A stretch of 64,000 bases of DNA from Hydra vulgaris. Lineage: Eukaryota > Cnidaria > Hydrozoa > Anthoathecata > Hydridae. Position 1 is the stretch's first letter, and each line of letters begins with the position of its first letter. Under the pieces are notes generated by a model. The model was not told the origin of the DNA and made no database searches. It saw only the letters and a program-made list of their open reading frames with translations. This document shows, piece by piece, positions 1 through 64,000 of the stretch. A program made the position numbers and the translations under genes. Location of the stretch: assembly GCF_038396675.1 (NCBI RefSeq), contig NC_088926.1, positions 516,001 through 580,000 of the forward strand. Reading direction: 5' to 3'.

Positions 1-1
1 T

Positions 2-518
2 TCACAATTCCTAACTCAAATAGTTAACTTTCCAACTCACTTTCCTGACAACCCGAATTACTTACCTTCTCTACTCGCCTTATGTCTTGTTTCTGATCCT
101 AGTCAGTTCTCAGTTTCTCCACATTCACCTTTAGGTGCTTTTGATCACAGTTTGATCTCTCTAAAACTAATATCTCATTCTTCTTCGTCACCTTAATTCC
201 CCTATTATCGTACCTCTTACAACCACAGTAAAGCTGATTGGGATTCTTTCCGTGATTTTCTTTGGGTAGAAATTTTATGGTCCCTCTCGACAATTCCAGG
301 TCAAGCCTCACTCTCCTCCATGGTTTTCCTCACACTGTGCTGCTGCGATTGCTAATCGAAACCGTTACTTCCATATTTATCAGCAAAACAATTCTCCAGA
401 AAACAGACGTCTGTTTATGACTGCAAGAAACCATTGTAAAAATGTTATGTCTAACGCTAAAAGAATTGAAAACAAAGCTAGAATTCAACTTGCAAAAATC
501 TTAAACGTAACTTATTAA
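2..518 (+). pseudogene. LINE (non-LTR retrotransposon) endonuclease-end relic
   Basis: From base 2 one frame reads about 58 codons typical of the end of a LINE apurinic endonuclease, including the conserved D-H pair in GAFDHSLISL. That frame stops near 175. The next part, roughly 217-518, is open in another frame and has the endonuclease-to-RT linker style (KADWDSFRDF, then SPPWFSSHCAAAI and NRNRYFHIYQQN), ending at TAA 516-518. The two blocks imply a small deletion and frame change. The reverse transcriptase is absent and the left edge is cut by the window. Family assignment rests on remembered cnidarian LINEs; the exact clade is not determined. Confidence 0.72.
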
Positions 519-2965
519 AATGTTGTTTACCCTGCAATAATTCATTTTTTATCTCATGATATAATTGCTTGTGCTAAGAATAATTCTAAAAACCTAAAAT
601 ATTAATAATAAAGTGTCTAAGCTGCTGTGTTAATGAATCACAATCTCATAGATTGTGTCCCCAACCAATCCCATACATAAAATATTCCAAAAAATAATGC
701 ATCTTTAAATTTTAAATTTGGTTTGAATGCTTTGACTCTGTAATTAATATACTTTTTTGTTATATACGTTTCAAATTTTTTATAGCTTTTTGTTATATAC
801 ATTTCTAATTTTTTAAATATCTTTTTGTTACAAAGATTGTGTTGCATATTTGAAAATAGATTTTCACAAAAGTGCAGTACATTATCTTTATAGTATTTTC
901 CTAACGATTCTCCTTATTAACAACCGTATTTGATATTTTTATTTACAACCACAGTGATTACACTTTATATCGTTTGATCTCATTACTGTCATTATTTCTT
1001 TTTCTATAATATATTTTTATTAAATATATTCTTATGTCTTTTTTTATCAATATGTCAAATTAATTAGTTTGTTTATCAATATTATCTCACAAAATTGTAA
1101 GTCTTGTTTTTAACTGTAGTAATAGTTTTATTATCATCTGCATAACATTTGCACTTATTATTAATTTAAGGAAATAAATCCGAACTTTATGCAGGGAAAT
1201 TATTGATATATAATGAGAAAAACAATGGTCCAAATACAAAATCTATTTCTGTTTGATAAATATGCTTTTACCCAAGAAACGAAAAGTAACAAAAGTTAAC
1301 TTATTGATTGCCTAAAGGCAATCATCAGCCATGTAATTTAAATCAAGAAACAAAAAAATCGTTGAAATATAAAGTTATACTGTAGTGTTTAGATACTAAT
1401 TTATTCCTCTTATTTGATAAGTTATCATTGGTGTAAGATATTATGACATTTATATAAACATAGGTTGCATCGTTTTACTGTGGGATTGTAATATCTACAA
1501 TGTTTTACAATTTTCTATTTAATTGTCTATTTTCTTTTCACCTCCCACCTTCTTTAGATGATTTAGTATCGTTTTTATATTTTTTGAAATTAAAAGATTT
1601 AGTATGGCTTAATCGTATCTAAGTTTGAATGCTGTTCAACTTTCAGGTTTAATGAAAATCAGTATATAAAATATCAATTGCTTTTCATTTAGCATGTTAT
1701 AAAAATCTAAGGATTCCAATAAATTTGTAATACAGCTTTAACTATTTAAAAAATGACGTTGTTGATTGTGAAAAAGATTATTTAGTTATTTTAATTTAAC
1801 ACTTTGTTAATTTATTAATTTATTGGATAAATTAATTTATTGCATTGCTTTACAATTTATTGCATTGCTTTACAAAAAAAAAAATTCTTGCAGTTTACTT
1901 ATGTTTTTAAATAAAGGACTCACATTAGCCATTATACAGAGTTTAGATGGGGCACTATTTTTTGCTGTTTAACTGACAGAGGTTTTCGAAAAACTTACAG
2001 AGCTAAATTTTGAACTTATAAGAATTTATTTCACTCTACCCACTAGATTTATTTATGTTAAACTTTGACAAATATAACTTTACAAGTGCTAGGTCAACAG
2101 GAGTTTTTCAAAATTTAATTCTTATTTCTGTTTCAAAGTTCATTTACATTACCTTTTTTCATGTAGATAAAATAAAAATACTTGTTCGAAATATCAGCTT
2201 CAATATATTAATTTTGTAATACATTGTTGAACCAATACTATTGTTATTTTCTCATTTACTATTTTTGGCTTTCTATTTTTTTTTTTTTTTTAATGTATAA
2301 ATTTGAGTTATTTTTCACTTTATAAAGTATGTAGAAAAAGTATATTTTGGATTGTTTTTCACCTTATGAAGAAAGTTTCTTTGCAAATATTTATAGTATT
2401 ATTTGTTTGCTTTAAAATGCTTCTTTTCATTTTATTATATTTCTCTATTGACCCAGACAGACCAGACTTTTTTTTTTAGTGTTCAATAATTGTTTTTTGT
2501 ACTTGATTTTTTTTCCTCAAGCCATTTGACATCCAAGCCTCACAATTTGACATTCAAGTTTCACTATTTGACATCCAAACTTTACTTTCTTTATGTTTGA
2601 TTGATGATTGATTGTAATGATGTAAAAATCTTTCATAACATTTTTCAGTAGATATATTTTGAAATTCTTCCAATTTTATTAATCTTGGTAATAACCTATT
2701 AAAAAAGAAAGCTATTCAAAATCAATTTCCTCTAAAATATGAAACTGATGACTAATAGCTTTCAATCTTTCATTTGAAAAAACCATTTTATAATATGATG
2801 TTCTCTGCTGCTCAAACCAAGTAGTGGTAAATGAGAAGAGTTATAAACATAGTTATTAATATCTACAATTAATGAATCAAGTTGTCATTTGTTAGTTCAT
2901 TTTTGTTTATTTAAAGTATAGCTTCAGTTACTACTGTTCAAAAAACAGTCATTTAAACATACTAC
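519..2965. other. gene-poor AT-rich stretch
   Basis: No credible coding sequence on either strand. Contents are homopolymer runs, short direct duplications (for example near 1835-1875) and the small tandem repeat at 2524-2586. Confidence 0.6.
2524..2586. repeat. 21-bp tandem repeat, three units
   Basis: Three adjacent 21-bp units of the form ATTTGACATYCAARYYTYACW follow one another without a gap. It is a local minisatellite with no sign of function. Confidence 0.8.
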
Positions 2966-3116
2966 CCCAGCAAGCACAATGACGTCGGTACGACGTCGTT
3001 TTGACGTCGCGAGGTTGGTCGTTTTGACGTCGCAGTAAAGTCGTAAAGTGTAACAATTTTACGACGTCGTATCCAGGGTGAAAAATAGACGTCGATGCGA
3101 CGTCGCAAAAAGGATT
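2966..3116. repeat. ACGTC-rich dispersed repeat, copy 1
   Basis: Opens with CCCAGCAAGCACAATGACGTC and then contains about nine GACGTC or CGACGT cores within 150 bp. The opening matches copies at 6024 and 63340 (CCCAGTGGGCAC). No protein is encoded. The right border is not sharp. The CCCAG..GGCAC end and dense palindromic cores suggest a non-autonomous DNA element, but no target duplication can be seen here. Confidence 0.6.
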
Positions 3117-3839
3117 TACAAGATATCGGTTATTGGTCGGAAAACCGACTAAATATGCCTCTTGTTTTTACATACAATTTTTATACTTTCTATTAAAAAA
3201 TGTATTATTTATTTAAACAACTTCTTTAAAGAATTGAACATACGCTGTAACATGTGTAACATGTTCAAAAACTTAACTATTTTCAAGCGCCAAAATATTA
3301 CCAGTTACAGTTTCTTTTACCAATTACACTTTTATTTACATAAAAGAATGGCCACGATAAAGTCTCAAATAAAAATATAATGCAGCTGCTTGGATTTCTT
3401 TTTCAAAGTTCAAAACTATACATCTTTTTTTTTTTCTGGAGCGTATTTTAACACGTTTTCCACTGAATCCAAAACTTCGATTTCAGTTGTCGCGTGATTT
3501 GACAACACACTCGCTAAACAAAATGAAATATGTTAAAACACTTTAAAGTTATTACTCATTTTATAGAATACCAATCTTAAATATAAATATATCAATATAA
3601 ACTCACCAACAACCACACTACATATCTTTGTCTCTTTAAATGATAACTTTTTTTGCTCGTGTCTATTTGTTCTAAACATATTAAAACATGACATTACAGA
3701 GTAGGACATTAACCTAAATTAATAGAAATTATCAGAACTGTAAATAAAAAACTCGCATAAAATAAGAAACTTAAATAAAATAATTATTTTTGCGTAATGG
3801 AGTAAATTGTTACTTAATTTGTTGAAATCTAAAAATTAA

Positions 3840-3886
3840 TTGTTAAACCTGTTTTAAAAAAAAAAAATTTAAAACAGGTTTAACAA
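3840..3886. repeat. 19-bp inverted repeat (hairpin)
   Basis: Arms TTGTTAAACCTGTTTTAAA and its exact complement are separated by about 9 A/T bases, inside an intron of DUF4806 gene A. Confidence 0.85.
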
Positions 3887-4833
3887 ACAAATAATTTTTA
3901 ACTTTTTAAGGCCTCGAATTCGACCTGCTAAATTCTAATTTTTATAGGCAACTTTTTGAATTCAAGTTTGAACTTTAGGTTATCAAGTTCGAAGTTTTAT
4001 AGTCAACCTTGCAACCTGTTCAAATTTAATTTGAAAAACATTTAATTTGATTTTTAATCCATATTATTGTCTATGAGTTAGTTAATCCATTAATATAGAA
4101 TACGACGCCATATAAGCCTGGAAAACATATCAATGTATATTGTTGTGTACCTTTTCATGAGATTTCTCACATTTTCCCGTACTGCCTCGCCACCAACCAT
4201 TTTTAAGTGACCAACCTAAAATATATATATTTGCTTATACATATTTGAATAACATTTAAACATAAACTAACATTAATAACTTCTAAGCTAGAGGGGTTCT
4301 AACTGTTAACTTTATACATAATTTAATATCAAACGGACATGTTGGTAGCACTTTTTACAAAGACTACATTAAAAATTTCACACAAAAAAAATTTTATTGT
4401 AGTAAATAGGGTATTTATGAAAAAGAATTCTCAAAAACAATTCACCATAAATGAAAAAAAGTCTTTTTTTGATAAAGACTCCTCTAGTTCTTTGAATTTA
4501 TCCATGTTATCAAATTTTTCCACATCTTTTGTACAATCATTATTTATTTGGTGAACTTGATTCTCAAATAGGTCAACGATACAAGTTAAAAGAGATATTG
4601 TCTTTTTTTGAAATCCTAAAATTACATATAAAAAAATCCAAATATTAAACTTTGTTTCACTTATTAACAGTATATAAATTGCATAATATTTACATTTAAG
4701 AAAATGTCAGTTTAAAACAAAAAGTAAGAGTATAGAGCAAGAGTTTATTTTCAAAATTGAATCTATGAGACAATTTTCGTCATAAAAAAATTGTGTATTC
4801 CTTCAAATACCTTTTTTTAAATTAAGTAAACTT

Positions 4834-4901
4834 AATAAAAGTACTTATATTGGTAAAAGTACTTATATTAATAAAAGTACTTATATTAATAAAAGTACTT
4901 A
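4834..4901. repeat. short tandem repeat, about 18-bp unit, four copies
   Basis: Four near-identical units around AATAAAAGTACTTATATT, in the first intron of the DUF4806 gene A model. Each contains the palindrome AAGTACTT. Confidence 0.8.
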
Positions 4902-5755
4902 GGTAATTATATTGACAAAACTGACATTAAACAGTTAACCAAATCTCTCTGTGTTTTCTAGATGAATTCGATAGATAATTTTAATCAATAAAACTTAAAA
5001 AAAACTTTTTTAACTTACGTGCTTCATCCATTGGGAAATTACTATTCATACATCGAACCAGTTTCTTTGCTTTCGATTTTGACTTTAAAAACACTGAATG
5101 GAAATGATTATTCTGTGATTTTGAGTATGATCTAGAACTATGCACAGGTAAAGGGGAGCGAGATTTGGCTTGCGAATAGGCGAAAGTGAACATGAACTTG
5201 ATCCAGACATTAGGACTGGTGAAAGTGAGAGCGAACATGGCCTGCTTTTGGAGACAGGTGATCGAGAACATAATCTTAACTTATGGCTAGGTGATAGTGA
5301 CGCAGAACTTATCAGTGATAAATTATCAGAAGAACGACTTTTACAAGATGTTGATTGTGAATACGATTCTTGTTTTAAAATAGATTTTCTTGACAAAGAA
5401 ATTATCGGTGACATAATATTTTTAGTAGGTTTCTTAGGCAATTCCACTACTATAATAATATTAAAAAATATAAAAAAACTTATAAATAAAAAAAAAAATT
5501 TTTTTTATTTATAAGTATAAATAAAAAAATAAAATTTTTTTATTTATACTTATAAATATTTAAATAACAATATCAAAATCTTACAACAATACAGACAATC
5601 ACCAAATAGGTAAATTTTTAAAAATTCAATTTTTTTGATGTTTAACATTGTAAAATATATATTAAGTATATTGTTATTTGATCTAATACTTCACAAAGGT
5701 ACAAAAAACTTTTTAAAGTTTATTATTTAGTTAAAGAGTGGGTTGTAAACAAATT

Positions 5756-6003
5756 TTATATGTCATGACACAAACATGACAAGACAAACCTTTCTTTATA
5801 AGCTAGACATACTGCTTTTCTTTGAAAATGTTTTTTACTTAGACAAACATGTTTCAAGTGAGTTTTTATATCTCTAACAAAAACAATGTTAAAGATTTTA
5901 GAGTCACATGGATCTGTGAAAGCGCTTTTGTAAACACAATTTTTTAAAACAACACAGTTAAATTGATCGTTGTCTAATTTTCCAATAATCTGGGCAAATT
6001 CGC
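5756..6003 (-). pseudogene. C-terminal exon of transposase-like gene (unit A)
   Basis: An open exon-like frame on the minus strand starts at an acceptor (TATACACAG) at 6003 and ends at TAA 5756-5758. It has no ATG, so it is only visible as an exon. The 81-residue product (CVVLKNCVYKSAF, PCDSKIFNIVFV, KAVCLAYKERFVLSCLCHD) resembles the extreme C-terminus of the large transposase-like family whose central part is at 10575-11418. It lies about 300 bp upstream of DUF4806 gene A on the same strand. The rest of the gene is missing; an ACGTC repeat begins 20 bp beyond the acceptor. The match is pattern-based and needs a profile search. Confidence 0.45.
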
Positions 6004-6023
6004 CTGTGTATAGGAGAAACCAA

Positions 6024-6415
6024 CCCAGTGGGCATGGGGGCGTCTTATAGACGTCGAAAAGACGTCTTTTTTGGACGAATGGACGTCCATTATAGACGTT
6101 GATTAGACGTTCGGTGGACGTACCAAATGTAACACAAGACGTCCGTCCGAAACGGTGGTTGTTATATGGTTATATCCCAGTGGGCACAGGACCTAAATAA
6201 GACGTCTTTTGAACGTTCAAAAGACGTCCAAAACGTTCAAAAGACGTTTAAAAGACGTCTTTTTTACGTCCTGTGCCCACTGGGATGGACCTAAATTATG
6301 ATGTCAAATGGACGTCCTTTGGACGTTCATTCGACGTCACGCTAACATAAGGACGTCACATGGACGTCTTAAGTAAGTCCCATTTAGACTTTATTTGGTC
6401 GTTCAGTTGACCTAC
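6024..6415. repeat. ACGTC-rich dispersed repeat, copy 2 (outer element)
   Basis: Starts CCCAGTGGGCATGGGGGCGTC and continues with many GACGTC/GACGTT cores at 10-20 bp spacing on both sides of the compact element at 6176-6284. It is noncoding. The right end is vague, near GTCGTTCAGTTGACC. Confidence 0.62.
6176..6284. mobile_element. 109-bp inverted-repeat element nested in the ACGTC repeat
   Basis: The ends are exact inverted copies, CCCAGTGGGCACAGGAC and GTCCTGTGCCCACTGGG. The interior is built of AAGACGTC and GAACGTTC palindromes, so nearly the whole 109 bp can fold. It sits inside a larger repeat that begins with the same CCCAGTGGGCA. A 2-bp AT flanks both sides, but that is too short to prove a target duplication. 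Confidence 0.8.
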
Positions 6416-7891
6416 GTATTGCTTAGAAATTCCACGGTTTTTTAATATTTTCAATTAAATACACTGTAGCATATACTACAGTGTTTAACTTCAAATAAGA
6501 TGCTATATACTACGATACTTTAATACTGATACAAAGTACGTACTCACATATGTAAGCACGTATGTGAGGATTAGGGTAAAATACTGTATTGAATAACATT
6601 CAAAGTAGTATAACTTTTTTTCAACTAATTACCAAACGAAAACAATATTAACACGTAAATATAGCAAAATAAGTGTATTCTGAAATAGCAATAAATTATA
6701 CAAAATAAATAAGTAATTTCAGATTTTTGAAATTTTGCTGATTATATATACATTGGAAATTTATCAAGTTGTGTTTTGATTTCAACGTTAATTTTTCGTG
6801 TGCAGTTTCGTGTATATTGCATATCTCGCACCTTGTGAATCAATGATCACTACTATTGCTGATTGATATTTTTATCAAATTGATAGATAGATATAGATAA
6901 ATAATTTAAATAAATTGATATATCTCAATATATAGCAATATATGAGCGATATCTCAATATATAGCAATATATCTCAATATATAGATATCTCAATATATAG
7001 AATGATATATCTCAATATATAGCAATATATGAGCGCTACTATTACTATCGGTGATCGTACTATTCGTAGTTTTGTATTGATCAACTATTCCTATAAAAAT
7101 TAAACTTTAAAAATAATCATCATAAAGTTTTCAAAATCAAATACTGTTGATCGGACAGAAAATAGAAAAAAATATACCCTAACTATGTATATTGAGTTCT
7201 TAATTGCCTGATTAAATTTAATTCCATAAGCCGATATCTGTAAAAAAATTTACATTATAACTTTACATAATAAATTTAAGAAACTAAATTTAAAAAAATC
7301 ATAAAGAACAAATTTCGGTTGAGATGAAAAGTCATACATTTTTATTACTACAAAAATTAACGAACTTATTATTATGAAACATTCAAAGTGATACTGCTGT
7401 TTTACCTTTATTTACGAATGCTCTTTCTGAGTTAGATGATTGGTTATTCTAGACGATTAAGCGAAATAATGTCTGTTATTTGGGGAGCATTACCATGTTA
7501 CAACATTTATGATAACTAACGCCTTTATGGTAGAGAATTCACATTTTATTAAGCTAAATTAGACAAAAAATGTACAGGTATAAAATTAATTAATCAAAGC
7601 TTATGTTGAAATGCTAATAATTTCAAATGTAGGGCTTTCAAGTCAATCATTTTATTAAATCAAATTCCATCAAGGATTTTTTTCCAGGAATATTTCTCTG
7701 TGGCAACAATTAAATATTTTTGGAATTGTAAGACATTGGCGTAACTATTTATAAACTATACACCCCCTATGATCAACAAAAGAAAACAATATGCTTTATT
7801 CACATATCCAAAAAATTTAAATTTTACCACAAAATTTAAAAACATAACCATACAAATCACAAACAATAAAAATTATTAAATAATCCTTTAA
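6416..7891. other. gene-poor stretch with an ATATCTCAATATATAG repeat
   Basis: No coding sequence is supported. About 6885-7035 is a degenerate tandem array of ATATCTCAATATATAGCA, including a duplicated TATATGAGCG block. The remainder is AT-rich spacer downstream of DUF4806 gene B. Confidence 0.6.
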
Positions 7892-10172
7892 TTAAATGAA
7901 GTCGTGTTCGGGTGTGTTTGGGACAACCACTTTTTTAACCGTTCTTTTTAATAAATCACCAATAAGGTAATCAACCGAACTTTTAGTGAAATCGTCTTTC
8001 GCTGGATCAACTATTGCTCCTATAAAAAAATGTATAATTTTCTTGTAAATAAAATTACTTATTTGCAACACCATTTAATAACAAACCTTCATTAATTCAA
8101 ATAATTCCTATCCTAATATTATGAAACAACACCTTATAATAGAAACATTTTAAACTATTTTTCAAATATAATACTTTTAGCTCTTATAAAAACTAAAAAA
8201 GTCAACTGGAACAATAGGCCTTCCTGCCAAACATTTGTAGCATAAAGAAAAAAGAGCAAGATGTTTAAGAACAATTAAGAATAAGAACTTAAAAAATTAA
8301 TTGTAATAAATCCAGCACACGAGGCTTGTCCAGGTAAAAACAAAACTAAAATAAAAAACCTTATACTAAATATAATTTTTACCTATAAGACATTTGTAAT
8401 GATTTGTCTTAACAAAAGCACGTTTGCCTTTTAGGCCATCTTTCCTGAACTGTTGCTGCAGAGATCTTGTAAGCATGGCATCTAAACCATTCTTGACTGA
8501 ATTTCTCACACTCCTGCCACCAATTGACCTTAACTGCAATTTCTATTAAAAAAGTACATATTGTATATATTATATATTGTAAGTTTTAGTCAAAAAACAT
8601 TGCTATTTTTTTCATATTTAGACAATAGTGATCAACCAACTGCAATATAATATTCAATGGTACTGGAAAGAATGTGACAACTTATACAGGGTTCATGGCA
8701 GTTTTGAAAATTTATTTTCCCTGAGTTTTCCCTGATTTTCCTATATTTTTAAGTATTTGTGCAGTGGAAAGTATATATTTTTCCCTGTTTATTTTGAAGC
8801 ATAAATTACTTTCACAACTGAATCTTTGTTCCTAAAACTCTTGTTCCCAAAAAAGTTACTACAGTAATCCATTTACATATAGCTACTATATATTATAAAT
8901 GTTATAAAACCACAGTAGTGAGCAACTTTCATTATTAAAAAAGATTCAAAAACTGCATACTGATAAGTAACCTCAATCTAAATATTAAAATAAAAAATAT
9001 TCCCTGAGTTTTCCCTGATTTTAAAAATGTTCAAAAAAAAGTCCCTGACTTTTCCAGGTATTCCCTGATTTTCTAAATTTTAAAAACTTTTCCCTTGTTT
9101 TCCCTGAGTGCCATGACCCTGTTATAGTGCAAAAACTCATAAAACTGTTCAAGTTTTTTTTTACCTTCATTTTCATATAACCTTTTTCTTCTAGTTTCGA
9201 TTCTTCTTCATCAAAGTCAAAAAAAGAGTTTAATTTTTTTATTTCTTCAGAGCATTCGGGTGTAAGATGTATATCACTCTCTAAAAGTTTGTCAAGTTTT
9301 TCTAAGATCAAAGCTTGATTTTCCTGGATTGACCTTGCTTCCATCAAAGACACATACTGGAACTCTGATAGATTACAAACAAATAATAAATGAAAAAATT
9401 TAATTTAAATCATAAAACGAAAAAATTAAACCTACGTTTATTAGACATTTCTTAAAAACTTTCCCCACCATCTTTATGTTTAGAGGAACTTCGAGAGATA
9501 TTTGAAGTAGTAGGCACAGATTCAAAAGATTTTTTTTTTTGTTTCGACTTCTGGAAGCATCACTTCAAGTTTCCTTAGTGAAGTACTTTGACTTCTTAAA
9601 TCAAAATCAACAGGAAAACAATTTTTAAGTCCTCCTGAATGTTTCTTTTTTGAAACAGGACTTGAAACATGGTCTTGTAAAGGATGTTGATAAATTCTTG
9701 GCAGGAAAAAAATTGTTAAAATCGTATTTTAAAAGATTGAAATTATTTTGTACATATAATATTTTTAATACTAAATGCACAATTAGATTATTATCATAGA
9801 AAGCAAATATGAGAAAATAAAAATTTTTACTCAATAAAACCAGATTCTTATTACTAATTGACTACGACTAAACAACAAGACTTCAGCAAGACTACTCACC
9901 TATTATCTTCCTCTGAATCAGAAGATTCTGTAGTTGATGGTATTCTCATCATTTGATCTGCTTCATTTTTTGTACCAGATTCTAGTATTGTTTTGATAAC
10001 TTTCAAACATTTCCAGTCGCTTCCTGGTATAGACCAGCCAGCTATATATGCACCCAGAGGTTTACCTTTTGGAGGCCAATATATACAATCCTTGATTGGA
10101 TTAACCCAAATACAAGGACACATAGTTCTAGTTTGTCTTTCATTTTCAATGATAATATGCACTGACCAATAT
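7892..10172 (-). pseudogene. DUF4806-type gene B, five-exon model with one frameshift
   Basis: Minus-strand exons 10172-9900, 9696-9479, 9364-9165, 8542-8383 and 8019-7892 join in phase at GT-AG borders and end at TAA 7892-7894. Exon 1 encodes the family's N-terminal module (CIYWPPKGKPLG, then PGSDWKCLKVIKTILESGT) and an acidic tail. Exon 2 is a Ser-rich linker. Exon 3 is a coiled stretch (FQYVSLMEARSIQENQ). Exons 4-5 give the DUF4806 core (SIGGRSVRNSVKNGL, LKGKRAFVKTNHYKCLI). A true start codon is not seen, so at least one 5' exon is missing. Exon 2 is out of frame across an 11-T run at 9530-9540, which could be a real lesion or a homopolymer error. Intron 3 holds the element at 8687-9121. 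Biochemical role unknown; a transposase-like gene lies directly upstream on the same strand. Confidence 0.72.
8687..9121. mobile_element. 435-bp non-autonomous element with CAGGGTCATGGCA ends
   Basis: Left end CAGGGTTCATGGCA and right end TGCCATGACCCTG are inverted repeats differing by one inserted T. The element is flanked by TTATA on both sides (8682-8686 and 9122-9126), a 5-bp target duplication. The interior repeats TCCCTGAGTTTTCCCTGATTTT near both ends. No protein. It lies wholly within intron 3 of DUF4806 gene B. The superfamily is not certain. Confidence 0.82.
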
Positions 10173-10574
10173 CTATGGTTAAAAAATCAGTTAGAATCCA
10201 TATATACTGCAAAAAGAGTCAAAAGAAAAGATTCAGTTCATAAAACATATTGTTCAAAACATGGATAAAATAAAAATTATAAATTCCTTAGAAAGAAAAA
10301 ATCTAAAGCTTAATACTTGTTAGATTTTTAATAACAAATTAATGAACAAATAAATTGAATATTTTTCATATTCAATTTATTTATTTTATAAATAAAAATA
10401 TGCTAAATATATTTAGTAAAAAAACTTCATAAAAATGAACAAAGAAACTTTTCATTTTTCAATACTACAGTTTAAAATAGTTATAAAAAGCCTTTTTATG
10501 ATTTAAAAATGCAAAGTATTTATGACTAATGTCCAGTAACATTACTGAGCAATGGTATGATTACGTTTCCATTT

Positions 10575-11418
10575 TTATATGGGAAACAACAACTTTTTCT
10601 CAATAGTTCGTTTACTTTTTTTTACACATTTCAAAGGCTTAATGTTTCCTTTAATCATATAAGTATAAAGTTGCTTAGAGTCTATAAAAATATCAAAAAA
10701 TCTTTCTAAAACGTCTCCACCATAATAATGACATTGAAAATTTTCATCTTTAAGTTTATTAAGAATAAAAACAACTCCTCCTTGCACTAAAAAACAACTG
10801 TCCTTAGCTTTAGTGGATATTTTAGTACTAATAACATTTTTTTCTTTAGAAATTTCAACTTCACTAAACCTTTTTGTCAACTGTGCTACTGGGTTGTTTT
10901 TTCTTTTAACAAGCTGCTTTAACTTTTGAAGAAAATTTTTGAACTGAAATGCTGATATTGCATCAAGTGGTTGTTCAAAAAATTCAACGTCTTCTGCAAT
11001 GTGAAGTACATCATACACACAAAATGATTTCCCATAATGTTCTGGAGAATTGGTTACAAAATAATTCAAGAGCTCTTTTGAAAAATTTAAATAATGAATT
11101 CGAGAATCTTTATTTTCCTCACACAAAAATCTTATTTCTAAAGAGAGACTTAAAAAATGTTTATACATATTAAGATTACATACACCCTTTAACACCACAA
11201 TGCCATAATATAAAAGAAAGCTTTTATCATGTTAACATTTAACGGAAGTAAGACAGATATAGATGTATGATAGCATTTGCCTGTTAAATCAGATAAACCA
11301 TAACCTAAAGGATTGAAATGCGTCATTGGGTCTCTCAAAAATATTTTCCTCTGCATAACTATTGCACACACGATTTTTGAAAACAAAACCTTTCTTTGTA
11401 ATGTCTCTCGCAAGCATG
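10575..11418 (-). pseudogene. Transposase-like gene fragment (EnSpm/DUF4218-like, unit B)
   Basis: The longest frame, 11198-10575, encodes about 207 residues with VVLKGVCNLNMYKHFLSLSL, a YDVLHIAEDVEFFE histidine motif, and AISAFQFKNFLQKLKQLVKR. This is the order seen in a large transposase-like family common in cnidarians and insects and reminiscent of plant DUF4218. Upstream, frame-shifted pieces continue the match: FERPNDAFQSF, then GLSDLTGKCYHTSISVLLPL, then SFLLYYG after an internal stop. A segment expected between the last two blocks is deleted. The 5' half is replaced by a mariner relic at 11419. It ends about 400 bp upstream of DUF4806 gene B on the same strand. Family placement is from memory. 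Confidence 0.55.
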
Positions 11419-12185
11419 GTCGTGCTTGAGGCAAATTTGGGGGATTGGATTCTTTATCAACGTAATAGACATATTGGTCAATCCAATTTAGAGAATCTTT
11501 AGAATAATGAGAACTTGCTAAATCTGGCCGAAATAAATAGCTAAAGTCTCCATGATACTTGTGAATAAATGGAAGAAGTCGTTTTTCTAAACATTCATTA
11601 ATATAGATTGATGAATTGATCGCTACAGCCTTGGAAGTGCGAAACAATGGCTCGGACATACCACGGTCAGATATGGCAATCCACATTAATAATTTTTTTG
11701 GAAATTTCTTTTTTCCTATGAAACGACAACTTCTGGACATGTCTTTTTGTTGTTTGTGTAGTATCCATAATTTCCAGGCATGTTGTCCCCTGCAAAACAA
11801 AAGTATTTTTCGTCATTGATAACTAGAAGCGATTTTGTGTTATAGAGTTGGTTAACTAGTTTCCTGCTTCTATTCTTTGCCTTTATTTGTTGTTCAATAG
11901 TGTATTTTGGAGTCTTTTCACGTTTTTTATATTTAATATTCATTTTTTTTTAACTGACGACCAATTGTCGATCGATTTACACCGAATTTAATACCTATTT
12001 TTCTCTGACTGACCCCTTTTCGATTGTTGACAAGTCTCGTTAATTCAGCTTTCTTTTCTCTAGTCCAGGATGTCAGACGACCAGGGTGCTTTCTATCAGA
12101 AAACGATTGAACAGTTTTAAGTCTTTTTAGGTTATCGTATACTGTACTTCGAGCAAATCCTTCCTTTTCAAAATGATTTACGATT
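11419..12185 (-). pseudogene. Tc1/mariner-like (IS630-type) transposase, truncated
   Basis: Three successive frames on the minus strand make one transposase: a helix-turn-helix part around 12185-11950 (EGFARSTVYDNLKRL, GVSQRKIGIKFGVNRST), a middle part with the first catalytic Asp (LLVINDEKYFCFAGD) at 11943-11716, and FPKKLLMWIAISDRG through the second Asp (LFRPDLASSHYSKDSL) to NPPNLPQARP. At least two frameshifts separate these. The sequence leaves the family exactly after RP, so the third catalytic acid is lost at the junction with the transposase-like gene. It resembles the complete relic at 52984-54299 but is a different copy. No inverted repeats were identified. Confidence 0.78.
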
Positions 12186-13514
12186 TATTTTTTTTATATT
12201 AGGTTTATTTACAAAAAACATTTTTAGTCGCTTTCGAAAAGATTCTCATTCAGCTGCATTTAACCTAATTTTAAATAATTGTGTTTCAAATAATAAAGTT
12301 TATATTTTATAGAACGTTTATGCCTACGCATAAAAACCACAAAAACTAATTGTTATGCTCAAATAATGAAATTAGGATTTGTCTGATAACTTCCGCATCT
12401 CCCATTATATTTGATGTGAATATTTGCTTCCTTCTTTCCCTTATGCTGACAGGTCCAGCTTGCATATCAGACACACCGACTTTGTCCAAGTGCCTGGATA
12501 GGGCATGCGGACTTTGTTTAGATGTCTAAGTAAAGCGCTGAAATTGGATCAGTGTGTGTTACAATAGTGGGGAAGCCACTACCAACGTATAACCAGAATC
12601 GATACTAAGATCCCTTTCACTAACATGATAAACTGGTGCTAACCATATAAGTTTAATAATAAAAAAACTAATTATTTGTTTAACTTCTTTAAAATATAAC
12701 TTTAAACAATTAAAACATAACTTTAAACAATAAAATATAAATTTAAACAATTAAACTTTAAATAAGTTAAAAGCACTCAATAACTTTAAAATAATATATA
12801 ATAATATGATAGTAAAATTTATTAAAAAGTCATCATATAATTAATAAAGAAATAAATAAACTTTTTCAAGCCCCCGTAATCTATAATCTTTAAAATTCTC
12901 TCTGACACCTGTCTAACTTTGCATAAATCTATTACTTATCATATATTTTAGTATTTGCTTCCATTTTACCTTTAGGCTGACAGGTCCAGCTTGCATATAG
13001 AGTAAACAGACTTTGTCTGGTTATTTTGGATAAATATAATAACCCTAACCCTGACCCTAACATTAACCCTAACCCCTGACCCTAACCCTAACCTTAACTC
13101 TAACCTTAACCCCTAACCCTGATCCTAACTTAACACTAACCCTGACCCTTAGTCCTAACCCCACCCAAACCCTAATCCTAATTGAGGGAGTTCACTGTTA
13201 TAGCCCCTCAATGGAACGGAACTTGTAACACTAAATAATGACATGCTTTAACTTCATATTATTTTTATTAACGCACACTTAAAATTACCAGTAGATAATT
13301 ATAAATGTAAATAAATAAAATGTATGTTAATATTTTATTTAATATTGTTAAAATTCAACATGGATTATTATATACTATAAAATTCTGTCATCACTTATTA
13401 ACAAAGAATATTGAACGCAATTATGAGCAAAGTATTTTTTTAATTAAAAATTGTTATTATTTTGATTTAAATAAAAACTCAACTTTTATAAAAAATAAAT
13501 TATATGAGCCGCTT
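12186..13514. other. gene-poor stretch with a duplicated 23-bp block and telomeric repeat
   Basis: No coding sequence is supported. GCTGACAGGTCCAGCTTGCATAT occurs at 12445-12467 and again at 12976-12998, both preceded by similar TTTGCTTCC-type sequence, so a segment was duplicated. The interstitial telomeric array is at 13038-13185. Confidence 0.6.
13038..13185. repeat. Interstitial telomere-like (CCCTAA)n array, degenerate
   Basis: About 150 bp of CCCTAA units with variants CCCTGA, CCTTAA and CCCCTAA. TTAGGG is the usual metazoan and cnidarian telomere unit. Its position between transposon relics suggests an internal insertion or break-repair scar, not a chromosome end. Confidence 0.85.
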
Positions 13515-13719
13515 AGAATCAGAATGGTGTAAGTCAACGTTCTCTCAATTTGAGATTTTTAAGATTTTATCACAAACTGAAAAAAAAACAAAAACAGCTA
13601 TCAGTTTTTTACATAAATTTACAACAACACCAGTCTCAAATTTAACAAAATGATTCTTTGTTTTCACAATTATTGGCTTAACTCAACTTTTTTATTTTGA
13701 CTTACACCATGCTGATTCT
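13515..13719. mobile_element. Small inverted-repeat element (MITE-like), about 205 bp
   Basis: Inverted ends AGAATCAGAATGGTGTAAGTCAA and TTGACTTACACCATGCTGATTCT match at all but one position. The interior is AT-rich and noncoding. A target duplication is not clear. Confidence 0.7.
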
Positions 13720-13847
13720 CACCAACTCGTATATAATTTAGGTGACGTTGAATGTCGCTATTTAAAAACATTTATAAAAATACATACCTTCTAACTTTTT
13801 TTAAAGAACAAATAACACAAAATTAAATAGAATTTAAAGCACAACTA

Positions 13848-15146
13848 CTAATCAAAATCAATCGCATTTTCACTAAGTTTTGCAAAAAATGTCTCAAAGT
13901 TGTTTTTAACACTTTGAACATAATCATTAAGGTCTGTGTAGAATGTATGGTCATCTTCAAAATACTTCTTAAGCTGCTCATTTTCGCAGTTTTCAATATA
14001 TTTAATGATATCCTGCTCTGAACTGTCAATAATTTTGGTAAATGATAAAGTTTTAAATTTTTTTAAAATTGAATAAGCTCTTTTAAATTTGACATTTTGT
14101 TCTTCTTCTACCAATACTTGATAAGATAAGGAACCTTTATAATAATTGTTACGTCTGATGCCATATATAAATTCTAATAAAATATTTGAATTTGTAAAGT
14201 ATTCATGAATACGGAAATCTAAAATTGAGGCAACAAGCTCATCGCTGGGTTTAACTATAAACCCAAAACTTAAAGAACTCGTTGAACAGTCAGAGGCATT
14301 AAAAGTTCTAGATATAATATCAACTAAAGTTATCTCTTTTTTTAAGCACTCAAATAGTTGTTTGTTAAGTGATTTATATTTAGATTCAATTGCTTCATTA
14401 ATAATTTCATTGACATTAAATTCTGAAGCAATCTTAAATTGAAACCATAAAGGTTGTAAAACATCATTTGGCTCTAGAAGATTTGAACCTAGAAAAATTA
14501 TGAAAAGAAAATATTAAAAAAAAGTATTTTTTAAGTTTTTTTATTTTGTAAAAGTTATAAAAATGATTCAACCTGATTCTAGTGAAGCTATGTAAAATTC
14601 CTTCACTGGATCTCGATCATCAAAAAAAAAATCAATTCTTGGTCCAATGCCTAGATTTTCAAATGATTTATAAACAAATAATTCTTTTAAATCAACAGGC
14701 TTTGATGCAGCCGAGGTAACAGATATACCTCCCCTTTGGTGTGTTTTGATATAATATTTTGCACTAACGCTCTCATTGAAATAATGATTTGAGTATGAAA
14801 ACTCTAATACAACACCATTTTGAACTCCATCAAGTTTCTCTGTGATAATGATATCACCTATGATTTTAAAGTTTGAAAATCGACAAATAATAAAAGATTT
14901 GGCTAAATTTTGTAGGTTATTTTCATAACTATCTAATATTTTTTCTAAATGTGTAATTATAATATCTAAATCTTTTTTCCTTTCAAGATTTTCTTGAAGA
15001 AATAAAGATGATTCTCTTTCAAATTTTAAAGTTGATACATAAAGTTTTCTGGCTTTATTTTTAAGTAGGGTTTGATTCGTCAATAATTTGATATCTTGAT
15101 ATTGACTTATCAATTGAGAATGTAATGTCAAATATTTAGACTCCAT
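13848..15146 (-). CDS. Two-exon gene, kinase-like signature, multicopy-family candidate
   Basis: Exon 1 spans 15146-14573 and exon 2 14488-13848, joined across an 84-bp intron in phase 1 (SLES/G/SNLLEPND), giving about 404 residues without a stop. I chose ATG 15146-15144 because a TTTTATAG acceptor lies just upstream, so the longer frame to 15212 is probably intronic. Residues 1-100 are helical and charged. Then comes NGVVLEFSYSNHYF, AKYYIKTHQRGG and DLKELFVYKSFENLGIGPR, which looks like the Lys-strand and Glu-helix of a kinase-like N-lobe, followed by FFFDDRD and EFYIAS. Exon 2 has LVDIISRTFN and VASILDFRIHEYF, a possible catalytic-loop/DF-type segment. I recall similar uncharacterised hydrozoan proteins, but no defined function. 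Upstream introns may run through the repeat units at 15222-20090. Confidence 0.6.
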
Positions 15147-15221
15147 ACTCAACCAGTTGCCTATAAAAGAAATGCTAAATATTTTTAATTTTTCTATTAG
15201 TACAAAATTCACAGTTCACAC

Positions 15222-15560
15222 AAATCGGTTCAAAAAAACAATTTGAAAACTCAACTTGATATAAAATTATAAGAAAATTATTAATAATTGATTTTTTAAT
15301 ATCGAAATCACATTTTTATTTTGAAAAAAAAAAAATTACAAACAAACTCAAGTTACTTGATAAAAACCTACACAACAACAAATTGAAAAAATGGCTATAA
15401 AATAATAATTATTACAAGAAATAAAGTTTTTTTACTTACTAAAAGATGTTGAACAGGGAACAAAAACAAATTGATTAAAACAACACTTAATCCTGCAAAT
15501 GCTGCACAACAAAAACTTGTAGCAGAGGAAGCACTAAAAACAGTGCTGGTTACCTAACAA
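15222..15560 (-). repeat. Higher-order repeat unit with exon-like segment, copy 1
   Basis: Shares with copies 2-6 a block running from TTCACAAAAATCAG..CAATTTGAAAACTCAACTTGATATAAAATTATAA to GAAGCACTGAAAACAGTGCTGGTTACCTAACAAAGA, ending at a (TA)n tract. On the minus strand the last part reads as an exon after GTTAG, open as [30 protein letters not shown], and stops at a TTA/GTAAGTA donor. The hydrophobic run suggests a membrane segment, but coding use is unproven. Confidence 0.7.
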
Positions 15561-15840
<280 letters not shown>

Positions 15841-16307
15841 ATGAAGTACATTGTAAAACCCCACTATTTGTGACAAACTTTCTTTACATTGTAACACTGA
15901 CTATCCCACAAGACAAATAAAACTCAGAGCAAAGATCTTAAAATGTCCAAAATTAGTTCACAAAAATCAGTTCACAAAAACAAAAGGAAAACTCAACTTG
16001 ATATAAAATTATAATAAAATTATTACCAACTGATTTTTAATTATCGAAATCGCATTTTCATTTTGAAAAAAAAATATATATAAAGAAACTCAAGTGACCT
16101 GATAAAAACTGAAACAACAACAAATTAAAGAATGGCTATAAAAGAATATTTATTACAAGAAATAAAGTTATTTTACTTACTGAAATTAAGATGTTGAACA
16201 GGGAACAAAAACAACTTGATTAAAATAACACTAAATCATGGAAATGCTGCACAACAAAAACTTGTAGCATAGGAAGCACTGAAAACAGTGCTGATTACCT
16301 AAGAAAG
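15841..16307 (-). repeat. Higher-order repeat unit, copy 2
   Basis: The fullest copy: begins GAAGTACATTGTAAAACCCCACTATTTGTGACAAAC just after a (TA)n tract, passes through the TTCACAAAAA..CTCAAGTGACC block, and ends with the exon-like GATGTTGAACAGGGAACAAAAAC..GCTGATTACCTAAGAAAGATA segment into the next (TA)n. Confidence 0.8.
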
Positions 16308-19105
<2,798 letters not shown>

Positions 19106-19111
19106 AAAAAA

Positions 19112-19449
19112 AAAAATAGTTCACAAAAATCAGTTCACAAAGACAATTTGAAAACTCAACATGATATAAAATTATAACAAAATTATTAAAAACTGATTTT
19201 TTTATATCCAAATCAAATTTTTGTTTAGGATAAAAAATTTATTAACATACTCAAGTGACTGGATAAATACTTAAACAACAACAAATTGAAAGAATGGCTA
19301 TAAAAGAATAATTATTACCAAAAATAAAGTTAATTTACTTACCGAAATAAAGATGTTGAACAGGGAACAAAAACAAAGTGATTATAACAACACTGAATCC
19401 TGCAAATGCTGCACAACAACTGAAAACAGTGCTGATTACCTAACAAAGA
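19112..19449 (-). repeat. Higher-order repeat unit, copy 4
   Basis: Begins inside the unit at TAGTTCACAAAAATCAGTTCAC next to the foldback arm, and runs to CTGATTACCTAACAAAGATA. A small deletion removes CTTGTAGCAGAGGAAGC inside the exon-like part. Confidence 0.78.
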
Positions 19450-20433
<984 letters not shown>

Positions 20434-20556
20434 GAACTCTTATATGTTGTTCGAAAGTTTTTTCCATATTTTGTTTACATAAAGTAAAAATTAAAATGCA
20501 AAGCCGGAATTTTTTTTTTCACTAATTGATAGACTGCCTGCCCCAACCAAAGTCTT

Positions 20557-20700
20557 AGTTGATGTAGCAGCACTCCCTTGCAGGTCATGCTAAAAGATCG
20601 TAGAGGTAGCAGCACTCCGTTGTAAGTCAGGCTATTTGTCAGTCAATGTAGCAGCACCTGCTTGCGAGTCAGGCTATAATATAGTCGATGTAGCAACACA
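20557..20700. repeat. 42-bp minisatellite, set 2 (left foldback arm)
   Basis: About 3.4 units in the same orientation as set 1. Confidence 0.88.
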
Positions 20701-20985
20701 TTTTATTAAAAAAAATTAATAAAAACATTCTTTTTATTGTTAAAAACATTAAAAATGTTTTAAAATTGTTCAGGTCAATTAAATTTGCGTTTTTGTGGTT
20801 ATTTTAAAAAACAATTAATTTGTAATTAAAATAATGGTTTTAACTTCCTAACAACACGCAAATGTTGGACGAAAGTCAAAAGTTTTTGAAAGTGCCTTAT
20901 GTGTTGCCGTAATAATCTTTTTTTTTCCTCCGCTTTTCCCAAATGCAATAAACTATAGAACTATATAAATGTAAATATATATATA

Positions 20986-21216
<231 letters not shown>

Positions 21217-21540
21217 GTTGTCTTTGGGAAGAGCGGAAGGAAAAAAAAGACTCTTATGCCAACACATACGTCACTTTTAATTACATTTGACTTTCGTCCA
21301 ACATTTGCGTGTTGGAAGAAAGTAGAAACCATTAATTTAATTACAAATAAAATGGTTTTTTTTTAAAAAAAAAAACGCAAATTTAATTGACCAGAATGTT
21401 TTAAAAACATTCTGAATGTTTTTAACAATATAAACAATGTTTGTATTTTTATTTTTTTTAATAAAATGTTTTTATTTTCAATTTTTTTAATAAAATGCTT
21501 TTATTTTTAACTTATTTTATTGTAAATCATGCGCGGAGTG

Positions 21541-21727
21541 TTGCTACATCGACTATCTTATAGCCTGACTCGCAAGGGAGTGCTGCTACATCAACTGACA
21601 AATAGCCTGACTTGCAAGGGAGTGCTGCTACATCGACTGACAAATAGCCTGATCCGCAAGGGGGTGCTGCTACATCTACTATCTTTTAGCCTGACCCGCA
21701 ATTGAGTGTTGCTACATCGACTGAGAG
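21541..21727. repeat. 42-bp minisatellite, set 3 (right foldback arm, inverted)
   Basis: About 4.4 units in inverted orientation (GGGAGTGCTGCTACATCGAC), one more than set 2. Confidence 0.88.
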
Positions 21728-21842
21728 TTTGGTTGGGGCAGGCAGTCTATCAATTAATATTAAAAATAATTCCGGTCTTGCATTTTAATTTTTACTTTTT
21801 GTCAGCAAAATATGGAAAAAACTTTCTGACAACATATAAGAG

Positions 21843-21844
<2 letters not shown>

Positions 21845-21929
<85 letters not shown>
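21845..21929. repeat. (TA)n tract
   Basis: TA alternation linking the foldback's right end to the perfect palindrome. Confidence 0.93.
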
Positions 21930-21932
<3 letters not shown>

Positions 21933-22077
21933 AATTAGTAAAAAACACTTATCTAACTTTTATCTTCGACTTGAAGTTTCACCATTGCTGGATCATCAGG
22001 AAGCTTCCTGATGATCCAGCAATGGTGAAACTTCAAGTCGAAGATAAAAGTTAGATAAGTGTTTTTTACTAATTTAT
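21930..22077. repeat. Perfect 148-bp palindrome made of two Penelope-type 3' ends
   Basis: Two exact 74-bp arms meet with no spacer at GGAAGCTTCC. Each arm reads outwards TTCCTGATGATCCAGCAATGG, TGAAACTTCAAGTCGAAG, AAGTGTTTTTTACTAATTT, clearly related to the 3' tail of the Penelope-like element at 17960-18045. (TA)n borders the left side. The right side continues as unrelated-looking sequence (GCTCTGTTCTTTAAGAACATTGAGCACTC) that recurs inverted near 24790-24835. Confidence 0.92.
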
Positions 22078-22136
22078 TATTGCTCTGTTCTTTAAGAACA
22101 TTGAGCACTCTATTTGTAAAATACACTAACATAATT

Positions 22137-22670
<534 letters not shown>

Positions 22671-24910
22671 GTATTTTAAGACTGATATATATTTATATAT
22701 AAATATATATCAGGCTGTCACAGGAAGATGTATGATAGGACGTTGTTATTTGACCAGGCAAATTATATTATGCTTTGCCAATTCGACCACGGCTTTCAAC
22801 ATATTTTCAAAATTTAAAGATGCGCAACAAAAACTTAATTAAACTTATCTTCAAAAACACTTTTAAAAAAAATGAAAATCCTAACGACAGTTAGGACTTC
22901 CTTTTCTTATTCGATAAAAAAAACTTAACTAAAATAAAACTCATCAAACTAAATTACTTTGCCTAATTTATGCATTAAAAAATCAATTTGTACTTTGTAT
23001 TAACATTTGTACTTTGTTTTTTTAAAAATATGTTTTAAAAGATAAACATTCATCATATAAAATAGATAATTATACAAGTAAAAAAACAACAACTGTTTAT
23101 TAATACTTATTATAAAAATTCATTAGAAGTGTTTTGTTACTTTATTAACACTTTATTTACTAAGGAAAGGTAAGGTAGGGAAATTTTTTTTCAACATGAA
23201 AAAACATTAAAACATTTTGAAAAGGTTTAGCCATTGGTTTGGAAATAAATTTGGGAGAAGTAAGTTCCGTCTTACATATGTTTTTATTAAACTAATGAAA
23301 AAATATGAAAAAAATACAATATACACATAAAAAAACTAAAGAAAAAATAGTTAATATTTTTTTTGCCAATTTTAAGTCAGTAGCACCTCACAAGACATAT
23401 AACTCCTACAACAAATTTTACAAAATATAGCATAATAAAGCAAGAAAAACTAATCATAACAACATAAGAATTTGTTAACTATAATAAATATAAACCAAAA
23501 AAATTTGCAAAGCACAAACATATTTAATGATATAATACTTTCAAGTAAAGAAAAAAAATTTATTAGCACTGCAAGCTTTAGTAGACATTTTGCAAATAAA
23601 AATATGTGCTTTTGAGCAATAACTTTAATGATATTTTTTTATATCAAGATATTACAGCGTATATCTTCTAATTTCTATAAATAAATATCAATAATTTACA
23701 TTTTCACTAAAAAAATAAAGACATCAACTTCCAGCAGAGCTAATAAGCCCCATCAGTAACCAAAGGGTTAAAAAGCATTTTGGTAAAATAATAGCAATTA
23801 AGATCAAACTTATTTAATTGTAACAGCTTTCTAAATCATTTGTCTTTTTTTTTTCAACAAATCTTTGTTTACCTTTTCAAATCTATTAACTTAAGGTATT
23901 AATATATAAAAATTTTGTTAAAGAGACTTTCGTTGTCGTAGGATGTCACTGTTTCTAACAAAACATTTTTGATTTATTTAAAAACAATCATTATAAAAAA
24001 TGCACATTTAAACAATTTATATATTATATATTAAAAAAATATATACAAATGTCAATGATACTTTTAAAAAAAACCATTATCAGTAAACTGTTTAAAAAAA
24101 GCATATCGCTTATTTAAAAACATTTGTTAAAAGTTTCAATGTAATTTATTTCAATTAAGGTAAAATTCAAAATAGTTTTCATTCAGCGCGTTTTGAAAAT
24201 GAATTATAATACAGCCACGGTCAAATTGTCAAAAAAAAATTGACTTTGCCTGGTCGTAAATAGATGTGCAATCACACGTCTTCCTGTTTAATAATTGTTG
24301 AGATTGATTTCATTTTACAGCTTTTAATTAAAAACATAGCACTAGAGGCCTTTAATAGTTTTATTAACAGTGCTGCTTAAAAAAAAAAGTTTTCTATTAA
24401 AAAATTTTTATTTTTGTAAAAAGTAAATTAAGTTTATGTTGCTAAAAATCACCATTATTGTGTGTAATTTATGTTATGTAATTTATTTGTAAACATGTAT
24501 TTGTAAAGATTGATTAAAAATTGTTTAAAGAATTTAAACATTCAATTACTAATTATTTAAAACATTGAAAACTACATAAACTAAAATTACTAAAACATAG
24601 TGAATAAATAGTAAAAACATTTTTAAATGTTCATGTATTCAAATTTAGGCCTTTAAATCAACTCCTATCTTAGGATAAAAGTAAAACAAGATAAACATAA
24701 AGGATTGAAATGTTGATTCAAAAAAAGATAAATAAAAATCAAGGTTGCAGTATTGGTTGAACTAGGAAAGAAAGAGGAAGAGTAAAATATATTCCACAAA
24801 ACAGAGTGCTCAATGTTCTTAAAAGAGCAGAGAAATTATAAAGTAATAGAAAATTATTAAAAAAAAAATTTTTCAAGTGAATTTCTACAACTTTATGTGT
24901 ATATATGTAA

Positions 24911-24955
<45 letters not shown>

Positions 24956-25057
24956 TGTATACATAAGTATATAAAATATATATATATATATATGCATACA
25001 TATATGTATGTATACAAATATAAAACTATATATATGTATATATATATATATATATAC
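22671..25057. other. gene-poor stretch, possible long-terminal inverted repeat
   Basis: No coding sequence is supported. About 22715-22810 (CACAGGAAGATGT, ACCAGGCAAA, TTCGACCACGGCT) is an imperfect inverted copy of about 24200-24295, so an element of about 1.6 kb may lie between. About 24325-24480 is a direct relative of 27187-27340 (AAAACATAGYACTAGAGGYCTTTAATA). A (TA)n-like tract is at 24915-25055. Confidence 0.5.
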
Positions 25058-25230
25058 CACACCCCTGATAGTACCGCACTCAACTTCTTTCTTTGTGCAG
25101 CGGCCTTGTTTGGCAAGGTTTGTGTTTCGCAGTTAAAAAATTGAGAGAGGGTTATAACCACTTTTAAGTAGCCTCCTCATCTGTAATGGCCTTCTCGGCC
25201 TTGAGGATGAGAATGACAAGAAAAAATAAA
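25058..25230 (+). mobile_element. Candidate short SINE-like repeat, copy 1
   Basis: The tail GTAGCCTCCTCATCTGTAATGG..CTTGAGGATGA followed by AACAAGAAAAAATAAATA is shared with 31018-31090. The head (CACCCCTGATAGTACCGCACTCAAC) is only seen here. The shared 3' tail and A-rich end suggest a retroposed sequence; no pol III boxes were recognised. Confidence 0.45.
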
Positions 25231-25299
25231 TATATATATTTATGTATTAACTAAATCACACTGATATATGAGTATATAAATATATAAATATATATATAA

Positions 25300-25340
<41 letters not shown>

Positions 25341-25343
<3 letters not shown>

Positions 25344-27059
25344 TACCGTGCAAAAGTCTCCGCTCATGTGTAATATTTGCAAGGAACAGTAAATGCAATA
25401 CATTTTAGGATGATTTTAAATATATAAAAAGAATAAAATGTTAATATAAAAAGTTGATGAGGCCAATTTTGCATACTTTTTTCTTTTCTTTTTGTTTCAA
25501 ATAATTTTGTTTACCTTTGTTTTGTTGAGTTCTGCTGCTAAAAACATGGCAGAAATTTTTCTATATGAATAACCTTTTTCACGTAAAATACATATAAAGT
25601 TCTTCAGTATTCTTTATTAAATTTAAAACTGCACAAAAGTTTTAACCAAAATATTTTTTGTAAGCTTAGGTTTGACAGTAGCATGATACTTTCCGGCATG
25701 GTATGGATGTTTTCAGTAATTTTAATTGGTTGCTTTTAATAGACTTATGTTTATATTTATACTTGAAAATGGCATTAGTGTGCGCATTTAATGTCTTGAA
25801 TTTAATAAAGAATTTGAGAAATGGTGAAAGTAAAGAAAGAATATTGTGAAGAACTTCATGGCAAAATATGTATTTTACGTGAAGAAGGTTATTCATATAG
25901 AAAAATTGCTTCCAGGTTAAAAATATCCGAATCAGGTGTGAGATATGCTCTACAACGATTGCATGATATTGGTTCCAACAGTGACAGATCACGTTCTGGA
26001 AGACCAAGAGTTACATCACGGCAAGAAGATACGTTTATTGTTGTGTCCAGCAAAAGAAATAGAAAAATTCCAGCCACAATTTTAACAGCAGAACTCAACA
26101 AAACAAGGGTAAAGCCAGTATCAACTGATACTGTAAAAAGAAAACTAAGATCAGTCAACTTAATTGGACGCGTTGCTGCACGTAAACCTTTGTTGAGGGC
26201 AGTAAATAAGAAGAAAAGATTGGAATGGGCAAAAATGCATAAAAATTGGGGATTAGAAGATTGGAAGAAAGTTCTATGGACAGACGAGAGTAGGTTCGAA
26301 CTTTTTGGTACCCGACGTCGCGTGCATGTTAGGTGTTTACCTAATGAAAGAGTGCTTCCTCAATTTATACAAAGTACTGTAAAACATGGAGGTGGTAATA
26401 TTATGCTTTGGGGATGTTTTGGCAATGGGTTAACTGGAGATTTAGTTAAAATCACATCTACCATGGATAAACACATGTACCATAATATTTTGGTTAAGCA
26501 CGCGATTCCATCTGGTATTCGTATAATTGGGAAAGGATTCATCATGCAGCAGGACAACAATCCAAAACATGCATCTGGATTATTCAAAAATTATTTGAAA
26601 CTAAAAGAAAGGGGAAAAGTTTGCAAAATTATGACTTGGCCTCCTCAATCACCAGATCTATCACCCATCGAAAAGTTGTGGGATGAACTGGATCGAAAGA
26701 TCAGAGAAGCAGGTGAAACATCTTTTATTAATCAGCAAATGCTATGGGAACGTTTGCAAAAAGCTTGGAATGAGATAACAGCGGAAACCATGAATAAATT
26801 ATTAGCCCGAATGCCAAGATTATGTGCTGCTGTTATACGCTCCAAGGGGTCACATATTGATGAAAATAAAATTTAACATTTACAACTTTGTATATTAAAA
26901 TTTTATTGATTTTATATATTTAAAATCATCCTAAAATGTTTTGTATTTACTGTCTAATTCATTGTTGAATAAACAATTAAAAATAAACGCAATTATCTTG
27001 CAAACTTTTGTTACTTTATTGAAATATTACAAATGAGCGGAGACTTTTGCACGGTAGTG
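25341..27059 (+). mobile_element. Complete Tc1-like transposon, 1719 bp
   Basis: Ends are inverted repeats beginning CACTACCGTGCAAAAGTCTC, matched over about 38 bp (one mismatch in CATGTGTAATATTT/CATTTGTAATATTT), and flanked by TA on both sides as expected for Tc1/mariner insertion. A second subterminal similarity is TTTTAGGATGATTTTAAATATATAAAA near both ends. It inserted in a (TA)n tract. The transposase ORF is intact, so this copy is young. Confidence 0.93.
25821..26876 (+). CDS. Tc1-like transposase, intact, DD38E by spacing
   Basis: 351 residues without a break. Residues 1-120 hold two helix-turn-helix parts of the paired-like DNA-binding domain (EEGYSYRKIASRLKISESGV) and a GRPR hook (RSGRPRVTSR). 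Catalytic acids: Asp in VLWTDESRFELF, Asp in FIMQQDNNPKHAS, Glu in QSPDLSPIEKLWDEL. I count 38 residues between the last two, so it is a DD38E type instead of the classical DD34E of Tc1; DD38E elements have been described under the name Intruder. It cuts and pastes DNA at TA sites. ATG 25821 follows an AT-rich leader within the element. Full length and intact ends make it a candidate active copy. Confidence 0.95.
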   Translation: MVKVKKEYCEELHGKICILREEGYSYRKIASRLKISESGVRYALQRLHDIGSNSDRSRSGRPRVTSRQEDTFIVVSSKRNRKIPATILTAELNKTRVKPVSTDTVKRKLRSVNLIGRVAARKPLLRAVNKKKRLEWAKMHKNWGLEDWKKVLWTDESRFELFGTRRRVHVRCLPNERVLPQFIQSTVKHGGGNIMLWGCFGNGLTGDLVKITSTMDKHMYHNILVKHAIPSGIRIIGKGFIMQQDNNPKHASGLFKNYLKLKERGKVCKIMTWPPQSPDLSPIEKLWDELDRKIREAGETSFINQQMLWERLQKAWNEITAETMNKLLARMPRLCAAVIRSKGSHIDENKI

Positions 27060-27837
27060 TATATATATAAAGTAAAAATGTACACCAATATAAAAAGTAA
27101 GGGATATGCATAACAAGATAACAAAATAATAATGTAAAAATTTTATATTTCTTGAAATGGATTTATTTGATTAAACAACTTATATTGAAAACATAGTACT
27201 AGAGGTCTTTAATATTTTTATTAGTGGTGCGGCTAAACAAAATAAAATTCTATACAAAAATTAGTAATTTTGTAAAAAGAAAAGTAAGTTTATGTTACTA
27301 AGAGTAACCAGTGTATTGTGTCTTTTCAAATATGAACTGTTAACTGAAGGTATCATGTTTCTGTTTGTGTAAATGATTTTCATAAAACAATAACTTATTT
27401 TATTTTTAAGTTCCAGAAAAACAAAAAGCTGGATAAAAGGCATTAATAAATATGATGGTTGAATCTGCCAGTTGATTGACCAAAAATTTAATATTCTATA
27501 AAAATCACAAAACAAAAACAAGATACCTTTAATTAACACTTTTTATTTAAAAAGACACAAAACAAGTTTAACTCTCAGCAAAATAGCACAAGTACCTTTT
27601 TATAAAAATACAAAATATTTTAACAGAAATTATTTTTATTAATATCACTATATATGAAACAATAAAAAGATTCTAATGCTAAAGTTGAAAATAAAAGCTG
27701 CAGAATAAGATAAATAATTTTTAAGTTATAGAAACTTTTAAGTGCAAATTTTATTACTTTATGAATAAAATCCTGATTACTTTGTTAAAATATTTAATCT
27801 TAGTCAATATTTTTATAAATAAATTAAATTAAAATAA
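27060..27837. other. gene-poor stretch
   Basis: No coding sequence is supported. 27187-27340 is the second copy of the dispersed sequence at 24325-24480. The rest is AT-rich unique-looking DNA. Confidence 0.55.
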
Positions 27838-28150
27838 AGTACATAGTAAAACCCAACTAATTCTGACATAACTTTCTTTATACTGTAACACTGAGTATCC
27901 TACAAGAGAAATAAAACTCGAAGGAAAGATCTCAAAAATGTCTAAAATTAGTTCACAAAAATCAGTTCACAAAATCAATTTGAAAACATAACTTGATATA
28001 AAATTATAAGCAAATTATTAACAACTGATTTGTAAATATCAAATCATATTATTATTTTGAAAAAAAAATTTTAACAAATATCAAATCATATTATTATTTT
28101 GAAAAAAAATTGCTAACAAAATCATAAGAGTGATTTAATAAAAACTGAAA
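27838..28150 (-). repeat. Higher-order repeat unit, isolated diverged copy 6
   Basis: AAGTACATAGTAAAACCCAACTA, then ACTTTCTTTATACTGTAACACTGAGTATCC, then AGTTCACAAAAATCAGTTCACAAA follow the same order as copies 2-5, but without the exon-like segment or flanking (TA)n. An internal 50-bp duplication (AATCATATTATTATTTTGAAAAAAAA) is at about 28040-28110. Confidence 0.7.
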
Positions 28151-28652
28151 AAACAACAAATATAATATAATAGTTAATAATAAAAAACAAATATAATAGT
28201 TTGTTTGTTTGAATACGTTAGGTGACGTAGTGTATTTTATTTTGCGGAGAAATTAAATGTTGAATAAGCAAAAACATTGTTAAGTTTCTTTTGTGAATAT
28301 TAATTATGCGCGACGTATTTATCAAATGTATAACGTAAGATGTCAAATTAAATTTAAATTAGGGTAAGCGCTAAAGTATCACTCCGAATACGATCATAAG
28401 TCCGCACTTAATTTATACTAATCATGCGAAAGTTTTATTTTTAAATTATGTGAATGTTGAAAAGCTTTAAAAATAGCTGTTTCCAAAAGTTCTTCAGTCG
28501 TAAACCTAATAGGTGTTTTGTAACTTCGACGTGTTTTGAAACCAAAGTTATGCATCACAGAATGTTTTAACTGAACTAAACTAAACCTTTCCTGATATAG
28601 CATTTACTAGGCGGTTATATAATCCACTTACTGGCTTTAGTTATTATTTGAC
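28151..28652. other. AT-rich spacer left of the hAT element
   Basis: No coding sequence is supported. The sequence just before 28653 supplies the left target duplication of the hAT element. Confidence 0.5.
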
Positions 28653-29251
28653 CAGGGACGTGGTTGCTCAGTACGAGGGTACGAGGACTTGTACTGGGCC
28701 CTGATTCTGGCTCAGGAAACTGGGCCCCCTAAAAGAAATTGAGCACCCAATCTTCAAAGACAAAAAATTTATTTTAGCTCTATAAGTTTCTATCAGGACA
28801 TTTTAACAACATTTTATTTAACTTGCTTTCATGTCGGTTTGTTTGTTTGTTTGTTTGTTTGTTAGGTGTCCACGCAAAACAAACACTAGGTCAGCGGTAA
28901 TAATCAAAGAAATACGCTTAACTTTAGTTTAGCGTAAATAAAAGAAATCGTTAAAAAAAATAATTAAAACAAACAAAAAACAACAAACTTTGTTTACGCA
29001 AAGAACATACTTGTTTTCATACGGATAAATAATTTCTGAAAGTTCCCTTTAAATACTATATTACATTAGATAAAATATGCCTCACAAGCTCACTTAGAAT
29101 AGCCAGGAATGGAGAGAATGTTTATACTGATCTTCTTTAACTAAGAAACGGTAAAATGGTTTTAACTGGTACTTTTCTGTTCATTATGTGCTCATAATCT
29201 CTAATCAAGTATCTATATTCTTTATTTTTAGTGTTTAAATAAAATAAAAGT

Positions 29252-31600
29252 ATGGGAAAATTGCAATTTAACTTTAAGATTTCTGCTGGTAAAAAAAGAA
29301 GTAGAACAAAGACAAGGCCAGAAACTCGAGCTGAAGCAACCGTTTACAGAAAGGACATAGGAGCTAAAGAAAATCAAATATCAGAGGCAGTAAATTGGTG
29401 CACAGAAAATGAAAATCGAGGACAGGCAGCATTAAAAACAGGAAAGTTTTTTTTCCTTTAATTAAAGATCGTGGTACAATAAACAGAAGATTAGATGGCA
29501 TAGTTAAGAATGTAATAAACGATCATTTGAGAGTGTTAAATCCAGATGATGAGAAAGAAATAGTTTGTTTTATCAGAAACAAAAAAAGAGCCCACCAAGG
29601 ACACTCTAAAAAAGAAGTTTCTGAAATCATTTTAAATGTGCTGAAAATCAGAGTTCATTTGAACAAAAATGGAAAAGGTGGAAGAAAGTTTATAAAACTA
29701 TCACCAAGTGCAAAAACAACCTTACAAAATGGAAGGTAAATGTTTTTTCTTTAAACTAATTTATTACCATCCCAACAGGTGCAGGGGTACAGTAGATATT
29801 AAATAGTTGTAAAATATTGAACCTTACTATCCGAACTATTTAGACTTGGGAAATCATTTTGGAGAAGATGGCATGCTGAAAATGATAATATTGTCATTAA
29901 GAGGCAAGGCCGAATTAAAATAAACAGAGCCCTAAATTACTAGGAATATGGCTACAATTTCAATTACTAGTACTAGGAATATGGCTACAGCTCATCTAGG
30001 TACACATTTTTTATCACATATTGTTTTTTTAGTTTGAAATAAATATAAAAAGATCATTTTCAATTTCATTCTCAAGTGTTCTACAACTTGGTTTTTATTT
30101 TTGAATAAGCTTATATGTTTTGTACGTGGATAACTTAAGTAACTTGATTATATTATTAGTTTTACAACTTTTTAATATCCCAGATGTCTTCGCTGATGAA
30201 CTGATTGCTTGTAGTATAATGAAGAGCTATAAAAAAACAAAAAATGGTATATGGGTTGGTGATATTGCAACAGAAAGAGTTTTCAATCATGATGAAACAC
30301 CACAGTTTGTCAAATACGGTGTTGATGGTACTGCCACTGGGTTAGTTTATGCTGGCAAAGGAGAAATATCTTTAAAATGATTTGCGATAACAGAGAGTGC
30401 ATAACTTTAAACCCATTTGTTTTATTATCATGTGAGCCAACTAAACAACTTTTCACAACTAAAGTTGTGGCTTTTATAGCTTTATATTTTTAAAATGAAA
30501 AATATAATATTTATACTTTAAGGAGAGATTTCATTGTGTCAGGTAATATTTGCTGGCAAAGGCATTTCAAGCCAGATGGCACCACAAAAAGCTGTCAGTA
30601 ACGTCAAGAACTTGATCATCTCTACGACAGAGAGTGGTTCGTAAGATCAATGTTCATTATTGGCTGCGTATAAGAAACCTGACAACCATCTCGCTGAACA
30701 AGGTATAGAGCGACCAGTTGTGCTTGTATCAGATGGTCATTCTTCTCAGTTTGACTTTAAAGTTCCTAATTTTTTGTGTGAAAAGCAAATCAATTTAGTT
30801 GTATCTCTGACTGATACTACTGGAGTCACACAGCTACTAGATCAATCACCAAACCAACAGCTCCATCAATATTATAATAACACGCAAGATGAACTTTTTT
30901 CCTCTTTCCAGACTATAAATCGAGAAAGATTTATGAATATCCAAGGAACACTGTGGAACAATTGAGTATTCGATATTGGCAGCATCCGCTCCCAATATCG
31001 TAGCAGCTGCTAAGAGAGTTGGTATAAGTAGCCTCCTCGTCTGTAGTGGCTTTCTGGGCATTGAGGAGGTGAATTAACAAAAAAAATAAAAAAAGTAAGA
31101 ATGCTTTTAATGTTGATGATATGCAATAAAATAAATTTGAACAAGCAGCTCTCCTTATTGATAAAACTGATGATATTTCTCTACAATTTTCTACTCCTAA
31201 GAAAACAAGAAGTGTGACCTCAAACGACGGACCCTTGGCAACAACTCCAAGATCACAATCCAAAGTCGCCCAAAAAAAAGGAAGGTTCAGCCAAATATTG
31301 GAAATCAATGTATGAAATTTCACAATCATTCGTTGAGGAATCATATGAGAAAAGCCTCAATTTAGCAGAAGTGCCTGGTTTACTTTCAATAAACCGGGTT
31401 AAACCCAAGGAGGTTAATCAAACAAAAACAACAAGGGTCACTAATAAGCATGGATCTATGGAGGCTCAAGATGTGCTTTCAACAGTGGCTTCTCTCGAAG
31501 GAGAAAAACAGAAAAAAATCGTTGTTCAGAGGAGAAAAAGAAACATAAGCTCCAAGAAGAAGAACTGCTTTATCGTTGCAAACTGCAATGCTCTTGAGTA
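29252..31600 (+). pseudogene. pogo-like (DDE_1) transposase-type gene, decayed
   Basis: Pieces in order on the plus strand: 29252-29461 (start), 29527-29739 (NPDDEKEIVCFIRNKKRAHQ helix-turn-helix-type region), about 29860-29960 (GRIKINRALN), 30120-30380 with first acidic motif (VGDIATERVFNHDETPQFVK, YGVDGTATGLVYAGKGE), 30540-30963 with a second (RPVVLVSDGHSSQFDF) and third (LTDTTGVTQLLDQSPNQQLH), and a basic/coiled tail to 31600. Stops, frameshifts and two inserted segments break it. The HDE..SDGH..D layout fits the DDE_1 superfamily of pogo/Tigger-like proteins. A copy of the SINE-like tail interrupts it at 31018-31090. No inverted ends were identified. Confidence 0.66.
31018..31090 (+). mobile_element. 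Candidate SINE-like repeat tail, copy 2
   Basis: GTAGCCTCCTCGTCTGTAGTGG..CATTGAGGAGGTGAATTAACAAAAAAAATAAAAAAAG matches the tail at 25169-25230 and interrupts the pogo-like frame just after GTTGGTATAA. Confidence 0.55.
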
Positions 31601-32415
31601 GAAGAATGTCTTGCTAAATTTTTAAAAGAGTGTTCGCAATGTCATTCCAATCTTAAATCTGTATGTACTATAAAATGGCTTGTCGCATTGATAACAAAAA
31701 GTCGACAATGATTCTCCCTGCATCTGCAGCATCATCCTATAATTCTGTAAAAAAACACTCTATTTTGGTTCTGATTCAATTATTTTAAATCTTAATGACT
31801 CAGAGATATTTTTTTAGATAAAATGTTTGTTTATTGCGTGTCTCTTTTTCAGAATATTTTATGCTATTCATATTTTTTTTGTCATTTTATGTTGTTCAAA
31901 AAATAGTTATTGCTTTTATTAATGCTGGTATTGTATTAAATCTACACTTTTCTTATCATTTTTTATATTTTCCTATTATTCAAAATATAGATTGTCATTT
32001 TATTAAATGCTAGATTTCCTATTTTAAAGCTGGTGACCCCTTAAAAACTACACTGCAAATAAAATACAAAATAAACATCTTTAAGAGTTTGTAAATTAGT
32101 TATTATTACATTGGTAAATTAGAACAAGTCTAACATTATCTAGAAGTAAGATAATTGCAAACTTAAAATTAAATTATTAAACAGAAGGAGGCATAATGCA
32201 TAAATTTAACCATTTTTAATACTAAAAATTTGATTTGCGTTCTCTTTTTAAAGATTTTAAAATTGTAAAAGAGGTAATTTTTTATTTAATTTGTCATCTA
32301 AGATGTCTTAAGTTTAATAATTTCATTTACATTAGTGGAACCCAGAGCTGAAAGTTTACACGTGTAGTGTTTAAGGGGGTATGTGTTTTTAAGGGAATTC
32401 TACCTGTAGCGTAAA
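31601..32415. other. gene-poor spacer within the hAT element
   Basis: AT-rich with no supported gene. 31618-31760 may still be 3' remnant of the pogo-like unit. Confidence 0.45.
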
Positions 32416-32817
32416 TATTAGGTAACCAAAAAAGTTCGTGCGGTTTTTGGTAATTGAATTGTTTTTAGCATTTTTTACAACACCCACATCGCACAAGGCA
32501 AGTAGCTTTGTTGCGTTATAGAACGCGTGTGTCACGCGCAGTTGCTGCATATAGTGTAGGCTTGTAATGAGCTTACAGGAAAGGTTTTGTGTAAAGAAAG
32601 GATGGCAACCCAACCAACGATTATTCGATCTTGCTTACAGTGGATGAGGCAGAGTTTGCCTCATCCACTATACTCGCCAGACCTCTCCCCTACTGATTTC
32701 CATTTTTTCCTTTCCCTGGGAAATCATTTAAAAGGACAGCAGTTCCGAGACCAGGACGCGGTTAAAATGGAGTTGAAAGCTTTTATAGACAACGTTTTTT
32801 GTTATTTTTATGAATAA
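32416..32817 (+). pseudogene. mariner transposon remnant, internally deleted
   Basis: The left end reads TTAGGTAACCAAAAAAGTTCGTGCGG, the usual style of a mariner terminal repeat. 32647-32817 encodes HPLYSPDLSPTDFHFFLSLG and GQQFRDQDAVKMELKAFIDN, the C-terminal third of a mariner transposase including the last catalytic Asp region. Most of the catalytic domain is deleted between. The end runs into a hairpin (TTTTGTTATTTTTATGAATAAAAATAACAAAA, about 32799-32830) and the right terminal repeat is not seen. Confidence 0.75.
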
Positions 32818-33023
32818 AAATAACAAAAGACGTTGTTGACCTAAAATTGATAGATTTTATACTGTAAAAAAGTAAGTAATAATACTTTACTTATAAATAG
32901 TGATTAAAACTAATTATTAAAGTTTTTAAAGAAAATAAGTAAAAAAAAATATCTTATCAACGTAGAAATATAAAGAAGAAAGCTAACTATAAAAAAGAAA
33001 GCTGGAAACTGAAGTTAATAGAT

Positions 33024-33212
33024 TTGCTTGTCTTGCTCGAAAAAGAAAATAGAAATTTCGAGCGGTGGAACGATCGATTTTACGTAAACGAAGACTACAG
33101 CGAAAGAAATTTAGAATTGCGAAAACAGTTATTTAAAGAAGCAAAAGATTTGAGAGCCAAAGGTAAATATGCTAAAGTTGTATATAATATACTTGTAACG
33201 CGCGACTTTTAA
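33024..33212 (+). pseudogene. LINE ORF1 C-terminal fragment
   Basis: 62 codons reading FYVNEDYSERNLELRKQLF and KDLRAKGKYAKVVYNILVTR, which matches the C-terminal style of LINE ORF1 proteins that precede an endonuclease/RT ORF. It lies 80 bp before the ORF2 start in the same orientation, so it is the ORF1 end of the LINE at 33292-36202. Confidence 0.65.
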
Positions 33213-33291
33213 GAAATTCTTTTATTTTAGAGTTATTGATTTTATCTTTATTATTTACTTTTTCTAATTTTTATTGTTTTTAAATACAAAA

Positions 33292-36202
33292 ATGGATTCA
33301 AGTCGCTCTGAAAATTTTGATATTTTTAAATTTAATGATTTTATACTTAGCAAAGAGTCCGATCCGGATCACAGTTATTTAAGTGAAACAGATGCTTTAC
33401 AAAGCAACTGCAGCTATTTTTATACTTTTGAAATAAAAGAACTTCTTGAGCGTGATAAATTTAATGCAATTCATATAAATATAAGAAGTTTAAAAAAAAT
33501 TTTTAAAAATCTTTGCAATAGTTTTGAGGAAAATCTAACTATTGTTAGTGTAATTTGCCCAACTGAAATCTGGTGTAGTTCTGCTGACTCAAATTTAGAT
33601 AATAATTTTAAAATATCGGGCTATAATTTAAATTCATTAGGGCGGAAAACATATAAACGCGGCGGTGGTTTAATTATTTATGTAAAAGAAAACCTACGGT
33701 ATTTTGTTAGGCATGCCATGAGTATTTCTGACGTCAATATAGAGGTTTTAACGATTGAAATATTAAGCAATAAAACTAAAAACATTGTAATTAGCTGTTG
33801 TTATCGCCCACCTACTGGCAAAATTAAAACATTTAGTTCAATTTTACATGCCGATATTGAAAATAAAATCAACCACCAAAAGAAATTACTTTACATATAT
33901 ATTTGTGCGGCCGTGGCGCAGTGGTTAGAGCGCTTGCTTTATAAGCAGGAGATCCAGGTTCGAAACGAGCTCTGGAAGTTTTTGCGTCACGGTAAGGAAG
34001 GAGGCGTGAACCTCCTGATTAAATGCACTTTCGCGGTGCTCTGTGACAAGACCCTTAGGACTTCTTGGGGCACCTAAAATAAAAATTGAAAAAAAAAAAA
34101 AAAAAAAAACATATTAGGTGATCTGAATTTAAATTGCTTTGAGTATCACGTTAAAAAAGACATTAATGGGTTTTATAATGGCCTATTTAAATATGGACCA
34201 GTTACTCTAATAAACAAACCAACAAGAATTACTCAAACAACAACTTCCTTAATTGATATCATAATAACCAATGAATTTTTAATAGTTCGCTTAAAAAAGG
34301 CATTATTAAAAGTGACATATCTGATCATTTCCCTATTTTCTTTTCAATAGATATTTATGCGAAAATTTTATATAATGAAAAAAAATCATTTAAAAAATGA
34401 CTTTTTCATAATAAAAACCTAGAATTTTTTAATTATCAACTTTCTTTAGTTAATTGGGACATTATTAACTTTTCTGAAGACATTTTTTTAATATACTAAT
34501 CTTTTTTTAAAATTTTTTATGAAATTAATGACATCAATTTTCCCAAAGTAGAAATTAATTTCAAACAAAAAAAAATTAAATCGCCATGGATTACTAAAGG
34601 TATTCTAAAATCATCTAAAATTAAACAAAAACTTTATATTAAATATTTAAAATTAAAAACAACTGAGAGTAAGACCAATTATAAAAATTACGTAAGACTA
34701 TTTGAACGCCTTAGGAAAAACTCAATGTTAATATACTACACTAATTTACTTGAAAAATACAAATTAAACTCTAAACGCACTTGGCAACTAGTAAACGAAA
34801 TTACGGTTAACACTAAAAAAACATCGCAATCTTTGCCCTCAGTTATTAAAGTATATGATAATTTTATTCTTGATCAAAAAACAATTGCTTCCGAATTTAA
34901 TAATTATTTTGTATCTGTAGGACAAAACCTAGCCAAAATAATTCCAAACCCTAAAAAATCATTTAAGGCAACATATGACCCTCTAAACTCGTATCTGAAT
35001 TTTTTTGATTTGTCTTTTGAAGAGTTTGAAAGTGCTTATAAATTCTTAAAGTCAAATAAAGCAGTTGGTCCAGATGATTTCAATGGGAACGTTATTATAA
35101 ACTGTTTTGACGTTTTAAAAGACATGCTTTTTCAAATCTTTAAATGCTCTATTAATCAGGGAGTTTTTCCTGATGATTTAAAAATAGCAAAAATTATTCC
35201 TATATTTAAAGAAGGAGAAAAAACTAATGTTAAACACTATCGTCCAATTTCTATCCTCTCTGTTTTTTCTAAAATTTTATAAAGAATTTTGCACAACAGA
35301 ATATACAATCACCTTTTATCAAACAAATTATTTTATAACATGCAATATGGATTTAAAAAAAATAATTCAACAGAGCATGGAATTATTCAGCTTACAAGAA
35401 ATATATCAGACTCATTTAATAATTCTAAATTCACATTGGGAGTATTTATTGATTTAGCGAAAGCGTTTGATATCATTAATCATAAAATTCTTGCTAAAAA
35501 ATTAAAATGTTGTGGTATAACAGGCAATGTTTTAAAATTGTTAAAAAGTTATTTAACTAATCGCAAGCAATTTGTTTACGCCGATGAAACAATATCATCA
35601 AATTTGTTAAATATTACATGTGGAGTTCCTCAATGATCCATATTAGGACCTCTTCTTTTCATTATTTATATTGATGATTTATACAAAGCCTCGGATTTAA
35701 TAACAATTATGTTTGCTGATGACACCAATTTATTTATGTCACACAAAAGCATTCCTACTTTATTTAGTTGCTTGAACATCGAGTTAATCAAACTATCTGA
35801 CTGGTTTAAGACTAACAAATTATCTCTTACATTGATAAAACTAAATGGGTTTTTTTCCATTCTCTTATCAAAAAACATAAACTGCCAATTAACATGCCTC
35901 ATCGTGTTATTGACAATATACAAATTAAACAAGTAACAGTAACCAACTTTCTAGGTGTTTGTATAGATAAAAATCTTACATGGAAAAGTCACATTAAAAA
36001 CTTATCAAGTAAAATTTCAAAAAGTATAGGAATATTGTACAAAGCAAGATATGTTTTAAATAAACGTACTTTAGTACAATTACATCACTCATTTATTCAT
36101 TGTCACATAAACTATGCAAACATTGCTTGGGGTAGTGCAAAGAAACTTAAACCTCTTTATTGTCAGCAGAAGCATGTAGCACGTATCATATATTTTAAAT
36201 GA
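33292..36202 (+). pseudogene. LINE ORF2 (endonuclease plus reverse transcriptase), CR1/L2-like, broken
   Basis: The frame opens at ATG 33292. The endonuclease part has HINIRSLKKIFKNL, TEIWCSSADSN, YKRGGGLIIYVKENL and ISCCYRPPTGK. It is cut at about 33895 by a SINE and resumes at 34110 with ILGDLNLNCFEYH and TRITQTTTSLIDIIIT. The RT follows in several frames: 34725-35282 (SNKAVGPDDFNG, KIIPIFKEGEKTNVKHYRPI), 35289-35636 (YGFKKNNSTEHGI, VFIDLAKAFDIINHKILAKK, NITCGVPQ), about 35637-35840 (FADDTNLFMSH) and 35894-36202 (VTNFLGVCIDKNLTW). At least five frame breaks, including TGA right after GVPQ. The 3' end is cut by (TA)n at 36209. Confidence 0.88.
33907..34109 (+). mobile_element. tRNA-derived SINE, copy 1, inside LINE endonuclease
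   Basis: The head folds like a tRNA: acceptor GCGGCCG, A box TGGCGCAGTGGTTAG, anticodon stem CTTGC/GCAGG around TTTATAA (anticodon TAT, Ile-type), and B box GGTTCGAAAC. A conserved body (TTTTGCGTCACGGTAAGGAAGG..CTTCTTGGGGCACCTAAAATAAAAA) and an A-tail follow. It splits the LINE endonuclease frame. ACATAT occurs on both sides, a possible short target duplication. Confidence 0.92.
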
Positions 36203-36208
36203 CCGTTA

Positions 36209-36885
<677 letters not shown>

Positions 36886-36996
36886 TATATATATGTGTGT
36901 TTTTATTATTATATATTTGTATTTTAAATATTGTAACGAAATGCTTATATATAATGTAATAAAAAGAACAAAAAAAAAAAAAAAAAAGTAATTACT

Positions 36997-37202
36997 GCGG
37001 CCGTGGCGCAGTGGTTAGAACGCTTGCTTTATAAGCAGGAGATCCAGGTTCGAAACGAGCCCTGGACATATTTTTGCGTCACGGTAAGGAAGGAGGCGTG
37101 AACTTCCTGGTTAAATGCATTTCCGCGGTGCTCTGTGACAAGACCGTTAGAACTTCTTGGGGCACCTAAAATAAAAAAATAAAAAATTAAAAAAATAAAA
37201 TT
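36997..37202 (+). mobile_element. tRNA-derived SINE, copy 2
   Basis: Same family as 33907-34109, with intact A and B boxes and the TAT-anticodon-like loop, and a longer AT tail. A run of A precedes it at 36971-36987. Confidence 0.92.
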
Positions 37203-37419
37203 AATATATGTTTTATAAATACTTTTTTTTATTATTTTAATTTACTATTACTCAATATGCTTTAGTCCACTCCATATCGGTCCATGGAATTTATAAAAAG
37301 TACTATTTAAAAGTTCCATGGGCCGATAGTAGTTATAAGTCAAACGAAAGAAACCAATGCCTTGGTTTCTATCATAGGACATATTTTTAAATTTATATTT
37401 ATTTACGTTTCAGGGAAAA

Positions 37420-39785
37420 TGAAGGAAAAAAAAGAGGCAACATGGAAATACAAATCTGGTGCTGAAAAAAAAAAGCTCAAAAACGACAACATGAATTGAA
37501 AACAGCAGATAACGATTTAAAACAATTATAGTTAACAACAAGTCTCGCGTCAGCGTAAGTGTCACAAATACAGAGAAAAGCTGGGACATCCTTTACAGCA
37601 CCAGAGATTATAGAATTAACATCAACATCCATTGTGAATATCACAAGTAGGCCTATTATTGAAACAGAGCCAATAACAGAGATTAGTAACCAATCATCTG
37701 TATACGAAACAGACTGAGAGAGTGACTGTAGAAATTATGAAGTGCCTGTAAATGCAGCGGCGGACCTAACTCTAGCAAAAAAGTATATTCAGAACCAAAC
37801 AGACAAAGTTGTAAATATCAATTAAAATAATCCAACTAAATTTCTAGAACTGAAAAATGCAATCACATCCTAACAAAACATTGCACCCAGAAAAACAGAA
37901 GTGCTGCTGAAGCTGTGGTTCATGCATTATCAGACTCCAAAATTGATAATTAAATATTGAAAACACGAGACATCTAAACAAAAAGCGTAAAGAAGCAGAG
38001 AAACTGCATTAATACCTAATCCGAGTTATTAATTCTATTCGGTATTTGATTGCAGAGAGTATTTCTGTACGTGGAAATGAGGCACCTAACTTTCACAATG
38101 ACTCTCAAAAAAGTGAAGTCTTTCAATTTGGTGCAAGTAAATTTCCAAATTTGTTAAATTTACCCAGTCAGTATGATGAGGTGCTAAATGAAAAACTTTA
38201 AAGTATTTGCAGTACTCAAAAACAATCTGCTGGAAAAGGGTGCTAAAATTACGTTTCTTTCTAATTATACACAAAACAAGCTAATTCATACTATGACACA
38301 GGTGGTCAAGAAGGATATTTCAAAGGTAAATAATTCAGTATCCTTTTCACTATCAGCTGATGGCAACACTGATATTACACTCTGAGAGCAAACTTCTATT
38401 GCATTTTGTTTTGTTGCGCTTGCTGCAGAAGAGGCCGTTGTAAAAGAACATCTGATTTCAATGATTAAAATGAAACAACTACTGGTGAAGGAATGAGTGA
38501 AAAAGTCACAGATGAACTCAAATCAAAAAAGGTAGATATTCAAAAGTGTGTGGGTATGTCTTTTGATGGTGCGAGCAACATGCAAGGAATAAACAAAGGA
38601 GTTGAAACACATTTGAAGCAGTGTTCTCCCATGGCAATAAATATTTATTGCGGATCTCATGGAACAAATCTGGTTATGAAAGCTTGTTCAAAATTTTCTG
38701 TTGTTTCTGTTAACCTTTTTGAAACAGTAAACAAGCTTGGTGATGTGTAGAAATTAAAGACTTTTTATACAGAAACTCATAGAAACGAATTAACATATTT
38801 GAGAAGTGCAAATCTCTTCTTAAAGATTTGAATCAGTCTCTTGAACTGACTGCTACCCATAGTGTTTGTTTCAGTGCCTTACAAAATATAAGAGACTGCT
38901 GACACTATACCCTGCAGTAATCGATTGCCTTGAACAAATTTCAAACGACATGGAATTTAAAACGAGTATTTGAAGTGAAGCACAAGGTTTTTATCCCGAT
39001 TTCAATCATATGAAACAATTGTATCTCTTCAAAAAATTTTTTACTATCTTGGGTCCCCTAAATAAAATTCTTCATGGAGAAACACTTGATTTTTCCATTG
39101 ATATAATGTCTCTCGAGGTATCACTGGAAAAGCTTCAAGTACTACGGGACGGTGCTGGCTAAAATGCTATTTTATCCAGTGTTAAAATTGCAACTGAAGC
39201 TTAAGATCAGTGGTTAGCAAAAGTGTTTTGTACTGTGGTGGATTCAGCAACTACAATTCTTTTTGATAAACTTTCTTTACAGGGGAAACTTTTAGAAAGC
39301 ATAGACATCTTTTTATTGAAGAATATGAGCGAAGATATTATTCATAATTTTCATAACTCTAATTCACAAGAAAAAATTCAATCACTGCTTGAAAAATTCA
39401 AAATTGGTATAAGTTTAAATGAATTCACTACTGAAATGATTGATTTTGTGGAGATCTACAGAAAGGCTGCTGAGAAGGATAAAAAAAACTTTGCCTTCTT
39501 TCCTCACCCTTTATAATTTTATGCTGAAGACTATGTAAGATGTGTATTCCCCTCTGTTACAGTTCTATACAGGATGTTCAGTACAATTCCAACAAATTTG
39601 GCAGAGTGTGAGCGAGTTTTTAGAAAACTAAAACTTTTCAAAACTTGTCTAGCAAATTGGTTGACATCATGTTGGGGATCTTGTTCTCTTGTCAGTGGAA
39701 CATGAGAAAATGCGAAATTTGACGCATTCAGACATAATAAATAACTACGCTGATTCAAATGAGTTACGTAATATTTTTTATCCAT
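37420..39785 (+). pseudogene. hAT transposase (ZMYM1-like, DUF4371 type), decayed
   Basis: Starts near ATG 37420 with a basic segment (ATWKYKSGAEKKKLKND). Later pieces: 38188-38385 with SVSFSLSADGNTDITL (first catalytic-Asp region), 38493-38750 with KCVGMSFDGASNMQGINKGV and NIYCGSHGTNLVMKACSKF (second region), 39223-39516 helical, and a C-terminal dimerisation motif about 39540-39640 (FPSVTVLYRMFSTIP, TNLAECERVFRKLKLFKT). Many stops and frameshifts. It sits 3' within the hAT element at 28653-39910 and is most simply its own transposase. It is nonfunctional as read. Confidence 0.8.
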
Positions 39786-39910
39786 GAAAATTTTTTTTTT
39801 AGTATCAATACAATATTCCTTGATTGCTTATTTGTCTCTCGTTAAAAGTACTTCACCGAGACCCTCTTCTGGAAATTCGTACCTACTTTTTTGGTGCCAC
39901 CACGTCCCTG

Positions 39911-40349
39911 TATTGGACAACAGTAATAATAAAAGTAACTGTTGTATTAAAGTAACAATAAACAACTGTTAATTAATAAACAACTGTTAACAAGTTTTAA
40001 TAAATAACTGTTGTAATAAAAGTATTTACATTTTTTCTAAAAATTTAAAACAAGATTATATAATTTCAAAACAAACAAATATTTGAATTGAAAACTTTTG
40101 ATAAAAAATCAAAAATTGTATTGAAAAAAAATTGAATTTTATATATTATGAGTTTGCACATAAACGTTCATAATTTCAAATTATTAATTTGAAAAACATG
40201 TTTTTTCTACGGGCGCCATCTCTTAAAAATTGTTTTAGTAATCTTCACTTTTACAGGTTAACTTAATATAACTATGTAAATGAATTAGTTCATTATACAA
40301 AGCTTCATCGATGTCTTAAACTGTATTAAATTTTTGTATTAAATCTTTG
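39911..40349. other. AT-rich spacer right of the hAT element
   Basis: Starts with the right target duplication TATTGGAC. AACAACTGTTAATAAA-type short repeats are at 39920-40025. No gene. Confidence 0.5.
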
Positions 40350-41240
40350 TCTTAAACCCGATGGAGTGCTCGTACAAACTCTGTGAATACAATATATCGT
40401 AACTACGAAGACATTGAAGATTCTTTGAATGAAATTGCGGAAGATTCAAGTTTTGACTCGAATTCGAGAGCGGAGCACATAATCTGATTGGAAAGATGAA
40501 CGAATTTGAATTTGCATTACAAACAGTTTTTTGGAACACTGTCCTGAGTTGAATAAACTTTGTTTCAAAATGTCTTCAAGATTCAAAAATTACCCTACAC
40601 ACTTGTTCGAATTTATACTCATCTCTTGGTGATTTTTTTGATAAATAAGTTGGCAATTATAATGTCATTAAAGCAGAAGCGAAAAAGTTGCTTCCAGACA
40701 TAAACAACACAATCAAAAGGCAACGAACAAGCAAAAGATTTCCAGATGAATCACCACAAACCAAATTGACTCCTAAAGAAGCATTTGAAACAAATATATT
40801 TGAGAAAAGTTTGAAAATACTCAGTGTAAACTTATAGAAACGGGCTAAAGCTTATCAGGATATTTTTGCACTATTTGGATTTTTGACAAACTTAAACATA
40901 TCACATGAGGATTTGAAAATCAACGTTCAAAAAATTATGGAGCAATACAGTGTAAGATATCGATGAAGCATTGTATAATGAACTATTTCATTTACATAAT
41001 TATATTAAGTTAACCTGCGAACGTGAAGATTTACCTATAAGTCATTTATCATTATATAAAATTATTAAAGAAAAAAAAAAGGAAATTGTGTTTCCAAGTT
41101 CCGAAACAACTTTAAGAATCTAATAATGTTTGATGCTCACTAACTGTTCTGAAGAACGAAGCTTTTCATGAAAGAAAATGATTTTGACGAATTGATTGAA
41201 GAATTTGTTAAGGAAAAGTGTAGAAAAAAGTTAATGTAAA
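40350..41240 (+). pseudogene. Second hAT (ZMYM1-like) transposase fragment
   Basis: Frame-broken C-terminal half on the plus strand: NYEDIEDSLNEIAEDSSFDS, about 40640-40800 KAEAKKLLPDINNTIKRQRT and ESPQTKLTPKEAFETNIF, about 40905-40960 DLKINVQKIMEQYSVRYR, and the dimerisation region about 41090-41215 (MLTNCSEERSFS, NDFDELIEEFVKEKCRKKLM). The spacing fits the repressor-like hAT family. It is outside the 28653-39910 element and reads differently, so it is a separate copy. A GGGGCCCCAAAATTTGACC sequence at about 41381 may be near its end. Confidence 0.7.
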
Positions 41241-41406
41241 ATTTGAAAATAAAACATGTTTTTATATACCGTAATCAAATTTAAGGTCCTTTTTTTAAAT
41301 TTGACTGAGTGTCAATATTTGAAGTTGCTTTTAAAAGTACATTCTTGATTCTTGAATAATAGAATTATATATCATTTTAGGGGGCCCCAAAATTTGACCC
41401 CAAAAT

Positions 41407-42965
41407 TTGGCCCCAAATGGGGTAAATCCGGGCCAAGTTATCATTAAACCAACTTCAAGTATAATTAAAAAAATGCATGCTGAAGACAATTCAGATTCTA
41501 ATATGAAACTGGTGATAAATGGTATGTCTCAGCAAAAAGAAAGTATAAAAATGTTCCACTTTCAAATATGCAGGCCACTATCTATGGAAAATCTAAAATA
41601 AGAGCATAATCAGGGAAAAAGCCAATTAAAGGTAATCTTGAAAAAAGTATTATGCTCGCAATGGTGCCAAAATGGGAATTGGTTTTTGAAAATAACATTT
41701 ATTAATTATGCTGCTAAGTTAGCAAAAAAAAATCTAAGCATTAACATAAAAAGAGGCATGGTTGTGCAAGTCTTCGTTGTCCAGAGCCAGCATAATCTTT
41801 GCCACAAATATGTATAGACAGGGGAAAAATTTCAAAATATTTCACATCTTTGGAGAAACTGATACAAATTGAGAACTTATTTAACAAACTAAAATGTATT
41901 TGGAATATGGATTAAACAGGGTTACAACTAGATCACATACCAAAACGTGTTGTTGTAAGGTAAAGAATCAAAATATATTCAGTGTAAAACAAGTGGCAAC
42001 AAATAAACCATTACTAATATAGCTTGGATAAATGCAGCTGGTCATACCACCTCATAATAGTGAAGAAGCAAAATTGAGTGTTTCTTTCTGAACTAAACAA
42101 GGTAAGTTACGTTTGGTAAGTTTCGGTTTGAAAAAATTTTTTTTTTTCAAATAATAGTTCTGCAAAGTCACAGATTTTAATTCGAGAAAGACGTGTTAGG
42201 TAAAACTTCCATTTCACATCCGAAACTGGTTGCAGCCTGTAGTCAGTACAGTTTTTAAGCCACTAAAAAATATGTATTCTGATATCTGTTAAACAATGAT
42301 GAATAAAACTACCCAGAAGGATACAGTTTCACATTCTAAATTATTTGGTTTTTTTTTTCTAAAGCGTAACAATATGACATCACAACTATGCAAGAACTCA
42401 ACCTGTGGTAAAAAATGATTCAATTGATTTTTCTATTCGAGACAATACTGTGGATATTAATACAAATGTAAGTTTTGAAGAAGTAAAAGTTAATAAATCA
42501 AAATTAGTTAAAAAAGTTTCTTTTGATAGTTCATTGGTGCTTCATGGTTTCAAATTGCAAGTATTTTTTTGAATTTTTTTGAATAATAAAAAATAGCCTC
42601 ATACAACACATCAATAGAACTCAAGTTTTTTTTTCCATTTAATGGTTCAACTAGTCTATTAGACTAAGACTCCAATATTTTCACTTATCCTTCACTACAA
42701 ATTAAACAAAAGAAGATTAACTCAAAAACTCTATTTTTCAGTTGTTTTGTTTCAAATTACAGTCTTACAACACGAAGCTTAAAGACACCTGCAAAAGTAG
42801 CTTGTAAAAAGAGAAAAGTTGAATAACAAAAGGTTTTAAAAGAAAAAAAAAGGAAAACTGAAAACTATAAAAAGAAGTTGGATGAGATAATTTGCAAAAA
42901 TCAACCTCTATTGAAGAATTAAAATATTGAAGATATTGAGAATTATCAAGATATTAAAGAAAGAA
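41407..42965 (+). pseudogene. Very decayed pogo/psq-type transposon remnant (tentative)
   Basis: About 41560-41720 can be read, with frame breaks, as ATIYGKSKIRA, GKKPIKGNLEK and FINYAAKLAKKNLSINIKRG, which recalls a psq/CENP-B-type helix-turn-helix region. About 42780-42910 reads TPAKVACKKRKVE and KKRKTENYKKKLDEIICK, a basic tail as at the end of pogo-type proteins. No catalytic acids are recognisable between. Could also be an unrelated THAP-type relic. Confidence 0.3.
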
Positions 42966-43767
42966 AATGATGGTATTTAGCAATAAGTTTTTTAAACTTT
43001 TTTTTGGGGGCTCATTACCTGCACTTTGCATATAATGAGTTAAACTGAATAAACTATCTTGATTGATTTTTTAGCTTTGTTTTATTTCTAAATAATTGCA
43101 TTATAATAAATAAATTTCCAGTGCTCTATAATTCTGTTCGATGTGTTTCCCATTTACGGATCATTGGCCTAGAAATGGTTAAGACATTTGCCAGTATTTG
43201 ATATAAAATACAAGCCAGTATTTAATGAAATCTTTATTACCTGCATTATATGTAATTTGATATTGCGATAGTTACGATAATTCCTACTTAAGTTGAAAGA
43301 GTTTTAATTTATCAAAAATTTTTATCAAAAATAACTAAAGTATATATGTGATATATACTTCAGTTAATTTTTGCAATGGGTATTTCTTTTTAAAATGTGG
43401 CAAATAATTGGTGAAGTTGTTTGCACTTTTTAATAACTGAATAAATAAAACTTTTGTGTAACCTATATAGGGGAGTACCTTATGGTACTCCCTATATAAG
43501 TTACACAAAATAATGAATAGGACAGTTTTCGTGAAATAAAGTTGCTTAACTTATGTATTGAAAACAGTTTGATGACCATTAACTCTTGCACCATTATGTA
43601 CTTTTGGTGAAAAGAACTATATATTAGACCTAGTCATTTATCCCATTTATTTACAACTACTCATTGAATGGGACAAACAGATTATTGAATAGCACAAATA
43701 TTAAAGAATAAAAAATGAAATGAGGTCAGTAGTAAGTTTCAAGAAAGTTAAGCTGTAAAGGTTGGAT
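42966..43767. other. gene-poor spacer with a strong hairpin
   Basis: No gene supported. Contains the hairpin at 43452-43510 and a weaker one at about 43328-43365. Confidence 0.5.
43452..43510. repeat. 28-bp-arm hairpin
   Basis: TTTTGTGTAACCTATATAGG and its near-exact inverted copy surround GGAGTACCTTATGGTACTCC. One or two mismatches; almost no loop. Confidence 0.85.
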
Positions 43768-44690
43768 CTACCACTTGGGATGCCGAAAAGGCAACGCATA
43801 TGCTATACATTTACGCAATAGGAGCGCCATAACTTTTACTATAAATAAAGTAGGCATAATAATTTTATAATTTTCAGTAGGTATTCTTTTCAGTAGTACT
43901 TTTTCCTTTCTCACTGACGGGTCGATTTTACGAACGAAGTACAATGTTTTCTTCACGCCATAATGTCCTGTAGATCTTGAACGTGCTCAATTTCTTTCGA
44001 AGATAGCGAAGTACTAATAATGCCACTTGCTACCATTTTAGAAGATTTATCAACCAATTTTAACCAACCATTAGACACCCTAGTAAGGGCATCGGCCAGG
44101 TTAAACCGGCTTACAATTAAGCCCATAGATTTCCAAATAATCAAGTACGTGACAAACAGGTACTATGTCTTCATTAACAAAAATATCATCCATGTATGAT
44201 GACGTTCCTTTCCAGATTGTTTCATTTTGCGATAGCACATTGTCCAATACCGCTTTCGTCGTGACTGGCGCAACGTTTAGTTCGAATCCCCAACGTGTTA
44301 AACAAAAGCTTTGTCCACCGAACACAACATTTTGGTAAGTCTAGAGTTTCTCATCGATTTTTAGTTGCATATAGGCTGAAGATAAATCAATTATTGAAAC
44401 ATTTTCTCCAAACCGTCTCTAGTCTTGAAGTTTAGCACACGCATCTGTGTTCGCAGTGAATGCTTCAATAAACGTTTTCAGCTACCTGAAGTCTAATACT
44501 AGTCGTACTTTTCCTTTGTTTCCCTGCACCACTGCCTTGAGAGGAACCAAACACCTTATTGAACCGTGTTTCTTCAAATTGCACTTTTGTAGCCATTTTT
44601 TCTCTATCCACCCTTCAATTTCTTTTTCGTAATCGTGTTTAATGCCAACAGGAATAGTGTATTCAGCAATCTTATCCCAAGAGTTTCAGG
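43768..44690 (-). pseudogene. LTR-retrotransposon pol fragment (reverse transcriptase to integrase linker)
   Basis: Minus strand, broken frames. From 44690: IAEYTIPVGIKHDYEKEIEG, WIEKKWLQKCNLKKHGSIRC, GNKGKVRLVLDFR, SIIDLSSAYMQLKIDEKL, FCLTRWGFELNVAP, and the catalytic box in SSYMDDIFVNEDIV (YMDD). Then RFNLADALTRVSNGWL, a connection/RNase H end, and TLYFVRKIDPSVRKEKV, the start of the zinc-binding part of integrase. At least five stops or shifts. The element continues at 46537-46835 (protease), separated by an oppositely oriented transposase-like relic. LTRs were not found. Confidence 0.82.
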
Positions 44691-46060
44691 TTGAGAGTTA
44701 TTATTCCATTTCCACGCGTGATGATAAATCCCGTCAAGCACCCGGTAAAAGAGACACCATTGTGGTGAAAGTAGAGAACAAGAAAAAACTGCAAAAACGT
44801 CATTTGTATGTGAATGTTATTGAAGCTTATGCAGTTTTTAAAGGTGATTATCTTGAAGAATCAGATGGAAAATCAAAGTTTGATAGTTTAGGCCCACCAC
44901 ATGTTCTTTTGTCTAGTTTAATGTCCAGAAACGTTTGTTGTTGTCAACGACATCAAAATATGATTCTTTCCCTTAAGGCCCTGCAAAAGTTTGATTCAAA
45001 TTTTCTATTGCATTCACATGAATTTCCTCTTAGAATTGTATGTGATAGTAAAAAAGACATTTGTTACAATAATATGTGTACAACATGAAAGATGCTGCAA
45101 AGTTTAATAATCTATATGTTTTGAATGAAATTGACAAGAATAAATGCAAGACATAGTACCAATGAGAAAAAGTTGCAGATTGTAATGGAAAAGATAATAT
45201 TAAAAAGATTTAAAAAAAGGGAAGAATTGATGATCTTTACAGCACCTTTTCAAAATCTTTACCTTCATTTCTTCGGCATTATTTTATTAAACAGAAACAA
45301 TCAAAGACATCGTGATCATAAGATCTAACTTCAAAGTAATCCAGACACAGTCGTCCTTCAAGTGATTTTTGCTGAAAATTTTTCAACTTTGTGGCAAGAT
45401 GAAGTGTAGTCAGCACATTGGTACAAGAAGCAAGTTACTGTGTTTACTGCTGTATTTTAGTACCAAAATTCATTCTCGTCATCTGTCATAGTTTCAGGTG
45501 ATTTAAGCCATTCAAAAAAATCTATTCTTGTATTTGTTCATAATTTATTATCTAACCATATTGAATCAAGTGTTAAAATACTACAGATTTAGACAGACGG
45601 GCCAAGTACTTAGTTTAAAAATTATTTTATTGCATCAGCAATACTCTGGTTGGAAGAGCAGCATGATTTAAAATTATTCTGAATCATTTTTGCTGATTCA
45701 CATGGAAAAAGATTGGTACATGCTACTGGTGGGACCGTTAAAAGAATATTAACGCAAAAAATAATCCAGAGAACATTTATAATAACTGATGCCATAACTT
45801 TTTATAAAGCTGGTAAAAATGAGACTAATTTCAATGTCTATTTTGTTTCTATCGATGATTTATAAATAAAATTAAAAATTTTAAAATTAATGAGTTATTT
45901 ACATAAGCACCAGCAAAATCAGAAATATTTGCAGCAAACCTTATTAACAACAATAATGGGAAAATAGAAATGCGACCTTATTCAAGTGCCAAGTATTCAA
46001 CGAAAAAAGTACGTCTTCAGATAAAGTCACCGAAAAAATTTAAAACGTTGTTTATATGAC
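44690..46060 (+). pseudogene. DNA-transposon transposase-like gene, unnamed family, decayed
   Basis: The frame 44642-45088 reads QAPGKRDTIVVKVENKKKLQ, LYVNVIEAYAVFKGDYLE, KFDSLGPPHVLLSS and NVCCCQRHQNMILSLKAL, then a CDSKKDICYNNMCTTC cysteine stretch. Downstream, in broken frames: SLPSFLRHYFIKQKQSK, IFAENFSTLWQDEVQSAHW, QVTVFTAVF, and ADSHGKRLVHATGGTVKRI. I recognise the order (PGKRD, PPHV/RPKHV, C.CQ.HQN, D/I-FAEN, HGK..GGTVKR) as an abundant uncharacterised transposase-like family in cnidarians and aphids, without a firm superfamily name. It lies inside the LTR-retrotransposon relic and so probably inserted into it. Confidence 0.6.
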
Positions 46061-46536
46061 AGCAATATAGTATGCACGCGATTTGACACAGAAATAGTAT
46101 GGGCGTGTTCTGAAGATTACTATGTAAGAACTAGTTTTATGAAGATGAAATTATATATTTGTCTAATACCTCTCTACTAAGTTTTAAATTTATTAAAAAC
46201 AGCCCATTTACCTGGTTTATAATTAACCAAATGTATCTGGTCACGCTGTGACGTTTACCACTAGTTAATTAAAGGTGCGCCTGTTTAAAATTTAATTAAA
46301 AAACTGTAATTTAGCTATAAAACTTGTAAGAGTAACGTCTAAACTTTTTGTTTAATGCCAAGATAATAATTCAGTTCATCTATATTAGCTGAATCACGGT
46401 GTTGATCTAAAAACTAAAAAACAATGAAAAAATATTGGTCATCCTGTGACCTTTTATATTTACTTGCATGAATGAGAGGCTAATATATCCACCCAAATTT
46501 TTTTTCTTGTTTTTTGTAGCACCTATTATGAGCTAA
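46061..46536. other. spacer with repeated GGTCAC..GTGACC palindromes
   Basis: No gene supported. GGTCACGCTGTGACG at 46239-46253 and GGTCATCCTGTGACC at 46437-46451 are imperfect palindromes; a third, TGTCACGTTGTGATA, is at 46615-46629. Confidence 0.5.
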
Positions 46537-46835
46537 CTAAATAGCAAAAAAAAATATTTTTATATCTATTTTAATATTAAAATAACAAAGGCTTAAGACA
46601 AAAAAAAAGACGATTGTCACGTTGTGATAGTCGTGGAATTGCTCTACAAGCGCTTCCACAAAAACTTCATTTCCATTAGGTGTGACAATTTTAGTTCGAC
46701 AAACGCCTTTGCACTGTTGTTGTTGTCCATTAACAGTTACCGCACTAACTATTTTCTTCGTAATTTTTGGCGCACATTTTTTATAAATGATGCAGCAGGT
46801 ACATCCTGAGTCGGTTAACACATCCCAAGAAACAC
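46537..46835 (-). pseudogene. Retropepsin-type protease fragment of LTR retrotransposon
   Basis: Minus-strand frame reads YINGVSWDVLTDSGCTCCII (DSG active-site motif of an aspartic protease), then KKIVSAVTVNGQQQQCKGVC and NGNEVFVEALV. Only one half of the dimeric site is expected per chain. It lies 5' of the RT fragment at 43768-44690 in the same orientation, as in a gag-pol order. Upstream sequence to about 46930 is too decayed to call gag. Confidence 0.65.
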
Positions 46836-47173
46836 CATTAATGTAGGTAAGGCCATTAGTGATTGGTTAGGGAGAGAACTGGCGCAAACATCCTCTCACT
46901 CGGCACGTTTTTTGGACACATTTTTGATGTGTCCTTTCTCTTTGATTGATTTTTGTTGTTTTTTATAACAAATTAATTTTCGTTTTTTTTTTCGTAGTAT
47001 GTTCTATTGTGTTTTCTCTTTTTTTGAATTTGTCCGTCTGACATGAGCATTTTTCTTTAACAACCTGACAATTCGAAATTTCGTAATTTCATCATTGATT
47101 TTTCTGTAAAATTATGTAGAGATTTGATTTTGATATTGCATAATCGTATCAACCTCCATTCGTTATCGTTTTC
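46836..47173. other. spacer between LTR relic and the motif-linked ORF array
   Basis: T-rich on the plus strand; no gene supported. ACATTTTTGATGTGTCC and similar short repeats only. Confidence 0.45.
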
Positions 47174-47590
47174 TTAAATATTAAAAAGTCCATGAAGATT
47201 GGCATCTTGAATAAAACGTAAATTAGTGGGTCCTCCTAATGGTTTTATAAAATATACAGGTGAATTGTAACAACGTTTCATTATTTTACAATAACCATCT
47301 TCAATAGATTTGCAACATAAAGTAACAATATTATAACCAATTAAAAAATTTTGAAACAAGTCAGCAAAATGAATACTGTTTTTCATTTGCATTTTAAACT
47401 CTTCCAATGTTTTTTGTTTTATGTGATAAACAATTTTATCTGGACTTTGAATTTCTGAATGAACTTGCGTTTCTTCAACAATATCTTCATCTTTATGATC
47501 ATCTTTGATGTAAAAAAAAATGTTTAGTGTGCATAGTGTTGTTACTAAACTTACTTTCCTCAGTTTGATATTCAAATTTCGTTTTTTTAT
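47174..47590 (-). CDS. Uncharacterised ORF downstream of helicase in the virus-like array
   Basis: Open on the minus strand for about 137 codons to TAA 47174-47176. Product: basic start, acidic middle (DDHKDEDIVEETQV), then FKMQMKNSIHFADLFQNFLI, GYCKIMKRCYNSPVYFIKPL and RFIQDANLHGLF. No family is recognised. A clear ATG is missing; AGATATAAAAAAACG just upstream looks like a worn version of the array's start motif with ACG in place of ATG. It follows the helicase relic on the same strand. Could be a damaged gene. Confidence 0.4.
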   Translation of the reverse strand: MKKRNLNIKLRKVSLVTTLCTLNIFFYIKDDHKDEDIVEETQVHSEIQSPDKIVYHIKQKTLEEFKMQMKNSIHFADLFQNFLIGYNIVTLCCKSIEDGYCKIMKRCYNSPVYFIKPLGGPTNLRFIQDANLHGLFNI

Positions 47591-47595
47591 ATCTG

Positions 47596-48836
47596 AAAAA
47601 AAAAATTACATTTATTTTTTATAAAATTCCAAAACAACCGAATGGACAGTTATATTTTTTTAATATTTGTCGTAATTTTGATTTATCGTTAAGAATAATA
47701 AAAATGTCATTAATATTACAAACTCGCGATAAAGTAACATAATAAAGACTATTATTAAAAGCCTTTTAATTAAAATTAATAAATGCTTTATTCATTGTAC
47801 TTCCTTGTGCTTTATGCACAGTAAGAGAAAAAGCTAATTTTTAAGGTAATCCCAATCTTGAACATACAACAGTGTGAGAACAATCTAAAATGTCTTCTTT
47901 TACAAATTCAATTTTGACTTCTTTTCCATTCATACTAACCCAAACAGCATTATTTTCTAATAAAGTAACTATAACAACACTACAATCACACAAACTTCTT
48001 CAACATTGATATTTCTCACAAGCATAAGAACTGCACTCATTTTAAGATAAACAGCTGCTGGAATTTGAAACGAATATTGTATGTTTGATTTTTTAATGAC
48101 ATCTTTTGCATAAAACCAGCATCCTTCATACTTTATATTATTCATTTATTCATTATTATAAATATCAACTTCTAAATTTCTAAAAAATAATCTCGTATAT
48201 TTATGGTTGATATTTTCATCATTTTCAAAACAACGAGTCATAAAATAATCAATTGTTTAGTCTGAAACTTGTTCAAAACGTATTTCGTTTAAAGCTCCAA
48301 AAAATTGTGTATCTTTTTTTGTCTAAAACACTCAGTTAAAAAAGAACTTGTGTCATGTATTGTTGAAATATTTTAGATTTGAAAACAAATTCACCTTTGA
48401 CAGGTGGTAATTGAAAAAAATCTCCACAAGCAATAACTTGTATACCTCCAAATAGTTCATCATAACATTGTTTAAATTCACAAGCGAATAAATGTAATAA
48501 ATCAAATATTTGAGCGTTAATCTTTGAAATTTCATCAATAATTAAAACATCAGTTTCCAACCAAGTTTTTTTAATGTCAGGATGCATATGTCGTTTATAA
48601 TAATCAAAACTTTTAACACCTGTTTCTATACCAGCAAAAGCATGTATAGTCACACCATTTAATAAATAAGCTGCTTTTCCTGTACTCGCTGCAATATGTA
48701 TTGTTTTAACGATTTGTATACTTTGAGCAATTTCTTTTACTATATAACTTTTACCACTGTCAGCACCTCCAGTAATAAAAAAATTGATTCCTTGATCAAG
48801 CCATGGAAGAGCTTTTTGTTGTTGTAAAGATAACAT
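47596..48836 (-). pseudogene. Pif1-type (superfamily 1B) helicase, decayed
   Basis: ATG 48836 opens 166 intact codons with Walker A (FFITGGADSGKSYIVKEI), a Pif1-type ASTGKAAYLLNGVTIHAF, Walker B (VLIIDEISKI) and FGGIQVIACGDFFQLPPV. After a stop near 48336 the C-terminal half is only readable in shifting frames to about 47600, ending with the SF1B signatures for HKAQG and YVTLSRV; I count at least five stops or shifts. Such helicases unwind DNA 5'-3' and occur in cells, large DNA viruses and Helitrons. No Helitron Rep domain was found nearby, and the neighbours are small motif-linked ORFs, so a viral-type origin is inferred. The array motif is not clearly present before this ATG (GCAAAAAATAAAAAATG only). 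Confidence 0.8.
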
Positions 48837-49219
48837 TTTTTATTTTTTGCTGAAAAAGTACAAAAAATTATTTTGAATATAAATACATTACAGCATATTT
48901 TACAATAAACATCATAAAAATAATGTTCGCATCAACGATTTTCTCCAGTTTACTTGAAAAATTGTCTTTATGTCCATTAACAAGTAACAAAAACTTTAAA
49001 GCTATCATTTCGTCTTTTTACAATACGTTTTTTTGTTCATTTAATAACTTTAGCAACTTTTTGTTGTTACCATTTTCTCTTATTTTATTCATCTCAAAAA
49101 AATTACATATAATTTACTTATTCAAAACATTTTTCACAATAAATAAACGAACAACTTCTCTTTCAAATTTCAAAATATTTAAATTCCTAACAATCTTCAC
49201 ATTCGTTTAAATAATGTTT
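48837..49219 (-). other. Probable decayed small ORFs between helicase and 49220 gene
   Basis: Minus-strand reading is broken. Short open pieces occur (RNLNILKFEREVVRLFIVKN at about 49190-49110; a 24-codon ORF from ATG near 49090). The long plus-strand frame here is only the shadow of this A-rich strand. No start motif is seen. Confidence 0.3.
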
Positions 49220-49428
49220 TCAATTTTCAATTTCTAGACATTTTTCTTTCCCATGTCTTAATAAATCTTCTATAGATAAATTTTTATAAAAATAATAAAA
49301 ACTTTCAAAATTCAAATTCAAATAAACATGATGACGTATTTTAATATATTGAAACACCATTAAAATCAATATAGAAGGTATTCTTTGATTGTATTTATAT
49401 ATGCTTTCCATCAAAAAATCCAAATCAT
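49220..49428 (-). pseudogene. Small ORF of the motif-linked array (G7), start frameshifted
   Basis: ATG 49428 lies directly after the array motif, but that frame stops after five codons. Shifting by one base opens 67 codons: DFLMESIYKYNQRIPSILIL, then FQYIKIRHHVYLNLNFESFY and LSIEDLLRHGKEKCLEIEN to a stop at 49220. An internal ATG (MESIYK) could also be the start. No family recognised; no cysteine cluster. Confidence 0.5.
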
Positions 49429-49447
49429 TTTTTTATTATGTAATCTA
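49429..49447 (-). promoter_or_regulatory. Array start motif, copy 1
   Basis: Coding-strand AGATTACATAATAAAAAAATG includes the ATG of the 49220-49428 ORF. Confidence 0.75.
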
Positions 49448-49503
49448 AAAAAAATTTATTCTAAAAAATATAAAAAAGTTACAAAAAAAATAATAGGTTT
49501 AAT

Positions 49504-49755
49504 TTATTTTTCCATTAGATATTTTTTCTTTAAATCATTCTCGAATATAAATCTTTTGAGTTTCTCAAATTTTTCCCGACTAGCAACACAAGGATCAAAA
49601 CTACAAACGAAACATGATTCCATTAAAAACATAGCTTTTTTTATTTCTCTAGTTTCATCAATGTTTGCAACGTATTCTAAGAACTCGTCTAAATCAATAT
49701 CTTCATTGACTGTTTCCATATATAAATCAAATTCTTCAAAGGTTGTTTTAGACAT
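49504..49755 (-). CDS. Small cysteine-motif protein of the array (G6), intact, 83 aa
   Basis: ATG 49755 sits 6 bases after the ACATAATA motif. Acidic first half (TVNEDIDLDEFLEYVANIDE), then MLESC-type cysteine cluster SCFVCSFDPCVASREKFEKL and a basic end. The C-x4-C-x2-S spacing resembles the C-x5-C-x2-C of its neighbours. No known family. It is the only fully intact member apart from the 52473-52712 gene. No signal peptide or membrane segment. Start chosen from the motif position. Confidence 0.62.
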   Translation of the reverse strand: MSKTTFEEFDLYMETVNEDIDLDEFLEYVANIDETREIKKAMFLMESCFVCSFDPCVASREKFEKLKRFIFENDLKKKYLMEK

Positions 49756-49773
49756 TTTTTATTATGTAATCTA
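49756..49773 (-). promoter_or_regulatory. Array start motif, copy 2
   Basis: Coding-strand AGATTACATAATAAAAAATG precedes the 83-aa ORF; the spacing to ATG is 5-6 A. Confidence 0.78.
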
Positions 49774-49839
49774 AAAAATACAAAAACGAATTGAAAAAAA
49801 AATTATACTTGAAAGTATGGTAATATAATATTTAAGAAA

Positions 49840-51375
49840 ACTTGCTTTCAAATGTCTAAACATCTATCTACTATTTTTAACAAAGTACTTGAGAGTGGAT
49901 CAATACCCCAAATATGGAAAGACGCAACAATTACACCCATATTTTAAAAAGGAGACAAATCAAAAGCACTTAATTATAGACCTATCAGTATAACTTGTAC
50001 TTTAATAAAAATCTTTGAAAAAATTATAAAAAATCATATTATGACACACCTGATTAAAAATAACTTATTAAGTCCACACCAATATGGATTTCGTCCAGAT
50101 CATTCCTGCTTAACTAATCTTTTAACTGTAATTAATTATTGGACGTCATCACTTGATAATAATATTCCCATCGACAACATTTATCTTGATTTTGAAAAAA
50201 CCTTTGACAAAGTTCCACATAAATTTCTTATTTCGAAACTTAAAGCTTATGGTATAAATGGATCAATACTATATTGGTTTAAAAACTTTTTGAAAAAGCG
50301 TAGACAAAGAGTTGTTGTTAATGGAAATTATTCAAACTGGGTACCCGTTAAAAGTGGAGTTCCCCAAGGCTCCGTCCTTTCAGCTTTACTGTTTATTATA
50401 TACGTCAACGATATCCCTGAAGTAATCAAATCAAAAGCTGCTCTTTTTGCTGACGATACCAAAATCTTCCGTTCTATTGAAAATACTCAATCTGCGCAAG
50501 AATTACAAAATGACATCGACGCTCTTGTTACATGGTCTCAAAAATGGGGAATGAAATTTAACATTGATAAATGTTCTGTAATGCACTTAGGAAACAACAA
50601 CAAGTCTCATACTTATAATATGCATGACCCAGAAAAAAAATATAAGAGAAAAACATTAAAACCACAAATTGCGAACGAGATTTAGGTGTTCACATAGATT
50701 CGAACTTATTATTTTCCAAACACACAGCTATTCAAGTCAACAAAGCCACACAAATAATAGGAATAATAAAAAGAACACTTACATCATATCCAGACTTATT
50801 ATCCTTCAAAAAACTATTTTTAGCACTAGTCCGCCCTCACCTAGAATACTGTGGATCAATCTGTAACCCTGGACTTCTCAAAGACAAACGGCAACTAGAA
50901 AATGTGTTAAGAAGAGCTTCGAAACGAATCAATGGATTACAGGATCTACCGTATGAACAAAGATTGTTGGCATTAAATATGACAACTGTAAAATACAGGA
51001 TACTTCGTGCAGACCTAATCAACGTCTACAAATAGTGCAAAAACAACAATAGTGACAGAAGTCTTTTTGAAATAGATAGTAAATTTATTACTCGTGGTCA
51101 TATATATAAACTAAAAAAACAATCTTCGCGATTAAATTTACGTATGAATTTTTTTTCTCTAAGAATAATAAATAAATGGAACTCTCTTCCTAATCACATT
51201 GTATCAGCGTTATCTTTAAAAACGTTTAAACTGCTTCTAGACAATCATCTAAAAAATGAATGGCTTCTCTATGACTAATCCACATTTTATTTTCTATTAT
51301 TTATCAAACTCTGTAATTGTCAAGTATTATATAATTAGGTTGACAGGCAGTTTATGCCTACACAATTTATTGTAA
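49840..51375 (+). pseudogene. LINE reverse transcriptase, 5'-truncated, inserted in the ORF array
   Basis: Plus strand, opposite to the array. Opens with VLESGSIPQIWKDATITPIF and ALNYRPISITC before 50041, then an intact run 50041-50685: LSPHQYGFRPDHSCLTNLL, NIYLDFEKTFDKVPHKFLIS, VPVKSGVPQGSVLSALLFII, catalytic FADDTKIFRS. A frameshift near 50640 leads to ERDLGVHIDSNLLFSKH, LALVRPHLEYCGSICNP and KWNSLPNHIVSALSLKTFK to a stop near 51278. The 3' end has a GGCAGTTTATGCC hairpin and an A-rich end at 51371. Only two frame breaks, so it is a fairly recent jockey/CR1-type insertion. Confidence 0.9.
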
Positions 51376-51384
51376 AACCTTAAT

Positions 51385-51771
51385 TTAATTTAAAAAAAAT
51401 ATAACCAATCTTTTCTTATAAACACTATCTTTTGTTTCAGAAATAAAAATTTCATATTTTTTATCTACACAATCTAAACACATTTGTTCAAGACAATTAC
51501 ATTTAAACAATTCACGTATTTCGTATTTATGAATACAAAAAGTTTCGTTTAAGAAATCTTTTGAGAAACCACTCTTTATAGAAGCATTTAATATCATACA
51601 TAAAATTCTTTCACTTTTTCTAAAGCTAAAACAAATAACTCTATCTTCATTATATTCTAAGCAATCGCACATAGCCAAAAAACGGATTTCGTTTTTTTAA
51701 TTTTCATAAATTTCCAAAAGCTGTTTTTCAGTTAAATCGAGTTTATTAGAAGCTTTTGATATAATTTCCAT
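51385..51771 (-). pseudogene. Small cysteine-motif ORF of the array (G5), one in-frame stop
   Basis: ATG 51771 follows the start motif. 128 codons with a single TAA after LLEIYEN. Contents: SKASNKLDLTEKQLL, CDCLEYNEDRVICFSFRKSE, NASIKSGFSKDFLNETFCIH, and the cluster ELFKCNCLEQMCLDCVDKKY near the C-terminus. The spacing C-x4-C-x2-C matches the array family. Its 3' end runs into the A-rich tail of the LINE, so the LINE landed at its last codons. Confidence 0.58.
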
Positions 51772-51789
51772 TTTTTTATTATGTAATCT
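51772..51789 (-). promoter_or_regulatory. Array start motif, copy 3
   Basis: Coding-strand AGATTACATAATAAAAAAATG at the 51771 start. Confidence 0.78.
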
Positions 51790-51805
51790 AAAAAAAAATA
51801 TTTTT

Positions 51806-52080
51806 TTACATATTAAAAAATTCTACCAAAACATTATATCCAAAAATTCTTCTTAGTTCAACATAAACATGACAAGAATTTAAATTACAAAATACACAAA
51901 CAAAGGCACAATCAAATTGTGCAATTTTACAAAAAGCGTCATATACAAAATCATGCTTTTTACAAATAACATGGAGTAATGTTTCCATACACTCCAGTAT
52001 TTTTGCAACTTTTTCACATATTTCCGAATCGTGTTGACTTAAAACCCATCCTGAGAATGACAATATCGCTAAACATCGTA
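51806..52080 (-). CDS. Cysteine-rich ORF of the array (G4), no ATG seen
   Basis: Open from about 52080 to TAA 51806-51808, about 90 codons, directly after the stop of the previous gene. It lacks both an ATG and the start motif, so it has lost its start or is read some other way. Product: LSQHDSEICEKVAKILECME, HVICKKHDFVYDAFCKIAQF and FVCVFCNLNSCHVYVELRRI. The last part follows the same C-x4-C pattern and ends in VELRRIF as the other members end in charged helices. Family unknown. Confidence 0.45.
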
Positions 52081-52087
52081 ATAAATT

Positions 52088-52410
52088 TTATTTTTCAATT
52101 TCAAAGGTTTTTCCTTCTAAATAATTTATAACTTGTAGTTCTTTTGTTTTTATTTCACGAACTTCTTTTACAAAATGAAAAAATTGTTCTTTAGTCATTT
52201 CTTTACTCTCTTGAAATTCTTCCAATGAAAATAGATGTAAAGAGTGATCATACCCACACTTTTCAACACCTTCACGAATGATATTGTGACTATCATCTCC
52301 TACTAGTTCAAAAAAAGAGGCACAAGGTCTTTATTCACAATTTTATTGTTAACGATATCATAACCACCATCTTTATTTTTAACAATTTCCATTTCATAAA
52401 TTACATTCAT
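52088..52410 (-). pseudogene. ORF of the array (G3), frameshift at a T run
   Basis: ATG 52410 follows the start motif. 35 codons (MEIVKNKDGGYDIVNNKIV) end at TAG 52303-52305, but shifting at the T/A run just before (52314-52320) opens a further 75 codons with VGDDSHNIIREGVEKCGYDH, LEEFQESKEMTKEQFFHFVK and a stop at 52088-52090. No cysteine cluster. Function unknown. Confidence 0.52.
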
Positions 52411-52430
52411 TTTTTTTATTATGTAATCTG
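52411..52430 (-). promoter_or_regulatory. Array start motif, copy 4
   Basis: Coding-strand CAGATTACATAATAAAAAAAATG at the 52410 start. Confidence 0.78.
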
Positions 52431-52472
52431 AAAAATAATTACAAAATTTTTTATAATATAGTTTTATAACTT

Positions 52473-52712
52473 TTATGATATATTCAAATATTTCAAGTAC
52501 CATTTGTTTAATCTTTTCTTCCTTAATTTTTTTCGAATTAAATCCATATTTCTTTCACAAGAATCACAAGGTTTCAAACCAGAACAATTTTCTTCGTTAC
52601 AAGAATTCACATTTTCCCTCATTTCTTTTATTGTTGGGCTATCATCATGAAAAACAGCCACGTCTAACAAAAGCTTTGAAATTAAATTTTCAACATGATA
52701 TTCAAAAGACAT
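52473..52712 (-). CDS. Small cysteine-motif protein of the array (G2), intact, 79 aa
   Basis: ATG 52712 follows the motif (with one change, AGATTTCATAATAAAAAAATG). Reads MSFEYHVENLISKLLLDVAV, then an acidic part, then NCSGLKPCDSCERNMDLIRK and a basic C-terminus. The C-x5-C-x2-C is the clearest in the set and could bind a metal. No known family, signal peptide or membrane segment. The longer frame upstream of this ATG reads through the motif and is not used. Confidence 0.62.
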   Translation of the reverse strand: MSFEYHVENLISKLLLDVAVFHDDSPTIKEMRENVNSCNEENCSGLKPCDSCERNMDLIRKKLRKKRLNKWYLKYLNIS

Positions 52713-52924
52713 TTTTTTATTATGAAATCTAAAAAAAATATAATAAAATAACAATAACTAAATAAATTAAAAATTATTTTATTTATGAAAAATTTCTTTG
52801 AACGATCGTTCATTGCATAAACAATTTTAGTCTTTCGACAATCTGGACACAATTCTACGAATTGACATGTTGTTAGTGCTGGTGTCATAAAACTACTTGA
52901 TGGTCATACTAATATTTTTACCAT
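52682..52924 (-). pseudogene. Small cysteine-motif ORF of the array (G1), in-frame stop
   Basis: ATG 52924 follows the motif, with TGA at codon 7. Reopening at an in-frame ATG (52888): MTPALTTCQFVELCPDCRKT and KIVYAMNDRSKKFFINK, with C-x5-C-x2-C as in the 52473-52712 protein. The frame continues through the next start motif to 52682, overlapping that ATG by about 30 bases. Confidence 0.52.
52713..52730 (-). promoter_or_regulatory. Array start motif, copy 5 (one substitution)
   Basis: Coding-strand AGATTTCATAATAAAAAAATG at the 52712 start. Confidence 0.72.
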
Positions 52925-52942
52925 TTTTTTATTATGTAATCT
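52925..52942 (-). promoter_or_regulatory. Array start motif, copy 6
   Basis: Coding-strand AGATTACATAATAAAAAAATG at the 52924 start, 40 bp from the mariner's left end. Confidence 0.78.
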
Positions 52943-52983
52943 AAAAAAAAATTTATATCTTTATTTTATCATCAAACTATATA

Positions 52984-54299
52984 ACGTCTGTTCACAAAAA
53001 ATCCAGAATGAAAAATTGTTTTTAATTGAATAAAAAATTAATCGATTTTTGACAAAAATTTTAACTAAAACGAGTGACTGGACATTGTTAACTATTTTAT
53101 AACCGAAAGTGGTCCTAAATCAGCGGCTTTTCGAACTTTAGTTTTGACTGAACCCATTAGGTTGAATAAGTAGTCTGGATTAAACTCTTTCAACTTTAAT
53201 CGAATTCTAATCTTAAGGTGGTCAAGATTTTTCGCAGTAAATCCATTTCCATAAACTTTTGCTTTTAAATGTGCCCAAAAATTTTCAATTGGCCTTAACT
53301 GCGGTACATTTGGGGGTTATCTTTAGCGTCGACAAAGTTAATACCTAAAGTGTTGTAAGTTTTTAATGTGTGTTTTGCATAATGACATCTCGCTCCGTCA
53401 GGCCAAAATAAAATTTTCATGTTTTGATGCTTGGAATTTATAAATGGAAAAAGTCTTTTTGTAAAAAATTCTTTAGAATAAGTTTTTGCATCCAGTGCAC
53501 AGTTTTTTACAGCAAAATAAGGCGATGAATGACCAAAACGACTGATTGCAATCTAAACGAGAACTTTCTCGTCAAACTTTTTTTTGAAGTTGAATTTAAT
53601 GTTAGGATCAGTTTGAGAACTATCCTTTGTATAGTAGCCAGAGTTTTGTGAACAATTTGCACCATTTACACAGAAATAAGATTCATCGTCCATGATGATT
53701 TCAAACTCATTTGATGGCTTGAAAAAAGTTTTTGAAAGTTTTAATAAGTTTTTCTTTTGTTTAATTTCTTGCTTTTCTGTTGTTTTTGGTGCATTTTTTC
53801 TTTTGGTATACTTTAGTCCATGCATACTTAATAATCTACATACGTATGAAACGCTTATCTTATATTTTAGTGCCAATTTTCTTTGCGAAATCCCGATTCT
53901 CTCTTCTGCTCTTGCAATCATGGACTCTCTCTTTTCTGGTGTAATTTTAAAAGGTTTTCTGCCGCAACCGATTTTTCTATTCATTGGCAAATTATTTTCA
54001 GACCTTTTAATTATGTCATAAATTGTAGATTTAGCGATTCCCATTTTCTTAAAATGATCCACTGTAAATTTCTTTCCACTGTTTATGTTTTGTTTATAAA
54101 AGTTTCCAATCACATTTCTAACATCGTTTTTTTTTAGATGCTCCATGTTTATTTGAATTAATTATTTAAACTCAATTTTGCCACAAAATGAAACTGTTGT
54201 TGTTGACCGATTAAATTTAAAAATTTCGAATAGAAAATTCAAAATTTAGAACAATTTGTGTACATTTGAAATCAGTCCGGATTTTTTGTGAACAGACGT
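52984..54299 (-). mobile_element. mariner-like transposon, 1316 bp, with both ends
   Basis: Terminal repeats ACGTCTGTTCACAAAAAATCCAGA and its complement (one mismatch in 24) flanked by TA at 52982-52983 and 54300-54301. It inserted just upstream of the ORF array. The transposase within is on the minus strand. Confidence 0.93.
53092..54146 (-). pseudogene. mariner-like transposase, DD37E-type spacing, inactivated
   Basis: ATG 54146 opens 197 codons: KKNDVRNVIGNFYKQN, helix-turn-helix KKMGIAKSTIYDIIKRSE and RKLALKYKISVSYVCRLLSM with a GCGRKP hook between, and the first catalytic Asp in FEIIMDDESYFCVNGA. A TAG near 53552 replaces the Trp of the VW-IAIS motif. The frame then continues with FFTKRLFPFI and FWPDGARCHYAKH (second Asp). 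A missing base in a C run near 53312 shifts the frame before RPIENFWAHLK (third acid, Glu), with the stop at 53092-53094. Counting across that shift gives 37 residues between the second Asp and Glu. Two lesions only, so the copy died recently. Confidence 0.9.
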
Positions 54300-54301
54300 T
54301 A

Positions 54302-56999
54302 ATTGGTTTATAATTTTTGTATTGTTAAACGGTTCTCGGTGACAGGATCTTATGATCCTCTTCGAGTTTCCGTGTTCTTTATATATTATGTACCAACGAC
54401 ACTTTTACCAGAGAATATTGTTAAATGAACAAAAAAAAAATAAAAAAAAAAAAATGTGTTCAGTAAAACTACTGATTACGGAATCCTTTTCCATTGAACA
54501 CACATGTATGCTTTTTATGCTCCTCTTCTCCTCCCACTGAATGTGTATGTATTGTTACAAAATCAACTCCTTGCTCCCAACCCTTTTCCAAAGCATAATT
54601 TTTTCAAAGCATTAAATGAACAGAATTATTAATTTTGTTATATAAAACCTCATGAAACTAAATGCCTTTGCTAAAAAAAAAAAATCAAGATTTTATAATT
54701 AAAAAAAAATCAAGTTTCAAATAGATAGAGAATGAGAAGTAGTCATACCGCGATTCTTTAACCACCTCCTCCTCTCTCTTGTACGGATTCATAGATTTTT
54801 GTGTAACCCAATTCTCTCATTCCTGCATACATACTTCATGGAAGACCCCTTATGGCAAATAGTATTATTGATAATAATGGATAAGTCATACAAGTAAACG
54901 GGTAAAATATTTTAATTTATGATGCACCAGCTAAAGCTCTAATTTAATCGCTTTAATGGTCATTATGTGATTGTAAGGTAGAAAAAACCTATGGTGGTTG
55001 AATAAACTTTTATTCCTCCTGGTGCTCACTGATAAAACATTTACAGGAAAAAATCAGAAAACTCACCACAAGGATATCAGTGTCTTGGTGTAATTTAAAG
55101 TAGATATGGTGCAGCAGTTCCCTCTAAACGCAATTTAGGGTGCCTTGCCTCCATATCATTCAAGTTGCCTTTGCTTGCTAGGTGCCTTGCTTGCAAGGTA
55201 GCTTGCTTGTACTAAAAATATTTATTTTATTTGGAAAAAGGGCTTCTTTTTCTGCGATTGTCATCTGGGCAAATAATTTTGTTAACTGTTTACTTATGTT
55301 CCTTAAAAGAATATATTCATATAAAATTTAATTGTAAGTCATGTTGTAAAACCAAGTCTAAAACATATGAAGTTGTGAAAAGCCTCTGAATCCAGAAATT
55401 TTCATTTATATATCATATAATAGATAAGAAAAATACGTCCAATCATATACTGTCTATTTTTCAAATGCTAGTTTAAGTGTTGCTATTTGTATACTGTACA
55501 GAAAATATTAGTTGACTCAATAAGGTTATGTTTATGAACTTCTTTGTTGCTTTGAGAACAATGCCAGGGTGTTTTATTCTGATCATCCATTAATTTATAA
55601 TCTTCATTGTTTAAATTATTTAGCTTATGATATCAGCTATAGAAAGAATGATACAATATCCTTCTCAAGTAGTAGCTCAAAATACTCGATGACTTAAAGA
55701 AATTATCAGAGCAGCAGTTTTTAAAAATTATTTTATGCAAAGAAAAATAAAATTTGTTATCTCAAAAGTGGAGGATTTTGTTTAATATTTGATAAGTTAA
55801 ATGTTAAATACATCTTTTAATGAAATAGTATCTAATGTCATAAAATATAGTTAACCCTTTTAACTGTTAACGATAAAATATTTTTAGACAATGCTTAGAA
55901 TAAAATAATATTCATATAAATTTTCTTCAGTTTTCTATTTGTTTTTATCTGGCTGTATATATTGAAAAAATAACATTAAAAATTTTTTTTTGGTTACAAT
56001 TGCAGTGTATTTCAAGATAGGATGCTTTATGAAATCTTGAGCAAGTTCAATGAAATGATGAATATTGCTCATGCCAGGTAAAATAGTAATATACAATACT
56101 AAAATAATAAATTTAAGATTGTTTACAATGGTCTAATTAAATATACACATGTGCAAATTTGTTATTGTTTATTTATATTGTGGTACAATGACATGTTTTA
56201 TTTTGAGTCTATGCATTTTTTCCAGAATTTAGTAAGATCATTACTTGTTAAACTTTGCTGTTATATAATTAACAGAGCTATCGATTATGTTGTAGAACTT
56301 GTTACTGATAAATTTTTAGAACACAGTTTATTTTTATTTAATTCATTATACCTACACGCTTTATTTACTGTTAATTATTGTATATTTGCATTTTAAAGTA
56401 ACAGATCGTCTGAACTTTTTAAATATTTGGAACAAAATTAAATTATATAACGTATTTTAAAAACTTTTGGAGACTGCTTATTAGTTTTCTTTAAATACTA
56501 AGGTAGGCCTAGTTTTACGAATGCGCTTAAACTTTTACTGTAAACTTAAACAAACTGAACTAATTTTGCAACATTTTTTAATGGTTTTGTAAAAGTCTGA
56601 GATATAATGTAAATGTCAATTTTTTTTATTGGCTTTTTAGGCTCATAATTGCAATTTAAATTGCAAATTAATGAGGCTTGTGTGATAGCAATAATCAACT
56701 CACATCAGAAAAAAAAATTAAAAACTTAGTATAAGACAAATTTGTTAACAAAATAAAAAGAACTTTTATTTTGTTAATATTTAGATAATAATTTACATTT
56801 TATTTTGTTGCTTATATTTTTGTTTATTATTTTCAGTTCGCATCATAGTTTTCAGACGATATATAAATCTAAATTTTATTTGGAAAAGAAGTAAAATGCA
56901 ACATTCAAAAAGTGACATTTAGATCAAGTCTGTATATCTGTCAAAATCCATTTGTAAAGAGACAGCAATGCTATAGCCGAACCCATATCTCTATCTTTC

Positions 57000-57004
<5 letters not shown>
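54302..57004. other. gene-poor stretch
   Basis: 2.7 kb without a supported gene on either strand. A-runs at 54428-54454 and 54680-54710; a GCCTTGCTTGC-type short repeat at about 55135-55215. The 56151-56396 frame has no recognisable family and biased composition. Confidence 0.55.

Positions 57005-57052
<48 letters not shown>
57005..57052. repeat. (TA)n microsatellite
   Basis: About 24 TA units. Confidence 0.95.
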
Positions 57053-57056
<4 letters not shown>

Positions 57057-57196
57057 AGGATCAATATACAAATTTGAGACATTTTCTGTATTACTTTTTG
57101 TTATGGCTTTACCCAAACATTAAAATATTTTTTTATAAAAATATAATTAAATAAATAAACTATAGAGGAAATATTATGCTAACAAGTTTTGCATAA

Positions 57197-57442
57197 ACTT
57201 CTCATATTATGATATCAAGTTTTGAGTTTAGAATAATATCAATGAGTGATTTTATTTTGATATTATATTGATATCATAAATTTCTCATGTTATGATATCA
57301 GGTTTTGAGTTCAGAATAATATCAATGAGTGATTTTATTTTGATATCATATTGATATCATAAATTTCTTATGTTATGATATCAGGTTTTGAGTTCAAAGT
57401 GGATCAATGAATTTTTTCATTTGATATCATATTAATAACATA
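57197..57442. repeat. 83-bp tandem repeat, three units
   Basis: Units start at 57197, 57280 and 57363. Each contains TTATGATATCARGTTTTGAG and TTGATATCATATTGATATCA, so ATATC/GATAT palindromes recur. The third unit is more diverged. Confidence 0.9.
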
Positions 57443-58635
57443 AACGTCTTTTATCATGATGTCATATATATATATATAATAGTTTAATTTCTTAATGATA
57501 TCAATATGTCAAATTGATAACTGGGATATTATAAAACAAAAAAAGGAAAATACAAAAACAGAAAATTAAAAACTAAACGATTCTTTATTTAATGGCTCCA
57601 GCCTGACTTGACATTCCTTTTTAAAAACCAACATTAAAAAACTAAATGTATTAAAGAAAATTATTCCCATTAAAAGAATTGTAACCTTTAACAGGAATCA
57701 TTTTGAACTGATTTTTGATTTGAATATATGCTTTACATCATCTGCGTATCATACTAGTTACTAGTTCTTATGTTATTTACTATTAAAATAATAAGAATCT
57801 TATTTTAATGAACTAAATAAAACCCATCACCATTTTAAAATCTTGGCTTTCGCTAAGTATTTTATATTCAATAATGTAATGTCATTTTTGTTACTTCTGT
57901 TACTTATTTTGAATTTCTATTAGGTAAAAGAAGACCTTACGGTCTTGTTATTGAGCATTGCGGAAGAATATTGTGATTTTAATTAGTTTAAATAATATTC
58001 GCGCAGAAGACTTAATAACAGTAAAATCAATTAAATAACACTTGTAATTTTTAAAGCGATTATAACATGCAGTGATATAAAATGTGCAATCATTTTTCCA
58101 CTTTAATGCCATTAACTACAAAAGTTAATTAAATGAAGTTCTTATTTTATTACTAGGTAAGAGTTAGCAGGAAAGGGCAGTTTTAAAAAGTACGAAAAAA
58201 AATTATTTTTGATTGAATTTTTTTTATTCATTTTTTTATAATTACTTCAATGGGTAATAATATAAAATTTAAAAAAATCAGGTAATAATGGTAATAATTT
58301 GTCATGCAAATATTTAAAAAAAAATGGATAAAGCTCTTTTATCTTATCATGTATATGAAAGAGCCACTTTGTGCTATAAATGAGTCGTAACTTTGTTCAA
58401 AAACTTACAAGCCTTTTCAAGCATAATGATAAGTAAACAAGATTTTTTAAAATCAGATTGCAGCTAAAATTATATAATCATATAATAATCAAGGCTTTAA
58501 TAGTAGTTTGACATTATTAGTTACAAAAGTAATATTCTAATATAAATTTGTCAACATCAATACCTGAAAATAGGGATCACAAGCAACTTCAGAAGTCAAT
58601 CGCACCTTTGAAGCCACAACTTTGTTAGTATTATT
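57443..58635. other. gene-poor stretch
   Basis: AT-rich without a supported gene. One polymorphic-looking TA run at 57465-57480. Confidence 0.55.
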
Positions 58636-59000
58636 ATGGTAATCCTGCTGTTAAGCGGCCTACAATAATTTTATTTTTTCGCTTGTTGCGCTCTCGTCAG
58701 AGGATGCTTTTTAAACATTAGAAATATTAGGTGAAATAATAATAATAAAAAAAAGATGCTGCCCCATGCCAAACCCTTAGTCGATGTAGCAGCACTTCCT
58801 TGTAGCAACAGGCTATAAGATAGTCGATGTAGCAGCACTCCCTTGTAGCAGCAGGCTAAAAGATAGTCGATGTATGTACTGAAGCAAAAAAATATTCATT
58901 TTGTTTATATTAAAAAATCACTACTTTGAGCAAGTCTTCACACGAAAGCGCAACAAGCGAAAAAATAAAATTATTTTCGGCCGCTTAACTGCAGGATTAC

Positions 59001-59003
<3 letters not shown>
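58636..59003. mobile_element. 368-bp foldback element carrying the 42-bp minisatellite
   Basis: The left end ATGGTAATCCTGCTGTTAAGC continues GGCC..TTTTATTTTTTCGCTTGTTGCGC; the right end is the inverted copy (GCGCAACAAGCGAAAAAATAAAAT..GCTTAACTGCAGGATTACCAT), about 55-60 bp per arm with small gaps. Between are two and a half units of the minisatellite (58782-58875), preceded by GATGCTGCCCCATGCCAAACCC, a variant of CTGCCTGCCCCAACCAAAG in the large foldback. Flanked by TATTATT on both sides, next to an (ATT)n array, so the target duplication is ambiguous. Confidence 0.8.
58782..58875. repeat. 42-43-bp minisatellite, set 4 (variant)
   Basis: Units AGTCGATGTAGCAGCACTYC followed by CTTGTAGCARCAGGCTAWAAGAT; TGTAGCA replaces TGCGAGT of the other sets. 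Confidence 0.85.
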
Positions 59004-59046
<43 letters not shown>

Positions 59047-59155
59047 GTTATTATTATTATTGTTATTATTATTTTTATTGTTATTTTTGTCATTGTTATT
59101 ATTATTTATATTTTTAATAGAATTGTTATTTTTATTGTTAGATTATTATTATTTT
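59004..59155. repeat. (ATT)n microsatellite, imperfect
   Basis: About 20 clean TTA units then GTTATT variants. The poly-Leu frame here is an artefact. Confidence 0.93.
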
Positions 59156-59559
59156 GATTAATATTACCAATTACTGAAGTTTTTTATTTTCATTGCCTAT
59201 TATTATTAACTATATTACTGTATTATTTATAATATTGTTACTGTGTATTATTATAATTTACCTCTCTTTTATTGCTATAATTTAATTAGGTATATTAAAG
59301 TCTTATATTCTAGATAGATGTATAAAAGTAAACTCAATTTTTTACTAAATTTATCAAACTTCTTACTTAACTATTGTTCCATAACGTTTTTTGTTTAAGT
59401 ATTGTACTGTTTTACATTTGTTTGTTTTTTTTTGTTTTGTTTTTTGTGTTGTTTTTAGTTTCTTATTATGTTGTTTTTTTTTAAATTAGAACTTGTACTA
59501 TATGTAAATATTCTATGAAATGTAAAATCTATTTCAGAATACATTTAATTATATTGTTT
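59156..59559. other. gene-poor T-rich spacer
   Basis: No gene; TTTGTTTTTTTTTG runs at 59415-59480. Confidence 0.5.
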
Positions 59560-60145
59560 CAGCTCTCTCAACATTACGATAAAAATAATTTTGGCTTATA
59601 TCGAGACAACAGCTTTGCTATTTTTAAAAACAAGAGCAGCGAACAAATTGAAAAAAATAAAAACTATTTTAAGCATATTCTTAAAAGTAACAACCTACTT
59701 ATACCCATCCAATGTAATATTAAAATTGTCAACTATCTCGATGTAACATTCAACATGATTAACAGCTCTTATCAACAATATTGTAAACCTAATAACCAAC
59801 TTATGAATGTTCATTTTGATTCAAACCATCCACTTAATATAATAAAAGAAATCCCTCGCACTATTGAGTTAAAATTATCGACAATGGCAATATATGAAAA
59901 CGTGTTCAATAATTCCTTTCTTCCATTTGAAGAGTCTTTAAGTAAATCAGAATACAAGTGAAAACTTACCTACCAAACGCAAGTAAACAAAAATCAAAAA
60001 AGACATCACAAACGTAAAATTATAGGATATAACCGCTCCGTCAGCAAAATGGCGAGACTAAAGTTGGAAAAATGCAACTGCATAGACAAAAAAACTTGTT
60101 CCTTAAATAACCAATGTTTTGCTAACAATATCAAGCCACTTTAAG
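59560..60145 (+). pseudogene. Penelope-like element fragment 2 (RT end)
   Basis: Plus-strand frame to 59961: NNFGLYRDNSFAIFKNKSSE, LIPIQCNIKIVNYLDVTFNM, QYCKPNNQLMNVHFDSNHPL and NIIKEIPRTIELKLSTMAIY, the Penelope RT thumb and linker order. After a stop: HHKRKIIGYN, and at about 60070 the Cys linker EKCNCIDKKTCSLNNQCFAN. The palm motif and the GIY-YIG domain are missing. Compared with the element at 16641 it covers the equivalent region but is clearly diverged. Confidence 0.8.
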
Positions 60146-60202
60146 GTCTAGAGATTCTGAATTCAAAAATGAAGTTTATTTCTGTATTAGTCATGATTGT
60201 GT

Positions 60203-60283
60203 CAGGGTTAGGGTTAGGGTACTCTTAACTCTACCTTAACCCTAACCGTAACCCTTACCGTGACCTTCACCGTAACTCTGGCA
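60203..60283. repeat. Inverted telomere-like repeats (TTAGGG then CCCTAA)
   Basis: CAGGGTTAGGGTTAGGGT is followed within 20 bp by CCTTAACCCTAACCGTAACCC and further worn units: a short head-to-head pair of telomeric repeats inside the chromosome. Confidence 0.8.
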
Positions 60284-60373
60284 GATAATAGTTTGATAAC
60301 TGAACTACTGAAAAACTACATACTGATACATTTTAGTAACTGTGTAATGAGATTCTGTCAATCGTAATAATTG

Positions 60374-60598
60374 AATCAAGATTTTATCAATCATATAAAT
60401 TTAGTTTTGGCATTTACTCAAGATAAAAAAATGTTGAAAGAGATGTCTAATGAATACAAAAAAGAATTTGAAGAAACGCTAAAACAACAAGAAATGAACA
60501 TTATAGCCATTGTAACTTCAAGCGCAAAATTAATTTATGACCCCTTAGATAAAGTTAAAAATAGTAAAAACTACAATGCCGAACGAGTAAGTCAATAA
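60374..60598 (+). CDS. Uncertain 75-codon ORF, possible LINE ORF1 start
   Basis: Reads INLVLAFTQDKKMLKEMSNE, EFEETLKQQEMNIIAIVTSS and AKLIYDPLDKVKNSK, a helical pattern like the N-terminus of some cnidarian LINE ORF1 proteins. The first codon is not ATG (ATTGAATCAAG context), and no downstream domain follows. May be a chance frame. Confidence 0.25.
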   Translation, partial: NQDFINHINLVLAFTQDKKMLKEMSNEYKKEFEETLKQQEMNIIAIVTSSAKLIYDPLDKVKNSKNYNAERVSQ

Positions 60599-61029
60599 CA
60601 AAAGATGTTAAAGAAATGAAATTGAGTGTTCTGTTTAATTTTTAAAATTTATCACACGTATAGCATGCTTCTGTTTACGATATAGTGGTTCGAGTTTCGT
60701 TTTATAGGTACTAACTCGTGCTATATTACCGTAGTTTAGGTAACTTTGAACAAAACTATAGTAGATTTGTTTGAGTAGTGGATTTTATAATAAGTAACGT
60801 AACTGGTACATTATTCGTACACTTTTAGATATTTTACTACCTAAATAAGTGATATGTTTATTCCATCAATTTTTTGTCTTTTCAATTTCTCATCAATTTT
60901 TCAATTTTCATCAATAAAAGTACCAAAAAATTTTGTAACATTATCCCTGCTTGTTTCTCTATTTTCAACAAACAAATTCGGAAAAGAAGATTGAACTTTT
61001 TTTTTTTTTTAAAAAAATGAAATAAAGAA
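60599..61029. other. gene-poor spacer
   Basis: No gene supported; T/A run at about 61000. Confidence 0.5.
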
Positions 61030-61480
61030 AAATCGTTTTACTTGAGTTAATAGAGAGTTTGTTTGCTAAAACCATTCTTAAATTTTTTCTTATCCATCGT
61101 TCATTTCTACGCACAGTTCGCTTATTGGTATTCCAGAGATAAATTAGTTGTTATTGTCAGCAAACATTATAGCTGAAATTCTTTTGATACCAACTAGAGA
61201 TTGTTTACATAGATTAAAAAAACAAAGGCTCAAGTATTGATCCTTGAAATACACCAAACACTATTAAAGACAGATTAGAAAGTTTATTGCCTCCGTAATA
61301 TACTATTTAGATAAATCGCACAGCTATTTAGATAAATTGCACACGTTTATCTGAATAGCTTTCTATCCACTTGTTTGATCTACCCCTTATGGCATACAAT
61401 TTAAGCTTTGATAATGATATTTAGTGGTGGACTGTATCAAAAGCTTTCGAGAGATCTAATGTAAAATACCTAATGTATAT
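61030..61480 (-). pseudogene. LINE reverse transcriptase fragment, decayed
   Basis: Minus strand from about 61470: LDLSKAFDTVHH, SLSKLKLYAIRGRSNKWIES, VFGVFQGSILEPL (GVPQGS box), SYNVC/MFADN (where FADD is expected, second Asp changed to Asn), and MVLANKLSINS. Several stops. CR1/L2-like. A 23-bp internal duplication (ATTTATCTAAATAG) lies at about 61310-61345. Confidence 0.72.
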
Positions 61481-61808
61481 TCTTTGTGTGTAATGGAGTA
61501 TTTTATTTCCTTCAACCAAGTGAAATATTGCTTGTTAGGTTGATGTATTTTTTTGAAAGTCGAACTGCTCGGAATAAATAAGACTGCTTTCTTTAAAAAA
61601 ACTATTTAACTTATTGTGCATAATTCTCTCAAGTATCTAAGAAAATGTTGAAAGTATTGATATTAATCTAAAATTATTAATTTCACTTTCACTTCTGATT
61701 TAAATATTAGTTTTACTTTAGCACTTTTTACTTTTTCAGGAAATATTTCTTTAGAGAGTTAAAATTTTTGAATAAAGGAATTTTAAGCCCACATATACAT
61801 ATCTATAT

Positions 61809-61810
<2 letters not shown>

Positions 61811-61895
<85 letters not shown>

Positions 61896-61898
61896 TTT

Positions 61899-61973
<75 letters not shown>
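61811..61973. repeat. (TA)n then (GA)n compound microsatellite
   Basis: About 40 TA units to 61889, a short link, then about 35 GA units from 61900 to 61973. Long frames here are artefacts. Confidence 0.96.
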
Positions 61974-61976
<3 letters not shown>

Positions 61977-62076
61977 AGTAAAATTTCCAGTAACAAAAGA
62001 AAAACTATTCAAACTAAGATAAGTAAAATTTATTTATTAGATGAATTTTAACAAATATTTTAACTTTTTCTTCAAC

Positions 62077-63340
62077 ACAAAAGGCCTTTCCTATGAAATC
62101 TTTAGCTGTGTATAAGATTTACAAAACTATTAAAACCTCTTTATATTGAACTACCTATAAAAAAATTTAAAATTTATGTGATTAAGGTTTGTATAGAAAA
62201 ACTATAATTGACAATAATATAGCTTGATTCTTATTGGTAAGGAACTTTTAAAAGTAATGTGAAAATTACTTTATTGTTTATATGTTCATAGTGTCATGTC
62301 CCTGAGTTTATCGGTGAGCTTCATAAATAAGAAGTTAATTCTCATTTGAGAGTTTTAACATTAGTATAATTTTAAAAAGGTTCATTTTATAACTAGTGAA
62401 AACATGCAATTTATCTGAACCAATACCTGTTCTGCGTGTGTAGATTAGTTTTTAATCTTAGGTTATTTGTTTTACCTATATATGTTGTTTTTTCAATACA
62501 TGATAGAAAATAAATAATATTTTTGGAATTACATGACACTAAGGTTTAATGTTCCATACTTTACCAGATTATGTGTTAAACTGGTTAACAAACTGATGAT
62601 ACATAGCATATAGCATAAAACGTTTTGATATGCATTTTTAAAACCTTGCATTCATCGTTAATAAAAACTGGTTTTCTATTAAAACTTGATGTACTTATAT
62701 GTCTAAAAATATATTTTTGGTTAACGTTGTGATAGTACGATAGAAGTGTTTTCAAAAACCGTTTTTAATTTATTGTCTAAAACAGATAGTTTCATTATAC
62801 CATGTTAAGAAGTTATCAAATTTTTAAAATTAATATTTGCAAGTTTTTTTTTACAAAAGGTATAATTTTGTTATTTTATCTTTTTTGAGGTGCTGGTCTT
62901 TGTAGTCAAGCTTTAAAATCATTATTAATGTTTTTATAGGGTAATTGCATCGAGCTAAAAGTTGTTTTAGTTATTGAAGTCTGATTTCCATTTTTGTTGG
63001 ATTAGACACAAAACAAATGATCCGCTTAGCTAATATAAAAAATATATTTTCATTTTTATGTTTAGGATGATAGCTATTGTAGTTTAGATAACCATGGGAA
63101 CTTGTAGGTTTGTAAAAAAAGATCTGTTTCAATAATTCTGCTATCATGTAGAACAACTGTTATGTCTAAAAAGTTTACAATTGGTACTGTGTGGTTTCCA
63201 AATTTGAAATTTTAGATTGTTCTTCTGTATATTTGATATCGGGGTGTAAAGGATTCTTTTTATAGGAAGTTCAATATAAAGAGGTTTTTATAGTTTTTTA
63301 AACTTTATACACAGCTGAAGAATTTATATGAAAGGCCTTC
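62077..63340 (-). pseudogene. Penelope-like element fragment 3 between inverted copies of one sequence
   Basis: Minus strand: about 63240-62970 reads NPLHPDIKYTEEQSKIS, then VNFLDITVVLHDSRIIETDL, FYKPTSSHGYLNYNSYHPKH and FFILAKRIICFVSNPTKMEI, a Penelope RT end. About 62550-62440 reads NSKNIIYFLSCIEKTTYIGK, a GIY-YIG start. Heavily frame-broken. An 80-bp sequence (AAGGCCTTTC..CTGTGTATAA..AACCTCTTTATATTGAACT) occurs at 62078-62163 and inverted at 63258-63339, bounding the fragment. Confidence 0.68.
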
Positions 63341-63615
63341 CCAGTGGGCACAAGAACGATTTGCGAACGTTTTGTAATGGTCCCGTAAAAACGTTCTTCA
63401 TAGGTTTTTTAAACGTCCATATGAAACGGTGACCGGACGTTTTTTTAAAAAAGGTTTTGTGAACGTTTTTTAAGGGTCCTTCAAAAGCGTTTTTTATTGA
63501 TTTTTTAAACGTTTATATAAAGCGGTGAACGATCGTTTTACTAAAAAACGTTTTTTATTTGTTTTTGTTAAGTCTAAATAAAACGTTTCAGCGTTTTTAA
63601 CGTTGTTTCTAAAAA
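63340..63615. repeat. ACGT-rich dispersed repeat, copy 3 (AACGTTTT form)
   Basis: Starts CCCAGTGGGCACAAGAACGATT and then repeats AACGTTTTTT, AAACGTCCATAT and GGTGAMCGATCGTTTT. Same opening as the 6024 copy, but the core is AACGTTTT instead of GACGTCTT. It begins precisely at the outer edge of the inverted arm at 63258-63339. The right border is unclear. Confidence 0.65.
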
Positions 63616-64000
63616 CCTTTTTTTACGTAAAAGTTATTTAAGTAAATAATTTATGTGATACTATAAAAACCTTTTTACAAATAAAAACTTAGATCTAACA
63701 GCCTAGATCTGGATAAATAACTCAAAGTTTAAACATTTTGTGTTAATTTACAATTTAAGAATACAATTTTGTGTATTTACAATTTAATTTACAATTTACA
63801 ATTTGTGTATTTCACATTTTGTGTTTATTTACAATTTAAACATACAAAAACATAATAAATAAATTTTTATGCTAGTCTATTAGAGCTCTCTTCATACGAT
63901 TGACCAAATTTAATTTTTTTGTTTGTGACACTAATGTTTCTAAAAAGAAAAATAAGATTGAAATCTTTCATGCATTTCACAACCATGCAAAAAAATGCAT
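63616..64000. other. AT-rich end of window
   Basis: No gene. ACAATTTGTGTATTT-type short repeats at about 63735-63835. Confidence 0.5.

Follow-up and report, generated by a model that had tools for sequence, protein, structure and literature searches.

A decayed fragment of a probable Polinton/MELD-like endogenous virus in Hydra vulgaris, with a candidate trans-spliced early gene block

The closest named relative of the locus described here is Hydra MELD virus (taxid 2707310), an unclassified dsDNA virus represented by a 17,997-bp contig that encodes the S1H protein (P0092). Within Hydra, a figure legend of PMC11071308 names the polinton P1-HM, and PMC12220107 lists Maverick among the active transposons. 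The NCLDV inserts of Hydra vulgaris reported in PMC5294986 are likewise viral sequences in a Hydra genome, but they were assigned to NCLDV by their core genes, whereas the elements described here show Polinton-type genes. Trans-splicing of polycistronic host transcripts and spliced leaders on transposon transcripts are both already known in Hydra. According to PMC3273482, trans-splicing occurs at an AG that follows a T-rich tract, and expression of the downstream gene stops when this AG and the three following AGs are mutated; PMC12220107 puts the share of Hydra transposon Iso-Seq reads that carry spliced leaders at about 30%.

We analyzed a window of 64,000 nucleotides of H. vulgaris (NC_088926.1, positions 516,001 to 580,000; coordinates below are those of the window), which very probably contains a decayed, nine-gene fragment of about 6 kb from a multicopy Polinton/MELD-like endogenous virus. 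The features are as follows.

52974..54309, no strand assigned: Tc1/mariner-like element just upstream of g1, with 38-nt terminal inverted repeats (87% complementary)
52930..52942, minus: g1 leader motif, T-run TAG immediately 5'
52682..52924, minus: g1, CxxC small ORF and first motif-led gene here, stop after 6 codons
52718..52730, minus: g2 leader motif with one mismatch, T-run TAG
52473..52712, minus: g2, small Cys-containing ORF, 79 aa, open, with relatives at other loci
52417..52429, minus: g3 leader motif, T-run CAG
51806..52410, minus: g3, small gene with stops and frame changes, found by tblastn with P0089 and P0090
51777..51789, minus: g4 leader motif, T-run TAG
51385..51771, minus: g4, small gene with CxC...CxxC modules and an in-frame stop, relatives P0008 and P0069
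49860..51380 (ends approximate), plus: insert between g4 and g5, taken to be a non-LTR retrotransposon (RVT_1 1.6e-29 in 50041-50685)
49760..49772, minus: g5 leader motif, T-run TAG
49504..49755, minus: g5, small ORF, 83 aa, open, 46% with P0067
49434..49446, minus: g6 leader motif, T-run TAG
49154..49428, minus: g6, broken small gene with Cys-rich relatives, found by tblastn with P0094, P0087, P0083 and others
48871..49092, minus: g7, small gene with a stop; T-run GAG abuts the ATG in the window copy
47622..48836, minus: g8, Pif1-type (SF1) helicase in several frames (PIF1 1.1e-29), T-run CAG upstream
46988..47582 (cut off at about 46988), minus: g9, gene after the helicase, start codon lost (ACG), T-run CAG upstream, match to P0069

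As the original prediction had it, six minus-strand ORF starts follow a nearly invariant motif: AGATTACATAATA is present in five exact copies and, at 52718-52730, as AGATTTCATAATA with a single mismatch, and all six copies lie on the minus strand at the predicted starts, followed by an A-run and then ATG. Taken alone, the 13-mer occurs about as often as chance predicts for an AT-rich window (15 matches with up to two mismatches vs 12.8 expected); TTTTYAGATTACATAATAAAAAA, at the same tolerance, gives 6 matches vs 0.00 expected. Mean pairwise identity among the six copies is 0.89 in the T-run, 0.97 in the 13-mer and 1.0 in the A-run, as against 0.34-0.43 in the upstream flank and 0.30-0.31 in the ORFs, which bears out the claim that the motif was kept while the ORFs diverge. 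Recent duplication of a gene together with its leader was rejected as the origin of the motif, since few of the small ORFs match one another and identity among the six is 0.30. The predicted array is correct in its starts and motifs and incorrect in its intactness, as 4 of the 6 ORFs are broken in the window copy: only two, at 52712 (79 aa) and 49755 (83 aa), remain open, and those at 52924, 52410, 51771 and 49428 reach a stop after 6, 35, 24 and 5 aa. We recognized g3, g4 and g6 through relatives elsewhere and g1 through similar ORFs at other motif copies, which start MVK[ILT]. A Pfam scan of the window's small ORFs gave no match, and a large protein search with g5 found no homologue, although P0067, reached through the helicase, does match it. 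No clear target-site duplication was found at the insert in 49860..51380; an ORF in the Tc1/mariner-like element at 52974..54309 (53553-54146) has weak helix-turn-helix matches. A T-run plus YAG, absent from the original prediction, sits immediately 5' of every one of the six motif copies.

The genome-wide search that had been proposed for the motif found 202 exact copies of the 21-mer of motif plus ATG in the 911.5-Mb Hydra assembly and 0 of a reversed control. These copies do not behave as a plain repeat without ORFs, the explanation that the original prediction had set against itself: the motif is followed by an ORF of 45 aa or more in 47 of 50 listed copies and in 53 of 63 in a second set (the window's broken ones included), compared with 1033 of the 6209 ATGs, those of real genes among them, in the retrieved stretches. 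The 30 loci L158-L187 were taken from the start of the genome order and not drawn at random. Spacing was assessed with 100 of the 202 motif places and 52 of 103 helicase matches (contigs C1-C8); for 56 of these 100 motif copies the listing includes a helicase on the same strand no more than 12 kb away, in every case 0.7-5.3 kb downstream as measured to the lower coordinate of the helicase match, and none has an opposite-strand helicase within 12 kb among the matches listed. Neighboring motif copies within 12 kb are on the same strand in 33 of 33 cases. About 34 kb of one element, copy E, is also present in other copies. All 10 gene groups tested have a median dN/dS below 1, a result obtained from non-independent pairs after those with dS ≤0.05 or dN ≥0.5 were dropped, which can lower the ratio. 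Four exact motif matches in IMG/VR were taken as coincidence, with two near-identical contexts, no T-run and one phage coding sequence.

The Pif1-type helicase predicted beside the array is present (PIF1, 1.1e-29), but split into several frames in the window copy. It has at least 102 relatives in the Hydra assembly (102 of 1022 candidates scored), and is free-standing at about 410 aa. In a helicase tree, 13 of 32 rows form a clade with support of 100/100 and a long stem, comprising 11 Hydra proteins, one environmental protein and S1H of Hydra MELD virus (the protein listing with P0092 holds the best 120 of 1793 proteins). The window piece itself lies outside the tree, and its 82-87% identity to P0001-P0004 links it to the clade of this S1H. 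S1H, the one protein of Hydra MELD virus compared, groups with the Hydra helicases but is the deepest branch of the clade, at 35% to P0010 and 46% to P0071. The label 'undescribed' is therefore only partly right, a named relative having already been deposited. The helicase's relatives in phages and IMG/VR are only remotely similar (23-50% identity); a first search with the window piece found none, nor did further searches with P0092, P0071, the polymerase-like ORF or the 503-aa ORF.

The less decayed copies carry a dUTPase and a Death-domain protein beside the array, and part of the remaining gene content is viral in character, some of it through matches below cut-offs. A 439-aa ORF in copy B matches the rve integrase PF00665 (E 1.6e-5, 25.5 bits vs a Pfam cut-off of 32.6) and has no match in PHROGs. 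A putative A32-like ATPase in two copies matches ATPase_2 (5.2e-6 and 3.6e-4) and Pox_A32 (0.006 and 0.0033), and in one of them Adeno_IVa2 (0.0042), each time below the Pfam cut-off. A large gene has an HNH domain and PolB-like motifs; in copy A, one ORF has KLQINGHYG followed in order by VTDTDSG, which resemble PolB motifs B and C, and no Pfam polymerase matched the scanned ORFs at E up to 1. The gene after the helicase in the window, g9, is probably the beginning of this polymerase-like gene, judging by its position in another copy. No capsid-naming match was obtained for ORFs of 503, 619, 673 and 1039 aa in Pfam, PHROGs and PDB sequences, and AlphaFold models of A3 and A4 had pLDDT values of 37 and 41 and were useless. 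Thus, among the capsid, polymerase and packaging genes anticipated near other copies, the capsid was not seen, while PolB-like motifs and the A32-like ATPase matches were. No terminal inverted repeats were found between the outer pieces of copy E, whose true ends may lie further out. With dUTPase, integrase-like, ATPase and PolB-like genes in other copies, the endogenous DNA virus of the original prediction is very probably real.

We also considered a non-viral origin, in which the elements would be an ordinary transposon (a Helitron or some other interspersed repeat) that had captured a helicase. The many copies spread over numerous contigs, the Pif1 type of the helicase, to which Helitron helicases also belong, with Helraiser among the weak matches, and the lack of a recognized capsid would agree with this; the genes for dUTPase, integrase-like, ATPase and polymerase-like proteins found alongside and the named viral S1H inside the helicase clade make it very improbable. 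A Helitron with a Rep domain, which the original prediction had also raised against itself, was rejected: the free-standing helicase of about 410 aa has no Rep domain, RepHel (HUH Rep fused to Pif1 helicase) was not found and no HUH Rep family was present in the ORFs scanned.

Polintons/Mavericks and adintoviruses resemble the Hydra elements in the rve-type integrase and A32-like ATPase (both sub-cut-off here), PolB-like motifs, HNH and multicopy integration. The Hydra elements differ in a separate Pif1-type SF1 helicase gene, a Death-domain gene and a block of small Cys-containing genes with a common acceptor and leader, and DNA polymerase and capsid families went undetected in the elements scanned.

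The T-run and YAG recur far beyond the window. Among the motif contexts read, 62 of 65 end in TTYAG (58 TTTAG, 4 TTCAG), and T4+YAG lies within 22 nt of the ATG in 52 of the 63 that had the longer upstream sequence required for this count. The same signal is found within 22 nt of the ATG at 41 of 50 starts from eight genes classed as early, at 0 of 41 starts of the other viral genes tested and at 167 of the 6209 ATGs, true starts among them, in these stretches, where 'early' and 'other' were assigned by gene position after the layout had been seen, genes were chosen by sequence patterns and not every gene is in, and identical contexts were counted once but near-duplicates separately. Within the window the count is 8 of 9 vs 8 of 1926 ATGs, including g9 (ACG start, coordinate 10 nt off), with the coordinate of g7 3 nt off and two minus-strand T5YAG ATGs inside the non-LTR insert left out. 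The T-run plus YAG is present at 31 of the 40 early starts that lack the 11-mer (a subset of the 50). The gap from AG to ATG is 0 in g7 and 9-19 nt in other genes (9-13 in g9, 11-17 in the helicase and 14-17 in motif genes); in g7 the AG abuts the ATG in 8 of 9 copies, with T-run TAG in place of GAG in the 8 other copies read, and helicase contexts have C at -3 in 9 of 9. Because these distances are gene-specific and include 0, and because the signal occurs without the 11-mer, 3' splice sites fit, and the shared T-run plus YAG looks more like these than like a promoter.

The motif had originally been taken for a promoter at each individual gene, with a leader of very few bases. The 18-nt leader is indeed much better conserved than the flanks or the ORFs and the distance from motif to ATG is nearly fixed, but the T-run plus YAG is common to most early genes and persists, at gene-specific distances, where the 11-mer, present in only some, is absent, and the AG that abuts the ATG in g7 leaves no space for a leader, as fits a splice acceptor. 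TATA-like sites show little enrichment ahead of motif genes (13 of 63 vs 737 of 6209 in the background), and none of the 30 scanned ORFs matches an RNA polymerase family, so the host enzyme is likely to be used. We consider the promoter improbable.

Where copies are less decayed, the genes from dUTPase through the helicase to the one after it form a block on a single strand, and most genes of the block have their own T-run plus YAG on or just before the ATG. A T-rich tract with an AG acceptor ahead of each downstream gene, together with close same-strand spacing, is a trait of spliced-leader trans-spliced operons, and most early genes show it. The Hydra RFC140-flp operon (PMC3273482) has close same-strand genes, T-rich sequence, a polypyrimidine tract and an AG before the downstream ATG; unlike the putative viral operon of about 10 or more genes, it is a two-gene host operon that has been experimentally proven. 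We therefore favor, with a probability of roughly 0.68, a multicopy Polinton/MELD-type virus with an early operon cut by host spliced-leader trans-splicing. Anatomy, copy number, acceptor-like sequence and dN/dS were observed directly; the operon, its trans-splicing and the early timing are inferred from them. The early block would give rise to a single pre-mRNA, started at a TATA promoter ahead of the dUTPase (a TATA sequence is there in 4 of 5 copies), and the host would add spliced leaders at each acceptor to give separate capped mRNAs. The sequence ATTACATAATAAAAAA, which follows the acceptor in many small genes, may be a conserved 5' UTR with a further role.

Several observations count against this model. 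Conservation of 11 nt beyond the AG is not required by a splice acceptor, and the strict signal is missing from 9 of the 50 early starts, including 3 of 5 dUTPase contexts. Donor-like sites at the dUTPase permit a cis leader: GTAAG lies just upstream of the gene in 3 of 5 copies and GTATGT in a fourth. One viral leader exon near this TATA could accordingly be joined alternatively to each downstream gene, for which adenovirus provides a parallel. GTAAGC or GTAAGT soon after the TATA in copies A, C and E and GTATGT in copy B would serve such cis-splicing, and public gene models link small ORFs to downstream ones, P0087 reading SILHNKKMEPTEN as a translated leader. However, copy B lacks GTAAG there, copy D, which aligns poorly, has no listed donor-like site, the gene models are predictions only and the host trans-splices many transcripts; we regard cis-splicing as unlikely.

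The wider proposal, to which we give even odds, is a family of animal DNA viruses in which about 10 or more early genes form a true eukaryotic operon dependent on host spliced-leader trans-splicing, a dedicated and conserved cassette of acceptor and leader (T-run YAG ATTACATAATAAAAAA ATG) admits new small genes to the array, and structural genes are expressed otherwise. If true, a many-gene virus relying on trans-splicing would show how a DNA virus can fit an operon into the animal nucleus, and its host range would be tied to spliced-leader animals. It would also explain the public gene models that join small ORFs to a 'PIF1-like helicase'.

The six minus-strand starts and shared motif described in the original prediction are borne out in the window, in the array of genes g1-g9, where g1-g6 are small motif-led genes and g8 is a Pif1-type helicase. 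The motif AGATTACATAATA is exact at five of the six starts and has one mismatch at the sixth; together with its flanking T-run and A-run it occurs 6 times in the window versus 0.00 expected, and comparison of the six copies reveals a conserved block with a sharp edge on either side. For the small ORFs said to begin there, the starts stood but intact reading frames did not, as four of six are broken in the window copy. Further features, inside the array and elsewhere in the window, are listed below.

Other features of the window
Between g4 and g5, within the array: non-LTR retrotransposon
Immediately upstream of g1: mariner-like element
46537-46866, where the array breaks off: weak aspartyl-protease matches (0.042, 0.058), perhaps a retroelement fragment
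15500-22800 and 36160-36660: long (TA)n tracts with several frames open, ordinary simple repeats

The proposed genome search for the motif followed by ATG returned the exact 21-mer AGATTACATAATAAAAAAATG 91 + 111 times, with 0 occurrences of the reversed pattern in the same 911.5-Mb Hydra assembly, to which the window itself belongs (C7:516001-580000). The helicase piece at 48336-48836 matches 14 Hydra vulgaris proteins on many different contigs (59-88% identity), and a full-length helicase query gave at least 103 matches in the assembly (102 of 1022 candidates were scored), two of which are pieces at a single place. For 56 of the 100 motif places that were listed, a listed helicase lies within 12 kb on the same strand, in all cases 0.7-5.3 kb downstream of the motif, and for none does a listed one lie on the opposite strand within that distance; the remaining 44 include some with an unlisted helicase, for example the window and copy D.

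Directly 5' of ATTACATAATA, TTTAG is found in 58/65 distinct motif contexts and TTCAG in 4/65; the other three show a shifted AG, AATAG, or a duplicated leader. An uninterrupted run of at least three T precedes YAG in 54/65. The same T-run + YAG signal also precedes putative early genes (the dUTPase-to-helicase block and the gene after it) whose copies mostly lack the motif 11-mer. AG-to-ATG spacing hardly varies within any one gene but differs from gene to gene.

T-run + YAG before early genes (starts with the signal) and AG-to-ATG distance
g2: 6/6; motif genes, 14-17 nt
g7: 8/9; 0 nt
helicase: 9/9, always CAG; 11-17 nt
g9: 4/5; 9-13 nt
dUTPase: 2/5; 0 nt in two copies
three further upstream genes: 12/16; upstream genes, 14-19 nt

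In total, 41/50 early starts carry the signal (10/10 with the 11-mer at up to 2 mismatches, 31/40 without it), versus 0/41 starts tested among structural-side and other-strand genes, which include one gene with 5 starts whose side is uncertain, and a background of 167/6209 among all ATGs of those stretches, which count the true starts as well. At four loci (L158, L173, L191 and L197), upstream genes of the block carry after the acceptor a leader that is related but not the same, such as AGATTAACTAAT, and the leader thus seems to vary by gene class. At locus L178 (C2:9060161-9060289), three motif copies at 54-nt spacing precede one g4-type gene, whose acceptor, leader and start have been duplicated in tandem.

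The motif had been interpreted as a promoter with a very short leader. However, in g7 and two copies of dUTPase the AG abuts the ATG, and a promoter can hardly leave a 0-nt leader, whereas a spliced-leader acceptor can. Motif genes show little enrichment of TATA-like sites ahead of them (13/63 versus 737/6209 in the background); copies A, B, C and E do have a TATA sequence before dUTPase, in the divergent region. A host operon of Hydra is resolved by trans-splicing at an AG that follows a polypyrimidine tract; the sequence between its two genes does not act as a promoter, and the second gene is no longer expressed once the acceptor AG and the next three AGs are mutated to AA (PMC3273482). A spliced leader is carried by ∼30% of Hydra transposon Iso-Seq reads (PMC12220107). 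Given these precedents, a trans-spliced early pre-mRNA is the simplest mechanism: the early block would be transcribed as one pre-mRNA, and spliced leaders would be joined at every acceptor. Cis-splicing at the same acceptors is an unlikely alternative with some support: copies A, C and E have donor-like GTAAG sites after the TATA sequence, and copy B has a GTATGT. Our guess is that ATTACATAATAAAAAA is kept after the acceptor for translation start context or to help the acceptor.

Searches with Hydra proteins (tblastn against the window) show g3, g4, g5, g6, g7 and g9 conserved beside helicases elsewhere. At other loci, ten open-gene groups have median dN/dS of 0.19-0.78, with helicase and g9 the most constrained, which argues for real genes. 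Public Hydra gene models such as P0067, P0069, P0087, P0090 and P0094, which are annotated either as PIF1-like helicase or as uncharacterized protein, seem to fuse separate viral ORFs (the small ones and the helicase) across predicted introns. P0087 contains the translated leader LHNKKM; to judge from the protein, its predicted intron would end at the AG just 5' of ATTACATAATA.

A 32-helicase tree unites the S1H of Hydra MELD virus with 11 proteins from Hydra and an environmental one in a single clade (100/100), of which S1H is the deepest branch, and the elements are therefore relatives of an already deposited virus. The window contains a fragment of one such element; the description as an undescribed endogenous DNA virus is very probably right about the viral nature and only partly right about "undescribed", since this relative is deposited. 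The environmental protein, P0071, comes from a 4.2-kb contig and may hint at a relative that is free or in another host.

We fetched stretches around six clusters (A-F), plus two outer pieces of one cluster; A-E contain many open genes and F is mostly decayed. The sequence that copy E has in common with other copies extends between L206:2611 and L207:3098, which lie ∼34 kb apart. Beside the array and helicase, the copies encode a dUTPase (4.2e-22), an HNH (Endonuclease_7) domain within a large ORF in two copies (6.8e-6, 5.5e-7), an rve-type integrase match in one copy (1.6e-5, under Pfam's cut-off), and an ATPase with weak A32/IVa2-type matches in two copies. Further along lies an ORF whose motifs resemble motifs B and C of PolB. 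Large ORFs of 503-1039 aa were assigned to no family by sequence. Of the capsid, polymerase and packaging genes sought near other copies, the weak ATPase and PolB-like motifs were found but no capsid match. To judge from its sequence, the gene set belongs to a virus of Polinton/adintovirus-like type, although the calls for capsid, polymerase, integrase and ATPase all fall short of curated matches; that the element is a plain transposon rather than a virus is very improbable. At L207:1884-2081, downstream of the 503-aa ORF, is a very Arg/Lys-rich 66-aa ORF with no family match, which presumably resembles a virion core protein.

The virus type is an already known kind. Titles and abstract openings of literature on Hydra viruses, Polintons and spliced leaders, covered incompletely, yielded no description of a viral operon of such a kind, and the expression mode and early gene family are provisionally new, the splicing part being predicted. 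Two adjacent Death-domain ORFs near copy E (L206:563-847 and 195-524; 1.4e-5, 3.1e-4) are not counted to the element, as they lie outside the main stretch common to copies and may be host genes. Copy B has a Death-domain gene between the polymerase-like gene and the ATPase (L193:8638-8886, E 9.2e-9); a Death-domain protein of viral origin might disturb apoptosis or innate signalling in the host.
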